DNA from: Myxococcales bacterium
GTDB lineage: Bacteria > Myxococcota_A > Bradymonadia > UBA7976 > UBA1532
Direction: 5' to 3'
DNA length: 64,000 nucleotides
NCBI GenBank assembly: GCA_002731825.1
Contig: PCCS01000048.1
Coordinates: forward strand, 1-64,000
The notes beneath the pieces are model-generated. The model was not told the DNA's origin. It worked only from the letters and a program-made list of their open reading frames with translations, and made no database searches. Below, one piece after another: positions 1-64,000 of the stretch. The position numbers and the translations under genes were made by a program. Within the stretch, counting starts at the first letter, position 1; the number at the start of each line of letters is the position of its first letter.

Positions 1-1
1 T

Positions 2-160
2 TATCTGCCTGACGTACGCTGCGCATCTCATCTGCAGCTCGCTGAATTTATGGAGAAAAACCGTCATCTTGAAAATCGGTCACAGAAGATACCGCGCCGG
101 TTTAGATCCATGTCTCGCTACAAGGTCAAACAGTGGTTTAAAAGCCTGAAATCAAAGTAA
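2..160 (+). CDS. C-terminal end of an unidentified protein (partial)
   Basis: An open frame runs in from the left edge and stops with TAA at 158-160, giving 52 residues. The tail is strongly basic and ends KQWFKSLKSK. No family can be recognised from this fragment. It points toward the M6 protease gene, so the two are tail to tail, with an A/T-rich hairpin between them that may terminate both. Confidence 0.5.
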   Translation, partial: YLPDVRCASHLQLAEFMEKNRHLENRSQKIPRRFRSMSRYKVKQWFKSLKSK

Positions 161-194
161 GCAGGTACAAAAACAGCGGCAAATTAATAGAACG

Positions 195-223
195 AAAAAG
201 CCTGAATTTCGAAACTGCTTTTT
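195..223. terminator. Possible bidirectional terminator hairpin
   Basis: Arms AAAAAGC (195-201) and GCTTTTT (217-223) flank a 15-base loop. The hairpin gives a T run on either strand and sits between two convergent genes ending at 160 (+) and 236 (-). The stem is short and A/T rich, so this is only a candidate. Confidence 0.35.
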
Positions 224-235
224 GCAAGCGTGTTT

Positions 236-1498
236 TTAGGGACGAGTGAGCACCACCGTATCGGTCATCGACGTGCGTGACACAATCTCGACTCGCACCC
301 CATCGACCACCACCGATTGACCGGGTGTCAGCGGGATACGGTCATGCATCACTTCGATAATGCCGCGACCTGTGGGCAGCGCGCCGTCAACCAAACTGAC
401 AACGACACCGGTGTCTTGCAGACCAATGTCATAGCCGATGGCGCGCCGGCTCTCGACGACAACCACCCTGGCACCCGCGGATCGGACCATGGCTGCCTTT
501 AAGCCACCGATGCTCTCAATGGGCGTCAATTGAATCTCCGAGTCGAGTCCATCACAAATAATCTGATCGTCATCGAGCCAGCCTAATTGCCAACGCTCCC
601 AAGCGAGAAACTCCGGTGCGCTGCTGTTGATTAAGTCCATGACGCTAAAGGGTCGAGTAAACCCATCTGGGCCATCGAAGGAATACAGGTCGGGCAGGCC
701 CATGGAATGACCCAACTCATGATTGAGCCATTGACTGCCCCAAAATAATAAATCTGCACCCGAGGTCACCCCATTGGTGAAAGCCCGCCCATCGGCCACC
801 AGTGCATACTCGGGAATGCCCATCCAGGTGGGTCCATACCCAATATCCTGAGCATTGGGTGCGGCCATGACGACCACCACGTCAGTAGACGAGAAATCAA
901 AGGCGGGGTCAGCTGCACGCACGGCCTCATCCATAAAGGCCCGATGACCAGCAAAACTGGTGAGGCCGGCAGCATAGTGAGCCGCATTTTCTTGCAAGGG
1001 CAGCCAAACCAAGTGCGGGTCTAAAATGAGATCCATTCGGCCATAGGAATTGGCCGTAAAGAACGCTTCGGCGCCCGGTGATAGCAATTGGAAGACCTCT
1101 TCAGGCGTCCGGTCACTGGTGACATCAGCGAATTCAGCAAAGAGAATGGTCGCTCGTACAACACCTATAGACTGGAGACGTGCATTGGGCGTTGGAAAAC
1201 CAACCCCGACGGCAGACCCACCCGAAAAACCGATGCGGCACCCATCAGGGTGATTGCCGATGGCGCTGTCTGGGCTCCTTGAATCTAAAAGGGCATCTTG
1301 GACTGAATTCATATCAGGTGCTGATTGGGCATCTCGACTCGCGTTTGAATCTGTCGGTACATGGGCATCCACCGCAGTGTCCACGGCAATGACATCTAGA
1401 GACGCGCCATCCCCTGGGTCAGTCTGACCAAGGGTTTCGCCGTCGCAGGCAGCCATCAGCCAGACCAGCAAGAATAGACTTATCTCGATCCGACTCAT
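236..1498 (-). CDS. M6-type zinc metalloprotease lipoprotein
   Basis: The product is about 420 residues. I start at ATG 1498 because GGAG lies about 7 bases upstream and the N-terminus then becomes a lipoprotein signal with lipobox Cys at residue 18 (MAAC); the frame stays open further upstream, but without signal-peptide character. A roughly 60-residue Asp/Ser-rich tether follows. The catalytic domain carries HELGHSMGLPDLY near residue 260, the HExxH zinc motif followed by the downstream Gly/Asp pattern of M6 (immune inhibitor A-like) peptidases. The likely role is a cell-surface protease. The gene stands alone on the minus strand, divergent from yigZ. Family assignment is by motif only. Confidence 0.8.
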   Translation of the reverse strand: MSRIEISLFLLVWLMAACDGETLGQTDPGDGASLDVIAVDTAVDAHVPTDSNASRDAQSAPDMNSVQDALLDSRSPDSAIGNHPDGCRIGFSGGSAVGVGFPTPNARLQSIGVVRATILFAEFADVTSDRTPEEVFQLLSPGAEAFFTANSYGRMDLILDPHLVWLPLQENAAHYAAGLTSFAGHRAFMDEAVRAADPAFDFSSTDVVVVMAAPNAQDIGYGPTWMGIPEYALVADGRAFTNGVTSGADLLFWGSQWLNHELGHSMGLPDLYSFDGPDGFTRPFSVMDLINSSAPEFLAWERWQLGWLDDDQIICDGLDSEIQLTPIESIGGLKAAMVRSAGARVVVVESRRAIGYDIGLQDTGVVVSLVDGALPTGRGIIEVMHDRIPLTPGQSVVVDGVRVEIVSRTSMTDTVVLTRP

Positions 1499-1695
1499 CA
1501 AACACTCCACTTCATTGGTAAACCATAGAATGGCCCATGGCCTCTCTGCAAGACCGGCTTCATTGGTTAAACGACCGACGGAGAGGATTGGTCCCACTTC
1601 ATGATCGACCAAGGGACGCCCGTGACTCACCATAAAAAACCTGCCGTATCAAAAAAAGTGGTCAGGCTGTCTGCGAGTGAGGCTAGACTCGGCTT

Positions 1696-2304
1696 ATGGC
1701 GAGCTATCAGACCATCGCAGAGCCCCTTCATGTGCCCGCGGAGACCATCAATGGCTCTCGCTTCATCACCGATGTTTATCCCGCCTCATCTGAGGCTCAA
1801 GCATTGGCTGCAGTCCAAGGGATTCGCGCTCAATACCCAGATGCCTCGCACCACTGTTGGGCCTACCGGTTCCATCACCAAAACCAAATTCGCTCATCTG
1901 ATGATGGCGAGCCGGGCGGCAGCGCTGGCCGACCCATTCTCGCTCAAATTGAAGGGCATGACCTCTTCGATATCGTCGTTGTCGTTACACGGTATTTTGG
2001 AGGCACAAAACTGGGCGTCGGTGGTTTGATTCGAGCCTATGGTGGCAGTGCAGGCAAAGCGCTCGACCAGGTACAAACGGCAGAAATACACGAAACAGAG
2101 GCTCTAGAAATTAAATTTTCTTATGATTTAACCAAGGCGGTAGAGGGCGTGCTGCGCCAATATCAACTGGCACCAACGAACACGGATTTCGATGACCGCG
2201 TCCGTATGGAAATCCATGTCCCAATTGAGTCTATAAATGACCTAAAGCAGGCCTTGATACAACAAACCTCAGGGCGCATTCAATTTCCCTCATCAACGAC
2301 ATGA
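1696..2304 (+). CDS. yigZ: YigZ/IMPACT family protein
   Basis: The 202-residue protein has the two-domain layout of the UPF0029/IMPACT family. The N-terminal domain carries the hallmark DDGEPGGSAGRPIL and the stretch VTRYFGGTKLGVGGLIRAYG; the C-terminal ~70 residues form the small ferredoxin-like domain (DUF1949). Bacterial members are poorly characterised, with proposed roles around translation or stress, while eukaryotic IMPACT regulates GCN2. The length matches the family (about 200). The gene is divergent from the protease, and no operon partner is evident. Confidence 0.9.
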   Translation: MASYQTIAEPLHVPAETINGSRFITDVYPASSEAQALAAVQGIRAQYPDASHHCWAYRFHHQNQIRSSDDGEPGGSAGRPILAQIEGHDLFDIVVVVTRYFGGTKLGVGGLIRAYGGSAGKALDQVQTAEIHETEALEIKFSYDLTKAVEGVLRQYQLAPTNTDFDDRVRMEIHVPIESINDLKQALIQQTSGRIQFPSSTT

Positions 2305-2388
2305 TCAGGCCAGATTCTTTACAACCCATCATAAACTATTTAGACACTATTTAGCGCAATATGGAGCGGGGCTATAAAGGGCATACCT

Positions 2389-4314
2389 ATGTTTGACTCA
2401 TCAATCCGATCGAAGGCGAACAAGAGCTTGGGATTTTGTAAAAAGTCACCTTTGACTCTTTTCTCATGGTGGCATGCCGCCCTTCTCTTTTTGATCAGCG
2501 GCTGTGGCGCATCGGTGGGCGTTGTGTGTATCTCCCACGATGATTGTCGCGGCTCGCTTCTGTGTAATGCGGAAAAGGTGTGTATGCCTCAAGGTGAGGT
2601 TGCTGCAGCCTGTTCCACATCGAAGCCGTGCCAAAAAAGAGGTCTATGCAAAGCCTGGCCTGCATACAAGATCCCGAATATCGACTACTCAACCGAGCCG
2701 ACGGCCTATAAAGACAATCTCAAGGTCTGCTTGGAAAAAGGCACATGCTCTATATCCGAGCCCGCAGACCGACTGAAGGACAGTTCGGAGCTTGTAGGGG
2801 CTTGTGTCGCCTCTGCTGTCACCTGTGAACGCTCAGAAAAATGCAAAATCGATGGGTATTGCCGCTATAGCGAAAAGACACATCAATGCGTCGTCGGCGG
2901 CTGTAAATTGTCTAATCTCTGCAAACTCGAAGGTAAATGTACTGCATCAAATGGATCATGTGTAGCAACGGAAAAAGGGTGTCTAAATTCGGATCTATGT
3001 AAGCGAGATGGATTGTGCGGCTGTGATGCAAAAAAGCAAGTTTGCGTCGCTAAAAACAAAGAACATTGTAGCCAATCCCTGGTGTGTCAAACTGGGGGAT
3101 TGTGCGGATTAAAGGAAGGCCAATGCCGACCCAGTTCTCAGGCAGACTGTGAGCGGACAGATGCGTGTAAGAACAAGTCAGCATGTCATTACGACGGCAC
3201 GAGCTGCATCAAATTGACCGATGAAATCTGCCAGACGTACAAAGCATGTAAACAGTCGGGGCTTTGTAAAGCGAACAAAGGGAAATCGGCGTGCATTGCA
3301 TCAGCCATCGGGGATTGTCGGCAGTCGACAGACTGTAAGACAAAGGGTCACTGCACAGCCCGTGATGGACGCTGCCGACTCGCGGCATCTGCGGACTGCG
3401 TGTTTACTACTGGATGTTCAAAATCGGGACTCTGCTCTTTTCGCGGCGGTCGATGTGAAGCTCTGTCCCGAGATGATTGTCAGCGCTCAGAAAAATGCCG
3501 CGAAGAAGGGCTTTGTTCTCCGGTCGGAGGCGCATGCCTTGCGGCCAAAAAATCGGATTGTAGGAATACCATTCGATGTTTGAATTATGGCGAGTGTACC
3601 GCAGGCGGTGGCGAATGTCGTATCGGGGGTCGCGCTGATTGCAGTCAATCAAAACTATGCAAGAATGATGGAGCATGCAGCTTTGATCAAGAGCGGAGCG
3701 AGGACGGGGAGGAGTATCTACCCATGTGCATCGCAAAATCCTCCAAGGACTGCTCTCAAAGTGCTGCTTGCAAAAAAGAAGGACTGTGTTCCTACAGCAA
3801 AAAAGAGGACAGGTGCCTACGACTGAGTGATGACGATTGCGCGCGTTCGAATATGTGTCGCGAGGAAGGTCAATGTCTGGCCATACCTAACGCAGATGAA
3901 GATGCGGATTATTCAGGTATAGACGGGGTGGAATGCGTAAGTAAATCAGACCGAGATGAGCAATTGGCTGAGATGAGAAGCAGCGCGGAGCAAGAGAAAG
4001 CTGGAGAACAATGGCGGGTCCGTTTAGTGCAACTACATAAGAGTTACGGAGTGCCCCGTTTGTTCAGGCAGGCCTGGGGGACCATGGAGAAAATAGCAAC
4101 GATTTGTCGTATGGCAAGCTATGCCAATGTTCGTTGTGACTGGAGTGATCTCAACAATAAGAACACAGCGCTAGAGCGTCTGGAGTTCGTGTGCGAAATG
4201 GCCGTCGGTCTGGGCGAAGGGGAGCGACAACTCGGGATAATGGAGGAGACATTTTACCTGTCATCTCAGGTCTACAAACACTGTTTCTCAGATGATCGGC
4301 CCGGCGGATATTAA
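2389..4314 (+). CDS. Cys-rich tandem-repeat lipoprotein (14 repeats)
   Basis: This 641-residue protein begins with a basic segment and a hydrophobic stretch ending in LLFLISGCG, a plausible lipobox. From about residue 76 to 520 it contains roughly 14 tandem units of ~26 residues with the pattern C-x5-C-x3-G-x-C-x5-7-C, for example CRQSTDCKTKGHC and CQRSEKCREEGLC, spaced by D or S rich linkers. All four cysteines per unit are conserved, so each unit probably forms disulfides outside the cytoplasm. The C-terminal ~120 residues lack repeats and look helical. I know comparable Cys-repeat proteins in myxobacterial genomes but no established function. It is a single gene with no evident operon. Confidence 0.75.
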   Translation: MFDSSIRSKANKSLGFCKKSPLTLFSWWHAALLFLISGCGASVGVVCISHDDCRGSLLCNAEKVCMPQGEVAAACSTSKPCQKRGLCKAWPAYKIPNIDYSTEPTAYKDNLKVCLEKGTCSISEPADRLKDSSELVGACVASAVTCERSEKCKIDGYCRYSEKTHQCVVGGCKLSNLCKLEGKCTASNGSCVATEKGCLNSDLCKRDGLCGCDAKKQVCVAKNKEHCSQSLVCQTGGLCGLKEGQCRPSSQADCERTDACKNKSACHYDGTSCIKLTDEICQTYKACKQSGLCKANKGKSACIASAIGDCRQSTDCKTKGHCTARDGRCRLAASADCVFTTGCSKSGLCSFRGGRCEALSRDDCQRSEKCREEGLCSPVGGACLAAKKSDCRNTIRCLNYGECTAGGGECRIGGRADCSQSKLCKNDGACSFDQERSEDGEEYLPMCIAKSSKDCSQSAACKKEGLCSYSKKEDRCLRLSDDDCARSNMCREEGQCLAIPNADEDADYSGIDGVECVSKSDRDEQLAEMRSSAEQEKAGEQWRVRLVQLHKSYGVPRLFRQAWGTMEKIATICRMASYANVRCDWSDLNNKNTALERLEFVCEMAVGLGEGERQLGIMEETFYLSSQVYKHCFSDDRPGGY

Positions 4315-4567
4315 TTTTTTGGGCAGGTAAAAAACAGGCGACTTCCCGGCGCAAACTCACACCTTTTCTGTCTTTTTTTGAACTAACTTACAGCTATTTC
4401 ACCATCACGATGCACTTCGATGGTTACCCTGTGGTTGCCGGTCATTGATAGCGAACTCATAACAGGCCAAAAGCAAGGTACACCCACTGTGATTCTGACT
4501 TCACAATATAGGGGTCGGACTGTAATGTAGCGGGCATCCATCAGCATAAAACAACCAAGGAGTCGGC

Positions 4568-5281
4568 ATGGTAGACGTAATTTCTAGGCCAGACAGCACA
4601 CCAAAATTGACTTTAATTTATGCAAAGATGCAGGCGTTGGCCGAACCCGCGCGAATGCTTCTCAGCTATGCTGGCCTCGCCTTCGAGGATGTCTACGCCT
4701 GGGACTATTACGACAAAGGGTGGCGCGACGGTGCTAAGCAAGAGACGCCCTTTGGACAGGTGCCGGTCTTGGTGGTCGACGGAACAGTCAGCATCGATCA
4801 GTCCGGGGCAATTCAACGCTATTTATCGCGCTTGACGGGGACGTGTCCTGCAGACCCACTCATCGCCGCACAGGCCGATGCACTCTGCGACAATGCGGGC
4901 GAGCTGTTCGTCATTTCGAATCCAGTCGCCAACTTCTTTACAGGTGAGCGCTTTGAAGACCGAGTCGCTTCGTTCAAAGCGTCATTTGCAAATCGACTCA
5001 AGTTTTTCTCACGGAGCTTATCTTCCTACGATAGTGGTCCCTTTTTCTTCGGTGACAAACCGCTGTTCTGCGATTTCACGATTTTTCATCATTTCCAAAT
5101 CGCCGAAGCCCTTGATTCGACTATTTTTCGTGAGTACCCGGACGTGCAGACGTTTATGGATGCCATGGCCACCCTACCTGGCATGGCCGACTATCTTTCA
5201 AATAGAGCACAGCTGATAGATGTGGGTACGGCGCCTGTCTTGTTGAAAAATGGAACCCGTATTAAGCCGGGATTTAACTAA
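4568..5281 (+). CDS. Glutathione S-transferase family protein
   Basis: The protein has 237 residues. The N-terminal half is a thioredoxin-like GST domain: a beta strand (LTLIYAKMQ), the cis-Pro motif FGQVPVLVVDG, and the glutathione gamma-glutamyl contact QSGAIQRYL. An all-helical C-terminal domain follows (NRLKFFSRSL..., FFFGDKPLFCDFTIFHHF). The arrangement resembles sigma-type GSTs. A strong AAGGAG site lies about 7 bases before ATG 4568. The activity is presumably glutathione conjugation or peroxide reduction, with unknown substrate. It is convergent with the next gene, only 6 bases away. Confidence 0.85.
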   Translation: MVDVISRPDSTPKLTLIYAKMQALAEPARMLLSYAGLAFEDVYAWDYYDKGWRDGAKQETPFGQVPVLVVDGTVSIDQSGAIQRYLSRLTGTCPADPLIAAQADALCDNAGELFVISNPVANFFTGERFEDRVASFKASFANRLKFFSRSLSSYDSGPFFFGDKPLFCDFTIFHHFQIAEALDSTIFREYPDVQTFMDAMATLPGMADYLSNRAQLIDVGTAPVLLKNGTRIKPGFN

Positions 5282-5287
5282 CGGCCA

Positions 5288-5929
5288 TTAGAAGTTATAG
5301 CCCATGCCGACTTGAATGTTGGGCATGAACGATCCGAAGAAAAAGCTGTCGTCGATATTATCGAGCCGCTGTTTTCGATCAGCGGCTGTCAATGCGCCTG
5401 ATTCGCCCGCGTCGGGGCCTTTATCAAAGGAAATGCGTGGCCCAACGGATTGAAGCCAGCCGACATCAAATCCAAAAGTAAAGCCGCTCTGAGTCCCCAC
5501 TCCGGTCCCAATGCCCAAATAGCCCACAGGCAACATTGGGTAATCGACCGCAAAGATATTGCCAGAGCCATCGTCGAGCCGGTGCTCGATTTGGCCTAAC
5601 GCGAAACCGGTCACTACTCGAAACCAAGAGGCGCTTACGATAGGGCGGAAATTCACGAAGCCACCGAGCCAAAGGGCGCGGGAGCGAAGCACATAATCTT
5701 GGTTTGCCACGTCGATATCGTAACGGCCTTCTGGATTACCTCCGATGGAGAATTGCCACGTCGTCTGAATGGATGAATGGCGCGAGACAGTCATCGATCC
5801 ACCAAACGGACTGACGCCAAATAGGATCCCGAAGTCCGCTTGTTCCGCTGTCGTGGAGATTGTTTCTGAGGACGCGCAGGGGGCCAGACATGCCACGAAC
5901 ACGAATCCAAATACAGCCGGTCTGAACAT
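5288..5929 (-). CDS. Outer-membrane beta-barrel protein, unknown function
   Basis: A 213-residue product results from ATG 5929, chosen because GGAGGA lies just upstream; an in-frame ATG eight codons earlier would place that site inside the gene. A signal peptide (FGFVFVACLAPCASS) is followed by alternating hydrophobic/polar strands rich in Gly and aromatic residues, and the protein ends GMGYNF with a C-terminal Phe, the usual signal for BAM-dependent barrel insertion. The size suggests an 8-strand barrel. No specific family was recognised. Confidence 0.7.
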   Translation of the reverse strand: MFRPAVFGFVFVACLAPCASSETISTTAEQADFGILFGVSPFGGSMTVSRHSSIQTTWQFSIGGNPEGRYDIDVANQDYVLRSRALWLGGFVNFRPIVSASWFRVVTGFALGQIEHRLDDGSGNIFAVDYPMLPVGYLGIGTGVGTQSGFTFGFDVGWLQSVGPRISFDKGPDAGESGALTAADRKQRLDNIDDSFFFGSFMPNIQVGMGYNF

Positions 5930-6407
5930 CGTATCGATTCCTCCACTACCCAATGTTATTTGGAGCCAGCTTGGCTTTATGACTGGCCGTCCACCCTCAC
6001 TGACCCGAATCAGCGGACTAACGGTGGATTAGCCAATACAGACAGGAAGATACAGAGTCGGCTGAATTGTTACCGAAAACATCCATAGAACCGACAATGG
6101 CTCAGTAATTAAAATTCTGATTCACGACAAAATACGAGACGGTACGTTCAGACAGATAACGGTGCCTCGGTATCAATTGAGACGACGTTGAACAACGATT
6201 TTTCTGTGGGGTATCAGTCTGAGCGGACTGCAGACGGATTCACTAAGGTCGGTGTGGATACACGCGAGTTAAGCGTTAGGATCTGAAGACCCACTTAGGT
6301 CGACGGTCTAAGAAAACTCGATGGTGCTCCGGTTTTAGACCTGTGCTGGTTCCAACGACGGTCAATGTCATCTGTTGTCCCAACGTGTGGATCTCCTGGT
6401 CGGTGAG
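5930..6407. other. Intergenic, 478 bp, no gene seen
   Basis: The region lies upstream of the barrel gene (Shine-Dalgarno GGAGGA near 5940) and downstream of the DUF1592 gene. I see no convincing reading frame, hairpin with a T run, or repeat in it. Confidence 0.5.
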
Positions 6408-9119
6408 CTAGAGGGCCACGCAGTAACCAAACTCAACTTGGCCATTGGGCTGCAGTAAGCCATTCCACGCCACATTACTAAAAGTGACCACACCTGAATC
6501 CCCGTTTCGGTCGACATTCCAAGAATTATTGATGGTGCCCTCTACATCGAATTGGACCATCCATCCGTCGACGGCCTCATCACTTGTGTTGGTGAGCGTT
6601 ACATAGTTGCAATAGCCGACATCCCAGCGATCTTCGACGATATCGACCTGAATTCGAGGGTCGTTAAGCCCTTCACCATTACCCATGACGGGTGGAACAC
6701 CACAAGCGGGATTCTCTAAATTGTTGGGCGGTCGCGCAGGACTGGCTGCGGCAGGCTCGGCACCCGGCGCCGCAGGAACCAGCTCAACACCAGGCGCATC
6801 ATCTTCTTCATCCGTCCCCGTTCGCCGAATGAAATGCGGTGTGGCCGTGAGCGCTGCAACCACGGACTTGAGGCTCTGCCCATCTCCATTGAAGCGCTCG
6901 GTGAGACGCTCGACATAACAATCAGAATCAAGCCCATCTGTCTCACCAATCCCGAAGCGTAGCCACTGACGCGTATAACACGCCCTGGCCTCTGCATCGT
7001 CTGCAAGGGTATCAGCAAGCTCGGCTAATCCGTTGAATGGGGTCTCGTCACCTGAGAGACGAACCAATGCCCCACCCGCATCAACGTCGCGGCCTCCATC
7101 TTGAGCACGGAAGCGGCCAATACCATCATAGTTTTCAAATCCTAAACCGATGGGATCGATCAGTCGATGGCAGCCTTGGCATTGAGCGTTTTCAGTGTGC
7201 GCGGCAAAACGTTCTCGGGTACTTAGATCCGGGTCGAAGGCCGGAGGTGTGATGTCGAGACCATCGGGAGGAGGTTGCAACTCGTTGCACAATAAACGCT
7301 CTCGGACAATGACGCCTCGGTGAATGGGCGATGACGACGTGGGCGATGCATGTGTCGTCAGAAATGAACCATGACTGAGAATGCCTGCGGTTCGAGTCGG
7401 CGCTGTCTCCACCTTAAGAAAGCCGTCTGCGTTGACTTCGCCCTCGCCCAGGGGAATGCCATAATACTCAGATAGCTCATCGTTTAGCCAACTGCTGTCC
7501 GACTGAAATAGCTGCGCCATTGATTCATTTCTGCGCCAAAGATCACCCACGAAATGATTTGTCTCCTCGAGCATAGCTTCGCGTAATTCGAAATAGAGAG
7601 CTGCATAGATCTCCGAGTCCCGAACGACCTGCATCAACATGTCGAGATGGAGCCAACGTAGGACGAAATTTTGGACCATGGACACACTGCGTTCGTCAGC
7701 GAGCATGCGTGCGGTCTGCGCCGCGATGACATCGGGTTCAAGCAGGCGTCCGTCGACCGCCACGGAAAATAACTCCTCATCGGGCATAGTCTGCCACAGG
7801 AGATACGACAGACCAGTCGCTATCTCATAGGGTGTCAGAACAAAATCAGCACCCTCACGTCGCCCTAATTCGCTTCGATAAAGGAAATGAGGTGATTGCA
7901 GCATCGCCACAATGATCCAGCGAATCCCTTGCTCAAAGCACTCTTGCCGAACGACGAGTGTGTAGAGGTCGCGATACGCGCTGATTTCATCTGCTGTCAG
8001 TGGTCTCCGGTATGCCTTTAGACCGAATTGCGCGATAAACCGATGGGCGCAATTGATGTCACCATCGGCTATGTCACACGGGATGAGACTCGCGATATCG
8101 ACCTCTTCGGCCATACTTTCGGCAAGTTCTCTATATTGATTGGCCAGGAGTCCGGACACATCGAGTCGTTCTGGGTGATTCTCAAATCCGTGCTCAACAC
8201 TGTCTGCAACAAAGGCGCCCTTGGCATCGATGTCAACGCCAATGAGATCCCGAATGGTATTCTGAAATTCAACGTGGGACAGTCGACGAAGCATTCGGCG
8301 ACCAGGGGACAACTCACCGCCACAGTCTGGATCTGGGTCAACGGGAGACCCGATATCCCGTCCACAGTCATCGACGTCGTCTAGAATACGACCGACCAGC
8401 TCGCGCAGGATGTCATACTCCGCCGATCCAACCTGAATCAGAGTGCCACCCGCATGCCCATCGGGGAAGCGTCCCGTCGGTTTGAGCAAAATCAGTGGGG
8501 TGTCGTCGTGTTGTTCGAGGACAACATTTGTAATGGCTGCCAAGTTGTTGGCTGCCCAGTTCGGTGTGTCTCTCGGTTGTAAAACCATCCGCGTACCGGC
8601 AGCTAAACCACCACCTTGGTGACACCCTAAGCAGCGCATCTCAAAGATGGGTTGCCAGGCTTCCTGAACCAAAAAATCCGTGTCTGAGATACAGTTTTCA
8701 CCGCCTGCTCCACCCGCACCACCATCGCCGCCTGCACCGCCGGCACCACCAGTCCCACCTGCGCCGCCGGCACCACCATCGCCGCCGGCACCACCATCGC
8801 CACCGGAACCGCCATCGCCACCATCTCCGCCGGAACCACCGTTGCCGCCGGAACCACCGTTGCCGCCTGCACCGCCGGCACCACCTGTCGCGTCACAAAT
8901 AGGGTCATTTACACACCCTTCGTCGCCACAATCCGTGAGACCATCATCATCGTCATCGACACCATTCTCGCACTCACCGGGGACATCGCCCTCGACAGAG
9001 ACAGCCGCATCAGAGGAGCTTATGCGCCCGGCGTCTTCTCCGCCACACGCCACAGCGCCCAAGAGGCACAAAGCCATCAAAAACAGATTAGAGCTCCGAT
9101 AGTGTGCGGCTAAGGTCAT
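6408..9119 (-). CDS. DUF1587/1595/1592/1588/1585 cytochrome-like lipoprotein with C-terminal CBM2
   Basis: The 903-residue protein has lipobox LLGAVAC (Cys25), an Asp-rich calcium-loop-like segment, then a ~65-residue Gly-Gly linker. A CxxCH heme motif (C163, C166, H167) opens the core. The usual planctomycete/myxobacterial order follows: DUF1587 (~272-335), DUF1595 (~355-418), DUF1592 (~425-552), DUF1588 with a second CxxCH (C647, C650, H651; ~575-672) and DUF1585 (~683-757). After an Ala/Pro linker, residues ~800-903 form a family 2 cellulose-binding module, with spaced Trp residues in RWDVGYCNYVTLTN, DGWMVQF, NNSWNVD and NVAWNG. The family is thought to be surface or periplasmic c-type cytochrome; its function is unproven. 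The start overlaps the DUF1552 stop by ATGA. Confidence 0.9.
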   Translation of the reverse strand: MTLAAHYRSSNLFLMALCLLGAVACGGEDAGRISSSDAAVSVEGDVPGECENGVDDDDDGLTDCGDEGCVNDPICDATGGAGGAGGNGGSGGNGGSGGDGGDGGSGGDGGAGGDGGAGGAGGTGGAGGAGGDGGAGGAGGENCISDTDFLVQEAWQPIFEMRCLGCHQGGGLAAGTRMVLQPRDTPNWAANNLAAITNVVLEQHDDTPLILLKPTGRFPDGHAGGTLIQVGSAEYDILRELVGRILDDVDDCGRDIGSPVDPDPDCGGELSPGRRMLRRLSHVEFQNTIRDLIGVDIDAKGAFVADSVEHGFENHPERLDVSGLLANQYRELAESMAEEVDIASLIPCDIADGDINCAHRFIAQFGLKAYRRPLTADEISAYRDLYTLVVRQECFEQGIRWIIVAMLQSPHFLYRSELGRREGADFVLTPYEIATGLSYLLWQTMPDEELFSVAVDGRLLEPDVIAAQTARMLADERSVSMVQNFVLRWLHLDMLMQVVRDSEIYAALYFELREAMLEETNHFVGDLWRRNESMAQLFQSDSSWLNDELSEYYGIPLGEGEVNADGFLKVETAPTRTAGILSHGSFLTTHASPTSSSPIHRGVIVRERLLCNELQPPPDGLDITPPAFDPDLSTRERFAAHTENAQCQGCHRLIDPIGLGFENYDGIGRFRAQDGGRDVDAGGALVRLSGDETPFNGLAELADTLADDAEARACYTRQWLRFGIGETDGLDSDCYVERLTERFNGDGQSLKSVVAALTATPHFIRRTGTDEEDDAPGVELVPAAPGAEPAAASPARPPNNLENPACGVPPVMGNGEGLNDPRIQVDIVEDRWDVGYCNYVTLTNTSDEAVDGWMVQFDVEGTINNSWNVDRNGDSGVVTFSNVAWNGLLQPNGQVEFGYCVAL
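8700..8885 (-). repeat. Gly-Gly linker coded by GGN triplet-pair repeats
   Basis: About 65 codons of (GGA/GGD/GGS/GGN) repeats lie inside the DUF1592 gene. On the plus strand they read as runs of caccg/gccgcc, a low-complexity tract prone to slippage or misassembly. The product is a flexible spacer between the lipid anchor and the first heme motif. Confidence 0.85.
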
Positions 9120-10396
9120 GAGAGGGCCTCGAGCGCACCTTCACCGGTGATCGGGTCACCAAAGGTGTTGAGTTCCATACCAAATGCCTGACAGAGGGAC
9201 ACCAGAAGCTGGCTATGAGGAACTGAGTTATACTGAAGATAGCGGCCAGTTCTAAACAATCCACCGGCTGATCCGGCGATGACAAAAGGGACTGATTCAC
9301 AGACGTGAGCCCGACTGTCACCAAGTTCTTTAACCCAGATGAGCAGGGTGTCATCGAAGAGTGTGCCGTCTCCATTTGGATCGGGCGTCTCCCTTAGTTT
9401 ATCGATGATGTAGCCGAATTGTTGGGCGGTCCACTGATGGGCGGCGACCAATTGATTGATATTAGCAACATCATTGTCGGGTGCATGTGACAGTGCATGA
9501 TGGCCTTCAGTGTTTCCAGCCCAGGAGAAAACAACCGGGCTGACCGTGTGAGACAACTGAATGGTTGTCACTTTTGTCATTTCACAGGCAAGCGCTGTGA
9601 CGGCAAGGTCGATTTGTGAGCGCAAGAGCTGAGGTACAGCGGCGTAGTTATCTTTATTCAATCGTCCGGGCGGCGCAGGGGTTTGGCAGGCGGCATCGTT
9701 GTCGGGGAACAACTCCCGTTCAACGCTACGGATCGCATCTAAGTGCCGTTCCAGCTTCACCCTCTCCATCTGCCCTAAACGCCGATGTAGATTATTGAGA
9801 TCGCCCGTGATCATGTCGAGAATGCTTCGACGCCGTAATCGAATATTCTCAAGGACTTGTGCATCTTGGCTGACCCCTCCGAACATGCGCCGATAGACAC
9901 GTCTGGGGTCAGCATCGGGATGGATATATTGACCGGCTGATGCGTAACACATGCGTGTCTGAATCGATGCACCCCAAGGGTCGGTCAAAACCCCAAACTC
10001 CATGGATGGAAATCTATCATCAGCACCGATATGACGCGCGATCACCTGATCGACAGACATCCCGTTGGTGCCAGGTCCATTGCCATTGGTCAGCATGGCC
10101 GCCATGCCGCCTTCGTGATTATTACCGGTCAAAAAATCAATGCCATCGAGAACGAGTAGGTCGTCTCGATAATCACTGAGCGGTGCTAAGAGATTGTTCT
10201 CGGGAAATCGAAAGTTGTTCTCATTGCCCACAGGTCTCCAAAGGTGCGGAACAATGCCATCAGGGCTGAAGAAGATCATCAGGCGACGGGGACCTTGCCG
10301 CGGTTGAGCGCAGACGCGATTATTAAGTATATTGATGAACGGACTTGCCACGATGCCCGCACCAAGCCCTGCCATAAAATTACGTCGCGAAATCAT
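9116..10396 (-). CDS. DUF1552 exported protein (partner of DUF1592)
   Basis: The start at ATG 10396 is set by GGAG about 8 bases upstream and a Tat-like signal MISRRNFMAGLGAGIVAS. The product of 426 residues matches DUF1552 in length and content: MIFFSPDGIVPHLWRP, LLVLDGIDFLTGNNHEGG, and a C-terminal GSAGGLFRTGRYLQY. DUF1552 proteins are related to the sulfatase/alkaline phosphatase-like DUF1501 group and are nearly always encoded beside DUF1592 cytochrome-like proteins. The stop TGA overlaps the DUF1592 ATG, so the pair is translationally coupled. Its chemistry is unknown. Confidence 0.9.
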   Translation of the reverse strand: MISRRNFMAGLGAGIVASPFINILNNRVCAQPRQGPRRLMIFFSPDGIVPHLWRPVGNENNFRFPENNLLAPLSDYRDDLLVLDGIDFLTGNNHEGGMAAMLTNGNGPGTNGMSVDQVIARHIGADDRFPSMEFGVLTDPWGASIQTRMCYASAGQYIHPDADPRRVYRRMFGGVSQDAQVLENIRLRRRSILDMITGDLNNLHRRLGQMERVKLERHLDAIRSVERELFPDNDAACQTPAPPGRLNKDNYAAVPQLLRSQIDLAVTALACEMTKVTTIQLSHTVSPVVFSWAGNTEGHHALSHAPDNDVANINQLVAAHQWTAQQFGYIIDKLRETPDPNGDGTLFDDTLLIWVKELGDSRAHVCESVPFVIAGSAGGLFRTGRYLQYNSVPHSQLLVSLCQAFGMELNTFGDPITGEGALEALS

Positions 10397-10792
10397 CGGC
10401 CGACTCCAAATTGTCTGTGTCCCCGGTGGAAGACAGGCCACGGCGTTAAGAAACAAAAGAATGATAGGGAATGTGTCGCCTGTTTGGCAAGTCTTGGCCA
10501 CCTTTAATGAACGGCTTGGGGCGTTAGAAAGGCCACGAGTACGCACGGGATGAACCGAAGGTAAAAAGCGGGTCCACACTCCCCGTAGACCATGTGGCAC
10601 ACAATGACTTTGCCGAACACATGATGTTTTTTCATCATCCAGGGGTGTTGCGGACTCGAGTCCCGATGGTTTACGGGTCTCAGAGAACCTGTTTGGGCCT
10701 GGTCATGACCCGCTGTAAACAGGTATGGTGCTCTCAGCACGGATGTCATCTACGCATCTGGTTCCCGGACCGATCGACAAAAAGGAGAGTCG
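10397..10792. other. Divergent intergenic region, 396 bp
   Basis: It separates the DUF1552 operon (minus) from the repeat lipoprotein (plus). It contains the Shine-Dalgarno sites of both: GGAG at about 10405 read on the minus strand, and AAAGGAG just before 10793. The DUF1552 frame stays open upstream to about 10600 but without initiation signals. No other element was seen. Confidence 0.5.
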
Positions 10793-11731
10793 ATGCTCAT
10801 TAGAACAATTTTGATTTATCTGGTGGCCTGCGGACTGCTTGCGTGTGAGAACGACGAGACCAAAACGCCTACGATCCAATGCGCCGCCGGTACAATTTTG
10901 AACGGCACTGGAGAGGCGTGTGAAGCCAACTTGGGCGCTGGAAGCGTGATTAACGACGTCGGCCAGGTCGTCATCGATCCAGACGTGATCGCTGCAAACG
11001 AGCGTATCTTGGCCGACGAGCGAGACCAAGCACGGGCCGACGGTCGCAGTGAAGGCATTGCCTCTGTGACGCCGCTCAATTGTGCAGAGGGTACAGCAAT
11101 AAACGAAGCCGGTGATGCCTGCGAGCCTACGTCCGATTATCGGTCCGCTGCCGTCGAAGAAGGCCGTCTAGCAGGAGTGGCATCGGTGACCCCTCTGCGG
11201 TGTGCTGAAGGGGCTGGCATAAATGAAGCGGGTGATGCCTGCGAGCCGACAGCAGAGTACAGAGCGGCCGCGGTCGAAGAAGGTCGCTTGGCTGGTGTCG
11301 CATCGGTTATCCCACTGCGCTGCGACGAGGGGGCCTCCGTCAACTCGACAGGCAACGCTTGCGAACCCAATCTGTCTGCAGATGTGAGCATTGACGACGA
11401 AGACACCATCGTGCCAACCAGCCTATTTGCCGCTGGGATCTGTGAGGGCGCTGGCGGGAACTACTCTGTGGAGACGAGGGTCTGTGACCCAGCTGTCGCA
11501 TCCTATTCCTGTTTTCGAGGTGGATTTTGTGGGGAAGCCGCTCGTTTAGGTCTTGAAATTGATCAGCATCACTTGGGTGTGTTGCCAGAACAAGTCGGCT
11601 GCACGGACAGTCAAGAAGGCATGGAGAGCTGGTCCGTTGGAACGGAGCTCGCCTTTCGCAGTACGGCATCTCTCAACCCAGGTAGCCCCGAGTGGCGCTC
11701 GTTTGCATTGCGATTATGGTTGTGCCGCTAA
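10793..11731 (+). CDS. Lipoprotein with ~41-residue tandem repeats
   Basis: The 312-residue protein has signal MLIRTILIYLVACGLLAC with lipobox LLAC and a good AAAGGAG site upstream. Residues ~30-195 hold four related units, each containing xxxC-A-E-G-x(2)-IN-E-A-G-D-A-C-E-P followed, in the middle copies, by YR-AAAVEEGRLAGVASV; copies two and three are nearly identical. Each unit brings two Cys, probably one disulfide. A unique C-terminal domain (SYSCFRGGFCGEAARLGLE) carries more Cys pairs. No family was recognised; the helix-and-loop repeat looks like a surface stalk. Confidence 0.75.
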   Translation: MLIRTILIYLVACGLLACENDETKTPTIQCAAGTILNGTGEACEANLGAGSVINDVGQVVIDPDVIAANERILADERDQARADGRSEGIASVTPLNCAEGTAINEAGDACEPTSDYRSAAVEEGRLAGVASVTPLRCAEGAGINEAGDACEPTAEYRAAAVEEGRLAGVASVIPLRCDEGASVNSTGNACEPNLSADVSIDDEDTIVPTSLFAAGICEGAGGNYSVETRVCDPAVASYSCFRGGFCGEAARLGLEIDQHHLGVLPEQVGCTDSQEGMESWSVGTELAFRSTASLNPGSPEWRSFALRLWLCR

Positions 11732-11841
11732 TGTGGTGGGTCAGAGCTGATTTTAATGGGACAAGGGGCTCTGAGAGCTAACCTTACCCCACAATGAAAA
11801 ATTCAAGATATCGATGACACTGTGGAGGGGGAAATCGAACG

Positions 11842-13068
11842 ATGCGAACACTCAAGAAATGGGTTTTTTGGATAAGCGGTTTCTCTGTTTTAAGCATTGC
11901 AGTGACTGCGCATGCGCAAAAACCGCAGTTGTACCAACCTTTAAACTCTGCACCGCTGGTCAAAAGTCGACTCAAAGGCCTTAAGGTCATTCGCCAAGGC
12001 GCCTTCAAAACCATTCCCAGCACTCTGAAAGTCAAGCTGGTCAAGGGCCAGACCGTCCAACTGAAAAAACTCAGCGAGACTCTGTTCAAATCCCAATTTG
12101 CTCAGAGAAAAATCCTCAAAAAACTCGTCGGCAAAAAACGGGGGATTCGTGGAAAGGTGAGAATCGAGAGCAATTGGCAAGAGACGAAGGATTTTATCCA
12201 GCTTGCAGCAAGTACGTCCCTGACCGTCGATGACCCTAAGAAACTTCGCAAAGAGTGGAAACAATATCGCTCATTTCTAAAAAATCAAAAGCCGGTCAAT
12301 CTACGCAAATCCAAAGGTAAACCCATTCCCAAAGCCGTCAAAAAGGCCCTCAAAAAGTACAAGAAAAAACTCAGAAAACTGCCACAGAATGACCCCCTTC
12401 GAAAAGCAATGGCCAAGGGCGATGCCGCCCTCCTAAAGGCGATTATAGAAGGACAGGGCGAGCTGCGTGTCGTGCAAACCGTGGTGATCCCAAAGAAACT
12501 CATCAAACTGGAAAAAAAGAGACTTCATATCCCTCAATTTGGCGCAAAGGGCTTTGAATACGCCAAAAAAACACGAAAGCAAAAAGTGCCGTGGGCCATG
12601 ACAAAAACAAAATTTAAGCTCCCCAAGACGGTCCCACCTTTCAAACTTAAAAATGAGGGAAAAAAATACGGATCGAAGGACAACGTCTTTTTCGACATTG
12701 ATGGAAAGCATAAGTTGAACCAGCATTTTTTGACTGGATGGACACTAGAACAAGGATTCGAGTATCATGAACGTTGGAGCTTTCCATCGGGTCATTTGGA
12801 AATACGCGCTGGTGCCGTCTATGCCGTTGGTGTCCGAGTGCCTGTCAAAGCCGAGGCGACTATCTCGCCCACCACTTTTTCAACCATCAGTACCAGTAAT
12901 CAGCTCCTCAAATCTCAAGATATTACGGTCAAAATCAGAGCAAAAGCGTTTAATGGAACCCCCTTGGACTATACCAAAGCAGGCTTGAAAGAAGATGGCC
13001 CCTGGCGGGGTAAGGAAATCCCACTTTATGCCGGTGTGTACGTGAGTTGTTCCTTTCGGGCCCTGTAG
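11842..13068 (+). CDS. Lysine-rich exported protein, N-terminal part (probably interrupted gene)
   Basis: Initiation is strong (GGAGGGGG before ATG 11842), with signal peptide WISGFSVLSIAVTAHAQ. The 408-residue frame is extremely Lys-rich with little Arg or Cys. It stops at TAG 13066-13068, but the next frame at 13123 is in the same phase, lacks a ribosome site and continues the same composition. Between them frame 3 is open from 13053 to about 13148 and reads ENLGTFKGLQVWGIERLF in the same style. The simplest reading is one ~870-residue gene carrying a -1 and a compensating +1 shift. Function is not recognised. Confidence 0.65.
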   Translation: MRTLKKWVFWISGFSVLSIAVTAHAQKPQLYQPLNSAPLVKSRLKGLKVIRQGAFKTIPSTLKVKLVKGQTVQLKKLSETLFKSQFAQRKILKKLVGKKRGIRGKVRIESNWQETKDFIQLAASTSLTVDDPKKLRKEWKQYRSFLKNQKPVNLRKSKGKPIPKAVKKALKKYKKKLRKLPQNDPLRKAMAKGDAALLKAIIEGQGELRVVQTVVIPKKLIKLEKKRLHIPQFGAKGFEYAKKTRKQKVPWAMTKTKFKLPKTVPPFKLKNEGKKYGSKDNVFFDIDGKHKLNQHFLTGWTLEQGFEYHERWSFPSGHLEIRAGAVYAVGVRVPVKAEATISPTTFSTISTSNQLLKSQDITVKIRAKAFNGTPLDYTKAGLKEDGPWRGKEIPLYAGVYVSCSFRAL

Positions 13069-13122
13069 AAAACCTGGGTACGTTCAAGGGACTGCAAGTT
13101 TGGGGCATCGAAAGACTTTTCA

Positions 13123-14451
13123 ATGGAAATGCAGCCGCCATTTGGAAATGAAAAGTTGGCAATTGGACGAACCAACGAGGCTCTTGCGCAAAAGAAGAAA
13201 CAAAAGGCAGAAATATGGATTCCCTCAAGCATCACGCAAACGGAGTTAAATCTCGGTATTGGAAAGATTGGTGCCAAACTCGGGGCTAAACTGACTGGTA
13301 AGGGCAAAGTCCTTTTAGACTACAGAGCCAAGGTCGGGAAAGACTGGGTCAAAGGCAGTGCGAAGACCCTTGAATTTACAAAATTTAAGTTCGAAAAGGA
13401 AAAATTTACCCTGAATAAACTCACCCTTGGCCAAGACCGTAAAACCCGCAGCTTTGGTTATCGGATCGGGAATCCAAGATACAATATCAAATTGTACCTA
13501 ACCCCCGGCATCAATATCTTCGCAAATGTCAAAGTCGACTACCTTTTTGACTCGTTTAAACGCAGCTGGGATTACGAGTTTTGGTTGGATAGTTTTAAGA
13601 TCACATTGGTCGACGGAACATTGCCCACTCATGCAAACACCACGACTGACGTTGACCTGACAAAGATCGGCACACAATCGTCGGAGAAATGGTCGGGCAA
13701 TAAGTTGCTGTGGGTTTGTCTCGAAGAAGTGCAGAAAAATGGAAAGTCTTACAAACCAAAACGATTCTTGGGTATTTCAAAGAAAAGCCGCCGAATCGAA
13801 GCAGGAGACAAATGTGGAACGCGACAGTATGTCCAGATCGAGGGCGAGAACCGAAAGAAACCCTTAAGTTTCGGCGACAACGTCCTGCTGGCAAGCCCTG
13901 TTTCGACCAGCATCATTTTCTGCGCTGATAAGAAAAACAATACGCTGTGTGGAAACACATCGATGACGTACAAGAAAATCCCATTTAGTTTAAAGAATAT
14001 GGACCATACGGGCCGGCGGGTTAAATATGGTTTACTATTTGGCTATCAGCCTGTGTTTGTCAGTATGGCACATAAAAATATCAAAAGAGCGGGTACTAAA
14101 AATACACTCGGTCTCTCCGGCGACTATGGCCTGACCACATTTAAATTCTATGATGCAAAAAATAAGACAGCCAAGCGCGCCATCAAGCACGGAGACATCG
14201 TAAAAATTAAAATTTCCAACGGTCTCTGGCTCTCCAGCAAAGAGCATCTTTATAAGGGAAAGCATCACACGTCGTTGCTTCCACGCTTCAAAGTACACGT
14301 CAAACCAAGAACACCACCCGCTCTCAGCTACAAATGTCCAAAGGGATGGGCATTAAAGACCACGCCCAAGCCACCGTATGGCCCGCAAGACACTCTGGGT
14401 CCTGTTTGTGTCAAAGGCAGCAAAATGAGGCAGATAGCAGAGATTAAATAA
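13123..14451 (+). CDS. Lysine-rich exported protein, C-terminal part
   Basis: This 442-residue frame has no Shine-Dalgarno sequence and no signal peptide and lies in phase with the preceding Lys-rich frame, so it is probably the distal part of the same protein; the true join lies near 13140-13150. Segments such as KHGDIVKIKISNGLWLSS and RFLGISKKSRRIEAGDKCG look like beta-rich, possibly trefoil-like repeats, but that is a weak impression. The tail (YKCPKGWALKTTPKPPYG) has two Cys. Function is unknown. Confidence 0.6.
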   Translation: MEMQPPFGNEKLAIGRTNEALAQKKKQKAEIWIPSSITQTELNLGIGKIGAKLGAKLTGKGKVLLDYRAKVGKDWVKGSAKTLEFTKFKFEKEKFTLNKLTLGQDRKTRSFGYRIGNPRYNIKLYLTPGINIFANVKVDYLFDSFKRSWDYEFWLDSFKITLVDGTLPTHANTTTDVDLTKIGTQSSEKWSGNKLLWVCLEEVQKNGKSYKPKRFLGISKKSRRIEAGDKCGTRQYVQIEGENRKKPLSFGDNVLLASPVSTSIIFCADKKNNTLCGNTSMTYKKIPFSLKNMDHTGRRVKYGLLFGYQPVFVSMAHKNIKRAGTKNTLGLSGDYGLTTFKFYDAKNKTAKRAIKHGDIVKIKISNGLWLSSKEHLYKGKHHTSLLPRFKVHVKPRTPPALSYKCPKGWALKTTPKPPYGPQDTLGPVCVKGSKMRQIAEIK

Positions 14452-14718
14452 GGCCTCCGATGTCTGGATCGCAGGCAATTCAGCTCAAGCTCATTGGGGA
14501 CCAATGAGTCAGGACACATCATCATTCCCTCGAGGTTTCCTGGTCGATGAGTTGTCAAACTACCCAAGTGGAACTCAACAACGGGCAACACTCATACCGG
14601 CTACGATCTATGCTTGTCAGGCGTGGTCACAGCGTCGAAAACCAGTACACAGTATGTTTTTTATTCTTGTCTAGACAGAATTGCTTCGACACACAGAACG
14701 GCTGACGGGTTGCGCGGA

Positions 14719-14762
14719 CAAAAAAAATCACGCCTACAGTGAAACCGTAGACGCGATTTTTA
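14719..14762. terminator. Rho-independent terminator, bidirectional
   Basis: On the minus strand the stem AAATCGCGTCTAC pairs with GTAGGCGTGATTT, 13 bp with two G-U wobbles, and is followed by a run of eight T, giving a clean terminator for the 14788-15528 gene. On the plus strand the same stem is followed by TTTTTA and could also stop transcription from the Lys-rich gene upstream. Confidence 0.85.
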
Positions 14763-14787
14763 AACCGCTAAAAACGATCAGGTACGC

Positions 14788-15528
14788 TTAGCGCATACCG
14801 ACTTGATCGTCTTTCATGTCCTTGACGGAGGTCTTCTTGAGCTTCTTTTTGTTCCATTTGGAAGCCTTGTGCATCATGTATGCGAAGACAGCCTTCTTTG
14901 GAATTTCGATGGTGTTGGTGGTCTTACCACCACCGCTCACGCCCACTTTGACCTTCATGCCGTTTGGTGTAATACCTTCGACAGACCCACCACCGTTTGA
15001 TGTAACGGAATTGGCAAGTTTCGCTTCCATCACGATCCAAACGCCACTGACGATTCGTGCATTGCCTTTGTCTTTGAAGAATTTGAGTGCGTTCTTCTTG
15101 TCTTTGTTGATTGCGTCCTTCATGTAGCCCTTAGGCACGTTCATCAGCACCAATTTTAAGCTGGCTTTCTTGCTGGCCGTTCGGCTGTAAGATGCTTTGC
15201 CGTCCCAACCGACGTATTGAACGCCTGCACTGGAGACAAACTTCTTATCGCTGGAACTCTTGATAGAATAGACGTCTGAAGTGTCGATCTTCTTCTTGAA
15301 GTACTTCGCATTCATATGCTTATCGACTTCCATACCGTAGGATGAACGCTTGTTACCAAAAGAGCCAAGCTTTACGTTCTGAGCACCTGCTGTCCAATAG
15401 TGCATATTTCCGTACTTGAAGCCTTTTTTAGTAATTTTGCCATCGCTTTTACGAGCGAAAGACGATGTCGTCGTTCCGAAAAGAAACGCGAGAGAAAAAA
15501 CGAGAGCGAATGCCGTAGCCTTCTTCAT
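14788..15528 (-). CDS. Lysine-rich exported protein of unknown function
   Basis: The 246-residue product has a clear signal peptide (ATAFALVFSLAFLFGTTTSSFA) and a GAGGAG site before ATG 15528. The mature protein is Lys/Ser/Gly rich, beta-prone and strongly basic, like the interrupted protein at 11842-14451, so the two may act together or share origin. It has no Cys. A strong terminator follows at 14719-14762. No family was recognised. Confidence 0.7.
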   Translation of the reverse strand: MKKATAFALVFSLAFLFGTTTSSFARKSDGKITKKGFKYGNMHYWTAGAQNVKLGSFGNKRSSYGMEVDKHMNAKYFKKKIDTSDVYSIKSSSDKKFVSSAGVQYVGWDGKASYSRTASKKASLKLVLMNVPKGYMKDAINKDKKNALKFFKDKGNARIVSGVWIVMEAKLANSVTSNGGGSVEGITPNGMKVKVGVSGGGKTTNTIEIPKKAVFAYMMHKASKWNKKKLKKTSVKDMKDDQVGMR

Positions 15529-16094
15529 ATGTATCTACTCCTCAAGAGAGAGTGTGATTGAAATTTGAGAAGCCGGCGACGGCCTCCCCCCTAGTCTATT
15601 TTGCTTTACACGCCAAAAGCGCGTTCAACCGACGAAGTGGGTTTTGAAATATTCATGGGCTGTGCATTTTTTTCTTTTGCGCTGCCGCCACCCCCTCCGT
15701 GACCCGGGGAGTCTGTTCCAATCATATTTGTTTGGCAACCGAATTCGTGATCAATCGTCCCGTCTCAAAAGACCCTCTTTTTCTTCGATGAGAGTGTACC
15801 GTACCCCCAGACCTTAGGCACCCAGGTGGGCTTGTCTTATGATCTAGCATGACGTTTGCACTTGAAAGTCCAGTGTGATCGTGACGTTGCGTTCCTGGCG
15901 GCTCGTCTCCAATCTATTGTGCCCGACCATCCCGTTACACCAAGAGCTCCAGAGTGTGAGTTCAAAATAATTTGACTGCCAGAGTCGGTCACGCGTTCGT
16001 CTGTCGGTAAAATTGAATGTTGGAATCCGATTAGATGGTGTACGCTCACCAACACATTTTGGGCTTAAAACCGCCCCTATCAGGAGTATAACTT
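15529..16094. other. Divergent intergenic region, 566 bp
   Basis: It lies between the Lys-rich gene (minus) and csoR (plus). It contains GAGGAG for the former and CAGGAG at 16081-16086 for csoR. The segment ACCGCCCCTAT at about 16071 looks like a degenerate half of a CsoR-type site but has no matching second half. No convincing gene was seen. Confidence 0.45.
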
Positions 16095-16376
16095 TTGGGT
16101 AAACACCCTGACCATAGTGCCAACCTTAATCGCGTTAAGAGAATCCGGGGACAGATAGATGGGATTGAGCGGATGATTTTGGACAACCGGTACTGTCCTG
16201 ACATACTGAATCAAACAAAAGCTGTGGGGTCGGCCATCAGAAGCCTCGAATCAAGCCTACTAAAACGGCATCTTGAGCACTGTGTTGCGAATGCTTTTGA
16301 GCAATCTGATGAGGTAGAACGGGGCAAAAAGATCAATGAACTTCTAGAAATTTTTAGCCGGCGACTCGACAAATAG
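16095..16376 (+). CDS. csoR: CsoR-family copper-sensing repressor
   Basis: The all-helical 93-residue protein belongs to the CsoR/RcnR (DUF156) family. The copper ligands of CsoR, Cys-His-Cys at spacing 25 and 4, are exactly reproduced as C34, H59 and C63, which argues for Cu(I) rather than the His/Cys pattern of RcnR or the Cys-rich CstR pattern. The start is a TTG at 16095: CAGGAG lies 8 bases upstream and there is no closer ATG. A matching operator lies between this gene and the next (16467-16483), so CsoR probably represses the downstream metal genes. Confidence 0.9.
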   Translation: MGKHPDHSANLNRVKRIRGQIDGIERMILDNRYCPDILNQTKAVGSAIRSLESSLLKRHLEHCVANAFEQSDEVERGKKINELLEIFSRRLDK

Positions 16377-16459
16377 AGTGATTGAAAAACACTGTCTTCC
16401 AAAATTTAGAATTCGCTTGAACCGCTCTCTATACGCTGCTTGCGCAGGCTGATTTGAGT

Positions 16460-16489
16460 TTGACAAATACCGGGTGGGGGTATTATTTT
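16460..16489 (+). promoter_or_regulatory. Promoter overlapped by a CsoR operator
   Basis: TTGACA (16460-16465) is followed by an A/T-rich -10 region (TATTAT/TATTTT, 16481-16489). Between them lies ATACCGGGTGGGGGTAT (16467-16483): an inverted repeat ATACC/GGTAT around a G-rich centre. This G-rich core with ATACC/GGTAT ends is the known style of CsoR sites. Binding would cover the spacer and block polymerase, with copper releasing it. The regulated genes are those starting at 16523. Confidence 0.75.
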
Positions 16490-16522
16490 ATGGGGGCATC
16501 TGTTGACTGAGAGTACCGCGTG

Positions 16523-17161
16523 ATGAGGCGACCAGTTTGTGGGATCGTGCTCCTTTTTGGGCTGACATTAGCAGCGCAAGAGGCTGCGACGCATCCGGTT
16601 ACATTCGAAGATGGATTGGCGTTTTCGGCAATATTTCAACCCAGGTCAACGCTGATTGAAGGTGGCTACACCCTATCTCGGCACATCGCTGTCGGCTCCA
16701 CCTATGCCCGCATCCAAACAGAGGACGGCGGCATTCACGCTGGCTTTGCACACTTAAATGCGCTGGTATTTCGACATAATGGGTCCGGCAGTCAGGGGAA
16801 CTTATACCTCAGTGCGGGTGCAGGCGGAGGTCTGTATGACGATGAAGTAGCCGAGCTGGGTTACGCGTCATTACAGCTCGATTACGAAACAATGCGCTTT
16901 TATACAGCCTTGATGTCTCGCGCCGTCTCAGATGGCTCAGCGCTCAAATACAGAGCGACCTATCGAATTGGTTTTGCGCCCTACGTGGCGCCCTATAATT
17001 CTCTACAGTCTTGGCTCGTTGCGCAAACCATGTACATGCCCGAAATGAACGATGATTTGAATTTTATGCTCTTACTTCGGTTCTTCTACAAGACGGTCTT
17101 GTGGGAACTGGGCGGAGACCTGAACGGGCTGCCATGGATTCAGATGATGGTGCATTATTAG
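16523..17161 (+). CDS. Exported beta-barrel-like protein, copper-regulated
   Basis: The product is about 212 residues; I use ATG 16523, preceded by an in-frame GTG. The signal peptide is GIVLLFGLTLAAQEAATHP. Strands of alternating character rich in Gly, Tyr and Phe follow (LYLSAGAGGGLYDD, LQLDYETMRFYTALM, RATYRIGFAPYV) and the chain ends WIQMMVHY with a C-terminal aromatic, consistent with an outer-membrane barrel. It is the first gene behind the CsoR operator and 8 bases from the HMA gene, so it probably serves metal handling. The family is not known to me. Confidence 0.7.
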   Translation: MRRPVCGIVLLFGLTLAAQEAATHPVTFEDGLAFSAIFQPRSTLIEGGYTLSRHIAVGSTYARIQTEDGGIHAGFAHLNALVFRHNGSGSQGNLYLSAGAGGGLYDDEVAELGYASLQLDYETMRFYTALMSRAVSDGSALKYRATYRIGFAPYVAPYNSLQSWLVAQTMYMPEMNDDLNFMLLLRFFYKTVLWELGGDLNGLPWIQMMVHY

Positions 17162-17169
17162 GAGAGCAT

Positions 17170-17529
17170 ATGAATTGTTTTAAACTCATTGTCGGTGTTG
17201 TGGTGATGCTCATGTGTCCCTTCATCGTTTATGCGAATGGACCGGCTCCCTACGCGACCATCACCGTTAAAGGAATGGTTTGTTCCTTTTGTGTTCAGGG
17301 CGTCGAGAAGAAGTTAATGGAATTGAAAGGTGTTGAAAAAGTCACCGTTAATCTGAAGAAGAAGACCGTCTTGGTCTGGACGGCTAAAAATGCGTCTCTG
17401 AGCGACTTGGATATGCGGAACGCAATTCAGTCGGCCGGCTATAATATCGAATCAATCCTGCGACAAGAGACGAGCCCTAAAGTAAGGTCGAGTGTTGATC
17501 GCACCGCGTCTCCGATATTCAGTCGTTGA
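17170..17529 (+). CDS. Exported heavy-metal-associated (MerP-like) protein
   Basis: ATG 17170 follows GGAGAG at 17161. A signal peptide (KLIVGVVVMLMCPFIVYA) precedes one HMA domain with the metal site GMVCSFC (C38, C41), the ferredoxin-like fold pattern VEKKLMELKGVEKVTVNLKKKTV, and a ~25-residue extension. It resembles periplasmic MerP or CopZ-type carriers and would hand Cu(I) or another soft metal to a membrane partner. It overlaps the next gene by TTGA, so the two are coupled. Confidence 0.85.
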   Translation: MNCFKLIVGVVVMLMCPFIVYANGPAPYATITVKGMVCSFCVQGVEKKLMELKGVEKVTVNLKKKTVLVWTAKNASLSDLDMRNAIQSAGYNIESILRQETSPKVRSSVDRTASPIFSR

Positions 17530-17888
17530 ATAAACTCCTTTCTTTTGCTGCGCTTTTCACATCCGTAGGCACCTTATTTTGCTGTGCCTTACCGGCGTTA
17601 TTCGTTGTCCTCGGTGCTGGGGCCACATTCGCAGCCCTCACCGAAACCGTCCCCGCAATTTTGATATTGGGTGAACACAAAGAACTCATTTTTGTCTTCG
17701 GTGGTCTGTGTCTTGGCTTAGCGTGGTTTGGCTCTACGCGCACGCAACCCGTCGAATGCGCCATCGAGGGCGATGGAGAAACGGCCTGTGAGACGACCCA
17801 ACGCTGGACGCGACCCATGCTTATCGTATCGAGCATCATGTACGGTCTCGGTGCGGGTGTCGCCTATCTATTGCCACTTTTTATGTGA
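17526..17888 (+). CDS. MerT-like inner-membrane metal transport protein
   Basis: The 120-residue protein starts at TTG 17526, whose last bases form the TGA of the HMA gene. The first helix carries vicinal cysteines in LFCCALPALFVVLGAGA, as in MerT, where a Cys pair in the first helix accepts metal from MerP. Two further helices (LIFVFGGLCLGLAWFG and IVSSIMYGLGAGVAYLLPLFM) and a Cys-containing loop (PVECAIEGDGETACETT) parallel the three-helix MerT layout. The assignment to MerT-like is by layout, and the metal is probably copper from context. Confidence 0.7.
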   Translation: MNKLLSFAALFTSVGTLFCCALPALFVVLGAGATFAALTETVPAILILGEHKELIFVFGGLCLGLAWFGSTRTQPVECAIEGDGETACETTQRWTRPMLIVSSIMYGLGAGVAYLLPLFM

Positions 17889-18021
17889 GACAAAGTCGTC
17901 TGTGCGCAATCCACGGCTCATTTTTCAATGGATTTCATTACAAATGACTTAGCCTGTGTATTCGCGACCTCAACGGGTCTCACTTGCGGACGATGGACGT
18001 GAACTGGGGCTAGAGATTACG

Positions 18022-18843
18022 CTAGTACACAAAACCCACACCCAAGCGCACACTTTGGGCTTTGCCGTGGACCCGACCCATTCGATATTCATATACGTCA
18101 TGGGTCGATCTCAGTTGGAAATGAAGCAAATCAGTCCACCTTAAATAGAGGGTGGGTCCCATTCTATAAGTCAGCTCCATACCGTCCCAGTACCGGACTT
18201 GCTGTTCCCATTTTAAATGCCCATTCCGTGAGCCAAAAGAGAAGTTTAGACCCATTGTCAAATTGAAATGGGAGAGTGTTGGCGTATCGCCGATAAACGT
18301 AAATGAGCTCAGGCCCGTTCGAAATATATAGTTATAGGTTTCCGTTTCGTATCCAACGGAGAGTCCCGGACCCAACTCGCGGAAGTAAATTCCGATGGGG
18401 TCCGACGCCTTGGACGCACCGGGTATTCGGAGCTGGGGGGCAATGGTCCAGGACCCACTTCGACCATCGAGGTTAAAGTATTTCTTCAAAGGTAATGCGA
18501 GCGTTGGGTCACCTAGGCCCCTTTTAGTCACATTCGTTCCAACGCCATCATCGGACAAAACACGTCGCTGGGCATCGAGCATGATCGGGATTTTCGCGGT
18601 GATTCGAACACTTCGATGCCAGGTGTACACGCCTTCAATATGGAGTAGATGAGCTGTTCTATCCAAGTTTGATGGCAGACGCTGTTTGCCATCAAAAGAG
18701 CCTGTCTCATGCCGATATTCCTGAAGCAGTTGGACACCGTAGCCACCAGACCATCTCGGCATTTCGCTGAAGATTGGTTGTTCAGCCTGAACTGGGCTGA
18801 TGAGCCCAGTCAACAGGGCAAGTACAGACCATCCAATACGCAC
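18022..18843 (-). CDS. Outer-membrane transporter-like barrel (MetA/phenol-pathway type)
   Basis: GTG 18843 is preceded by AGGA at 8 bases. A signal peptide (ALLTGLISPVQA) precedes about 255 residues of amphipathic strands, ending RLGVGFVY. The pattern RITAKIPIMLD...GLGDPTLALPLKKYF...WTIAPQLRIPGA resembles the putative MetA-pathway-of-phenol-degradation transporter family (PF13557), a common outer-membrane barrel in metal and aromatic loci. It lies 9 bases downstream of the HMA gene 18853-19287, evidently co-transcribed. Confidence 0.75.
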   Translation of the reverse strand: MRIGWSVLALLTGLISPVQAEQPIFSEMPRWSGGYGVQLLQEYRHETGSFDGKQRLPSNLDRTAHLLHIEGVYTWHRSVRITAKIPIMLDAQRRVLSDDGVGTNVTKRGLGDPTLALPLKKYFNLDGRSGSWTIAPQLRIPGASKASDPIGIYFRELGPGLSVGYETETYNYIFRTGLSSFTFIGDTPTLSHFNLTMGLNFSFGSRNGHLKWEQQVRYWDGMELTYRMGPTLYLRWTDLLHFQLRSTHDVYEYRMGRVHGKAQSVRLGVGFVY

Positions 18844-18852
18844 AAGACTGTC

Positions 18853-19287
18853 CTATGGAACCACCCGAAACGGGTTTTGGGCCAAACTCGATGTAACCAC
18901 CTTATTATCCTGCCAAGCATAGGCATGAACGGGCTCATAACCGGCCTCATCCACGGCTGTCGCTAGCGCTTTCAAATCAGCTTTTGCGCCTGCTTTAAGG
19001 GTGATGGTCACCAGCTGGTGCTTGGCGTCTAAATCGATTCCGCTGTTATCTTTTGTCGTATCGACAAAGGCCAAGCGGCTCAACATTTTGCGGACACCGA
19101 TGGCACAGGAGGGACAGCAAAGACCCTTTGCATAGACCAAGACCGCTTTTGGCTGCGCCTTCAGTTTCGATTTGACTTCCACATCACGTACGTCTTGCGT
19201 CGCCTCAGTGAACTTACTCCAAGCAGGCGAGATTGCAACGAACGACATTGTGAACATAGAGAGTAGAATCAAGAGTATTCGAGACAT
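18853..19287 (-). CDS. Exported heavy-metal-associated domain protein
   Basis: The 144-residue protein has signal peptide LLILLSMFTMSFVAISPAWS and AGGAG before ATG 19287. A linker leads to an HMA-like domain with the metal motif GLCCPSC (C57, C58, C61), one Cys more than the usual CxxC, and then a beta-alpha-beta pattern ending EAGYEPVHAY. It is the second periplasmic HMA protein of the island and is paired with a barrel downstream, mirroring the plus-strand set (barrel plus HMA). Confidence 0.8.
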   Translation of the reverse strand: MSRILLILLSMFTMSFVAISPAWSKFTEATQDVRDVEVKSKLKAQPKAVLVYAKGLCCPSCAIGVRKMLSRLAFVDTTKDNSGIDLDAKHQLVTITLKAGAKADLKALATAVDEAGYEPVHAYAWQDNKVVTSSLAQNPFRVVP

Positions 19288-19655
19288 TGTTATCTGCTCC
19301 TGGAATCAAATTGTCTAATCTCATTCAAAAGCCAAAAAAAGCAAAGCCCACACCATAGCGAAGGCCTTTGATCGGATTGACTTCGGTGCGAAGCACCAAC
19401 GAATGATCGTGTCTGATACAGTTGGATAGAGACCCAAAAACATGTACCGCGTGCTGTGTAGGCTGACGACTTCGGCAGAGCGCGTCAATCTGAATCGTCC
19501 TCTGGGTAGGCAAAGGGCTGGGAGAAGCGCTTCTGAATCGAGCTTGACGACATATCACGGTCCCCATTGAGAGACGGCTCGAAACACGAAGCGGCCCTTA
19601 AAAACCTGTGTTCACCCGATTTTGAAACCGCAGAGATGCCGAGGTCGGATATGGC
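19288..19655. other. Intergenic, 368 bp; possible barrel-gene remnant
   Basis: The only notable frame (minus, 19325-19567, 80 residues) ends LRTEVNPIKGLRYGVGFAFFGF, which looks like the last strands of an outer-membrane barrel, but the rest is Cys/Arg-rich without signal peptide. It could be the decayed 3' end of a barrel gene. No other element was seen. Confidence 0.3.
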
Positions 19656-19880
19656 TCAGCTTTCAGATGAATTCAGCGTAGCCAGGTTGGCCACTAACCA
19701 CGCAGATGCCGCAAGCAATTGTAACCAATCTCCAGTGGAACTGATGCCATAGGTGAAGACACTGGCGATCCAAGAGACACTGGCTATGGTTTGGCCCAGC
19801 CACTCAACTCGAAGGGCCCGCTTGAGTAAGCTCGAACGCGGCGGCGCCGAATCGGTCGCGTCTTGACTCTGCGTCAACAT
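19656..19880 (-). CDS. Small two-helix membrane protein
   Basis: The 74-residue product starts at ATG 19880, preceded by GAGAGGAG and overlapping the stop of the flavoprotein by 7 bases (ATGTTGA). It has a short basic N-terminal part and two hydrophobic helices (WLGQTIASVSWIASVFTYGI and WLQLLAASAWLVANLATL). Translational coupling implies a joint function with the flavoprotein, perhaps as a membrane anchor or electron acceptor. No family was recognised. Confidence 0.6.
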   Translation of the reverse strand: MLTQSQDATDSAPPRSSLLKRALRVEWLGQTIASVSWIASVFTYGISSTGDWLQLLAASAWLVANLATLNSSES

Positions 19881-21010
19881 ACGCACTCCTCTCCACAACA
19901 TGACAAGTCGTCGAGATACATGCCCCAATCCCGATAGGTCTCAAGATACTCAGCTGGGAGACCCAAGGATGTTGCGATGGCTTTGGCGACAACGGCAAAG
20001 CGCTGCCGATACTTGAAGATGAAGCAGAAGATCAAATTTTCATGGCGGACGGCTGCACCAACGAGAAACAAGCCTGGTGAGATGGTTGATTCGTCGTCTT
20101 CATTGAGCACTGGAAAACCATCATCACGCGCCTCAAAGAGGTCAGATACAAGGGTATGGCTGCCATTGAATCCGGCGGCAACGAGAGGTTGGGTGCGGGA
20201 ATTAAAGGTCTGACCATCAATGGTGGTCAACTGATACATATCGCCCACTCGACTGGCGGAACTAATGGATGTTTCTGGAATCAGCTCTACTCTGTCTTTG
20301 AAACTGTCCGAGCGCATGCGCTCGAGTGAGTAGGTCGATAGGGCAACGCTGGGGTCCGATGTGCCGAGGGCCCATGGCGCCTCTCTATCGATAAGGCGAA
20401 CCCGTTTGCCGAGTTTGGCCAAGTTATAGGCCGCGTCAACACCACTCTCGTATCCACCGACAATAATAAAATCATCTCCCTCGAGATCTTTATAGCTGTC
20501 GATGGTTGCTGCATGGCGACAATGTTCGCTGCCGGCAAAGGCATTGAGTCTTGGATACATAAAGTCACCAGCGGCCCAAATCACATGTTTTGCTTTAAAT
20601 GTGTCCGCGTCGCTCTGCACGTGGAAAATATCATCGACTTTGCTGACTTTCGTGACATCAATGCCGGTGCGAATGGGTAATTCGAAGAACTTAGCGACGC
20701 CGCGCAGATGGGATGCGTACTGTTTGCCTGTGGGATGCTCGGTTTGCAAACCAAAAGCTGGGGACGCGCCAATGGCGATGGAATTGATATCCAACATACC
20801 AATAGAGTTGGTCGGGAATGATGGCGTGATGAAGCGCATTTCGTCGGGCCAACGTTCGAAAGACGCGCCAATACCGTGGCGATCGACCGTTAAGAAGTTA
20901 TCGATTCCGGCGTGCCTGAGGGCGACACCGATACCAACGCCAGCGGCGCCCATTCCGACAACCAAAACATCGTAGACGTGGTCGGCTTCAGTTTTTTGAC
21001 TCTGCGACAT
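19874..21010 (-). CDS. FAD/NAD(P)-binding oxidoreductase with cysteine-rich tail
   Basis: In this 378-residue protein the first Rossmann motif is VLVVGMGAAGVGIG near the N-terminus (FAD) and the second is FIIVGGYESGVDAAYNLAKLG (NAD(P)H), the arrangement of YpdA/CzcO-like pyridine nucleotide-disulfide oxidoreductases. There is no internal CxxC redox pair; instead the protein ends DDLSCCGEECVC, a four-Cys tail that could bind metal or act as a redox relay. AAGG precedes ATG 21010. It lies in the metal island and is coupled to a small membrane protein. A role in metal or disulfide reduction is an inference. Confidence 0.8.
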   Translation of the reverse strand: MSQSQKTEADHVYDVLVVGMGAAGVGIGVALRHAGIDNFLTVDRHGIGASFERWPDEMRFITPSFPTNSIGMLDINSIAIGASPAFGLQTEHPTGKQYASHLRGVAKFFELPIRTGIDVTKVSKVDDIFHVQSDADTFKAKHVIWAAGDFMYPRLNAFAGSEHCRHAATIDSYKDLEGDDFIIVGGYESGVDAAYNLAKLGKRVRLIDREAPWALGTSDPSVALSTYSLERMRSDSFKDRVELIPETSISSASRVGDMYQLTTIDGQTFNSRTQPLVAAGFNGSHTLVSDLFEARDDGFPVLNEDDESTISPGLFLVGAAVRHENLIFCFIFKYRQRFAVVAKAIATSLGLPAEYLETYRDWGMYLDDLSCCGEECVC

Positions 21011-21089
21011 AGTAGACCTTGTATTTGGCTAAATTGGGCTCAAAGTAGCATGACCCGTCTTGGAGACAATTGCTTTTTGAGGACTGGAC

Positions 21090-21122
21090 GCTATATGCAA
21101 CCAGGTTGTATTTGCAAGTCAA
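21090..21122 (-). promoter_or_regulatory. Candidate promoter with dyad for the flavoprotein gene
   Basis: Read on the minus strand, TTGACT (21122-21117) is followed by a long spacer containing CAACC-T-GGTTG (centre 21103) and then CATATAGC (21097-21090). A 19-21 bp spacer with a dyad recalls MerR-type promoters, but the dyad is off-centre toward the -10 and no MerR gene is in the window. Confidence 0.35.
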
Positions 21123-21143
21123 TTGCATAAATTAATGAGCCCT

Positions 21144-21158
21144 TACGATTAAATCGTA
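21144..21158. repeat. Perfect 15-bp palindrome
   Basis: TACGATT and AATCGTA flank a central A. It shares the core GATTAAATC with the palindrome at 25963-25977. A possible operator; no known match. Confidence 0.4.
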
Positions 21159-21639
21159 TGGAACTCGGCTGCCTGGCGGACATCTGGTCTGCTCACTTAC
21201 ACCGAAGGTGATCCTCTCACGCGTCCCATCTCATTTAATTGGACGGGCTTTTGGCGACTCTTTAGACGCCGGTGGCCCCAGAGTAATCGGTTGCGAACGA
21301 TGCATTGGTCATCGACGAGTGTGAGTCCTGTCGAATATGATATCTGGCCCCATGCAGTCCCGGCTGCGCACGGTGCTGGGCATTTTTAAAGGCTCAAACC
21401 ATCGATCATTTACCGACCAACAAATCGGGATTCGAGTGGTCTGTTTGTCCTGATCCATGGGTATCAAATGGCAAAAACTCTAACGACGGACACAGTGTCC
21501 CCTATTAATAACTTTATATTATTAATTAATGATTATTTAATAATTTTAAAAAACTAAAATCTTTGCTTAGTCTCAACGTGGTCGATGGAGACAAGCCATG
21601 GGTTCATGGCACCTAAAGTCAAAACGAGGAGACATAGAC

Positions 21640-22264
21640 ATGAAGACATTTAAACCAAGCACAGCGCTGATGACGTTCATTATGCTGCCCATAATAGCCA
21701 CCAGTGCTTGGGGCCAAGATAAAATTGAAATTGAGGATGAAAGCCTACCGATTTATAGTTTTGTCCGAATCTCAAATGCAGTCCCGACCAACGGCAGCGA
21801 CGATGTACTCGCATTGAGATTGGGAATTGGCGTAAGCCAAGTCGATAAGAAGGCAAATAGAGCAGGGAGCAACTTCGGGCTCCGACTGATATGGATTCCC
21901 GATGCGCCTGCAAACCCATTGCAAGAAAACGGTCCTGACTTGGGTTCAGCGTGGGGTCCCGTCGTCGATTGGCAATTGATGTTTAGTCCGCGTAGACGGA
22001 TCAGCGTGTATACCAACTTAGCTGTGGGATTCATCTACGGTAAGCCGGCTAAAACCGATGAGCAAACAAATCGCTATTACAGCGCGAACGGCGAAGACTA
22101 AGGGAAAGAACCAAGTGGTGCCGATTCTCGAAGCGGGCATCGGCATGCGGGTTTTGTCTCGTAAGCTGAGCGGTTCAGGAACACGGGTCTATGTGGCCCC
22201 AGAACTGGGCTATGTGCCAGGAATTGATGCACCTTATGGTGCGCTCAACTTCGGTATTCTATAG
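21640..22264 (+). pseudogene. Outer-membrane protein gene with a single frameshift
   Basis: ATG 21640 follows CGAGGAGACATAGAC, a good site, and gives the signal peptide STALMTFIMLPIIATSAWGQ. The frame encodes barrel-like strands up to YYSANGED and stops at TAA 22099-22101. The next frame then carries on with KGKNQVVPILEAGIGMRVL and ends YGALNFGIL at 22264, the natural end of a barrel. The shift lies near 22095-22102, and removing one base would restore about 208 residues. Either a real mutation or a sequencing error is possible. The family is not recognised. Confidence 0.7.
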
Positions 22265-22358
22265 GCCTAACGGACAGGTCTCACCTAAAATCTGAAAACA
22301 AGATCCAGGATCATGAGGGCAACTGGCGATTGATTAAAAGGGTGACTACACGGTCGAC

Positions 22359-22862
22359 TTAACAGCAGCCGGTCGAACAATCAGGGGCGTGGATTTGGCC
22401 GTCAGCAATCTCTCCTTTTGTACCCGGACGTACGTCAAGCACCTGTATATCAAAATTCAGAGTGACCCCAGCAAGAGGATGATTGGCCGAACATAGAAGC
22501 TGATCATCTTCCACCCGGATCACTGAAAAAAGGACAGATTGATCGGGTATGGATGGGTGAGGCCCTCGAAACCGAGCGCCCGGAATGAGGCTCCCTCGAG
22601 AGGTCTCTGGGAAGATGGACAATGGCACCATCACATCAAGGCTCGGATCACGCTCCCCATAGGCATCTTCTGGATTGACAACAACACGAAAGCTATCTCC
22701 AGCAATTCGCCCGTCCAATGCCTTTTCTACACCGGGGACAACGTGGCCATGTCCATGGAGATAGGCCAGGGGGTCGCGCCCCGCCGTGGTGTCGATGACT
22801 GTGCCATCAGCGCTGGTTAAGCGATAATGCATTTGCACGGCATGGTCTTTGGTGATTTTCAT
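22359..22862 (-). CDS. slyD: SlyD-type FKBP peptidyl-prolyl isomerase
   Basis: The 167-residue protein starts YRLTSADGTVIDTT and carries the FKBP core (PLAYLHGHGHVVPGVEKALDG) with the SlyD insert-in-flap segment (NPEDAYGERDPSLDVMVPLSIFP). It folds proteins and binds metals; in Escherichia coli SlyD supplies nickel for hydrogenase. The E. coli His-rich tail is absent, but the end HAPDCSTGCC gives three cysteines, a possible soft-metal site fitting the nearby copper genes. GGAG precedes ATG 22862. Confidence 0.88.
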   Translation of the reverse strand: MKITKDHAVQMHYRLTSADGTVIDTTAGRDPLAYLHGHGHVVPGVEKALDGRIAGDSFRVVVNPEDAYGERDPSLDVMVPLSIFPETSRGSLIPGARFRGPHPSIPDQSVLFSVIRVEDDQLLCSANHPLAGVTLNFDIQVLDVRPGTKGEIADGQIHAPDCSTGCC

Positions 22863-23128
22863 TCAGTTGACTCCAGATGTCATGGCAGCTTGGTGGTACT
22901 AGCACAGATTTCAATGCTGACCCAGGAGCAATATTTAGGATGACAATGATTAAGCGTAATCAACGCCCCGGCGAGAGAGTTCGAAACAGACCACCCGTGT
23001 GACACGTGTATGTTAACAGATGTCGGTTTTGGGTCCTGCAGGCGAGCGGAGTGTAAGAGATGTCCATCGCCTGATTCAATACACGAACAACTCTCGTGGA
23101 GCGAGCGCTGGTGGTCAAAGCAGGTGAG

Positions 23129-23752
23129 CTATGCCCCAAGAGCACAAATGGTTCGCTTGACAACATGAGCTTCACCGTCGGCCATTCCGCCGGCCGCGCG
23201 AGCCCGTCCATACGCAGGCGTATGGTAGATATCCAATGCGGTTTGTGCGCTGTCAAATGCCAGCGCTGCAGCCAATTGAATCTGTTGCTGACCTGCATGT
23301 TGATGGACAACAGGACCAAAGCTTGCACCCGTGAAGTGGGTCATACTGGCGTTGGCATAGGCAAAGAATGCCGCCTCGTCGATGATCTCATGTACGTGAT
23401 TAATCCAAATTCCCTGTCCTGGTGAGAGACTGAGTCGATCCGCTTCAATGCAGCATATGCGTCGGTCAACGACGGCTGATTCATCATCGGTTGACCCCAT
23501 GAGCGAACGGGCGGCGACGTAGGCTGGGTCATCCCAGAAATCCATGGCCGCTTGTACACTGTCGAATTCGACAAGCGCTGCAAATTGGACGTTTTCCCCA
23601 ATAATGGTTGCGGAGACGGGGCCAAACGCCTTGAGTTGTGCACCGTATTTATTGTCCCCCTGGAATAAGGGCTTACTGGCGTCCGCATATGCGAAAAACT
23701 TGGTTTGGTCTTTGACCTCGAGAACATGATTGATCCAGTAGCCCTTCTTCAT
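23129..23752 (-). CDS. Tandem DUF1330 protein
   Basis: The 207-residue protein is made of two related ~95-residue halves: GYWINHVLEVKDQTKFFAYADAS...ALVEFDSVQAAMDFWDDPAYVAAR and GIWINHVHEIIDEAAFFAYANAS...ALAFDSAQTALDIYHTPAYGRAR. Each is a DUF1330 (dimeric alpha-beta barrel, ABM-like) domain, so the protein is a covalent form of the usual dimer. Enzymatic role is unknown. AAAGGTGA precedes ATG 23752. It seems monocistronic. Confidence 0.85.
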   Translation of the reverse strand: MKKGYWINHVLEVKDQTKFFAYADASKPLFQGDNKYGAQLKAFGPVSATIIGENVQFAALVEFDSVQAAMDFWDDPAYVAARSLMGSTDDESAVVDRRICCIEADRLSLSPGQGIWINHVHEIIDEAAFFAYANASMTHFTGASFGPVVHQHAGQQQIQLAAALAFDSAQTALDIYHTPAYGRARAAGGMADGEAHVVKRTICALGA

Positions 23753-23910
23753 ATGTCAAATCACCTTTCGCTGAGTGTAAAAAAAAACGCGGACTATAGA
23801 CCGCGTATCCTATCGCGGGACCCACCATAAATGTCATCAGATCGTCGAATCATTTAAGCCTCTGTCCAGACGAACTGCGGCTGTCATGGAAGATGGCATA
23901 CGATCAGTGC

Positions 23911-24135
23911 CTATTCGGTTGCCTGGTCCGACTGAGGGAGTTTACAGGTATTGACCCCAAAAGCCTTGTAGGTCAGGCAGGCGCCAGACAAGGCGTTGAA
24001 TAACAAGATGCCGCCAACACCAGCCATGGCAAATGTGTATGCAGTCTGCTCCATGACAAAGGGGGCAGGGATGAGCAACGCAGCCAAGATAAAACGTAAA
24101 ACCCTCTCAGGCTTATTTTGATTGGTTTGAAACAT
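23911..24135 (-). CDS. DUF2892 inner-membrane protein
   Basis: About 74 residues from ATG 24135 (AAGGA about 11 bases upstream; an in-frame ATG at 24174 is also possible). The typical DUF2892 pattern is visible: NKPERVLRFILAALLIP as helix one, GVGGILLFNALSGACLTYKAFG as helix two, and the conserved C-terminal ACxxYKAFGVNTC. The family often accompanies rhodanese or sulfur/metal genes. Function is unknown. Confidence 0.8.
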   Translation of the reverse strand: MFQTNQNKPERVLRFILAALLIPAPFVMEQTAYTFAMAGVGGILLFNALSGACLTYKAFGVNTCKLPQSDQATE

Positions 24136-24337
24136 GGGGACAGTCTTTCCTTGGTCAGTTGATTTTTTCGCCATAAACTCGGATGGCCAGCCTAGCATCT
24201 AAACCTGCTGACGCAAGGTCGATCTGACACCGCAGTGGATAGCCTAAACGTGAGTTGCACCGGGTACGACTGAGTGTGCCATAGGGATTATTGCAGTGGA
24301 CCACTATTTTGTATTTAGGCTTTGGACCGCAACGTGT

Positions 24338-25618
24338 CTACGACTCAACACTCAACTCGTATGCATGGAGATGATGGAGATAAATAGCGGCGGTCCATGA
24401 GAAATCCATTCCGCCAAGTCCTGTCCCATCCACTGGGTCAAAATATTCCGCCATACCATGCATCTCAATCAGCTGTTTCGTATCGGCGCGAAGTCTCTCG
24501 GCAAGATCGGTCTCGCCCGCGTCTGACAGGCCTTTGATGATCATATGGTTCATGATGACCCAAACAGGGCCTCGCCAGTATCGCTGAGATTCGAAAGCAG
24601 CGTGAGATGGATCCCAGCTCGGCATACCGTATTTACACAGGGAAAGAATCCGTCGGCAATGTGCCGTCATACTCTGATTTTGCTCATCTGTGCCGACCTG
24701 ACCATAAAAACAAAGCATGGATGCGTTGGTCATTGCTGAGCTAAACTCTCCCGTCCGGATGTCGCGTGCACAATACCCGCCAACGGCGTCGTTCCAAAGC
24801 CATGCTGAACCCTCGGAAAACCGATGAATCAAGTCCTGAATCTCTGAATAATGTTGCTCTAAATCGAGCTGTCGCGCCAGCGACAATAGGTCACGGTTCG
24901 CGCGCAGAAAAATAAACTGTATTCCTGGATCAGCCATCAAAAACGGACCGTTCCGGTAAATCATTTCGTGATTCCAGCTCGCCTCCCGACCAAATTGAAC
25001 GATGGTCAAATACCGATCATATTGCTCATGAGTCGGACGCTGATCACTTTGCACATGTGCCGTGTCCCGTCTGGCGTATCGTTCCAAGTTATCGGGGACA
25101 GAGATGGCATTCATACCGATATCCCAGTCTGGGCAGTTGTCGCGACCCGATTCCCAGGGATGGATGATTGCGATCACGCCCTTGGCGTCTGGATCGCGCG
25201 CGGTCGCAAACCACCGGTGATACCGTAAGACCTTTGAAAATAAGCTGCGGGCTTTCTCTAAATCGTCCGCACCACCCATCTCTACAAGTTGCCGTAGCAC
25301 ACTGGCAAGGACAGGCGGCTGTGAGTGTCCGCTGGTGGGTGGTTTAGTACCGGTCTGCCACATGGCGGGTCCGGGGAAGTAATCAGGGTCATTCTTACGG
25401 AATACAATATGGGGCACCATACCGTCGTCCCATTGCGCATCGAGCAACCCCGTCAGCTCAAGCCAGGCCCGGTCTCGGTCGACATGGTACAAACCCAGTG
25501 CCGTAAAGCACGAGTCCCAGTTCCACTGATATGGATACAAGCGGCGGGTGGGCACAGTATAGCCGCCCCGATCGTTTCCCTGTATCACCCGAATCGCCTC
25601 TGAAATACACTGATTCAT
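24338..25618 (-). CDS. MGH1-like/GH63-type glycoside hydrolase
   Basis: The cytoplasmic (no signal) 426-residue protein has an (alpha/alpha)6-barrel pattern: YQWNWDSCFTALGL near the N-terminus, IHPWESGRDNCPDWD, SAWLWNDAVGGYCARD, YWRGPVWVIMNHMIIKGL, and FDPVDGTGLGGMDFSWTAA at the end. These are the landmarks of the mannosylglycerate-hydrolase-like family related to GH63 and trehalases. It would hydrolyse a small glucoside or mannoside such as glucosylglycerate. ATG 25618 is preferred over a TTG two codons earlier. No operon partner. Confidence 0.8.
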   Translation of the reverse strand: MNQCISEAIRVIQGNDRGGYTVPTRRLYPYQWNWDSCFTALGLYHVDRDRAWLELTGLLDAQWDDGMVPHIVFRKNDPDYFPGPAMWQTGTKPPTSGHSQPPVLASVLRQLVEMGGADDLEKARSLFSKVLRYHRWFATARDPDAKGVIAIIHPWESGRDNCPDWDIGMNAISVPDNLERYARRDTAHVQSDQRPTHEQYDRYLTIVQFGREASWNHEMIYRNGPFLMADPGIQFIFLRANRDLLSLARQLDLEQHYSEIQDLIHRFSEGSAWLWNDAVGGYCARDIRTGEFSSAMTNASMLCFYGQVGTDEQNQSMTAHCRRILSLCKYGMPSWDPSHAAFESQRYWRGPVWVIMNHMIIKGLSDAGETDLAERLRADTKQLIEMHGMAEYFDPVDGTGLGGMDFSWTAAIYLHHLHAYELSVES

Positions 25619-26515
25619 TTTCAATACCCCGGACCGAAATCATCGCTGCTGATGACAGTCTACAGCAATCGACTCTACCTCTGATTAAATAAGAGTTTGG
25701 GAGACTGAGCCAATCACTCAGATCTTAAGACTGGCAGTCATGGCGCGATGGCCGTTGATGATTAGACGTAGACCCACGCTGTCGCTCATGTGACTGTCGG
25801 CCGCGTACGCAGTCGATGTCTGAGACAAGACTCGAAAAAACCGTCGATCGGAACACAACTAAGCCAGTGACACTCCACTGAAAACACCGACAGACTAGCG
25901 TATTGGTCGCTATTAAGGCTGACCATGATTGTCTCCGATCCATCGGACATCAATGAGTTAGATTTGATTAAATCAAACTGAGGATGGTCTCCATCGAGCC
26001 CTCCGCAACTGAAACCAAGACCAAGGCGGCGAGGTCGTTTAAGGTCGTGTCGTGCAAAACGTCGACCGTAGCGGAACAATCGGCCTTTTTAAAACGCCAT
26101 TTATTTGCTAGGCGAGCGCTGATGCTTTTATGCTTACAGTATATTTGTTTAGACATATTAATTTCTACCGGGAAGTAGACAGACGCAAACAAACCGCTAT
26201 TCTTAGGAAGTGAAGAGTGGTTTGATCTTCGCAAAAAACAAGGTGAATACGTTTAAGGAGCAATCGGATTACCAAGAGTCAACGCTATCAAATTGTTTTA
26301 GCCCGCCGGCTTGACGCCCTGGGTCGAACACGTGATGGACAGACGCTGTTTCGTTTTCGGTAATCAAATTGGTCCGAGTGGTATCTATGGGCACGACCCA
26401 ACTGTTGTTTGCGGCAAGCGACAACCGAACGGGGGTCGTTCGAACAGAGAGAGACGATGGGCCGGGTCAGTGATGACAGCGGCGTCATACGCATGATGGA
26501 TGAGGATGGTGAGCG
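25619..26515. other. Gene-poor stretch, 897 bp
   Basis: I find no frame with convincing start, composition or family. The longest minus-strand frame (25968-26234) has no ribosome site. The stretch contains a perfect palindrome at 25963-25977 and an inverted repeat TCCGAT-CC-ATCGGA at about 25934-25947. It may hold decayed sequence or regulatory DNA. Confidence 0.45.
25963..25977. repeat. Perfect 15-bp palindrome
   Basis: TTTGATT and AATCAAA flank a central A. It resembles an FNR/CRP-type TTGAT-ATCAA box but the spacer is three bases, not four. It shares GATTAAATC with 21144-21158. Confidence 0.4.
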
Positions 26516-26863
26516 ATGGATAGAAAATTGCTGTCAGAAATGCTTTTCCAAACCAATGATGTCGACATTCGTGGATGGAATTGTTCGGTAACAGAAGGAT
26601 CTGAGCTGACGATTCTACTTCGCTCTGAAGCAGGACCGCCATCGCCATTAAAGCGAATCACAGGTCTGACTTTGTTCGACGGCTTTGCGGTGTTTGACTC
26701 GGGCGGATCTCGCTACGTGTTACCCTACGATCGTGTTGTAGGCCTCCAAGTGACGAGCAAGCGCGATGCCCTCCAGAGTAGACCTAAAAATACTGATGCC
26801 TACCTCCCGAACGAAAACAGATTTACTGGTAAGAAGCGGGTCGGTGGCGCGCGAGGCGACTGA
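26516..26863 (+). CDS. Small hypothetical protein
   Basis: The 115-residue frame begins MDRKLLSEMLFQTNDV with a weak GAGG site about 10 bases upstream. The middle (ITGLTLFDGFAVFDSGGSRYVLPYDRVVGLQV) looks like a small beta-rich fold; the C-terminus is basic. No family was recognised and codon composition is similar to the neighbours. It may be real but unsupported by context. Confidence 0.45.
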   Translation: MDRKLLSEMLFQTNDVDIRGWNCSVTEGSELTILLRSEAGPPSPLKRITGLTLFDGFAVFDSGGSRYVLPYDRVVGLQVTSKRDALQSRPKNTDAYLPNENRFTGKKRVGGARGD

Positions 26864-27039
26864 ACACTACGTACATGTGCCGGCGCCAATGACGTCGTTT
26901 TGGGACGCTCAGCGAGGACGAACTTGCCCCCTACGATTCAAGAAACGGGCGCTAGACACGCCACTCATGGCGTTGCATGAGCTGAAGGCAAGTGTCCATT
27001 CAATCTATGAATTGAGGAATATTGGGAAGACACATCCCC

Positions 27040-27654
27040 CTAAAAGGGCATGACCCCTGCCGGCGCCGCCTCCGGTACTTTGAGCGCCTCTATGAGTAGA
27101 ATCGTGGCAATACCAAACCCTGCACCCGAGACGAATTGGTTCCACTTCCCATGAGAGCCATTCAAGACCTTGGAATGCAGCCATAGTCCAGCCATAAAGA
27201 GGATCACGATGAAGATCTGACCGACTTCGATACCCAAATTAAACAGCAAGAGTGGCACGATGATATTATCTTCGAACAAAATGACTTTGAAATTACTCGC
27301 AAATGCGAGGCCATGAATGAGGCCAAAACCAAGCGCAACAGCATATTTCACTTTGGTATCTTTCCCATCGGAGTCATCGTCCGTCCGGGCGACATTCAAG
27401 ATGGCCGTCAACATAATGGTGAAGGGTATGAGCACATCTACGACGTCGGGATTGGTCGGAATGATATCCAAAGCGCTCAGAATGAGCGTCCCGCTATGGC
27501 CGACGGTAAAGGCTGTAATGATAATGGCGATTTGTCGCCATTGCGCGATGCGATAGGCCGCACATAAGGTCATGACAAAAAGGAGATGGTCATAGGCATT
27601 GATATCAACGATGTGTTCCCATCCGACGATGAAAAAATTGCTACCATCGGTCAT
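27040..27654 (-). CDS. HupE/UreJ family membrane protein
   Basis: The 204-residue protein has 6-7 predicted helices and the hallmark GWEHIVDINAYDHLLFVMTL, AFTVGHSGTLILSAL and GFGLIHGLAFASNF of the HupE/UreJ_2 family, linked to nickel or cobalt uptake in hydrogenase and urease systems; the conserved His and Asp residues are present. Its ATG overlaps the stop of the DUF6702 gene by ATGA. HupE/UreJ_2-DUF6702 pairs are found widely without urease, so the substrate is uncertain. Confidence 0.85.
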   Translation of the reverse strand: MTDGSNFFIVGWEHIVDINAYDHLLFVMTLCAAYRIAQWRQIAIIITAFTVGHSGTLILSALDIIPTNPDVVDVLIPFTIMLTAILNVARTDDDSDGKDTKVKYAVALGFGLIHGLAFASNFKVILFEDNIIVPLLLFNLGIEVGQIFIVILFMAGLWLHSKVLNGSHGKWNQFVSGAGFGIATILLIEALKVPEAAPAGVMPF

Positions 27655-28232
27655 TTAACTCTGTCTCCTAAAACATGTGAAAATGTATAATTATCTGTTT
27701 TCGCAGCATGTACGACGTCAATATTAAACGCGGGAATACGAGCCACGATCCGGTTTGTTTGCTTCTCGCCAAAGTCTACAAAAAACATGGTGTTTGCTAT
27801 ATCCAAGGTATCCCCAGCCTTAAAAGTCGCGCGTACATTCTGGAATTTAATCCAAAGGATATTCTCCTGCTGTAGATATTCCACCGATTTGACAGCCCAG
27901 GCCATCGCTTTCCCATTGTGCTTAATGCTGTAAAATTTTTGAAAGTACGCTTCGATTAAGCGGGGCCTGTCTTCTTTTTTGACTTCCGACAGGTCGCGAC
28001 CATTCAGTACGGAAAGAATGAGACTCTTTTGAAAATCATCCATGAAGACTTTGCACTGCATGCTAAATGCTTTTGCTGACGCATCGTATTCAATCAACGA
28101 CACCGATAGTCTCAGTGGGTGGCTTACGGCTGTACGTGGTGTGAGGGCGCTGAACAAAAAAATCATCGAGGCGACCCACATCGACGACAGATCTTTATGA
28201 CACAACAATGACAACTCCGATTTTGGACGCAT
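27651..28232 (-). CDS. DUF6702-like exported protein
   Basis: The product is about 193 residues. The start is uncertain among GTG 28268, ATG 28232 and ATG 28181; the last would give the tidiest signal peptide (MWVASMIFLFSALTPRTAVS). The mature protein starts HPLRLSVSLIEYDASAKAFSM and continues KVFMDDFQKSLI, the pattern of DUF6702, and is coupled by ATGA to the HupE/UreJ gene. It is probably a periplasmic partner of that transporter. Confidence 0.75.
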   Translation of the reverse strand: MRPKSELSLLCHKDLSSMWVASMIFLFSALTPRTAVSHPLRLSVSLIEYDASAKAFSMQCKVFMDDFQKSLILSVLNGRDLSEVKKEDRPRLIEAYFQKFYSIKHNGKAMAWAVKSVEYLQQENILWIKFQNVRATFKAGDTLDIANTMFFVDFGEKQTNRIVARIPAFNIDVVHAAKTDNYTFSHVLGDRVK

Positions 28233-28557
28233 GCGACGACCATCTATCCCTCGCCCAAGTATGTACACAACACTCTTTCATGGGTGCAAGAGCTTTCAGC
28301 CAGCACCGGGAGAAGGCTCCATCCGCCAGCGCCAGCCAAAATGGGTCCGATTCGGAATGAACATACCTATCGGTCCAAGAGACCGCATCATCGAATGGTC
28401 ACCGATGGCTTGGCGTGATGGATGCGCGGTTTGAGGCCCAGGACCAGATAGACTGTCCGCATTGCCGTAGTGAGACCACGTCCATTCAAACTGCAATTTG
28501 ATCCGATGGATAAAAATGCGACCCGCCGAGGGCCAAACTTGATTGCCTCTGGAATCG
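28233..28557. other. Divergent intergenic region, 325 bp
   Basis: It separates the DUF6702/HupE pair (minus) from the NUDIX gene (plus). The leftmost bases may be coding if the DUF6702 gene starts at 28268. No clear operator or hairpin was seen. Confidence 0.4.
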
Positions 28558-29073
28558 ATGACAGCACCGTGTTGTGATAGCTGTATGACGTATAAATTCT
28601 GCCCTAAATGCGGCGCTCCGATGACCGAGTGTGAACGAGACGGTGTCTTACGACTCAGTTGCCAAATTGAGGCCTGTGGCTTCGTCCACTACGATAACCC
28701 CACGCCGGTGGTGGCGGCCATTGTTGAGCATAGCGATGATGTGATCCTTGTGCGAAGCCATGGCTGGCCCGATGAATGGTATGGTCTGGTCACGGGCTTC
28801 CTTGAACGCAAAGAAGCGCCTGAGGTCGGTGTCTTAAGAGAAGTGAAAGAAGAACTTGGCTTAGACGCGGAGTTGATTGGTCTCGTCGGCGTGTATCCTT
28901 TCGCGCAGATGAATCAAGTCATTATTGCCTACCATGTCCGAGCCCACGGTGAGATTAAACTGGGTGAAGAACTGGCTGGATTTAAGTCGGTGTCAATAGA
29001 CGTGCTCAAGCCCTGGCCCCTGGCCACTGGCCTCGCGGTTCGCGACTGGTTGGCCGCCCGACCCGTCAAATAA
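28558..29073 (+). CDS. NUDIX hydrolase with N-terminal zinc ribbon
   Basis: About 171 residues. An N-terminal Zn ribbon (KFCPKCGAPMTECE...SCQIEACGF) is followed by a NUDIX domain whose box is a perfect GX5EX7REUXEEXGU match (GFLERKEAPEVGVLREVKEE, then LGL). The ribbon-NUDIX architecture resembles NudC-type NADH pyrophosphatases, but the protein is shorter and lacks the SQPWPFPxS sequence; DRUG-like substrates cannot be told from sequence. Start could also be TTG 28543 or ATG 28585; ribosome sites are weak for all. Confidence 0.85.
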   Translation: MTAPCCDSCMTYKFCPKCGAPMTECERDGVLRLSCQIEACGFVHYDNPTPVVAAIVEHSDDVILVRSHGWPDEWYGLVTGFLERKEAPEVGVLREVKEELGLDAELIGLVGVYPFAQMNQVIIAYHVRAHGEIKLGEELAGFKSVSIDVLKPWPLATGLAVRDWLAARPVK

Positions 29074-29221
29074 GGAACGCGTACCGATACCAGACCGATT
29101 GGTTAGTTTACGCTTTTGGATGAGTCAGCCCTTTGGCGACAGATACGATTCCGTTCATTCGCGTTCTGCGCGCCGATTCACCAAAACGAGACAATTTGGG
29201 GCTGCATTGACGTGGACGAGA

Positions 29222-29249
29222 GCCCACGCGCCCAAAATAGGGCGTGGGC
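29222..29249. terminator. Strong G/C hairpin after the glycan-binding lipoprotein gene
   Basis: GCCCACGC (29222-29229) pairs with GCGTGGGC (29242-29249), and an alternative inner GCCC/GGGC pairing is possible. It lies 19 bases past the stop of the 29268-31889 gene and between convergent genes. A T run is lacking, so it may be an mRNA-end stabiliser rather than an intrinsic terminator. Confidence 0.5.
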
Positions 29250-29267
29250 GTCTCCATCAAATCTGAG

Positions 29268-31889
29268 CTACTGCTCTACAGCTGCGGCCGCACAGGCCCC
29301 ACAACTGCCGATCCCATCTGCGAAACAGACAGGTCCAACAGACACTGTATTGCCGCTGTTCACATCAGCTGCGGCCACGTCGAATTGGTAGTTATTATTC
29401 TCACCACCCGTTCCACATTCCACAGGTGCACTGGAGATGGTGACCCATGCACCGATGGATGGCTTCCACTCGTAGTTGTCTGGTGCCAAGTACTGCAGAA
29501 AGGTGTAAATGCCATCTGCGTCCAGGTCGGTTGCCGTATTTGAGCAATCACCGCACCACTCATTGAATTCACCCTGAATGTTGGGGGCTTGGTCTGCGCC
29601 ATAGTCATTCATGTCGACGTTGATCTCAACGCGTGCCCAGCCGCAGACCGTCTGCTCTCCACAGGTCCACCATTCGTTGGTGGCCGTGCAAACAGCGCCG
29701 TCGAAACAACCCTGGCAATCGTTAGGACAGCCATTGGCTGCAGGCCCCGGATCCACTGGTTCCACTGGTTCAGCACCCGGGCGGACAGTGATGTTGTCGA
29801 TGAGGAGGACACCCCCAGCGCCAACCACGGCGCCAGCGGCCAGATTGAAATCAATGCGGAAAAGACCCCCATTGGCGTCGATGTTATTGACCTGGAAAGT
29901 ATAGGTCGTCCAATCGTTTTCATTAAGTCCATTTGCCTGAATGTCAAATTGGGTCATGGGATCAATGCCAGGAAAAGCCATGCCCACATGGACGGCTGTG
30001 GCAACCAGTGGAGCGCCCAGCTTTGCAGCAAAAGAGACCTCAACATTGGTGTTTCCGGCGTAGTTGATAGCGTCACTGCTGTACTGATGAATGTAGGCGC
30101 GACCCACGTCTTCAGCATTCTCTGCCGCGATCCGAAGCGCGCCGCCTTCAACACCCTGTGCATCGGCCCAAGTGGCCCCGTCGGCTGCGGCATCTCCGAG
30201 GGCTGTCCACCCATCCACGGACGCGGCATCATCAAATGTCAGGGACACGATATCAGCGGGCGGGTCAACGGGCTGGATGATGCACTGCCCAGCATCGCAA
30301 ATTTGCCCTTCGGCACAATCTGCATCGGCCATGCAAGCCGGTGGTTCAACGGCCTCACAGGCACCACAGCTACCCACCCCATCGGCAAAGCAAACAGGCC
30401 CAACGGAGATGGTATTACCACTGTTTACGTCGGCTGCAGCCACATCGAACTGATAGTTATTATCCTCACCGCCAGTTCCACACTCGGCGGGCGCGCTTGC
30501 GATGGTGACCCAGGCACCTATGGATGGCTTCCACTCGTAATTGTCAGGGGCTAGGTATTGGAGGAAGGTGTAGATCCCATCTTCATCCGGGTCGCTGGCC
30601 GTATTGGAGCAATCGCCACACCAACCATTAAATTCACCCTGAATGTTCGGTGCTTGGTCAGCTCCATAGGCCGTCATATCAACATTGATCTCTACACGCG
30701 CCCAACCGCAGACCGTCTGCTCTCCACACGTCCACCACTCATTGGTTTGCGTGCATACACCGCCGTCAAAGCACCCCTGACAATCACTGGGACATCCGTT
30801 TGGCGCGACGACAACCGCCGCTGCGCACACTCCGTCTGTGCATGTCTGGCCTTCGCCACAATCGGCATCGGCCATACAGGCCATGGGCGGTTCAGGCGCA
30901 CACTCACCACAGCTATTGTAGACGTCAACGCTCGACTCTTGCCCAATCAAAAATAGGCGATTGGCGTATGAATTATTGTCGCTGTTAAAAGCGCCGCAGT
31001 CCGTGAGCGTTGCATTGGCGGCTCGCAAGTCTTCCTGCACATCGTTTAGAACCCATAAGTACTCCATGGTCGAATCAGGGGCCGGTGCGAACGTGACCGT
31101 CCAAATGCCATCACCATCTTCATCGGTCCCCGCCGGACCTCCAGCAGGATCCCAGCCCCACCAAGGCCCAGTGATGCGAGCGCTGGTGACAGCATCTACG
31201 CCGGCGCACCGGGTGTCTAGGCTCACTGTGACCATGTCCTCTGGCGTAAACTCTTCGCCGCATGCAGTGCAACTGCCCCATGTATCAGTGCGGTCCCCGC
31301 TACCCGCAACGTGTAATCGATTCGCAAACCCTTCGGACGGATTTGCGATAGGCGTACAGGCGCCGATTGGTGCTGCGGGATCACCGACGAAAGTGGGTTC
31401 CCACTGGCCGTTGATGACCCACTTGTATTGCATGTCGTCCATGGGCACGTCGTTCAAGGTCATTGAATAAATTCCATCGCCGTCTTCGTCTGTACCCACG
31501 GGAAGGTCGTCGCCTTCTAAGGCCCAACTCCACCAGGGCCCAGTGAGGACCACCGTCTCGATATTTTCAATTCCAGAGCAGGTGGTATCCAGGTGAATGG
31601 TCAATCCCATTGGCATACTCCCACCAGCACCACCCATGCCACCGGCACCGCCTTCAGCTCCTGCACCACCGGCACCGCCTTCAGCCCCTGCACCACCAGC
31701 ACCGCCTTCAGCTCCTGCACCACCGGCACCGCCTTCAGCCCCTGCACCACCCGCACCGCCACTGCCACCCATGCCTGCTTCACCACCGGTGCCCCCGGTA
31801 TTGCTGCTGGATGAGTCACTGTCGCCACAAGCCACAAAGCCCAGTGCGAGTAAGGTTGCCAAAAATAGTCGAATGAACGTGTTAGTCAT
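29268..31889 (-). CDS. Multidomain surface glycan-binding lipoprotein
   Basis: The 873-residue product starts at ATG 31889 (GGGAAGAG upstream; lipobox LGFVACG). After a Gly-rich tether come two E-set/CBM-like A domains, each with GPWW-W and D-DGDGI-Y/W motifs (~95-220, ~222-340). A B domain (~365-495) with Cys pairs and IQGEFNGWCGDC follows, then a CBM4/9-like jelly roll (~540-715) and a near-identical second B domain (~725-865). Short Cys-knots (CMADADCGEGQTC) join them. FNGW is typical of glycogen/starch-type CBM48-like folds, and GPWWGWDP modules occur on laminarinases. There is no catalytic domain, so it is probably a SusE/F-like glycan receptor. A ROK-type operator lies upstream. Confidence 0.8.
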   Translation of the reverse strand: MTNTFIRLFLATLLALGFVACGDSDSSSSNTGGTGGEAGMGGSGGAGGAGAEGGAGGAGAEGGAGGAGAEGGAGGAGAEGGAGGMGGAGGSMPMGLTIHLDTTCSGIENIETVVLTGPWWSWALEGDDLPVGTDEDGDGIYSMTLNDVPMDDMQYKWVINGQWEPTFVGDPAAPIGACTPIANPSEGFANRLHVAGSGDRTDTWGSCTACGEEFTPEDMVTVSLDTRCAGVDAVTSARITGPWWGWDPAGGPAGTDEDGDGIWTVTFAPAPDSTMEYLWVLNDVQEDLRAANATLTDCGAFNSDNNSYANRLFLIGQESSVDVYNSCGECAPEPPMACMADADCGEGQTCTDGVCAAAVVVAPNGCPSDCQGCFDGGVCTQTNEWWTCGEQTVCGWARVEINVDMTAYGADQAPNIQGEFNGWCGDCSNTASDPDEDGIYTFLQYLAPDNYEWKPSIGAWVTIASAPAECGTGGEDNNYQFDVAAADVNSGNTISVGPVCFADGVGSCGACEAVEPPACMADADCAEGQICDAGQCIIQPVDPPADIVSLTFDDAASVDGWTALGDAAADGATWADAQGVEGGALRIAAENAEDVGRAYIHQYSSDAINYAGNTNVEVSFAAKLGAPLVATAVHVGMAFPGIDPMTQFDIQANGLNENDWTTYTFQVNNIDANGGLFRIDFNLAAGAVVGAGGVLLIDNITVRPGAEPVEPVDPGPAANGCPNDCQGCFDGAVCTATNEWWTCGEQTVCGWARVEINVDMNDYGADQAPNIQGEFNEWCGDCSNTATDLDADGIYTFLQYLAPDNYEWKPSIGAWVTISSAPVECGTGGENNNYQFDVAAADVNSGNTVSVGPVCFADGIGSCGACAAAAVEQ
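29283..29740. repeat. Direct repeat, copy 1 (C-terminal B domain)
   Basis: A ~458-bp segment is repeated in the same orientation at about 30346-30805 within the same gene. The proteins they encode are almost identical; DNA differs mainly at third positions, indicating a fairly old internal duplication kept under selection. Confidence 0.8.
30346..30805. repeat. Direct repeat, copy 2 (first B domain)
   Basis: Partner of 29283-29740; encodes the first Cys-containing B domain of the glycan-binding lipoprotein. Confidence 0.8.
31654..31760 (-). repeat. 27-bp tandem repeat coding GAEGGAGGA
   Basis: About four copies of a 27-bp unit encode a Gly/Ala/Glu tether just after the lipidation site. Copies differ by single silent changes, showing recent slippage or unequal crossing-over. 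Confidence 0.85.
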
Positions 31890-32278
31890 TAACTCTTCCC
31901 CGTGTTTTAGTCTGTCAAGATGTGTTGCCGGTCTCTGAGATGAGATCGCCAAAAAAACAGTTACCTGGAAAACCAGTGTTACCCCATGCATTTCCCCCTT
32001 TGTTCGTAAACCAAACAAAGTGTATAAAGCAAGCGCCAAACGCAATTTTATGCGGTCTTTGATGCAGACAGAGCACCGAAATCACAAACGATTTTGATTT
32101 ATAGACCGAGTTGACGGTCCATGGTTGCAAACCTCAGAGACAAATCCGACCCATCTCGGCTTAAACGGCGAGGTCCTCAACATGGACAGCGTGCCGAAAA
32201 CGACTCGATTCAGACGAAATCACCGACCGTAATTGGATGCAAATATAATGGGGTCTTAGATGACAAATCTCTCGCTGC
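31890..32278. other. Intergenic, 389 bp, with operator-like palindrome
   Basis: It is upstream of the glycan-binding lipoprotein and downstream of the last operon gene. It holds the palindrome at 31999-32019 and, next to it on the minus strand, a -10-like TTTATAC (about 32022-32028). No gene or clear terminator for the operon was seen. Confidence 0.5.
31999..32019. promoter_or_regulatory. Second (degenerate) ROK-type operator
   Basis: Half sites TTTGTTCG and AACAAA have the same spacing as the perfect 21-bp palindrome at 48083-48103: 16 of 21 positions agree, with outer bases identical. It lies about 110 bp before ATG 31889, beside a TATAC-type -10. It suggests that the glycan-binding lipoprotein is controlled by the same repressor. 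Confidence 0.6.
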
Positions 32279-34198
32279 TCATCGCGTCCAAAGCACGTTT
32301 TTGAGGAAGACTTGGCCGATGTCGTCACCTTCGGATGCGTCCAAGAGAATCTCGAAACCGGTTTTTACTTCGGTCGCCCTTTGATCGTTCAATTCAATCC
32401 GATAGGTCTGCGGCGTGTCAGACAGCTCGATCAGCCCACTCTCAGCCCGAAACGTTTCTCGATTAGACCCGACTGCAAAGGATGCTGTCGTACCGGCCTT
32501 ATCAGACCATGCAACGAAGGTCACCTCGGTCGTACCCGCCTGAATAGTCAGACCGGGTTCATCGCCCCAATTACCCCCTGGATGCTGCCATCTGATCCCA
32601 AACCAGCCACCCGCCTCTGGGGGCTGCCAACGGATACCCATGCACACACCTCCGCAGAAATCCCCAGCCGTCGGACAGTCTTCGAGACTCAACTGGTCTG
32701 TATCACCCATCCAGCCCGTGGGGACAAATTGGTCTAGAGCCGATAAGGGCAGAGGGGCCTGTTGGGTTGCCTCGCCGAGAACGAGGAAAGGATGGGACCC
32801 ATGGCTGATACGGCCTTGCGTGCCCTCGGCAAATCCAAATAATCGCCAGTGGCCTGGTTGTTGAGGCACGTTGATAGAAAGTGTGTCCGACCGATTGCCG
32901 ACGGGCTCACAAAGGGCGCGTGTATGCCAATCTATCCCAAGACCCAACTCATCTCGAACAAGAACCCACCAGTAGGTCATGGGATCGCCTTCAGGATCGA
33001 TTGCGTTGATTCGAGCCTCGAGACGGTCGCCTGGATTAAAGCGTGTTTGATCGATTGTCAGACCCATCACATCGGGCCCCCGATTATCTGGTGCGATGCC
33101 AGTCCATGCTTCCACAAGGGCGTCGATCATGGTGGTCGGCACCGTTCTCTGCTGGGTCTCGCCCGGTACAGGCGGGGCGAGACCATAGAGTGAAAACCAG
33201 GTGTCCGTTGGCCTGGCTGGTGGAGTCCAAATGAAAGCATAGCCACCGAGTGCCCTGCGGGCGTCCTGCTTGATGGCTCGATACGCATTTGCGTACGCGA
33301 CTCTTTTCTCTAAGCCAGATGGTTCAATGGGTCGACCCCATTGTGTCAGAGGAGACGCCCAGGCACCTCGAGGGCCATATTCGGTGATCAGATATGGACC
33401 ATCCCAGTTTGCTGCTGTCAGGCGCCGGCTAATGGACTCAATGCCTTCATAGACATTGAGTCCCCAAATATCGATACTGGGCGTCAGCGTCCGAATCTTG
33501 TTGGCATTGTCCTGACCTAATTCTGCTGTGACCGCCATGGTTGGTGTATCCGGATCGATTTCTTTAATCATGGCGGCAATGTCTTCAATGGCAGCCCAGA
33601 CTTCCGGGATATCATTATTCAATTCAACCTCATTACCCACACCCCAAACTAAGAGCGCCGGATGGTCCTTGAACTGTAAAACCCATTGCCGCACGGCCTC
33701 TTTCTGAGCTGCGACAGCCGCTGAATCTCGATAATCAAAGCCATGCTCAGCGTGTCCAAGCCACAGGCCTAGACTCACTGTGAGACCGAGTTGGTGAGCC
33801 TCATCGAGAAGCGCTTGGGTATTCTGGTCGATCCCCCATGTCCGAATGCTATTTCCGCCGGCTGCTTTGAGCGCCGGCAGGTCATAACTGCCACCGGCAC
33901 CACGCACATGGTAAGGGTGTCCATGCCGCCAGAGCTGCCACCCATCGGGGCTCCTGCGCAGTGCTCCATTGAGCGCCTCGGGCACAATACCCTGGTCACT
34001 CATTGACGCGTCTGTATCGTCCATTGCGTCGCCAGGCCCCATGGCCATGCCTCGAGGCCCTGTGCCCGACGTTGTGCTCTCTGGTTCAGTCACCAAAGCC
34101 GCATCTGGCGCCGACCTCAGTGTGACATCACACCCGCACATCCCAAACGTAACCAGTCCAAGCACGTTCACGACGATGCGGCGACCTAGATGGGTCAT
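32279..34198 (-). CDS. Clan GH-A glycosidase lipoprotein with C-terminal beta-sandwich module
   Basis: The 639-residue protein has lipobox FGMCGC followed by an Asp-rich tether. The (beta/alpha)8 domain (~75-370) carries the clan GH-A acid/base in WGVGNEVE (E190) and the nucleophile in LITEYGPRG (E273), in the style of the GH2 catalytic barrel and related glucanases. A middle beta domain (~380-490) and a C-terminal sandwich (~500-639; FVPTGWMGD...GIRWQHPGGNWGDEPGLTI) follow. That module recurs in the lipoproteins at 34195 and 46329. It is the last gene of the operon, overlapping the preceding one by ATGA. The substrate is probably a beta-glucan, judged from context. Confidence 0.8.
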   Translation of the reverse strand: MTHLGRRIVVNVLGLVTFGMCGCDVTLRSAPDAALVTEPESTTSGTGPRGMAMGPGDAMDDTDASMSDQGIVPEALNGALRRSPDGWQLWRHGHPYHVRGAGGSYDLPALKAAGGNSIRTWGIDQNTQALLDEAHQLGLTVSLGLWLGHAEHGFDYRDSAAVAAQKEAVRQWVLQFKDHPALLVWGVGNEVELNNDIPEVWAAIEDIAAMIKEIDPDTPTMAVTAELGQDNANKIRTLTPSIDIWGLNVYEGIESISRRLTAANWDGPYLITEYGPRGAWASPLTQWGRPIEPSGLEKRVAYANAYRAIKQDARRALGGYAFIWTPPARPTDTWFSLYGLAPPVPGETQQRTVPTTMIDALVEAWTGIAPDNRGPDVMGLTIDQTRFNPGDRLEARINAIDPEGDPMTYWWVLVRDELGLGIDWHTRALCEPVGNRSDTLSINVPQQPGHWRLFGFAEGTQGRISHGSHPFLVLGEATQQAPLPLSALDQFVPTGWMGDTDQLSLEDCPTAGDFCGGVCMGIRWQPPEAGGWFGIRWQHPGGNWGDEPGLTIQAGTTEVTFVAWSDKAGTTASFAVGSNRETFRAESGLIELSDTPQTYRIELNDQRATEVKTGFEILLDASEGDDIGQVFLKNVLWTR

Positions 34199-34818
34199 GG
34201 CGATGCACTAACCCACTGAATATTATCGATTGAGAAAACCACTTGCTCGCCCGCTTGGGTGCACGTCCAGACAAAACCACCCACGACGCGACCATAGTCT
34301 ACATCTGTCAACTCCAAACGATACTCGGTGGGTGATGTTGTCAACTCAACATTGCTCAGTTCGACTGAGAAACCATCGACGTCTCCCATACCAGTGCCAA
34401 AAGTGACCACTTCATTTCCCGTCTCGCCCCATGCGGTGAACTGGACAGCAGTGGCGCCCGTCGGGATATTCAAACCAGTGGCGGTCCCCCAGTTTCCATC
34501 AGGGAATTGCCAGTAGACACCCGCCCATGCTTTCTCTCCTGGGGTCCAGACAAACCTGTGGCAATTACCGAATGCGTCGGGGGCGCGCGTCTCGCACGTT
34601 GTGTCTTCGATCAAGCCGTCTTCACCATCGCCCATATAGCCACTTGGACCAAACCAGTCATCTACGGTCAGCGGCAATTCAGGTGTTGGATCAGCCATCC
34701 CGTTTGCACCTGCGTCAAATTGAAAGGTTTCCTGGTCGTCGTAGAAGGACGTATCAGGCTCTGGCCTGCAGGCTGTCAGCATAAAGGCCATCAAAATCAG
34801 ACTCACCATATTGTTCAT
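34195..34818 (-). CDS. Lipoprotein with one PSGYMGD beta-sandwich module
   Basis: ATG 34818 overlaps the previous stop (ATGA). The signal ends MAFMLTAC. After a short tether the single module of ~165 residues starts VDDWFGPSGYMGDGEDG and includes GVYWQFPDGNWGTATGLNI, VQFTAWG, TFGTGMGDVDGFSV and GGFVWTCTQ, ending in a strand IDNIQWV. The module pattern, with a jelly-roll-like strand order and exposed Trp, suggests a carbohydrate-binding role. It matches the three modules of 46329-48056 almost motif for motif. Confidence 0.75.
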   Translation of the reverse strand: MNNMVSLILMAFMLTACRPEPDTSFYDDQETFQFDAGANGMADPTPELPLTVDDWFGPSGYMGDGEDGLIEDTTCETRAPDAFGNCHRFVWTPGEKAWAGVYWQFPDGNWGTATGLNIPTGATAVQFTAWGETGNEVVTFGTGMGDVDGFSVELSNVELTTSPTEYRLELTDVDYGRVVGGFVWTCTQAGEQVVFSIDNIQWVSASP

Positions 34819-35375
34819 CGAACGAGTACCTCCTCCCCATTTAAATCGACCACCAATGACCATGGGCTTGGATCGCCACCAAGACTCTCCAATGCTCGGA
34901 AGGCATCCGGTCGAATCGGGTAGGCAACAGTGCCCGTAATGTCATAGGTCACCGCATCCGGGAAATTGTCTAAAACAGAACGGAATGCGGCGATGGCCAA
35001 TTGCCTTACGGTCTCGCCATCACTTTCAGGGACTAAGTTTCGCTGATAAATGGCCTTCAAATTAAGCCCGACGTAATACTGATGTTCACCCGTCGGTTCA
35101 GTGGCAAGCCATGTCGCCCAGCTGTAAAACGCGGCGATGGGTTGTCGAGCACTTTCAATGTCCCATTTTGTTTCTTCACCGGAGCGCTCAAAACGAAAGG
35201 GATTATTCGGATCATTGAGAACGGTCTGGCTTGGATGAATACCCAAGCTGGGATCATTCGTATTCAGAGACAGCGCCTCAAACTGGGCGCCGTAAAGAAA
35301 CTCTCCTGTCTCGCCGCAGGCTACGATGCAGAGTAGACCCACCCACAGTGTGACGCGTGTTATTATGGTCTTCAT
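34815..35375 (-). CDS. Small lipoprotein of unknown function
   Basis: The 186-residue protein has signal VTLWVGLLCIVAC (lipobox IVAC) and overlaps both neighbours by ATGA. The mature part (FLYGAQFEALSLNTNDPS..., YYVGLNLKAIYQRNL, TVRQLAIAAFRSVLDNFPDAVTYDITG) is alpha/beta without Cys. Its position between the barrel-glycosidase and the module lipoprotein suggests an accessory role in the surface complex. No family was recognised. Confidence 0.7.
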   Translation of the reverse strand: MKTIITRVTLWVGLLCIVACGETGEFLYGAQFEALSLNTNDPSLGIHPSQTVLNDPNNPFRFERSGEETKWDIESARQPIAAFYSWATWLATEPTGEHQYYVGLNLKAIYQRNLVPESDGETVRQLAIAAFRSVLDNFPDAVTYDITGTVAYPIRPDAFRALESLGGDPSPWSLVVDLNGEEVLVR

Positions 35376-38300
35376 AGGGCAATATCCATGTATGTTCCAA
35401 TTTCATATTCAACTGCGTCGACGTAGCTGGAGCCTTCTATGAGGCCTTCCGAGAAACGGTCGAGACGACGATATTGGGCCCGGATACCGATTCGAGTGCC
35501 AGCATTCTCTAGACTCAACTTTCGCAGCCCCCATGACACGTCGCTATAGAGCTGGAAAGGGTATGTGAGATTGAAATCTCGATGAAAGTCATATGGACCC
35601 CAGTCATCGAATTTGAGGGCAGATGTAAAAGCCCAGCGATCCCACCACATATTGACATCGGTCCCGTAGCGAAACACACGCCTTGAATCGTCACCAAAGG
35701 CATCCTGATTGCCAACATAGGCGCTGCCGAATAAACGAGCACCGCCACCAGGGTTCGAGACCCATAGAAGGTTGGCATCCCACGTATCCCGAGCCGGTGG
35801 GGCTGCGCCAAAGGCAGCCATGCCCGTATCAAAGATGGCCACGTGTCCATCCTGGGTGGTTGGATGGTGGCGGTAGATGATGCTCAGTGCCGCCGCAAAT
35901 CCAGCCGTTTCCGTTTCCGTTCGGTTCCAATTCCAAAACCAGTTTTCTGGCGTTGGATCAAACACAAAGAGCAGTTCGCCAGCGATGGTCTCTCTGTTAT
36001 CGCGGACAGCAAACGGATCATCGAGTACATTTCGAGCGCCCACACCTGGATAATAAATACCCGTCGTTGGGCTCAAGTAGTCGCCGATGGGTTTATTGGG
36101 TCCAATGAGCGGTTGCTGATAGAGGACCTTTGGTTCGATACGAAAGGCTTGGCTGACCGCGAAATCAACACCCAATTCGCCGCCGTAATGGTTACCTCGC
36201 CCACTCTGATGCAGTCGCCAGCCGGTGGGGAAATTATTGGGGCCACCATCGGCGACCAGACCGTAATAGCCACCCTGTAGATGAATAATGGCGCGACCGA
36301 CATTCCAATTGAAGCGCGCTTTAGCGCCGAGCGTATCGGCCCAATTGATCTGGTCGTCAATGACGTCGAGACCTTGGTCTAAGTAACCACGACCCGCCAC
36401 GTCTCGTTGCCACCGAAAGGACCGACCGACTCTCTCTGAACCCGCAAAAATCCCACCCAGGGCCGCACGCCCCCCGAGAAAAGGAAACTCGAGATTCAGG
36501 GTGGATTTTCTCGTTTTTTGTTCGGGAACAGCAAAACTCGATGTCGTTTGCGCTCGCCTCGCGATGTCTTCCTGATGGACTAATGTTAAATTGAGGGCGC
36601 CCAATGACCTTTGATATTTGGCGATGACCATCGGGTTCGCACCCCAATAAATCTCAGGGCCAAACGCCAATTTAAGTCCGCCCAATGCCCCCTTGCCGGT
36701 GACCAGAGCACCGACGGGCGCCACACCGTTATAAATGTCGGTATTGGGGCCGTAATTGGCTTCTCTATACAGTCCGAATAAGTCCCCTTCATCGCCCCAA
36801 TGATAATGACCCGTCCGGTAAAAACCATGGATGTCAGCCACAGAACTCTTCACTGTGAACTCAGCTTGATAGACGCGTATGGGTTGCAAATCCGTTTCCG
36901 TCACGGACTGACCCGCGTCATCGAGCCTCAGGTATTCGCGACCCCGATTTTCGTAAAAGGTCTTGTCCAGTCGGTTTTGAGCGACATTGCCGAGTATGTT
37001 GAGGACCAATCGACCGTTCAACTTGGATGATGGCCGGAGCGTCACTTCGGGGAAAAAGGATTCCGTATGGTCATAGACATCGGGGCCTGCATGCTCCGTC
37101 GCGCCGCGACCGCCCGAAAACGTGCCGCTCAAATACATCCGAAGACCGGTCACTTGAACGCGATTACTCTCCTGGACTTGAGCCTTTACTGATGCCACGT
37201 CGTATGGTGAACCGAGCCGATTGATATCGAGGGTATCGAAATGAGTCTTGATGACCTTTGGATCGGTGTTCTGGGCATATGGGTCTAAGGACCACGCATC
37301 GCGCAGAACATAGTAAGTGGCCCTCGGTTGTAGCGTGTAGTGGCCATCATCATCAGGCCTAGATTTGGCGGTAATCCCAAACCACTCCTCATTCATATTA
37401 TTGCCGTTTTCAACGAAATCGGGATAGCCCCGGTTGGGCCATGACGCGTTGGTGTCATGGACATCCAGATTGGTGTGCTGTTTGTATTTCCACCAGCCAT
37501 CACTCCACTGGAAAACAAACCCGCCAACCGCCGTTCCGGCCCCGCCATGTCCATAGCTTTGTAGGTAGATTTCTTCCCACTGTGCCTTGAGGACTTTGGC
37601 CTGCATGAGATGGTCTTCGCGGTCATCCCGCGCATTGTAGGCATCGGCTCCAAATTCGCTAAAGAGGACGGGCCTTTTGAGAATGGTCTTCACCTTATCG
37701 TACAGGTCGCGCATCGATGGCCCTCGGTAGACATTAGTGCCCATAATGTCGACATCGCCGCAGTGCTTTTCGATTAAATCAATGTACTGTAGGTCTCCAT
37801 TGGTCATGGTGATAGGCCGCTTGGGATCGATGGCTTTGATGATGGTCGCAGCCTCACCTAGAAGGGTGTAGAGATGGACGGCTTTTGCATCATATGCTTT
37901 GCCTGGCAGCGCCTCAATCTCATGTGATGTCCAGTGCAATCCGTAATTATTTTCATTACCGAGCATGTAGAGCAGGACGCCTCGAACATTCTTAAATCGC
38001 TCCACCGTCGATTTCAAATCGTCTAAGATCGCCTTCCGATGGGCTGGGTTGTTGTAATCAATGTTGGGTACAAACGTGCCGTTGACATCGAACCCGTAGC
38101 GACCCATCAGATGATTGACAGCCGTGTAAATGCCGTACTTGTCTCGCATCCAGGTGATCCATTTTGGAGGAACGGTATTAAAAAGCCGAATGGAATTGAC
38201 ACCCATGGCCTTGAGCAACTTCATCTCTCGGTGAAGAACCGTCTCGATAAAGTCGGTGGGTTTAGACCATAGGTCGTAGCTGTAGTTCGTCCCAACGGGC

Positions 38301-38449
38301 ACATACCCCCAGTTCATACCCCGAATTAAAAAGTCTTTACCCTCTACAGAGAGCTTGTAGCCCTTGGCATCTGAATGGACACGAACCGTCTCGACCTGTG
38401 CCCAGGCTGGTGTCGTCAAAAGACACAGCGTGATGAGGAATCCCTTCAA
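35372..38449 (-). CDS. Clan GH-A glycosidase fused to an outer-membrane beta-barrel
   Basis: The 1025-residue protein has signal peptide GFLITLCLLTTPAWAQ. Residues ~20-390 form a GH2-like TIM barrel: FLIRGMNWGYVPVG, MGVNSIRLFN, acid/base in YMLGNENNYG (E166) and nucleophile in LFSEFGADA (E265), with WSDGWWKYKQH late. The remaining ~600 residues are repeated amphipathic Gly/Tyr/Trp-rich strands (RLVLNILGNVAQN, GRAIIHLQGGYYGL, GGELGVDFAVSQAFRIEPKVLYQQ, ARLFGSAYVGNQDAF) with no catalytic motif, as expected of a large outer-membrane barrel. Adjacent to GH1 (1 bp) and overlapping the next gene by ATGA. The fusion would anchor or thread product at the surface. Confidence 0.8.
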   Translation of the reverse strand: MKGFLITLCLLTTPAWAQVETVRVHSDAKGYKLSVEGKDFLIRGMNWGYVPVGTNYSYDLWSKPTDFIETVLHREMKLLKAMGVNSIRLFNTVPPKWITWMRDKYGIYTAVNHLMGRYGFDVNGTFVPNIDYNNPAHRKAILDDLKSTVERFKNVRGVLLYMLGNENNYGLHWTSHEIEALPGKAYDAKAVHLYTLLGEAATIIKAIDPKRPITMTNGDLQYIDLIEKHCGDVDIMGTNVYRGPSMRDLYDKVKTILKRPVLFSEFGADAYNARDDREDHLMQAKVLKAQWEEIYLQSYGHGGAGTAVGGFVFQWSDGWWKYKQHTNLDVHDTNASWPNRGYPDFVENGNNMNEEWFGITAKSRPDDDGHYTLQPRATYYVLRDAWSLDPYAQNTDPKVIKTHFDTLDINRLGSPYDVASVKAQVQESNRVQVTGLRMYLSGTFSGGRGATEHAGPDVYDHTESFFPEVTLRPSSKLNGRLVLNILGNVAQNRLDKTFYENRGREYLRLDDAGQSVTETDLQPIRVYQAEFTVKSSVADIHGFYRTGHYHWGDEGDLFGLYREANYGPNTDIYNGVAPVGALVTGKGALGGLKLAFGPEIYWGANPMVIAKYQRSLGALNLTLVHQEDIARRAQTTSSFAVPEQKTRKSTLNLEFPFLGGRAALGGIFAGSERVGRSFRWQRDVAGRGYLDQGLDVIDDQINWADTLGAKARFNWNVGRAIIHLQGGYYGLVADGGPNNFPTGWRLHQSGRGNHYGGELGVDFAVSQAFRIEPKVLYQQPLIGPNKPIGDYLSPTTGIYYPGVGARNVLDDPFAVRDNRETIAGELLFVFDPTPENWFWNWNRTETETAGFAAALSIIYRHHPTTQDGHVAIFDTGMAAFGAAPPARDTWDANLLWVSNPGGGARLFGSAYVGNQDAFGDDSRRVFRYGTDVNMWWDRWAFTSALKFDDWGPYDFHRDFNLTYPFQLYSDVSWGLRKLSLENAGTRIGIRAQYRRLDRFSEGLIEGSSYVDAVEYEIGTYMDIAL

Positions 38450-39799
38450 CTAAATCCCTCCTTTCTGGATCAAATCCCGATACCAATGCGCGCTTTGCTT
38501 TGGTGTACGGTCTAAGGTGTCATAGTCCACATAGACGAGCCCAAAGCGTTTTTCATAGCCAAAAGCCCATTCGAAATTATCCAAGAGAGACCAGGCGTAA
38601 TATGCGGTCAACGGAACCCCCTGCTCGATGGCTTTGGCGCAGGCTCTAATATGCCCATCAAAGTATGCGATGCGCTCAGTATCTTCGACGATGCCATCAG
38701 CGTTCGGAGCTGTTGCATAGGCACAGCCATTCTCGGTCACTTGAATGGCTTTGGGATTGTAATCATCTTTAAGTCGAACCAAGATTTGCTCTAGACCCAA
38801 CGGCCAAACTTCCCAGCCCATGTCCGTTTCGTTTTTCGTCGAAACCACATCGGGCGGATCGTTATTCTCGGCTTTTTCATCGCGAATGACGGCGCGCGAA
38901 TAGTAATTGATGCCGAGAAAATCGCTGTCCGCAGCAATGGTCTCTAAATCACCTTTGTGCAGAAAAGGAAGGTCCGATGATGGAATCTCTCCGGCTTTGA
39001 CCAGGTCTGCAACCCGATCAGCTGGATAGCCTCGCCCAAAGACCGGATCGAGATACCAGCGATTGAAAAAACCGTCGAAATGACGACAGGCATCGCGATC
39101 CGCCCCACTCTGAGACGCGGGTTCATTAGGCACCAGATTGACCGTGATGCCCACCTCGCCGTCGGGAACATTATCTCGGATAATAGGCACAGCTAATCCA
39201 TGGCCCAACATCACATGATGTGCCGCCGATAAAGCCTTGGGCCAGTCGTTCTTAATCCCCGGAGCATGTTCGCCGTTGATATAACCGAGAACGCTGATAC
39301 ACCACGGTTCATTGATGGTCACCCAGGTCTTGACTCGATCTCCAAGGGCACGGGAAATGGTCTCTGTGTAGTCTGCGAATGCATAGGCGGTGTCCCGATT
39401 CGTCCAACCGCCTTGATCTTCAAGAATCTGAGGTAAGTCCCAGTGATAAAGTGTCACGCAGGGATCGATACCGGCCTCGAGTAACCCATCCACGAGCCGC
39501 GAATAAAAATCGATACCTTTTTGGTTGGTCGCACCACGTCCAGTGGGAATAATCCGCGGCCATGCAACAGAAAACCGATAGGCGCCAACCCCCATATCAG
39601 ACATAATCTTTACGTCTTCTGGCCATCGATTGTAATGGTCGCACGCCACATCACCATTGGTGTTGTCAGCGATGGCTCCAGGTCTCTTACATAGGCGATC
39701 CCAGATACTTTCTGAGCGCCCATCAACATCGACTGCACCTTCGATTTGAAACGAGGATGTCGCAACACCCCAAACAAAGTTATCTGGAAACTTAAACAT
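38450..39799 (-). CDS. GH1 beta-glucosidase
   Basis: The 449-residue protein matches the family length. The GH1 opening PDNFVWGVATSSFQIEGA, the acid/base glutamate in TWVTINEPW (~165) and the nucleophile glutamate in QVTENGCAY (~356) are all present, as is WSLLDNFEW. There is no signal peptide, so it is cytoplasmic. ATG 39799 (AAAGG upstream) gives the conventional N-terminus; an in-frame extension reaches 39889 and would overlap the ABC gene. It would cleave imported beta-glucosides such as cellobiose or laminaribiose. Confidence 0.9.
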   Translation of the reverse strand: MFKFPDNFVWGVATSSFQIEGAVDVDGRSESIWDRLCKRPGAIADNTNGDVACDHYNRWPEDVKIMSDMGVGAYRFSVAWPRIIPTGRGATNQKGIDFYSRLVDGLLEAGIDPCVTLYHWDLPQILEDQGGWTNRDTAYAFADYTETISRALGDRVKTWVTINEPWCISVLGYINGEHAPGIKNDWPKALSAAHHVMLGHGLAVPIIRDNVPDGEVGITVNLVPNEPASQSGADRDACRHFDGFFNRWYLDPVFGRGYPADRVADLVKAGEIPSSDLPFLHKGDLETIAADSDFLGINYYSRAVIRDEKAENNDPPDVVSTKNETDMGWEVWPLGLEQILVRLKDDYNPKAIQVTENGCAYATAPNADGIVEDTERIAYFDGHIRACAKAIEQGVPLTAYYAWSLLDNFEWAFGYEKRFGLVYVDYDTLDRTPKQSAHWYRDLIQKGGI

Positions 39800-39860
39800 T
39801 TGAGCCAGGCCTTTCATGGACTTGAGTCGTAAATAGAGACGGGAATAGAAACATGGGTGA

Positions 39861-40673
39861 TTAGCCTTCCTCGCTGAGGGCATCACCATCGGATGGCCGA
39901 GAGTTTAAGAAAAGGCCATCTGGGTCTGGGACCGATGCACACAGTAAACGTGTATAGTCGTGGGTTGGCCGCTGCAAGACATCCGAGGTCGTGCCACTTT
40001 CAACACAGACCCCTTTTTTGAGTACAAAAACTCGGTCGGCGATTGCTTCAACGCTTTTCAGGTCGTGAGTGATCAACACGATTCCAAGGCCGTCGGCCTT
40101 CAGCGACTTCAAGAGCATCAAGACCTCATGTCGAATAGAGACATCCAGCATCGAGGTCGGCTCATCAGCAATGAGGAAGTCTGGTTTGGCGGCGAGCGCG
40201 CGAGCGATGGCCACACGTTGACGCTGTCCGCCGCTCATGGAATCCGGGTAGCGGTCAATATAGAGTGACGCCGGATTGAGCTCGACATGCTCGAGTAATC
40301 GCTCGCATTCGGCATCGACTGCTTGGCGACCGTTGATAGTCTCTCGAAGTTTCCGGATCGGCCTGGCCAGATGCGTCCGGACCGTATGGACTGGATTTAA
40401 TGACGCAAAGGGGTCTTGGAAAACCATCTGCACGTCCTTTAGCGTGGGCGTTCGCATGCCGGCAGAATCGGTCAACCTCACGGAGCCAGACGTGGGTCTC
40501 TCTAAACCTACAATCATACGAGCCACTGTACTTTTACCCGACCCAGACTCACCGACAACAGCCACGATCTCGCCTTGCTCAATTTGAGCCGTAAAGCCAT
40601 CAACGGCCTTTACAGACTGGCCATCAAACCGAAATGTTTTGCACAGTGTGTCCAGGGAGAGCGACTTCATCAT
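39861..40673 (-). CDS. Opp/Dpp-type ABC transporter ATPase (OppF-like)
   Basis: The 270-residue protein has Walker A GESGSGKST, signature MSGGQRQRVAIARAL, Walker B FLIADEPTS and switch His in LITHDLKS. The extra C-terminal oligopeptide segment (HDYTRLLCASVPDPD) is shortened. It is coupled by ATGA to the preceding ATPase. With the four other transport genes it forms an importer of the dipeptide/oligopeptide superfamily, some of which carry cello- and other oligosaccharides in Thermotoga. Confidence 0.88.
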   Translation of the reverse strand: MMKSLSLDTLCKTFRFDGQSVKAVDGFTAQIEQGEIVAVVGESGSGKSTVARMIVGLERPTSGSVRLTDSAGMRTPTLKDVQMVFQDPFASLNPVHTVRTHLARPIRKLRETINGRQAVDAECERLLEHVELNPASLYIDRYPDSMSGGQRQRVAIARALAAKPDFLIADEPTSMLDVSIRHEVLMLLKSLKADGLGIVLITHDLKSVEAIADRVFVLKKGVCVESGTTSDVLQRPTHDYTRLLCASVPDPDGLFLNSRPSDGDALSEEG

Positions 40674-41476
40674 GTTCGCTCCTCTGGAGAGCCATCTCCT
40701 CCATCTTCCAGGAGCTGCATTGATGCCAGTAATTGCTGTGTGTAGGGATGTTCAGGTCGTCGACGGAGAGCAGATGGTGTATCGGCCTCGCAGACGAGTC
40801 CATCTTTCATAATGATAATGCGGTCGCTCATCGCCAAAAGCACCGGCAAGTCATGGGTAATAAATAAGATCGAGAAGTTGAGCTCTTTTTGAAGACGCTG
40901 AAGACCCCTTAAAATATGGCGCTGAACGACAACATCCAATGCGGTTGTGGGCTCATCCAAAATCAGCAGCTTTGGTTTTAAGACCAGTGCCAATGCGATG
41001 CCAACCCGCTGCCGCATGCCTCCAGACAGCTGATGTGGATAAGAACTCAAAACTCGATTTTCGAGGTCCACAAATCTCAGGAATTCGCGTAATTGTGCTG
41101 GGGCCAGTCGCCGCCCAAGGCGTGCGATGGCTAGGTCTTGAAATTGAGCTTCGATGGGAAGGACGGGGTTGAGGCTATCTAAGGCGCTTTGGAAGACCAT
41201 GGCCATTTCAGTCCATCGCATGTCACGCAAATCTGAACGAGACATGGTCAAAACATCCCGACCATTGAGCAGGACCGAACCACCAGAGATAAAGCCAGGT
41301 GGCTGGAGAATTCTCATAATGGCTTTTGCAACCGTTGATTTCCCCGAGCCACTCTCCCCAGCCAGACCGATCACTTCACCCTGGTTGACATGAAAGTCGA
41401 TTCCGTGGACCGCACGCGCAGGACCATTGGGGGTCGCGTAGTCGACAGACAAACCACGAACGGTCAACAGGTTCAT
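40670..41476 (-). CDS. Opp/Dpp-type ABC transporter ATPase (OppD-like)
   Basis: The 268-residue protein shows Walker A GESGSGKST, the Q-loop MVFQSALDSLNPVLPI, signature LSGGMRQRVGIALAL and Walker B LLILDEPTTALDV, followed by the OppD-type tail HPYTQQLLASMQLLEDG. It overlaps both neighbours by ATGA. It pairs with the OppF-like subunit as a heterodimer energising the permease at 41473-43400. Confidence 0.88.
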   Translation of the reverse strand: MNLLTVRGLSVDYATPNGPARAVHGIDFHVNQGEVIGLAGESGSGKSTVAKAIMRILQPPGFISGGSVLLNGRDVLTMSRSDLRDMRWTEMAMVFQSALDSLNPVLPIEAQFQDLAIARLGRRLAPAQLREFLRFVDLENRVLSSYPHQLSGGMRQRVGIALALVLKPKLLILDEPTTALDVVVQRHILRGLQRLQKELNFSILFITHDLPVLLAMSDRIIIMKDGLVCEADTPSALRRRPEHPYTQQLLASMQLLEDGGDGSPEERT

Positions 41477-42423
41477 GTCTCCCCCTCAGCTGTGGCAAAA
41501 TCAACGTCTTTTGGGGGCATCGAATGAACGACGGCGGTGTCCAAATCAGGCTGCTGACCAGTGGACGCCTTGAAATGTCGACGCGTGGCCAATGACGGAT
41601 TGGTGATCTCATCGAGAGCGAAGGTCATCAGGACCAAACCAAAGGCAAAGAAGGCGATGCCTAAGCCCGTCGGAAGAAAGGTCCACCACGCGCCGGTGAG
41701 CAAGGCTTGATTTTGCGTCGCCCAGTACAGATTTGTCCCCCATGTCACATTTGAAGGGTCACCGAAACCCAGGAATTCAAGACCCACTTGAGCACCCACA
41801 GCAAAGGTGGTTGCCCCAATGAAGGACGTGCCAATGAGTGAGGCCATGTTGGGTACGAGATGATAGAAAATGACCGTCATCGATCCATCACCCGACAGGC
41901 GCGCTGCCTCAATGAATGGTCGTCGGCTCAAGGTCATTGCCTGACTTCGTAAGACACGAGCCCCCCATGCCCACCCCGTTCCGATCAAAACGATTGCGAT
42001 GATCAAGGGACCCGAGATGGTGTCGCTGTGTTGCTGGAAGACAGCGGCCAAGACGATCAGCAAGGGCAGGCTCGGAATCAAAAGAAAGATGTTAATAAAG
42101 AGGTTCAAAAAGAGGTCTACTCTACCTCCAAAAAACCCGGCCGTGACACCAAAAAGAATACTGAGAAAGGTCACACCCGCCCCGATAAGCAGGGAATAGA
42201 AAATCGTGGGAGCAGCCCCATAGAGGGTTTGGATGAAGACGTCCTTACCCTGCATGTTTGTACCGAACCAAAAGGTACTGTCTGGGGCTGCGAGGATCGG
42301 TCCGGCCTCCGCATTGGCCATGTTGGCGTCGTACAAAACAACCCCAATGAGCGCCACTAGGATCAAACCGCCCACGAGGAGGCTGCCGAGGCGGGCTTTT
42401 CGATTGGACCAAAACGCTTTCAT
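41473..42423 (-). CDS. ABC transporter permease (OppC/DppC-like)
   Basis: The 316-residue protein has one N-terminal helix (RLGSLLVGGLILVALIGVVL) then the DppC periplasmic loop with STFWFGTNMQGKDVFIQTLYGA, five further helices, and the EAA-like loop (FIEAARLSGDGSMTVIFYHLVPN) that contacts the ATPases. A ~40-residue hydrophilic C-terminal extension is unusual. Overlaps both neighbours by ATGA. Confidence 0.88.
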   Translation of the reverse strand: MKAFWSNRKARLGSLLVGGLILVALIGVVLYDANMANAEAGPILAAPDSTFWFGTNMQGKDVFIQTLYGAAPTIFYSLLIGAGVTFLSILFGVTAGFFGGRVDLFLNLFINIFLLIPSLPLLIVLAAVFQQHSDTISGPLIIAIVLIGTGWAWGARVLRSQAMTLSRRPFIEAARLSGDGSMTVIFYHLVPNMASLIGTSFIGATTFAVGAQVGLEFLGFGDPSNVTWGTNLYWATQNQALLTGAWWTFLPTGLGIAFFAFGLVLMTFALDEITNPSLATRRHFKASTGQQPDLDTAVVHSMPPKDVDFATAEGET

Positions 42424-43400
42424 CGACCGCCCCTCGTTCTCGGATCGAGCACATAGTAGAGGGCATCGACCAGAATGTTCGCGAGCAAGACGGAGAGGGT
42501 AATCATCAGAAAGATGCCCTGCATGAGGGGGTAGTCCTGACTCAGGATTGCCTTAAGAAGCAGGTAGCCTAAGCCGGGGTAGGAGAAGACCACTTCTGTG
42601 AGCAATGCACCGCTCACGATAAAACCGAGTGCCATGCCGAAGCTGGTGAGGCTAGGCAGCAAGGCATTTCGCATTGCATAGGCGACAAAGATGCGCCGTC
42701 TCGACAGACCCTTTGCATGAGCGAGGCAAACATACTCATCACCCATAACGCCAATCATGGTGTTGCGCATCACGAACAGCCAACCACTCAAGGAGGCGAG
42801 TACAATGGTTAGACACGGTAAAAAACCGTGACTCACCAAATCGTAGATAAACCCGCCATTGAAGCCGGGGGCGCTGTACGGCCCGTAAGCCATCCCTAAG
42901 GGGAACAACCCCCATTCTAGACCAAGGAAGAAAAGTAAGATCATCGCCAAAAAGAAATAAGGAAACGCCGCTAAGAAAGCGACGGCTGGAGGTACGATGG
43001 CATCGAAACGACCGCCTTGCCGCCAGGCAGCATACGCACCCAGCCCAGTGCCGACGACCACGCTGATCAAAACCGCGACCCCTGAGAGACCAACGGTCCA
43101 AATAAAGCCGATTTTAATCACCCCGAGGACCGGTTCGGGATGAAAGGCGATGGACAAACCAAATTCGCCTTGGGCCAGTTGCGCTATGTAATCCCAGTAT
43201 TGCTTCAATAAAGGGGCATCGTTTAAGCCTAATTGTTGCCGAAGTGCCTCCATTGCGTCCGGTTTCAATTTGCCTTTGAATCGAGCAAAGAGGGCGGATG
43301 CTGGGTCACCGGGCATGAGTCGGGGAATCAAGAAATTGAGAGTAATGACCGCCCAACCCGCAACGGCATACAACCCCATTTTGCTGAGAAGGAAGTTCAT
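42420..43400 (-). CDS. ABC transporter permease (OppB/DppB-like)
   Basis: The 326-residue protein begins with the DppB signature (YAVAGWAVITLNFLIPRLMPGDP) and has six helices and the cytoplasmic loop LAHAKGLSRRRIFVAYAMRNALLP. It starts immediately after the stop of the substrate-binding protein (adjacent at 43400/43401), and overlaps the OppC-like gene by ATGA. Confidence 0.88.
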   Translation of the reverse strand: MNFLLSKMGLYAVAGWAVITLNFLIPRLMPGDPASALFARFKGKLKPDAMEALRQQLGLNDAPLLKQYWDYIAQLAQGEFGLSIAFHPEPVLGVIKIGFIWTVGLSGVAVLISVVVGTGLGAYAAWRQGGRFDAIVPPAVAFLAAFPYFFLAMILLFFLGLEWGLFPLGMAYGPYSAPGFNGGFIYDLVSHGFLPCLTIVLASLSGWLFVMRNTMIGVMGDEYVCLAHAKGLSRRRIFVAYAMRNALLPSLTSFGMALGFIVSGALLTEVVFSYPGLGYLLLKAILSQDYPLMQGIFLMITLSVLLANILVDALYYVLDPRTRGGR

Positions 43401-45080
43401 TTAAGGGCCCCCCGCGCCCGTACGGTCGGCGATCCCATCGGACGTGTTTTTGGTACGCGGGGCGATGGTCGTCATTAACAGTAAGCGTTCTGGGTCTGCA
43501 TGGGGGCTCAGCTTCGCATAGGGCTTTTTAGCATTGGGGAAACCGACAAAGTGACGCGTCGAATAGGTACCCCAAGATGGATTTGGAAAGAGCGGGATGG
43601 CGGGTAGAGTCTCGATGAAGCGCGCTTGCATTTGGTCGACGAGCTGCTCTCGCTTTAGCCCAGGCGGTGTGCTCGCGAACGTATCTAACAGCATATCGAA
43701 GGTCTTGTCCGCGAAGCGGTGCCAATTGGTGGGACCGGCCTGTCCCACGGGTTTTACGGTTTTGCTCGACGCCAGCCCTCCATAGAATTCGTAGGGTGTA
43801 CTGCCTTCATTTGACCATCCGATGGATAGGTCGAATCGACCCATCTGAACATGCTCGAACCACGCTCCAAAGTCGTATGATTTGACCTGGACATGGATCC
43901 CAATGGCACCCAAATCTTGCTTAATGACCTGGGCCGAACGAATCCAATCGGTCCATCCGTTTACGACTTCAAGACCAAACCTGAGTACTTTGCCCTGACA
44001 CGTCCATTGGTTTTTTTCTTTGCGACAACCCGCGCTGCGGAGAAGAGCCTGTGATTCGTTCGGATTGTGACGAGTCAGAGCTTCCGCCTCCGTCTTGCAA
44101 CATTTCCATCGATCGTACACAGGGCTGAGGCCCGTTCCATCTGCTGGCTGGGTGTAGCCACTCATCCCAATTTTGACCAAGCGGTTCCGGTCGATTGCCA
44201 AACTGATGGCTTTACGGACTCGAGCATCATCAAGGGGCGGTCGAGTCGTATTGGCAAAAAGAAAGACCATGCCACCCAAGGGCGGAAACCAATATTTAAA
44301 ATGGACTGGGTCACGGGGAATATAGGTCCGCTCAATCAGTGGCACATTATGACCCGCCCAATCGATATCTCCACTGACGAGCGCGAGGCTGACCGTGTCG
44401 TTTCCTTGGTAGGCTGGCATACGCAATTTTTTGGCAAGTACAGCCTCTTTCTTCCAATAATTAGGATGCTTGTCGAGCTCAAATAATTGGGTTCTGAAAC
44501 TGCCCACGATCGGGTATGGGCCCGTTCCAACAGGGGTTTCATTGCGAAAGGTTGAGGGCGCCTGAACTTTGACCCAAATGTGCTCGGGGACAATCATTTG
44601 ATGGGCCAATACAGGCAAAGCTGGGTAGTCGGGATGGGCGAGACGAAAGCGAACACGATGGGGCGCCAATTTGTCGATGCCCAATATGCGTTGCCAAACA
44701 GATCCTGTATCGAGAGCGGGATGATTTTTCATGAGTTCAAACGTGAACACCACATCATCGGCATCGAACCCGTTCCCATCGCTCCATTGGACGTCTTTTC
44801 GCAACTCAAATTCCAGGGATAGACTGTCGTCGGACCACCGATGACTGGTGGCGAGCCAAGGGACATATCTGCCAGTCAGCGTATTGTAGATGAGCAAGGG
44901 CTCATAAACACCCGCTCGAGTCGGCCAAAGCGCGTTCGGCGAGAACGGATTGAAATTACGAATCCATGCACTTGTCAGCGTTGCAGACGCCACTAAAACC
45001 TGCTCCTCTGGCTGTCTGCTCTCGCGACGACACGCCGTCGCGCTGACCATGATACAGAGTCCGATGAGCCATCGATTCAT
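43401..45080 (-). CDS. ABC substrate-binding lipoprotein (SBP_bac_5 family)
   Basis: ATG 45080 is preceded by GAGGG and gives a lipobox CIMVSATAC (Cys17). The ~559 residues have the cluster C (SBP_bac_5) layout: NFNPFSPN..VYEPLLIYNTLTGRYVPWLATSHRWSDD, ELRKDVQWSDGNGFDADDVVFTFELMK, and DDARVRKAISLAIDRNRLVKIG. This fold binds peptides, but members in glycan loci bind oligosaccharides; aromatic-rich stretches fit that. Follows the ROK gene by 61 bases. Confidence 0.88.
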   Translation of the reverse strand: MNRWLIGLCIMVSATACRRESRQPEEQVLVASATLTSAWIRNFNPFSPNALWPTRAGVYEPLLIYNTLTGRYVPWLATSHRWSDDSLSLEFELRKDVQWSDGNGFDADDVVFTFELMKNHPALDTGSVWQRILGIDKLAPHRVRFRLAHPDYPALPVLAHQMIVPEHIWVKVQAPSTFRNETPVGTGPYPIVGSFRTQLFELDKHPNYWKKEAVLAKKLRMPAYQGNDTVSLALVSGDIDWAGHNVPLIERTYIPRDPVHFKYWFPPLGGMVFLFANTTRPPLDDARVRKAISLAIDRNRLVKIGMSGYTQPADGTGLSPVYDRWKCCKTEAEALTRHNPNESQALLRSAGCRKEKNQWTCQGKVLRFGLEVVNGWTDWIRSAQVIKQDLGAIGIHVQVKSYDFGAWFEHVQMGRFDLSIGWSNEGSTPYEFYGGLASSKTVKPVGQAGPTNWHRFADKTFDMLLDTFASTPPGLKREQLVDQMQARFIETLPAIPLFPNPSWGTYSTRHFVGFPNAKKPYAKLSPHADPERLLLMTTIAPRTKNTSDGIADRTGAGGP

Positions 45081-45141
45081 AGGGTAGAGACCCTCTTTTG
45101 GTGCAAAGCACAGGCACCTGGAACACAGCAATCTAAGGCTC

Positions 45142-46332
45142 TCATGCGCTCTCTCGTAAAGCGTGTCCAATTCGCCGCACATTATTAAAAAGAGCGCGCA
45201 TCACATAGCCACACGCCCCTTTCGGTACGGCAAGAAACCCATGATTGGTCCAGCTCACTTGGGTATCTGCGCCAACACCGAACAGTGTGCGCTCTTTCAA
45301 CGTGTCTTGGAGACGCTTAAGAAAAGGATCGCCCAGTGCTGTGATGGCGCCTGAGAGATAGATCGTTTCCGGGGCGACAACGTTGACTAATGAGGTCAGG
45401 CCTGTTGCCAGGTTATCCACGAGTCCATTTTGGGTTTTCTGGGCGTCGGCATCGCCGTTTTTTGCTCTCTCGGCTAACTCGTCGAACGCGTCTGCCCCGC
45501 TGCTCCGAATGCCAATTCGACCAACCGCTTCTCTCAGTGCCTCGGCACCGACAAACTTAACGAGGCATCCACGTTGTCCGCAGACGCACTGAGGTCCGTC
45601 TGGGTCGATCGACATGTGTCCAATTTCGCCCGCAATTCCACGCATGCCATAATGGATTTGACCGGAATTAATCATCCCTGCCCCGACGCCGGCACTTAAG
45701 CGGACAAAGATCACGCTCTCAACGTGACCGGTCCACCAATACTCAGCAAAGGCGCCCATATTTGCATCATTATCCACGAAGACCGGCAGTCCGAGCCGTT
45801 GCTCGAGTCCAGTTTGAATATTGATATCAATCCACTGGGGCAAGATCGACGCGTCAAGGTAACCGGGGTTCGACGGGTCTATTGGGCTCGGCACCCCAAG
45901 GCCTAATCCAAGACAGGTCAGCTCGGGTCGCTCGGCGAGTAATGTGGAAATGGCCCCACTGAGTTCATCGAGGACGCAGTGAGCCGACCGACCGTCAATA
46001 CCTGGACTCTGTAGGTTGCCAAGACTCGTACCTCCGAGATCCGTCAGAACGAGCTCGGTCCGCTGTCGACCGAGCTCTGCACCCACGAGAACAAAGCGTT
46101 CCGTTGCCAGTCTGAGCACGATCCCCGGCCGGCCACCGCCATGATTTACAGCACCCGTCTCTTCGATCAAGTCCAAGTCGATGAGATGGGTCACGATGGC
46201 TGAAATGGTTGAGCGGCTCAGGCGTGTTTCTCGCGAGATCTCGGCACGTGTGAGTGATTTTTTCCGCAAGCACTCCAGGACGAGGTAACAGTTCCGCGTC
46301 CTAATATCGGCAATTTCACCCAAGGCATTCAT
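45142..46332 (-). CDS. ROK-family transcriptional repressor
   Basis: The 396-residue protein has an N-terminal MarR-like winged HTH (LTRAEISRETRLSRSTISAI) and a ROK sugar-kinase-like domain with DNDANMGAFAEYWW and the zinc motif GEIGHMSIDP...CVCGQRGCLVK; the usual Glu after GCL is replaced by Val. It is thus a regulator of the XylR/NagC type that should release DNA on binding a sugar. ATG 46332 overlaps the preceding stop (ATGA). Being second gene behind a perfect 21-bp palindrome, it probably autoregulates the operon. Confidence 0.88.
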   Translation of the reverse strand: MNALGEIADIRTRNCYLVLECLRKKSLTRAEISRETRLSRSTISAIVTHLIDLDLIEETGAVNHGGGRPGIVLRLATERFVLVGAELGRQRTELVLTDLGGTSLGNLQSPGIDGRSAHCVLDELSGAISTLLAERPELTCLGLGLGVPSPIDPSNPGYLDASILPQWIDINIQTGLEQRLGLPVFVDNDANMGAFAEYWWTGHVESVIFVRLSAGVGAGMINSGQIHYGMRGIAGEIGHMSIDPDGPQCVCGQRGCLVKFVGAEALREAVGRIGIRSSGADAFDELAERAKNGDADAQKTQNGLVDNLATGLTSLVNVVAPETIYLSGAITALGDPFLKRLQDTLKERTLFGVGADTQVSWTNHGFLAVPKGACGYVMRALFNNVRRIGHALRESA

Positions 46333-48056
46333 GGCACCCACCGGAGATTAGCAATGTAGAACGTCTTGGCCTCCACTGACTCAATGGTCCAGCGAAAGCC
46401 GCTCGCAACCGTGTCGTAGGTCAGCATGCTGAGGTCGAGTTCGTACTCCGTGGGCATATCAGTTAATTGGAGGGCGTCCATGGCGACCTCGAAGCCGTCG
46501 GTCGAATCAGCTCCATAACCAGCACCGATATCGATGGTGGTCTCGTCAGAGTCTGTCCAGGCTGTGAACTGGATGGCACGCGCGCCGGGCGCGACTGTAA
46601 GCCCCGGCTCCATACCCCAATTGCCATCCGGACTCTGCCAGATAACGCCACCCCAGTTCGGAGGGCTGCCATTGGGTGACCAGGTAAATTGATGGCATTG
46701 GTCAAGCATGACGATGTCAGCGCATGGCGTATCTGTAATCGCCATCGAATTGCCGATATAGCCAGACGGAACGAAATGATCATCTATAGAAAATGGCAGG
46801 CCTAATTCCATGGGTTGCATCGGCTCGACCTCCGCCTGTTCCGTTGACCAATGGATGCCGTCGACAAAAAAGGTCACCGGCGTATCCGAGTTCGATGCAG
46901 TCCAGACAAACCCACCCACGACTTGCGTGTATTCGGTTGTCGATAGATCTAGAACATATTCGGTCGGCTCGGTCGTCAGCGAAAGATTTCGAGTGAGTCC
47001 GAATCCGTCGACATCACTCATACCAGTGCCAAATTCAATGGCTTCACCACCGGCAAGGCCCCACGCTGTAAAGCGCACGCTGAGGGCGCCTTCAGGAATA
47101 GACAATCCATCCTGACTCCCCCAATTTCCATCGGGATACTGCCAAAACACGCCAGCCCAACCGGCGGCACCCGGTGTCCAAGTAAATCGATGGCAATTGC
47201 CGACCTCAACCGGCCCCCTCATCTCGCAGGGCTCATCGACAATGCCATTGCTCGACCCATCACCCATATAGCCACTTGGAGCATACCAGTCGTCAACAGC
47301 CAAGGGGAGTGCGAGTTCAGGTTCTGGCGGCGTTGGTTCGGGCGGCATGCCCATAGGGGCTAAATCCGACCAGTGAATGTGACTGATATAGATGGTTTGA
47401 GGGCCGTCGCCAGACGCCATCGACCAAGAAAACGCGCCCACCACAACACCATAATTTGCGGATCTCAAATCAATGACATAGTCGGTCGGCGTCTCGTTTA
47501 GGGTCACCGCACCCGTGTCTACGCTAAATCCGTCTACGTCTCCCATCCCGGCCCCAAAAGTCACAACCTCGCTGCCTGACGCACCCCAAGCTGTAAAACG
47601 GACACTTTGCGCCCCCATGGGCATGATAAGGCCCGCTTCGTCACCCCAGTTCATGTCTGGATGCTGCCAGAAAACACCACCCCAACCCACGTCTCCAGGT
47701 GTCCAGGTGAACTCATGGCACGGACCCAGAGTGTCTTCGAGTACGGTCTCGCACGACCCTGCGGAAATCCCACCTGATTCGCCGTCTCCCATGTATCCGC
47801 TGGGGTAAAACCAATCATCAACGGTCACTGGCAACGCGTCGGGACTCAGGTCATCTGCCAGCCCGCCATCGATCATGCCGTTACCGCTGGAACTGGGCAT
47901 AGACCCGTCTGTCTGTGGCCGGGCAGGGTCGGGAATACACATTGCACCAGACCGAATCTCATTGTCACCACAGGCCATGGCCGTAGAGGTGTTCTCAGAT
48001 GCACAGCCAGCCAGAAAGAGCGTACCCAGAAGGAACAGGATTTGGGATTGGTTCAT
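46329..48056 (-). CDS. Lipoprotein with three PSGYMGD beta-sandwich modules
   Basis: The 575-residue protein has lipobox LFLAGC, a short Ser/Gly-rich tether, then three tandem ~160-residue modules starting VDDWFYPSGYMGD, VDDWYAPSGYMGD and IDDHFVPSGYIGN. Each continues with C-x-x-FTWTP/SPG-WGG/AGVFWQ-PD-NWG, a VRFTAWG strand and DGF near the end; each has one Cys pair. The Trp/Tyr-rich pattern and location make them candidate glycan-binding domains. It is the first gene of the 12-gene operon, just behind the operator at 48083-48103. Confidence 0.78.
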   Translation of the reverse strand: MNQSQILFLLGTLFLAGCASENTSTAMACGDNEIRSGAMCIPDPARPQTDGSMPSSSGNGMIDGGLADDLSPDALPVTVDDWFYPSGYMGDGESGGISAGSCETVLEDTLGPCHEFTWTPGDVGWGGVFWQHPDMNWGDEAGLIMPMGAQSVRFTAWGASGSEVVTFGAGMGDVDGFSVDTGAVTLNETPTDYVIDLRSANYGVVVGAFSWSMASGDGPQTIYISHIHWSDLAPMGMPPEPTPPEPELALPLAVDDWYAPSGYMGDGSSNGIVDEPCEMRGPVEVGNCHRFTWTPGAAGWAGVFWQYPDGNWGSQDGLSIPEGALSVRFTAWGLAGGEAIEFGTGMSDVDGFGLTRNLSLTTEPTEYVLDLSTTEYTQVVGGFVWTASNSDTPVTFFVDGIHWSTEQAEVEPMQPMELGLPFSIDDHFVPSGYIGNSMAITDTPCADIVMLDQCHQFTWSPNGSPPNWGGVIWQSPDGNWGMEPGLTVAPGARAIQFTAWTDSDETTIDIGAGYGADSTDGFEVAMDALQLTDMPTEYELDLSMLTYDTVASGFRWTIESVEAKTFYIANLRWVP

Positions 48057-48082
48057 ACTCTACCTACCGTAATGGTCAATCA

Positions 48083-48103
48083 TTTGTTCGAGACTCGAAC
48101 AAA
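48083..48103. promoter_or_regulatory. Perfect 21-bp palindrome, ROK operator candidate
   Basis: Arms TTTGTTCGAG and CTCGAACAAA flank a central A. The site lies 27 bases before ATG 48056 of the operon's first gene, where a repressor would block transcription, and the second gene encodes a ROK repressor. A related site occurs at 31999-32019. Confidence 0.75.
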
Positions 48104-48344
48104 GTAACATAGAGTGTGTTTAAAAATAATCAAAAGTGATGCTGACAAACCTCATTTAAACTCAACTTAAACGGGCTGTAGGCAGTCGTCGTTGGCTACC
48201 GCATCTGAATCAATCATGTGTTGTTCAGAGTATGACCGGACCAAAATGTAATGTGAGAGCCCTATGCCGAGGCCATACAGACAAGAAATAAAGCGCCGTC
48301 GGTGATCGCAACTCGTTAAATGAACGCATAGAAGACGATTGACT

Positions 48345-50936
48345 TTACCACAATCGCCGGCTCTGCATCGCTCTCGAATTCGGTGACCGATAACGACGAA
48401 TAAAGCCAAGCAAAAGAAGAAACATCATCAGGGGCGCTGTCGTGGATCCAACGCTCTCACAACCGCCGCTGGATGAACTCGATGTCTCACCAGGACCATC
48501 ATTTTGCTCCATCAGCGTCCCAGCATCTGTCTCAATCGGGTCTACACCGGACCCCATACCACCATCAGCACCCACCGGCGCCACACCCATGTCTGTGCCA
48601 GGACTCGGTGCCGACGCAGTGAAGACCAATGCTCTGACCTCACCTGGATAGAGCGTCAATGAAAAGGTCGCCTGGCCGTCAGACAGTTCGTCCTGAGAGA
48701 CTGCGTCTCGGACCTGACCTAACTCAGGCAGGGTAATGGTCATATCGGTCACTGCATTCAATCCCGTGTTCACAACCGCGAGATAGGTCCCATGGGCCTC
48801 GGTTTCGTACGCGCGAACGACCACGTTGTCGTCATCGGATGCCTGCGGCCAAATCACACTTGGAACAGCCGGAAGAGCCAGAAAGGCCCTGTTGAATCGT
48901 CTCACATATTCAGGAAATCCACGGGTGTAATTCTGAGATGATAAATAACCGATATATCTGGGGTCACCATGAGCCAGTGCCCGCGCCTCCGCGAGCATCG
49001 AATAAGGGCCATTGCGGTCCATATCGGAGACAAAATAACCCAATGGTGACTGCCGCTCACCCATCACCCGCACCTCCGTCGTATGTTCGTTTAATGGATA
49101 ATGCTTGATTATCGCCAGGCCTGCTGGCCCACGAAACGCGTCAAACCCTGTGGTGCTGCTGGTGCTGTAGAGTCGATTAAAGGGATAGGTGAAAAGAAAT
49201 CCATCCATGGCCTTGGCATTTTGGGGGTCAGGTACAGGGTTCGCGTTCTCCCATTCAAAGAGCGTCTTCTCCGGATCCATACAGCCATTGTCATGCCAGT
49301 TCCCAGCCTCAGCGAGAAGCGCATCCAAATAGCCACCGTCTAAGGCAACCTCGTCCCAACTCCTCGCGTCTAGACCCCTTGACTGCAATCCCTCGAGATC
49401 GTCGCTGATGATGCCACCTGTGACGCCCGGGCCGGGTTCCTCATGATAGGCTGTAAACAACAGAACCGACTCATCGCCCAACGCCTCATGGAGGGTGTCT
49501 CGTACGCCGGCCATAAATTCCCTGCGTTGGTCGAGCCACCACGCCTTATAGGTTGCGAGCAGTGTGTCATCATCCCTGAGCATAGGTCGAGTCACAGGCG
49601 CCGCTTGTGCTGTCTCAGTGCTAAATGCGTTTAAGCTGTAATCGGAGAAACTGATGGGAATATCGGCCACTCGAGTCCGCATCCAAGCGCCAACGAAAGG
49701 AACCTTATCTCTATGCCGAGTAATGGTGGCGTCGATCATTTTCCGAAAGTCATCGAGGGCCGCCGGGTTGGCGATGTCCACATTGCAGCGCTCAGACCAC
49801 CAAATGTGAGTATAGCCTCGACAGGATCCTTCTTCTCCAAAGACATAGCGGTCACGCCTGAGGGGTTGAGCTTGAGTTTGATACCCAAGCCCGTTATCGC
49901 CTTTACTGCCGCAGTATTCGTACATGGGCAAGACGTAGAATCCGTAGTCGCCCAGCATCTCCAGAATGTCTGACCAAAGCTGAGGATACTCAGATTGATG
50001 GACCCAGCTGTTCCCACCATGCAGATTGCTGTCCCAACCCTGATTTGCCCCAAACTCAAGGAGGTCCTTGGAAAAGGTGTTCATGCCCAGGAACTTCATC
50101 ATCTGGGCTTTGTATTGGAAGTAATCAACAATGTTGTCGACGGCAGATTGACTGTTATTGCGCTTTGACACAGCGCCATCGGACATTTCTTCACGCCAGA
50201 ACAAATGGCGGCGTGGCAAGCCATCGGGTGGGTAGATGATGGGTGCAGCAAGAGTGTCTAGGTCGGGGACTTCGAAGAGTCTAATCCGAGATACAGCCGC
50301 CCCAAGAGAAAGCGGTGCCTGGCGTACATCCGCACTGCCATTGAACCATGCGCCCTGCTGCATAACGTAGACCATAAATCCGTCGGCGGGTGTCTCAGGC
50401 CTCGCCATCGGACCCTGAAGATTAAGAACTTGTGACGCAAAATTCTCATGGAGAAAGAACAGAGTCTTCGAAGATTCGACGCCACCAGACAGCGGATAAT
50501 CGAGAGATTCTGGATTATTCTGAGTGTAGTTTTGGAGTGAGTCGCCCACCGCGATACCTGTGCTAAATCCCCGTGCGTATTCTCCGCCGCGATTAATAAT
50601 GTAATTGGTGCGTGGCCCATCCTCTGGATAGTCGACGACGAGCACATAGGCTTTTCCGGACTGTAAGCCCATACCAGCCCCCATTCGGTAACCAATGAAG
50701 CGGGCGCCCCCCACGTTGGGTATCACCCGAGTCGACGCACCCAAGATGTCTTGGACTTCGCTGATGCCTGGCTCACTTTCGACAAAACCGTGGGCATCCT
50801 CGTTTTGGCCGACGACCACTTCATCGACCAGTGGCAGCATACCGAAAGGCTCGCCAGCATCCATCAGTGGACGATCTTGAGCGTGTGATGCTGTAGACAA
50901 AACACACACGATAACCGAGACAAAATAAATCCGCAT
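48345..50936 (-). CDS. Putative carbohydrate-active exported protein with MYXO-CTERM-like tail
   Basis: The 863-residue protein has signal peptide FVSVIVCVLSTASHAQ (ATG 50936; GTG 50948 is an alternative). The N-terminal ~230 residues are beta-rich (jelly-roll-like, GGARFIGYRMGAGMG). The centre has TIM-barrel-like motifs (KFLGMNTFSKDLLEFGANQGW, GDYGFYVLPMYEYCG, LLFTAYHEEPGPG), so a glycosidase fold is plausible, but I cannot name a family. A C-terminal beta domain precedes a tail of Ser/Gly, a Cys (SSSSSGGCES), a hydrophobic helix (APLMMFLLLLGFI) and RRYR, the MYXO-CTERM sorting layout. It would be cell-surface displayed. Confidence 0.65.
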   Translation of the reverse strand: MRIYFVSVIVCVLSTASHAQDRPLMDAGEPFGMLPLVDEVVVGQNEDAHGFVESEPGISEVQDILGASTRVIPNVGGARFIGYRMGAGMGLQSGKAYVLVVDYPEDGPRTNYIINRGGEYARGFSTGIAVGDSLQNYTQNNPESLDYPLSGGVESSKTLFFLHENFASQVLNLQGPMARPETPADGFMVYVMQQGAWFNGSADVRQAPLSLGAAVSRIRLFEVPDLDTLAAPIIYPPDGLPRRHLFWREEMSDGAVSKRNNSQSAVDNIVDYFQYKAQMMKFLGMNTFSKDLLEFGANQGWDSNLHGGNSWVHQSEYPQLWSDILEMLGDYGFYVLPMYEYCGSKGDNGLGYQTQAQPLRRDRYVFGEEGSCRGYTHIWWSERCNVDIANPAALDDFRKMIDATITRHRDKVPFVGAWMRTRVADIPISFSDYSLNAFSTETAQAAPVTRPMLRDDDTLLATYKAWWLDQRREFMAGVRDTLHEALGDESVLLFTAYHEEPGPGVTGGIISDDLEGLQSRGLDARSWDEVALDGGYLDALLAEAGNWHDNGCMDPEKTLFEWENANPVPDPQNAKAMDGFLFTYPFNRLYSTSSTTGFDAFRGPAGLAIIKHYPLNEHTTEVRVMGERQSPLGYFVSDMDRNGPYSMLAEARALAHGDPRYIGYLSSQNYTRGFPEYVRRFNRAFLALPAVPSVIWPQASDDDNVVVRAYETEAHGTYLAVVNTGLNAVTDMTITLPELGQVRDAVSQDELSDGQATFSLTLYPGEVRALVFTASAPSPGTDMGVAPVGADGGMGSGVDPIETDAGTLMEQNDGPGETSSSSSGGCESVGSTTAPLMMFLLLLGFIRRYRSPNSRAMQSRRLW

Positions 50937-51312
50937 AAGAGACCCCACTCATCAATTTTTCAGACAGCAGCCCCGCCAAGTATTCCAACCGAGACCGAAA
51001 AGTGCAAAGACTCATTCATCAGCCGATTGACGGATACGTCAGGGGTGCAAGACGATTTTTTAGGCTCGGAGGACTGAGACTGTTCTGGACCTGCGTGTCA
51101 CATCTCATTCGGGTCCAACTTTTGCTCAAGTTCGGCGGCCCTGACACAGTCAAAAATCAATCAACGGACGGTTTCAAAGAGATGTTTAGAGTCAAGAGAT
51201 CCCACGTTCGAACCACTTTTCAAAATCCTTAAACCATTAATATCAATAAGAAATCAACTTTATACAAAAACAATTCTTGATGTATTCCACCGATCTCGAT
51301 AAGTCAGTAGGC
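50937..51312. other. Divergent intergenic region, 376 bp
   Basis: It lies between the exported protein gene (minus) and the his leader (plus). It must hold the his promoter; the A/T-rich segment 51235-51275 (with TTTATAC at about 51260) is the best candidate. A GTTCGAAC palindrome occurs near 51208 but does not have the spacing of the ROK operator. Confidence 0.45.
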
Positions 51313-51375
51313 ATGATTTTAAACCGTGCACATCGCCATCATTGCCATCACCACCATGGAGTGGACCGGCAGTGA
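51313..51375 (+). CDS. hisL: Histidine operon leader peptide
   Basis: A 20-codon frame, ATG 51313 to TGA 51375, contains seven histidines, six of them in HHCHHHH plus one in HRHH (codons 7-15: HRHHCHHHH). It is followed after 24 bases by a terminator hairpin and then hisG. This is the textbook layout of a leader that senses charged tRNA-His: ribosomes stall in the His run when histidine is scarce. The ribosome site is weak (TAGGC before ATG). Confidence 0.85.
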   Translation: MILNRAHRHHCHHHHGVDRQ

Positions 51376-51428
51376 TCTGAGCGATAACGCGCTGAGAACA
51401 AACGCCGGTCCTTAGGGGTCGGCGTTTT
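51363..51428 (+). promoter_or_regulatory. his attenuator: antiterminator and terminator
   Basis: Segment 2, GGACCGGC (51363-51370), is a perfect complement of segment 3, GCCGGTCC (51404-51411). Segment 3 also belongs to the terminator stem AAACGCCG-GTCC (51400-51411) paired with GGGT-CGGCGTTT (51416-51427), loop TTAG, then TTTTGCGTTT. A ribosome stalled at the His codons leaves segment 2 free to form 2:3 and lets transcription pass; a ribosome at the stop codon covers segment 2 and lets the terminator form. Confidence 0.85.
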
Positions 51429-51484
51429 GCGTTTGTGCGTCGCATTGTCCCCTTTGGCCCGGCTTCAAAGTGGAGAAATGTGAC

Positions 51485-52351
51485 ATGAACACTCAATCCC
51501 TCGTACAACTCGCTCTGCCAAAGGGCAGAATGTTTGAAAAATTAAAGCAACTCTTAGGCGATGCGGGCTGCCCCATTTTGAATCGCGACCGCGACTATCG
51601 GGTGCAATTGGCTCTCGACGGTGTTTCAGCCAAATTACTCAAACCACAGGGCATTGTAGAAATGCTCGCTGCAGGTCGCCGAGATATCGGCTTCGCAGGG
51701 GCAGACTGGGTTGCGGAGCTCAATGCCGACCTGGTCCCTCTCTTGGATACGGAGCTCGATACAGTCGAGATTGTCGCTGCAGCCCCCGAATCATTGCTGG
51801 TGGACGGCCAACTGCCCACCCGACCACTGGTGGTCGCGTCTGAATATGCTCAAATCACTCAGCGCTGGATGCGCGATGTCAATCTAGAAGGGCGCTTTGT
51901 GCGCAGTTGGGGCGCCACAGAGGTGCTCCCGCCAGAGGATGCAGACTGTATCGTCGACAATACGGCGACGGGCTCTACACTTCGGGCGAACCGATTGCAA
52001 ATCGTCGATACCATCATGACATCCTCTACACGCCTCTATGCCAACCCAAAGGTGTTAGATGACCCACCTAAACGACGCTTGATAGACGATTTTGTCATGG
52101 TCTTAAAGGCGGTTTTGGATGCCCGAAAGAGGGTGATGTTGGAGTTCAATCTCGACGCACAGCGGCTGGAGACCGTACTGCCGCTCCTGCCTGCGATGCG
52201 CGAACCCACGATCGCAAGACTGCAGTCTGACGAGGGTGTGGCCGTGCGCGCAGCGGTCCCCAAAGCTCAACTGACCACCATTCTGCCCGCGATAAAGTCT
52301 GTGGGTGGCACGGACATCGTGGTCAGCCGCATCGACCAAATTGTCGCGTAG
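51485..52351 (+). CDS. hisG: ATP phosphoribosyltransferase, long form
   Basis: The 288-residue enzyme catalyses the first step of histidine synthesis (ATP + PRPP). LALPKGRMFEKLKQLLGDAG opens the protein, DIGFAGADWVAEL follows, and the PRPP loop is DCIVDNTATGSTLRAN. The ~75-residue C-terminal HisG_C domain (RVMLEFNLD...GVAVRAAVPK...GGTDIVVSRIDQIV) marks the hexameric long form that is feedback-inhibited by histidine and needs no HisZ. ATG 51485 follows GGAGAAATGTGAC. First gene of the operon. Confidence 0.95.
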   Translation: MNTQSLVQLALPKGRMFEKLKQLLGDAGCPILNRDRDYRVQLALDGVSAKLLKPQGIVEMLAAGRRDIGFAGADWVAELNADLVPLLDTELDTVEIVAAAPESLLVDGQLPTRPLVVASEYAQITQRWMRDVNLEGRFVRSWGATEVLPPEDADCIVDNTATGSTLRANRLQIVDTIMTSSTRLYANPKVLDDPPKRRLIDDFVMVLKAVLDARKRVMLEFNLDAQRLETVLPLLPAMREPTIARLQSDEGVAVRAAVPKAQLTTILPAIKSVGGTDIVVSRIDQIVA

Positions 52352-52360
52352 GGGTCCATC

Positions 52361-54079
52361 ATGAAGTCGATCATGACAGACGAGAGTCGCGAAGAAATCC
52401 AAACGCCGTACCGTGTGCCCAGGCATCCCGCCCCAGTCGATATGCGACTGGACGGCAATGAAGGACAAGTTGTCTGTACAGACGTCCTCGACGTGGTGTC
52501 TGATTTAGCGGTCGACGACCTGAGGCACTACCCGTCCACAGCGAACTTAGAAGCGCTGATTGCACAGCTATTCGGTGTCAAATCTGAACAAGTTTTAGTC
52601 ACAGCTGGCGCCGATGATGGCCTATTGAGGATGTGCCGGTCGTATTTGTCACCGGATCGAGACCTCATTCTCCCGGTCCCGACCTTCGAAATGATCGAAC
52701 GTTTTGCGGATTGGTGTTTCGCGACCGTCAAGACCGTGCCCTGGACAAGCGGGGTTTATCCCGTCGACGCCGTGTTGGCGCGTTTAAGCGAGCGAACTGG
52801 ATTGATCGCGGTGGTCAGTCCGAACAATCCAACCGGCGGTGTGATCACCAGCGATGAGTTGGTGAGACTGAGTGCGTCCTGTCCAGACTGTATGCTGATG
52901 GTCGATGGGGCCTATGCTGAATTCGCGGATGAGGACCTCACGAAAACGGCACTGACGCTGCCCAATGCAGTGGTCTTTCGAACCCTGTCCAAAGCCCTAG
53001 GTCTGGCGGGACTGAGAGTCGGCTTTGCCATTGGGGCCGCCCAGGTCATTGAGCGTTTACGGGCCATGGGCATGCCCTATCCTGTCTCAGCTCCGTCTCT
53101 TCGACTCGCTCAGGCTGGTCTGGAACGTCGAGACCAGAGCCGTGGGTACATCGAGACCGTCCGAAAAGAGCGAGCTGTTCTCGCCGACCTGTTGACTGAG
53201 CTCGGTTTGGAGCCGTCATCATCTCAAGGCAATTTTATCTTCGCTCGGACCGACAATGCCCAATGGTGGCGTGACGGGCTTGCAGGCTTGGGAATCGGCG
53301 TTCGGGCATGGCCTGAAAAACCGACCCTCCGCAATGCGCTTCGATTGACTTGCCCGGGCGATGCGGATGACTTTGAGCGATTAGAAAAAGCACTTAGGAC
53401 AATCGCAAAACCAGAGGCCATCTTGTTCGATATCGATGGTGTTCTGATCGACGTCGACGCGTCCTATAGAGCGGCCATTATTGAGACAGCGGCGCACTTT
53501 GGGGTGTCCATAACGCCCAAAGACATCGAAGACTGTAAACGAGCCGGCGAGGCCAATAATGACTGGCTGGTTACCCAAAAAATACTTGCTCAAAAAGGGG
53601 TCTACCCCGCGTTTGAGGAGATCAAGGACCGTTTCGAAGACCTCTACTGGGGCACCGAATCAACCCCTGGCCTGTGTCGCAATGAGAGATTGATTGGAGA
53701 CCGGTCGGCCCTGCTGCGATTGGCTGACCGATTCCCCATTGCGGCTGTGACAGGGCGACCCAAGCGAGATGCTCTGTATGTTCTGGAGCGATTCGGCATT
53801 CTGAACGCATTTTCAGCCGTGATCACCATGGAGGATGGACCGGCGAAGCCCGATCCAGCCCCCGTTCGAAAGGCCTTGGACACCCTGGGCGTTGAACGGG
53901 CGTGGATGTTAGGCGACACACGGGACGATATTGTCGCTGCGCGCACAGCTGAGGTGCTGCCGCTGGGGGTCGTATCACGAGCAAGAGCAGGTACGGACAC
54001 AGCGCGCACCCAGCTGCTCACCCAAGGCGCGGCACGGGTTTTTCAAAACTGGATGGAGATGGAGGCGTTATTACCATGA
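52361..54079 (+). CDS. hisC: HisC aminotransferase fused to a HAD phosphatase
   Basis: In this 572-residue protein, residues ~1-348 are histidinol-phosphate aminotransferase: LDGNE substrate loop, VSPNNPTGG (~152-160) and PLP lysine K211 in FRTLSKALGLAGLR. From ~351 a HAD subfamily IA domain follows with all motifs: FDIDGVLIDVD (I), VTGRPKRDAL (II), KPDPAPVRK (III) and MLGDTRDDIVAAR (IV). No other phosphatase (HisB-N, HisN or PHP HisK) is in the operon, so the HAD half is the likely histidinol-phosphate phosphatase. Since HisC makes its substrate, the fusion is functionally neat. Overlaps hisB by ATGA. Confidence 0.92.
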   Translation: MKSIMTDESREEIQTPYRVPRHPAPVDMRLDGNEGQVVCTDVLDVVSDLAVDDLRHYPSTANLEALIAQLFGVKSEQVLVTAGADDGLLRMCRSYLSPDRDLILPVPTFEMIERFADWCFATVKTVPWTSGVYPVDAVLARLSERTGLIAVVSPNNPTGGVITSDELVRLSASCPDCMLMVDGAYAEFADEDLTKTALTLPNAVVFRTLSKALGLAGLRVGFAIGAAQVIERLRAMGMPYPVSAPSLRLAQAGLERRDQSRGYIETVRKERAVLADLLTELGLEPSSSQGNFIFARTDNAQWWRDGLAGLGIGVRAWPEKPTLRNALRLTCPGDADDFERLEKALRTIAKPEAILFDIDGVLIDVDASYRAAIIETAAHFGVSITPKDIEDCKRAGEANNDWLVTQKILAQKGVYPAFEEIKDRFEDLYWGTESTPGLCRNERLIGDRSALLRLADRFPIAAVTGRPKRDALYVLERFGILNAFSAVITMEDGPAKPDPAPVRKALDTLGVERAWMLGDTRDDIVAARTAEVLPLGVVSRARAGTDTARTQLLTQGAARVFQNWMEMEALLP

Positions 54080-54669
54080 GCGCATCAGAAAGAACGGCCC
54101 GTATCGAGCGAAAAACATACGAAACTGACATCCATGTCATCGTCGATCTTGATGGCAACGGCGAGTCTGGTATCGCAACTGGAATTGGGTTTCTCGACCA
54201 CATGTTAACAGCCTTGTCAAAACACTCGGGTATCTCCATTCGCCTCGACTGTAAGGGCGACTTAGATGTCGATGGCCACCACACCAGCGAAGATTGCGCC
54301 CTGGCCCTAGGGGCAGCCATCGATGAGTGCCTCAATGATCGCAGAGGCATACGGCGGTTTGGATCGGCTTATGTCCCGATGGATGAGGCGTTAGCACGGG
54401 CGGTCGTAGACCTGTCCGGCAGACCTTATTCAGTGATCAATTTGGGCTTAAAACGCGAACGGATTGGACAGATGGCCACAGAAAACATTACCCACGTCTT
54501 CCAATCTTTGGCCATGAGTCTTCGAGCGAGCATTCACGTTGATTGCCTTCGCGGAGACAACGATCACCACAGATCCGAAGCCGCCTTCAAGGCACTCGCA
54601 CTGGCCCTCAAAGAGGCTGTCGCTCGGACGGGTGACAACGGCTTACCGAGTACGAAAGGAGTGTTGTAA
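54076..54669 (+). CDS. hisB: Imidazoleglycerol-phosphate dehydratase
   Basis: The 197-residue monofunctional form. Metal-binding repeats GIGFLDHMLTALSKHSG, DGHHTSEDCALALGAA and the second-half RGDNDHHRSEAAFKALALAL are present. It dehydrates IGP to imidazole acetol phosphate using two Mn ions. Start overlaps the HisC-HAD stop (ATGA) and its stop overlaps hisH (TAATG). Confidence 0.95.
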   Translation: MSASERTARIERKTYETDIHVIVDLDGNGESGIATGIGFLDHMLTALSKHSGISIRLDCKGDLDVDGHHTSEDCALALGAAIDECLNDRRGIRRFGSAYVPMDEALARAVVDLSGRPYSVINLGLKRERIGQMATENITHVFQSLAMSLRASIHVDCLRGDNDHHRSEAAFKALALALKEAVARTGDNGLPSTKGVL

Positions 54670-55277
54670 TGGAGGTCAATATTCTCAGTACGGGCGTGGC
54701 CAACGTCGCGTCGGTGGTCGCGGCTTTCAAACGTTTGAACTGCAAAACCAAGCTCATTTCAGACGCTCACGCCGTGACTGAATCACCCTTTTTAGTGCTG
54801 CCGGGTGTGGGCAGCTTCCAGTCAGGGATGGCGAGTTTGGTCGACAAAGGACTGGTGGATGCGCTCAGAGTGCGGATCAGTGATGGACGTCCAACTCTGG
54901 CCATATGTCTCGGTCTCCAACTCTTAGCCGAGGCCAGTGAAGAATCTCCGGGTGTCCGAGGGTTGAGCTGTATCGCCAGCACGCTGACCGCTTTTCCAAA
55001 CACCGTGGCCAGCCCGCAATTTGGCTGGAATTGGCTGTCCAATGAAAACGCACCAGTCCTGGGAGATGGCGGGTATGTCTACTACGCCAATTCCTATCGG
55101 ATGACCGAGTGTCCAGACGGTTGGGGCTCGGGATGGACAGAGTACGGTGGTCCCTTTGTGGGCTGTCTCCAAAAGGGCGCTGTGGTGGCCTGCCAGTTTC
55201 ACCCAGAACTCAGCGGTGAATACGGCAGCACAATCTTGGCTAACTGGCTGAACGACGAGAGGAGAGCGACATGTTGA
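54669..55277 (+). CDS. hisH: Imidazole glycerol phosphate synthase, glutaminase subunit
   Basis: 202 residues, class I amidotransferase. Nucleophile C80 lies in LAICLGLQLLAEAS; the His-Glu pair is in QFHPELSGEYG near 183-186. It feeds ammonia to HisF. It overlaps hisB by one base and hisF by seven (ATGTTGA), as expected for subunits of one complex. Confidence 0.95.
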   Translation: MEVNILSTGVANVASVVAAFKRLNCKTKLISDAHAVTESPFLVLPGVGSFQSGMASLVDKGLVDALRVRISDGRPTLAICLGLQLLAEASEESPGVRGLSCIASTLTAFPNTVASPQFGWNWLSNENAPVLGDGGYVYYANSYRMTECPDGWGSGWTEYGGPFVGCLQKGAVVACQFHPELSGEYGSTILANWLNDERRATC

Positions 55278-56026
55278 CCTCGAGAGTGATTCCCTGCCTG
55301 GATGTGAGAAATGGACGGGTGGTCAAAGGCGTTCAATTCCAAGGGCTGAGAGATGCGGGCTGCCCTGTCGAGGCGGCGGCCCGATACGCCAGTGAAGGCG
55401 CAGATGAATTGGTGATGTTAGATGTCTCAGCCACATTAGAAGAGCGAGGCGCAACGGAAGACACCATTGAACGAATTCGAGCCGTGCTCGATATTCCATT
55501 GACCGTCGGTGGCGGTGTCAAATCGGTGTCTGACGCGCGGCGTCTGCTCAATGCTGGTGCCGATAAAGTCGCTGTCAACAGTGCAGCCGTACTCAACCCA
55601 AAACTTGTGACAGAACTGCAATGCGCCTTCGGTCGACAGTGTACGGTCGTGGCGGTAGATGCCGTCGGCCGCGATGGCTGGTGGGAGGTGGTCACTCGGT
55701 CCGGTACCACCGCAACCGGTCTTGATGTCATACGCTGGTTAAGTGAGGTCGAATCCCTCGGAGCCGGGGAGATCTTGCTGACGAGCTGGGACCGAGATGG
55801 AACCCGAGATGGCTACGACGGACCACTGCTCGCAGCGGCTTCAGAGGCAACCTTGTTGCCCATTATTGCGTCTGGAGGCGCAGATTCAGCAACTCACATG
55901 GCCGATGCCCTTTTAGCGGGGGCCAGTGCTGTGCTGGCCGCATCCATCTTCCACGATGGAGATGCCACCGTCCGGCAGGTGAAAACAGATTTGTCAGAGA
56001 AAGGAATCACTGTGCGCCTATGTTAG
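55271..56026 (+). CDS. hisF: Imidazole glycerol phosphate synthase, cyclase subunit
   Basis: The 251-residue TIM barrel keeps both catalytic Asp residues, D11 in IPCLDVRNGRVVKG and D130 in VVAVDAVG, and the phosphate loops TVGGGVKS and IASGGADS. It forms IGP and AICAR with HisH. Stop overlaps the hisA start by 7 bases. Confidence 0.95.
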   Translation: MLTSRVIPCLDVRNGRVVKGVQFQGLRDAGCPVEAAARYASEGADELVMLDVSATLEERGATEDTIERIRAVLDIPLTVGGGVKSVSDARRLLNAGADKVAVNSAAVLNPKLVTELQCAFGRQCTVVAVDAVGRDGWWEVVTRSGTTATGLDVIRWLSEVESLGAGEILLTSWDRDGTRDGYDGPLLAAASEATLLPIIASGGADSATHMADALLAGASAVLAASIFHDGDATVRQVKTDLSEKGITVRLC

Positions 56027-57303
56027 TCCCATCCATTGACCTGGCCCTGGGCCAAGCCGTTCAACTCATCGGGGGTGAGACCCCGGCCATAGACGCCGGT
56101 GACCCGCGCCCCATCGCTGCACGATTTAGCCGCGTCGGCACCATGGCAGTCATCGACCTGGACGCCGCCTTATCGCGGGGCGATAACGGTGATTTAATTC
56201 GTGAACTGTGCGCTCAATATCCCTGCCGCGTCGGCGGAGGCATCCGCGATCTTAGCACGGCTCGACGCTGGCTCGATGCAGGGGCCGAGACAATTATCAT
56301 CGGCACCGCTGCACAACCTGACTTCCTTAAACAACTGCCAAAAGATCGACTTATCGCCGCACTGGATGCCCGAGATGGCGAAGTGGTGGTCAAAGGATGG
56401 ACCGAGGGAACGGGACAGAGCGTTCTTGGGCAAATGGAGGCTCTGCGAGACTATGTGAGCGGTTTTTTGGTCACCTTCGTTGAGTGTGAAGGCCGTATGG
56501 GCGGCACCCGCATGGATCTGGTGGCCGAAATGGTCAAAGTGGCCGGTGACGCCCGGGTGACCATCGCCGGAGGCATTACAACAGCTCAAGAGGTGGCCGA
56601 ATTGGATCGGCTGGGTGCAGATGCTCAGGTTGGCATGGCGCTCTACTCTGGACGTCTGTCCTTGGCCGACGCATTTGCTGCCCCCTTTCGCAGCGACCGC
56701 CCGGATCAACTCTGGCCGACGGTGGTTGTCGACCAACATGACCGCGCCTTGGGCCTGTGCTACTCGAATCTGGAGTCTTTGGGTGCAGCCTTAGACGAAG
56801 GACGTGGCATTTATTGGTCTCGTTCAAGGGGACTCTGGCGCAAAGGCGAGACAAGTGGGGCCACCCAATCTCTCATCTCGGTGTCCACCGATTGCGACAG
56901 AGACACCCTGCGCTTTAAAGTCAGACAAGCAGGCCTTGGTTTCTGCCATCTGGCCGCCACCAGCTGCTGGGGGCAATTGTCGGGTATACCCGATCTTTTT
57001 GAACTCATCCAAGGTCGCTTGAATCAGGCACCTGAAGGCTCTTATACCCGTCGACTCTTGACAGACCCATCCCTGCTCAAATCAAAGTTGATGGAAGAAG
57101 CTGACGAGTTGGTCCGCGCACAAACCCGTTCAGAAGCCATATGGGAGGCGGCAGACCTGCTTTATTTCGCGCTGGTTAAGTTGGCCAAGGATGGCGGCAC
57201 ATGGACCGAGGTCGAGGCCCTACTCAAACGCCGTGCCTTGGCTGTCAGTCGTCGCGCTGGCGATGCTAAGGAGGAGGTAATCTATGACCGCCCAATGGCT
57301 TAA
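56020..57303 (+). CDS. hisA: HisA-HisI-HisE trifunctional fusion
   Basis: This 427-residue protein has three parts. Residues ~1-222 are HisA (ProFAR isomerase) with catalytic D7 (PSIDLALGQ) and D116 (ALDARDG). Residues ~233-320 are HisI (PRA-CH cyclohydrolase): YWSRSRGLWRKGETSG, metal motif DCDRD (291-295), CH at 309-310 and SC at 315-316. Residues ~328-415 are HisE (PRA-PH), helical with EEADELV and EAADLLYFALV. HisE, HisI and HisA perform three consecutive steps, here in reverse order along the chain. HisIE fusions are common; the added HisA is unusual. Overlaps hisD by 20 bases. Confidence 0.92.
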   Translation: MLVPSIDLALGQAVQLIGGETPAIDAGDPRPIAARFSRVGTMAVIDLDAALSRGDNGDLIRELCAQYPCRVGGGIRDLSTARRWLDAGAETIIIGTAAQPDFLKQLPKDRLIAALDARDGEVVVKGWTEGTGQSVLGQMEALRDYVSGFLVTFVECEGRMGGTRMDLVAEMVKVAGDARVTIAGGITTAQEVAELDRLGADAQVGMALYSGRLSLADAFAAPFRSDRPDQLWPTVVVDQHDRALGLCYSNLESLGAALDEGRGIYWSRSRGLWRKGETSGATQSLISVSTDCDRDTLRFKVRQAGLGFCHLAATSCWGQLSGIPDLFELIQGRLNQAPEGSYTRRLLTDPSLLKSKLMEEADELVRAQTRSEAIWEAADLLYFALVKLAKDGGTWTEVEALLKRRALAVSRRAGDAKEEVIYDRPMA

Positions 57304-58549
57304 AACAGTAGGCCCTTGTTCAATCAGCCGACTCTCACAGCAACCGGTCGATGCTGAGACCATAGAAGCTGCGAGGGGCATCATCGATCGCGTCCGCCAG
57401 GGTGGTGATGGGGCATTGAGAGCCTGTATCAAACAATACGAGTGCCGCGATCCCGAGTCGTTATTTCGCTCTAAGCGGGACTTAGCTGAAGCATTCAAAA
57501 GACTGCCCGCAGCAGTCCAAGGCGTCTTAGAGCGAACCGCGACGCGTATAGACGCGTTTGCCTCGGCTCAGCGTGCGTGTATCGGTGCGCTGACAGTCCC
57601 CATCGACGGGGGCGAAGCAGGCCATGATGTCGCACCGGTCGACAGTGCTGCATGCTACGCTCCGGGCGGGCGCTTTCCGCTGCCATCCAGCGTACTTATG
57701 ACGGCCATTACAGCTCGGGTTGCCGGTGTTTCGCGGGTGGTGGTGGTCACCCCGTCTAGCGCCGACATCATGTTAGGAGCCGCCTATATTGCCGGGGCAG
57801 ACGCCGTATTGCACGCGGGCGGGGCTCATGCCGTGGCGGCTGTCGCGTATGGGACAGAGTCGGTGACACCCGTCGATATGATCGTAGGGCCCGGCAATCG
57901 ATGGGTGACCGCTGCGAAATCCATCGTCAATGGTGTGGTGGGCATCGACATGCTCGCCGGGCCCAGTGAACTCTTGGTGGTCGCCGATGATACGGTCTGT
58001 CCAAAACTCATTGCAGCGGACCTATTGGCTCAAGCAGAGCACGACCCCGACGCAAGACCGATCCTTGTCACGCAGTCGCCAAATTTGGTCCGCGCTGTGA
58101 ACACAGCCATCGGTGATCAACTGGCCAACTTGGCGACAGCCACCATCGCGAGAGAGGCCCTCAAAAATGGGCTGGCTGTAGTCTGTCAGGCCGATGATGA
58201 AATTGTTGACGTGGTCAACACTATCGCACCGGAACATCTAGAGATCATTGGCCCAAGCATGGAGCGTCTGGCGCCAAGAATAAGACATTATGGAGGTCTT
58301 TTCCTGGGACGCGATGCAGCTGAGGTCTTAGGCGATTATGGCGCTGGACCGAATCATACGCTGCCCACGGGGGGCACGGCGCGGTTCAGTGGTGGATTGA
58401 GTGTATTTAACTTCCTTCGTATACGCACATGGATGCGCATCGACGCCCTAGATGACGCCCAGCCATTGGTCGACGATGCCAATACGCTCGCCCAATTAGA
58501 AGGTCTGGCCGGTCATGCCAGATCAGCACAATGCCGCAGCCTGAATTAA
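57284..58549 (+). CDS. hisD: Histidinol dehydrogenase
   Basis: 421 residues, full length. Zn and catalytic landmarks are present: LLAQAEHDPDARP, APEHLEI and GPNHTLPTGGTARF; NAD-binding segments include YAPGGRFPLPSS and GPGNRWVTAAK. It oxidises histidinol twice to histidine. GGAGG precedes ATG 57284 inside the end of the HisA-I-E gene. It is the last gene of the operon; no intrinsic terminator is obvious. Confidence 0.95.
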   Translation: MTAQWLKTVGPCSISRLSQQPVDAETIEAARGIIDRVRQGGDGALRACIKQYECRDPESLFRSKRDLAEAFKRLPAAVQGVLERTATRIDAFASAQRACIGALTVPIDGGEAGHDVAPVDSAACYAPGGRFPLPSSVLMTAITARVAGVSRVVVVTPSSADIMLGAAYIAGADAVLHAGGAHAVAAVAYGTESVTPVDMIVGPGNRWVTAAKSIVNGVVGIDMLAGPSELLVVADDTVCPKLIAADLLAQAEHDPDARPILVTQSPNLVRAVNTAIGDQLANLATATIAREALKNGLAVVCQADDEIVDVVNTIAPEHLEIIGPSMERLAPRIRHYGGLFLGRDAAEVLGDYGAGPNHTLPTGGTARFSGGLSVFNFLRIRTWMRIDALDDAQPLVDDANTLAQLEGLAGHARSAQCRSLN

Positions 58550-58633
58550 AGCCAACCACGGCGATTCGAGGGCGTCGGTAGAGGTGAGTTCAATTGGGGT
58601 ATCGACCATAAAACTTGGCAAGCGCGAGCATGA

Positions 58634-58999
58634 TTATTCAGACATGGACTGGGTCCCGATAGACCCAAAGCAGACTTGCTCCAGCTGCTCGGGCTCCATC
58701 TCGGGGCAGAAATCCATACCCGCAGCCTGATACTGCATGACCGCATCGAGATTCGAAGCACAGGTCTCTGGCGATTGACTGACCATTAGACGGCCAGTGC
58801 CGCAGGCGTTGGTCAGATCTTGCTTACATTGGTCAACGAGGTCTTGAGTGCCATTTTCAATCAAGTCGGTATTGGAGCAGCAGTCGCATTGAATCAGCAA
58901 GTAGGCCTCACAAGCACCACCCACTTCGCAGGTGGAGCTTTCTTCGGCACAGCCCAAGCCCATCAATAAGAGTACGAATAGAGACAATCGTCGGTTCAT
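58634..58999 (-). CDS. Small Cys-rich lipoprotein
   Basis: The 121-residue product starts at ATG 58999 with GGAGGG 6 bases upstream (an in-frame GTG directly precedes). Signal LFVLLLMGLGC gives the lipobox. The mature protein has about ten Cys (TCEVGGACEAYLLIQCDCCSNTD, QCKQDLTNACG, ETCASNL, FCPEM, QVCFG), probably disulfide-linked. No known family; the style resembles Cys-rich inserts in the neighbouring hydrolases. Confidence 0.7.
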   Translation of the reverse strand: MNRRLSLFVLLLMGLGCAEESSTCEVGGACEAYLLIQCDCCSNTDLIENGTQDLVDQCKQDLTNACGTGRLMVSQSPETCASNLDAVMQYQAAGMDFCPEMEPEQLEQVCFGSIGTQSMSE

Positions 59000-59166
59000 C
59001 ACTTGCCCTCCTTGGACACATTTAAAAAAAGTGTACCACTGAGACGCCTGACGAGGGTCTAAAAATGGAATTCAATTGCAGGCCTTCAATGTGAGGCACA
59101 GGGATGGCGAGCGGCGCTGTTCTCTGAGTCCAGTGACCTTGGTCTGCGAGGTCGTCTGTGCCCGAC

Positions 59167-60492
59167 CTAGTCGGTCCTGCGTCTCGGCGTGTTTAAAAAG
59201 AAGTATAGCGCATCGGATGTAAACTCTGTTCTCAACAGAGGCCGGTGGACAACCTGCTGCATGCTCCACAATTCGACCCGAGTGTCTCGGTCGCATGATG
59301 GCCAAATGGTCACCTCCGTATCAACACCCGCGCGCCCACGAACGAGATCTTTTGGAATCCCGGGTTCACCCTCGGGTTGGCACCCATTGAGCAATACCCA
59401 ACGTCGAACCGCCTCATCGACGCTTGGGTAGCCTTCGTATAAGTCCGTCGGTGAATCGAAACACCCGGCATTGACAGTGCAAACGAAGTCGTCATACCAC
59501 ATGCCCCTGACATCTCTCGGTGCTTGCAACCAACAAATCTGACGGCACTCGATGGGATCGGGTTCCCACTCCCACCCACAGGCATGTGCACACTGCGCGA
59601 GGGCGAGACAATCTGGGTTTTCATCACACGCAGTCGCGGTCTCCGCGCACGCTTGAACTCGACACATATCGTAATCGACAGGCTCAGTCGGAATGTCCAA
59701 GACCGCGTCACGACCGTCATAGCGCACCAGGGTATCCCAGGTCCCGTGAACCGCCAGAACTGACACCGGCTCAGGTTGACCACAGCGATTGGGGTTAGAC
59801 CAAGTAAAGCCAGATAGGACGATGATGGAGCTGACTAAATCAGAGGCCTCACAGGCCAATCTATAGGCCATAGATCCCCCATTGGACAGGCCCAAAACAC
59901 CGACTCGTGAGCGGTCGATGCTAAAGTAACGCTCGGCCTCTTCGATAAGCCCCCTGATGTAACGGGCATCGACCTGACCCAAGACGCCCTGAGTCGATGC
60001 ATCCCAGTACCTCTGCCCATAATCATTCACGCGTCCATTGGGCATGATGAGCAAAACCCCTAAGGCGCTGGCCATCTCGCTGAGCCCCATGTACGCATCC
60101 AGCACAGCCGCATTTTCCGTATATCCGTGAAGTGCCACCAAAAGCGGCATGGGCTCACTTGGATCATAATCGATGGGCAAGTAGTAGGCCGCCGGCCGGT
60201 CCCGCCCCAACCGAACTGGCGGTCTGGGACGGTCTGATGAGCCGACAGCGTCATCGCCAGGTGCCATGTCGACAGGGGGACTGGCTGCATCGGCTGGATT
60301 CAGGTCATCTCGGTCCGATTGACTCGTGGCTAAATCAGGGCTCACCCCGCCGTCGAAAGCAACGAGGTCCGAGTCCATCGCTGCTGATGGTCCGTCATTG
60401 AACTGCCTGTCCGATTCTGCAGTTTCATCAGCGACGCAGCCAACCATAAATAGGAGACAGAAAACCAGACTGGCACGTGACAAAAGGAACAT
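59167..60492 (-). CDS. LpqC/PHB-depolymerase-like exported esterase
   Basis: The product is about 441 residues from ATG 60492 (GGGGG upstream), with lipobox LLFMVGC and a ~70-residue Asp/Ser/Pro tether. The alpha/beta hydrolase has PLLVALHGYTEN (oxyanion loop), GVLGLSNGGSMAYRLA (nucleophile Ser in GLSNG) and VLAVHGTWDTLVRYDG (Asp/His region). Unlike most members it has a ~90-residue insert with ~12 Cys (CRVQACAETATACDENPDCLA...). The fold covers feruloyl esterases, acetyl xylan esterases and PHB depolymerases; the substrate is unknown. Confidence 0.8.
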   Translation of the reverse strand: MFLLSRASLVFCLLFMVGCVADETAESDRQFNDGPSAAMDSDLVAFDGGVSPDLATSQSDRDDLNPADAASPPVDMAPGDDAVGSSDRPRPPVRLGRDRPAAYYLPIDYDPSEPMPLLVALHGYTENAAVLDAYMGLSEMASALGVLLIMPNGRVNDYGQRYWDASTQGVLGQVDARYIRGLIEEAERYFSIDRSRVGVLGLSNGGSMAYRLACEASDLVSSIIVLSGFTWSNPNRCGQPEPVSVLAVHGTWDTLVRYDGRDAVLDIPTEPVDYDMCRVQACAETATACDENPDCLALAQCAHACGWEWEPDPIECRQICWLQAPRDVRGMWYDDFVCTVNAGCFDSPTDLYEGYPSVDEAVRRWVLLNGCQPEGEPGIPKDLVRGRAGVDTEVTIWPSCDRDTRVELWSMQQVVHRPLLRTEFTSDALYFFLNTPRRRTD

Positions 60493-60693
60493 GCAGACCC
60501 CCAGCTGTATCAAGGCACATCTCAGGCGCCCCCAGCGCACAGAAAGGATAGGTATTTAGGGACCGACTGACAAGTCATGGTCCCGTTGAATACCGCAGGT
60601 GTCAGATCATCGGGTGCCAAAAGCACGAAGGCTCTTTTGGCACAGCGACGCGGGCGCACCTCATCGAAAGTCGACGTGGTCGGAGGGGTTTAA

Positions 60694-62082
60694 TTACTCG
60701 CAGTCGCCCGGCACATCGGATGTCTCACAATCACAGGCCTCCGTGGTGGCATCACATTCACAAATCGGCGTCTCGAAGACCGTCAGCATCGCCCTGGTTG
60801 CAGCACATCCGCGCACGCATTGCGCAGAGTTGTCTGCCAAGCAGCGGCCGTAGTGCCTGGACGCAATGTCCCGATGTCGTGGGTCAGATAGGGTAAACGA
60901 GTTGCCCTCCGGATCCTGAAAGTTCGCTTTAAATGCGTCCATACACCCGACGATTTGACCCGAGCATTCCTCGGTGCATGGATCATTGAGACCAAGACAA
61001 TGGGTGATCCATGCCCACTCGTTCGCGGGTGCTGAGTGTCCACCAATGCGATTTGCTCGGTCAGCTCCAAAAATCGCCAATGTGGGGTCATGCCCTTGCT
61101 CTTTTAGGATTTTATAGCCGGGCACAGCAGTGGAGTGAGCCGCATTGTCATCTTCATAGATCATGATACAGCTTCGAATGGCCTGTCCCGTCTTGACTGG
61201 GAAAACCGGGAAGTATTTACACGTGTCACAGGGCTGTACATCGACACATGCCTGCTCGTGTTCGTCAAAGGCCTCTGCGGTACAGGCACCTTCGCAATTG
61301 GGAAGCGCTATTGAGCCGTCTGCCTCACTGTAGAGGCCTGAGCCACCCTGCCATATACCGGCGATTCGATCAGGGAAACAGGTGGCCATAAAAATAGAGA
61401 ACATGGAGTTTTGGCTAAATCCTTGGACAAAGACCTTATCTGCGTCCACGTGCCCATCGGCGATCATTTGGTCTACGACTGTAAAAACGCTCTTTAGATA
61501 GCCAATGTCTTTGCTGGCCGCGTCATCGCATTGAGTATCAAAATTGGTCTCGTTGATTTCATTGTTATTGGGAAACGTCCAGTCGCCATCTGGGCTGGTT
61601 AAATCCATATAGTGGAACCCATAAACACGGGCCGAGTCCGCCCCCCTCGACCCGGCAAATTCATTGGCGGTGTAGCAGTCTGGTTGAATGATCAAGGGCA
61701 GCGGGCTGTCGCCTGCGTCTGGATTCGCATAGACCGTCAAACAGCGTTGGTCGCCTTGGTGTTCGAATGTGTAGGTCGTGAAGTTGTCTTCCGTAGCGCA
61801 CTGGCACCCTAAAGGCGGCTCCGCACTCTCCGCACAGACTGTTGGCGTCGCAGCCTGCGTCACTGACCCATCAGGTGTGTCAACCATGCTATCGGGGGCA
61901 TCAGCCATGCTATCGGGCGTATCGACCATGCTATCAGGGGCGTCGACCACACTATCGGGCGTATCGACCACGCTATCGGGCGTATCGACCATGTCACCGG
62001 ACGATGAATCGTCGCACCCGGTGATGCCGAAGGCGATGACAAACATGGATAGGGTTACAAGATAAAGTGGCTGCTTATTCAT
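60694..62082 (-). CDS. PHB-depolymerase-like exported hydrolase lipoprotein
   Basis: The 462-residue product has lipobox FGITGC and then six copies of a 7-residue repeat (VDTPDSV/M). The hydrolase domain has LPLIIQPDCYTANEFAG, VFVQGFSQNSMFSIFMATC (nucleophile Ser in GFSQN, with Asn where Gly usually stands) and a late RIGGHSAPANEWAW that may supply the His. It is Cys-rich (more than 20), with a C-terminal all-Cys segment (CECDATTEACDCE). Related in style to 59167-60492 but only distantly in sequence. 22-bp direct repeats lie upstream. Confidence 0.75.
   Translation of the reverse strand: MNKQPLYLVTLSMFVIAFGITGCDDSSSGDMVDTPDSVVDTPDSVVDAPDSMVDTPDSMADAPDSMVDTPDGSVTQAATPTVCAESAEPPLGCQCATEDNFTTYTFEHQGDQRCLTVYANPDAGDSPLPLIIQPDCYTANEFAGSRGADSARVYGFHYMDLTSPDGDWTFPNNNEINETNFDTQCDDAASKDIGYLKSVFTVVDQMIADGHVDADKVFVQGFSQNSMFSIFMATCFPDRIAGIWQGGSGLYSEADGSIALPNCEGACTAEAFDEHEQACVDVQPCDTCKYFPVFPVKTGQAIRSCIMIYEDDNAAHSTAVPGYKILKEQGHDPTLAIFGADRANRIGGHSAPANEWAWITHCLGLNDPCTEECSGQIVGCMDAFKANFQDPEGNSFTLSDPRHRDIASRHYGRCLADNSAQCVRGCAATRAMLTVFETPICECDATTEACDCETSDVPGDCE
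61875..62000 (-). repeat. 21-bp tandem repeat coding VDTPDS units
   Basis: Six 21-bp copies encode the heptad-like unit (V/M)-(V/A)-D-(T/A)-P-D-S as a lipoprotein tether. Copies differ at a few positions. Confidence 0.85.
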
Positions 62083-62119
62083 CAATGACTCCGCGGCTCT
62101 GTTCAGGATTAATTCGGAT

Positions 62120-62177
62120 CGAAAGGTCAACATTAGAATGCCGAAAGGTCAACATTAGAATGCCGAAAGGTCAACAT
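62120..62177. repeat. 22-bp direct repeats (2.6 copies) upstream of the hydrolase gene
   Basis: Copies start at 62120, 62142 and 62164 (the last partial) and are identical. The conserved core GGTCAACAT recurs every 22 bp, two helical turns, 38-95 bp before ATG 62082; on the minus strand each core reads ATGTTGACC, containing a -35-like TTGACC. Confidence 0.8.
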
Positions 62178-62354
62178 ATTTAGTGACTTGCTTGATTCAA
62201 AAATTGGTTTGGGCGCTTCATAGGCAAGCCTATCTTCATGGATTCGAGCGCTTTTATAATGCGGTGATTGGTGTCATCCAAGCCGTTCAGATATGCATTT
62301 ATCTTGGTCATCTGATCAGTAAAAATCGCCAACATCAGTCGACTGCAACCGCGT

Positions 62355-62834
62355 TTATCGATCGGCTCTCACAGGGAACTTCGCGGCCAGATCAACGGTC
62401 CAAATTCGACGGTTTTCGGTGACGGTCACGCCGCCACATAAACTGAACAAAAAAACCACCCCACATCCCCTAAAGCGGCCACCCAGGTCAGATGCACTGT
62501 CACCTAACAAGCTGATGGCACTGACATCAACGCCAACAAATTCAAGTCCCAGCTCGTAACCTAAAGACACGCTATGAGGCACGCGGTCTTCACCGATGGT
62601 ATATCGATAGTCCATGATCAGACCCTGCCAAATACCATCATCGTAGCCGACCTGAGTCAGCTCTAAACCAATGGGTACACCATTGCTGGCAAGACCGATG
62701 GTGGCACCCGCTAAAGACCAGTCACCATTGAGTTTAAATCCCTTGGCATGTCCTAGACCTGCGTGAGCGCTCACCAGGAAAGAGAACGCCAGTAAGCTGA
62801 GTCGACGTATTACGAGCTGTGATTGTCTCACCAT
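62355..62834 (-). CDS. Exported beta-rich protein, unknown function
   Basis: The 159-residue protein has signal peptide RLSLLAFSFLVSAHAGLGHA and GAGGGGG before ATG 62834. Gly-rich alternating strands (LAGATIGLASNGVPIGLELTQVG, SVSLGYELGLEFVGVDVSAI, GCGVVFLFSLCGGVTV) end RIWTVDLAAKFPVRADR. It may be a small outer-membrane barrel or outer-membrane-associated protein. It is 48 bases downstream of the next gene and may be co-transcribed. Confidence 0.6.
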   Translation of the reverse strand: MVRQSQLVIRRLSLLAFSFLVSAHAGLGHAKGFKLNGDWSLAGATIGLASNGVPIGLELTQVGYDDGIWQGLIMDYRYTIGEDRVPHSVSLGYELGLEFVGVDVSAISLLGDSASDLGGRFRGCGVVFLFSLCGGVTVTENRRIWTVDLAAKFPVRADR

Positions 62835-62882
62835 TTAAATACCCCCTCGCCTCCGTAGACCCCGACGACATCGCACCCGTGC

Positions 62883-63611
62883 CTAGTCTGGTCTCGCACC
62901 CAAGCCCATGGGGAAATCAATGCGCACATTGAGCATGTCGCCATCATCATCTTCGACGCTGACTGGCCCGTCGTAACGCATCAGACCACCAGTGCGGGTA
63001 TCGAACCAGAAGTACATGGTACTGACAAAGAGCCTCAGAACCGCCGCATCTGTGTCCACAGCCACCAGAAACTGGCCTGGCTGAGCAGGATGCGCGCGGC
63101 TCTTCCGAGCACGAAAGCGATACCAGTCCAGCCGAGACGGCGCGAGCATAACAAAGCGCAGGGTCTCCCCTTTCATCAAAGCGTCTCGCTTACTCGATAA
63201 ATAGGGCGACAAGCCTGCCCCCGTGAGATACGGCCGCGGCGGAGAGACCACCACGGAGCGCGTGGCGACACCGGCTTTCTTGCGATAACTCAGACGGACC
63301 CCGGTCTTGATACGCGTGGTCTGAGTTAGCTTACCGGTCAGGGGATGTTCGACGCGCTCATCGGGAATTAAAGGGTCTGTGTGATGGACGACCTGTCGGG
63401 TCATTCTGACTCGGCCCTGGGGATCGATGTACTGAGCTGAAAATCGAGCCTGACGCGGCCCCATCCAGGTTTCTTGGGCTTTGACCTGATAGGCCGGCTG
63501 GCCAGTCTTCAGGCCTTTCGCTTCGCCTAATATCTCACGGACCGTCTTGGCCAAAACAGGGGTGTGTAAAAGCAATACAATGATGCCAATTAGAAATCGC
63601 TGAAGACTCAT
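62883..63611 (-). CDS. Exported protein, possibly LolA-like or DUF3108-like
   Basis: The 242-residue protein has signal peptide LIGIIVLLLHTPVLA. The mature part is a beta-rich chain with alternating basic strands (YQVKAQETWMGPRQARFSAQY, VRMTRQVVHHTD) and ends YFWFDTRTGGLMRYDGPVSV...IDFPMGLGARPD. The curved-sheet look recalls outer-membrane lipoprotein-sorting or DUF3108 proteins, but I cannot confirm a family. The ribosome site is weak. Confidence 0.55.
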   Translation of the reverse strand: MSLQRFLIGIIVLLLHTPVLAKTVREILGEAKGLKTGQPAYQVKAQETWMGPRQARFSAQYIDPQGRVRMTRQVVHHTDPLIPDERVEHPLTGKLTQTTRIKTGVRLSYRKKAGVATRSVVVSPPRPYLTGAGLSPYLSSKRDALMKGETLRFVMLAPSRLDWYRFRARKSRAHPAQPGQFLVAVDTDAAVLRLFVSTMYFWFDTRTGGLMRYDGPVSVEDDDGDMLNVRIDFPMGLGARPD

Positions 63612-63900
63612 TTCACCAAACCATCCGACCGCGTGATCTCGATTGAAGATAGGCCCAAAAAAGACCGCTTAGCAAGCAGGAAAGCCCGGATGAGCAGATA
63701 CATCAGACATTCGGTAGAGCCCTACGCGTGTGGCTTAAAATGACACAGTTGAGCAGATGCAAGCTTGCTTAAATGGGCGGTACTCCACAGACCATTTAGT
63801 CCCCACCCGTCTGATACATCGGCTCAAACACCCTGCTCAGACAACGCGGACCGATCTATGGCATACTCGACTGTAACAACAACGGGGCCGGGTCTACCCA
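63612..63900. other. Intergenic near the right edge
   Basis: About 290 bases upstream of the exported protein gene (minus). I see no convincing coding sequence; a weak CATACT -10-like box lies near 63862 before the possible gene at 63901. Confidence 0.4.
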
Positions 63901-64000
63901 ATGGGTCAAACACTGAGATGTATATTTCATCAAGCATCCCGTGACTGTCTTGATGAGGCAAAATCAGATCTCATGGTTCATGAGTCAGAGAATTCCCTGT
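63901..64000 (+). CDS. Possible 5' end of a gene (partial, uncertain)
   Basis: From ATG 63901 the frame stays open to the window edge (33 codons), starting MGQTLRCIFHQASRDC. The upstream sequence (GGGGCCGGGTCTACCC) offers only a weak ribosome site. Too short to judge. Confidence 0.25.
   Translation, partial: MGQTLRCIFHQASRDCLDEAKSDLMVHESENSL

Follow-up and report, generated by a model that had tools for sequence, protein, structure and literature searches.

The gene at positions 35372-38449 on the minus strand of the window (the whole 64,000-nucleotide stretch of Myxococcales DNA analysed here) encodes a single protein of 1025 amino acids in which an intact clan GH-A catalytic domain is joined to a C-terminal domain with the predicted fold of an outer-membrane beta-barrel. 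The fusion is constant across a family found in many phyla, and it occurs in a beta-glucan gene context, almost always with no SusCD pair adjacent. We put the probability at roughly 0.6 that this protein takes up beta-1,3-gluco-oligosaccharides across the outer membrane and has an endo-glucanase of its own attached on the periplasmic side. Few carbon pools that bacteria consume are larger than beta-1,3-glucans (laminarin, fungal cell wall), for whose uptake in Bacteroidota SusCD is the standard model.

The TTG start codon at 38449 adjoins the stop codon of a GH1 gene and is preceded by a good ribosome-binding site; the plus strand carries stops over the same stretch. A first-pass annotation had placed an open reading frame here, its strand unstated, and had described an intact clan GH-A catalytic domain with E166 and E265 followed by around 600 residues resembling a large outer-membrane barrel, a view that soluble beta-sandwich domains in residues 390-1025 would have contradicted. 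The frame is real and lies on the minus strand, and both parts of the description agree with the structure predictions and alignments given below. The features of the gene are as follows.

35372-38449, minus strand: fusion gene, with signal peptide, GH158-like GH-A domain, helical linker and barrel of about 24 strands; 1025 aa, TTG start (translation, 69-sequence family alignment, AF2 model)
38456-38464, minus strand: ribosome-binding site AAAGGAGGG, with the TTG 6 bases later
38399-38449, minus strand: type I signal peptide, residues 1-17, MKGFLITLCLLTTPAWA / Q
37280-38386, minus strand: GH158-like clan GH-A TIM-barrel domain, residues 22-390
37952-37954, minus strand: codon of E166, predicted general acid/base
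37655-37657, minus strand: codon of E265, predicted nucleophile
37160-37270, minus strand: two-helix linker, residues 394-430
35375-37159, minus strand: predicted C-terminal outer-membrane beta-barrel of about 24 strands, residues 431-1025

The enzyme domain matches Pfam PF02836 (GH2-type TIM barrel) beyond the curated cut-off (E 2.4e-10), and the last 600 or so residues have no Pfam match. GH158(Pro) (9oro) is both the top PDB profile match of this domain (E 4.8e-9) and its top fold match by Foldseek (E 3.6e-14), with BuGH158 (6pal) a close second. N165, E166 and E265 are invariant in all 69 homologues, and the model has TIM-barrel secondary structure; clan GH-A is characterized by such a barrel with catalytic glutamates following strands 4 and 7, the first of them preceded by an asparagine. 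N165-E166 and E265 align with the GNE and EFG motifs of GH158(Pro), respectively; the BuGH158 counterparts of the two glutamates are E137 and E220, which form the catalytic pair of that enzyme with N136 preceding the first (PMC7157763). Because identity to GH158 is only around 17%, with GH2 enzymes scoring nearly as well, we describe the domain as GH158-like rather than as a proven GH158 enzyme.

AF2 models of the full-length protein (pLDDT 85.6, pTM 0.77) and of residues 394-1025 alone (pLDDT 90.5, pTM 0.86) predict a barrel behind the helical linker, with 24 main antiparallel strands counted between residues 431 and 1024, a number that depends on the model. Hydrophobic and polar residues alternate along the strands (z = 4.9 against within-strand shuffles), and on family average this alternation is present in 21 of the 24. 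The segments between strands are alternately long and short, with means of 22 residues on the putative outer side and 5 on the inner (Mann-Whitney p = 3e-4). With a signal peptide, amphipathic antiparallel strands that are even in number, short turns on the periplasmic side and longer loops outside, the predicted topology is that of a standard outer-membrane protein; the order of turns and loops and the even strand count predict that both termini are periplasmic. The C-terminal aromatic residue of the beta-signal was not seen, the last aligned position of the family being mostly Leu or Met, with some rows possibly trimmed. The 50 PDB fold matches listed for the C-terminal domain are without exception beta-barrels, nearly all of them outer-membrane proteins, and include TonB receptors (BtuB, FepA), OmpF, OccK, AlgE, chitoporin and PapC; however, TM-scores against the listed structures reach only about 0.4 at best, so that no solved family is close. 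Likewise, searches of Pfam, NCBIfam and PDB sequences assign the domain to no family, with only marginal matches to unrelated families. The plug domain PF07715 has no match in the fusion at E 0.1, which leaves no sign of energy coupling and is a point against the uptake reading. The two AF2 models and the fold matches lead us to reject a reading of residues 390-1025 as soluble beta-sandwiches.

Relatives of the fusion gave at least 558 matches in named genomes, and 80 full-length ones were used for locus analysis. They form a conserved family of around 1040 amino acids with members in Myxococcota (Myxococcus, Corallococcus, Pyxidicoccus), Bacteroidota (Bacteroides finegoldii, Flavobacterium, Cloacibacterium), Gemmatimonadota, Krumholzibacteriota, Eisenbacteria, Ignavibacteria and others; in B. 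finegoldii the RefSeq name is 'glycoside hydrolase family 2 TIM barrel-domain containing protein'. A profile of the barrel only matched 24/286 genomes of the source phylum (Myxococcota_A), 30/297 from the phylum of B. finegoldii and 23/200 from the phylum of a Longimicrobiales genome. These 783 sampled genomes from three phyla yielded no stand-alone barrel, leaving aside partial matches in three (G421, G506 and G537): the full-length barrel matches are all in frames of more than 1000 amino acids, save one (G749) whose short frame stops at a contig end. Among full-length matches of the sampled genomes the barrel therefore occurs only together with the enzyme. Enzyme-only relatives do exist, as at locus L011 (29% identity). 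Divergence in the enzyme half is correlated with divergence in the barrel half (Mantel r 0.66, permutation maximum 0.19). A chance fusion or an assembly join is ruled out because the architecture is kept in at least 80 full-length homologues from many phyla, and by the lack of a stand-alone barrel in the sampled genomes.

In the window the gene belongs to a 12-gene operon that runs from 48056 to 32279 with zero intergenic gaps. Its other members, in operon order and with the fusion lying between the GH1 gene and the small lipoprotein gene, are listed here.

46329-48056, minus strand: lipoprotein with three tandem copies of a 'YMGDG...GWAGVFWQ' domain, the first gene of the operon
45142-46341, minus strand: ROK-family sugar-responsive regulator (PF00480, E 2.1e-44)
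43401-45182, minus strand: family 5 solute-binding lipoprotein of an Opp-type importer (PF00496, E 7.6e-73)
39861-43400, minus strand: Opp-type ABC importer, two permeases and two ATPases (Pfam)
38450-39889, minus strand: GH1 beta-glucosidase with no obvious signal peptide (Pfam E 3.7e-162; NCBIfam BGL 617 bits)
34815-35375, minus strand: small lipoprotein (186 aa) with a 4-bp overlap at the fusion stop, no Pfam match
34195-34863, minus strand: lipoprotein with a single copy of the undescribed 'YMGDG...GWAGVFWQ' domain, no Pfam match
32279-34198, minus strand: lipoprotein with a genuine GH158 endo-beta-1,3-glucanase domain (phmmer: GH158(Pro) E 3.1e-74, BuGH158 E 2.6e-52)

The 186-amino-acid lipoprotein has a homologue at 22 of the 25 Myxococcota/delta fusion loci and is likely to be a partner of the fusion. 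Across the family, the neighbours comprise GH16, GH17, GH30, GH149, GH158 and GH1 enzymes with an Opp-type ABC or MFS importer, a set that points to beta-1,3-glucan catabolism. By tblastn, GH16 was found at 60/80 loci, MFS_2 at 33/80, GH1 at 30/80, GH149 at 26/80 and GH17 at 23/80; the identity of GH149 is certain (1736 bits against a model cut-off of 1150). The RefSeq locus of B. finegoldii holds the fusion, a lipoprotein, GH16, a fimbrillin family protein, a hypothetical protein and BglX.

A SusCD pair was found at only one of the 80 loci (L047) in a search with one SusC and one SusD query, which very divergent pairs may escape, and the operon in the window has no SusD gene. The neighbours named in the first-pass annotation (GH1 upstream, lipoproteins downstream, an ABC-importer operon) are as it described them, the importer being of Opp type and in the same operon; the search for homologues and their neighbourhoods that it suggested returned the same architecture in hundreds of genomes with beta-glucan gene neighbours. 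Its further proposal, an alternative to the SusCD arrangement in which hydrolysis is coupled to passage through the membrane, gains support from the near-constant lack of SusCD at the family's beta-glucan loci; the passage of sugars and its coupling to cutting are putative. Bacteroidetes GH149 clusters without susCD have been reported, as have Type I GH149 clusters with no outer-membrane transporter gene, and the passages on these clusters make no mention of an enzyme-barrel fusion (PMC5827456). Given that many beta-glucan gene clusters lack SusCD or any named outer-membrane transporter, this widespread family is a plausible candidate for the missing part, and, with no RefSeq name other than that of a 'GH2 TIM barrel' enzyme, it may represent a route of sugar-chain uptake that has been missed. 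Nothing relevant to an enzyme-barrel fusion of this kind was found in the open-access literature, although it may be described elsewhere; proteomic work on laminarin utilization in Maribacter does not mention one.

In the mechanism that we propose, surface lipoproteins would cut and hold beta-1,3-glucan (here the GH158 and YMGDG-domain proteins; at other loci GH16 together with a binding lipoprotein), and the barrel of around 24 strands would pass the oligosaccharides, which its conserved aromatic and acidic extracellular loops may select. The enzyme would be periplasmic by default because the predicted topology puts the N terminus on that side, and it would therefore act after passage and not at the surface, with the tethered GH158-like domain shortening the chains as they arrive. 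Import of the shortened chains to the cytoplasm would fall to the Opp-type ABC importer, in other phyla to an MFS symporter, and GH1 (or GH149/GH17) would complete their breakdown there. More tentatively, and at rather less than even odds, the family may represent a distinct class of outer-membrane glycan importer that appears not to depend on SusCD, has no recognizable TonB plug and is shared by Myxococcota, Bacteroidota, Gemmatimonadota and other phyla. In place of the plug, an endo-glucanase tethered at the periplasmic mouth would cut each emerging chain and so pull transport forward; this would supply the missing outer-membrane step of beta-glucan clusters that lack SusCD.

Three outer loops (residues 545-578, 600-606 and 951-961) are unusually among the most conserved parts of the protein (85-94%) and contain W, Y, D, E and R positions that hardly vary, which suggests a specific ligand; these loops might, however, fill the lumen. 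The barrel could accordingly be an anchor only, its lumen closed by highly conserved loops of fixed length and the glucanase simply held at the outer membrane, with sugars entering through generic porins or a distant SusCD. We searched 15 barrel-positive Bacteroidota genomes with the SusD Pfam model and found no match within 23 kb of the fusion; most of these genomes hold SusD elsewhere, as such an anchor would allow, but in three of them the SusD model has no match anywhere. Further, anchoring by a lipid would cost far less and is how the neighbouring surface enzymes are attached, and some 600 residues are conserved in the barrel, with the inward-facing strand residues more conserved than the outward-facing (0.64 versus 0.52). 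We consider a sealed anchor unlikely, although it is the most plausible of the rival explanations.

Somewhat less plausible again is self-secretion in the manner of an autotransporter, in which the barrel would expose the N-terminal enzyme at the cell surface and the polymer would be digested there. The order of N-terminal enzyme, helix and C-terminal barrel is shared, and the helix at residues 409-427, just ahead of strand 1, resembles the classical autotransporter helix; this helix, however, sits in the linker, the least conserved of the segments compared. Autotransporter barrels have 12-16 strands by comparison with around 24 here, none of the 69 family members has a Pfam or NCBIfam autotransporter match, and a surface lipoprotein of GH16 or GH158 is already encoded at these loci. 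Export, with the barrel as a polysaccharide secretion porin and the enzyme as an editing hydrolase like those of AlgE, PgaA/PgaB and BcsC/BcsZ, is the least plausible and very improbable: AlgE is among the fold matches and exporters are frequently paired with a hydrolase, but the identified neighbours are catabolic (phosphorylase, beta-glucosidases, ABC and MFS sugar importers, ROK and HTCS-type regulators) and include no glucan synthase among the neighbour families examined, a subset of the whole.

An uptake protein with its own endo-glucanase, the reading that we prefer, would resemble several known systems in part. SusCD importers of Bacteroidota have the role inferred for the fusion in similar loci (GH16, GH3, GH17, GH30, GH149, binding lipoproteins and an HTCS-type regulator), whereas the fusion has no Pfam plug or SusD partner, its barrel sequence is unrelated and its enzyme is in the same chain; SusC and other TonB-dependent transporters combine the N-terminal plug PF07715 with 22 strands, compared with no plug and a modelled 24 or so. 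The substrate-specific porins LamB and chitoporin (ChiP), the latter among the fold matches, are likewise outer-membrane barrels for oligosaccharides, the role predicted here, but they have 16-18 strands and no enzyme domain. In the exporters AlgE, PgaA and BcsC a barrel works with a periplasmic hydrolase or deacetylase; these, however, are separate polypeptides or TPR-barrel fusions encoded in biosynthetic operons. Type V autotransporters, including the patatin-type Vd proteins, also have an N-terminal enzyme and a C-terminal barrel in one chain, but differ in their smaller barrels and, in Vd, a POTRA domain, and they have no sequence match with the fusion. The closest structural match of the enzyme half is with the GH158 enzymes BuGH158 and GH158(Pro), with which its catalytic glutamate motifs align; those enzymes have a lipoprotein signal, whereas the fusion has a type I signal peptide and a lipobox-like motif is seen near the N terminus in just 2 of 68 fusion homologues. 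In BuGH158 an Ig-like C-terminal domain is packed on the TIM barrel; this is absent from the fusion, where the helical linker and predicted membrane barrel take its place. At the level of the locus, the Type I GH149 and CAZyme clusters have the same gene set as the fusion loci: an ABC importer with GH16, GH17, GH30 and GH149 (PMC5827456).

Outside Myxococcota, the gene encoding the GH158-like glycosidase and barrel fusion is usually followed by one for a lipoprotein of ~620 amino acids, exemplified by L085:3980-5851 (at one of the loci with a fusion homologue) and its relatives. This lipoprotein has a weak CBM11-like match; homologues were found in 25 of 26 Bacteroidota/Ignavibacteria loci and in 19/29 loci from neither these groups nor Myxococcota/delta. 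It is likely to be a surface glycan-binding partner of the fusion outside Myxococcota. The fusion homologues at three other loci (L006, L009 and L014) carry a proline-rich section of 30-60 residues between the signal peptide and the enzyme domain.

Lipoproteins of the operon share an undescribed domain of ~110 amino acids with the pattern 'VDDWFxPSGYMGDG ... FTWTPG..GWAGVFWQxPDGNWG' (YMGDG domain), distributed as follows:
46329-48056, minus: lipoprotein, three tandem copies
34195-34863, minus: lipoprotein, one copy
32279-34198, minus: GH158 lipoprotein, apparently with the domain at its C-terminal end
Pfam gave no convincing match to this domain, which is probably a glucan-binding module. Judged by sequence, the GH158 lipoprotein is a true GH158 enzyme; one operon thus encodes both it and the GH158-like fusion.

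An apparent histidine operon (51470-58549, plus) seems to contain gene fusions of its own, as read from sequence only:
52361-54079, plus: HisC-like aminotransferase and HAD-type hydrolase domain in one chain
56020-57303, plus: HisA-like protein and HisI/HisE-like part in one chain

An 867-amino-acid secreted protein (48345-50948, minus) had no matches in Pfam or NCBIfam; its hydrophobic/basic C-terminal tail resembles a sorting signal. The lipoprotein at 29268-32045 (minus) combines a Gly/Ala-rich stalk and two near-identical Cys-rich repeats with a pullulanase X25-type domain.
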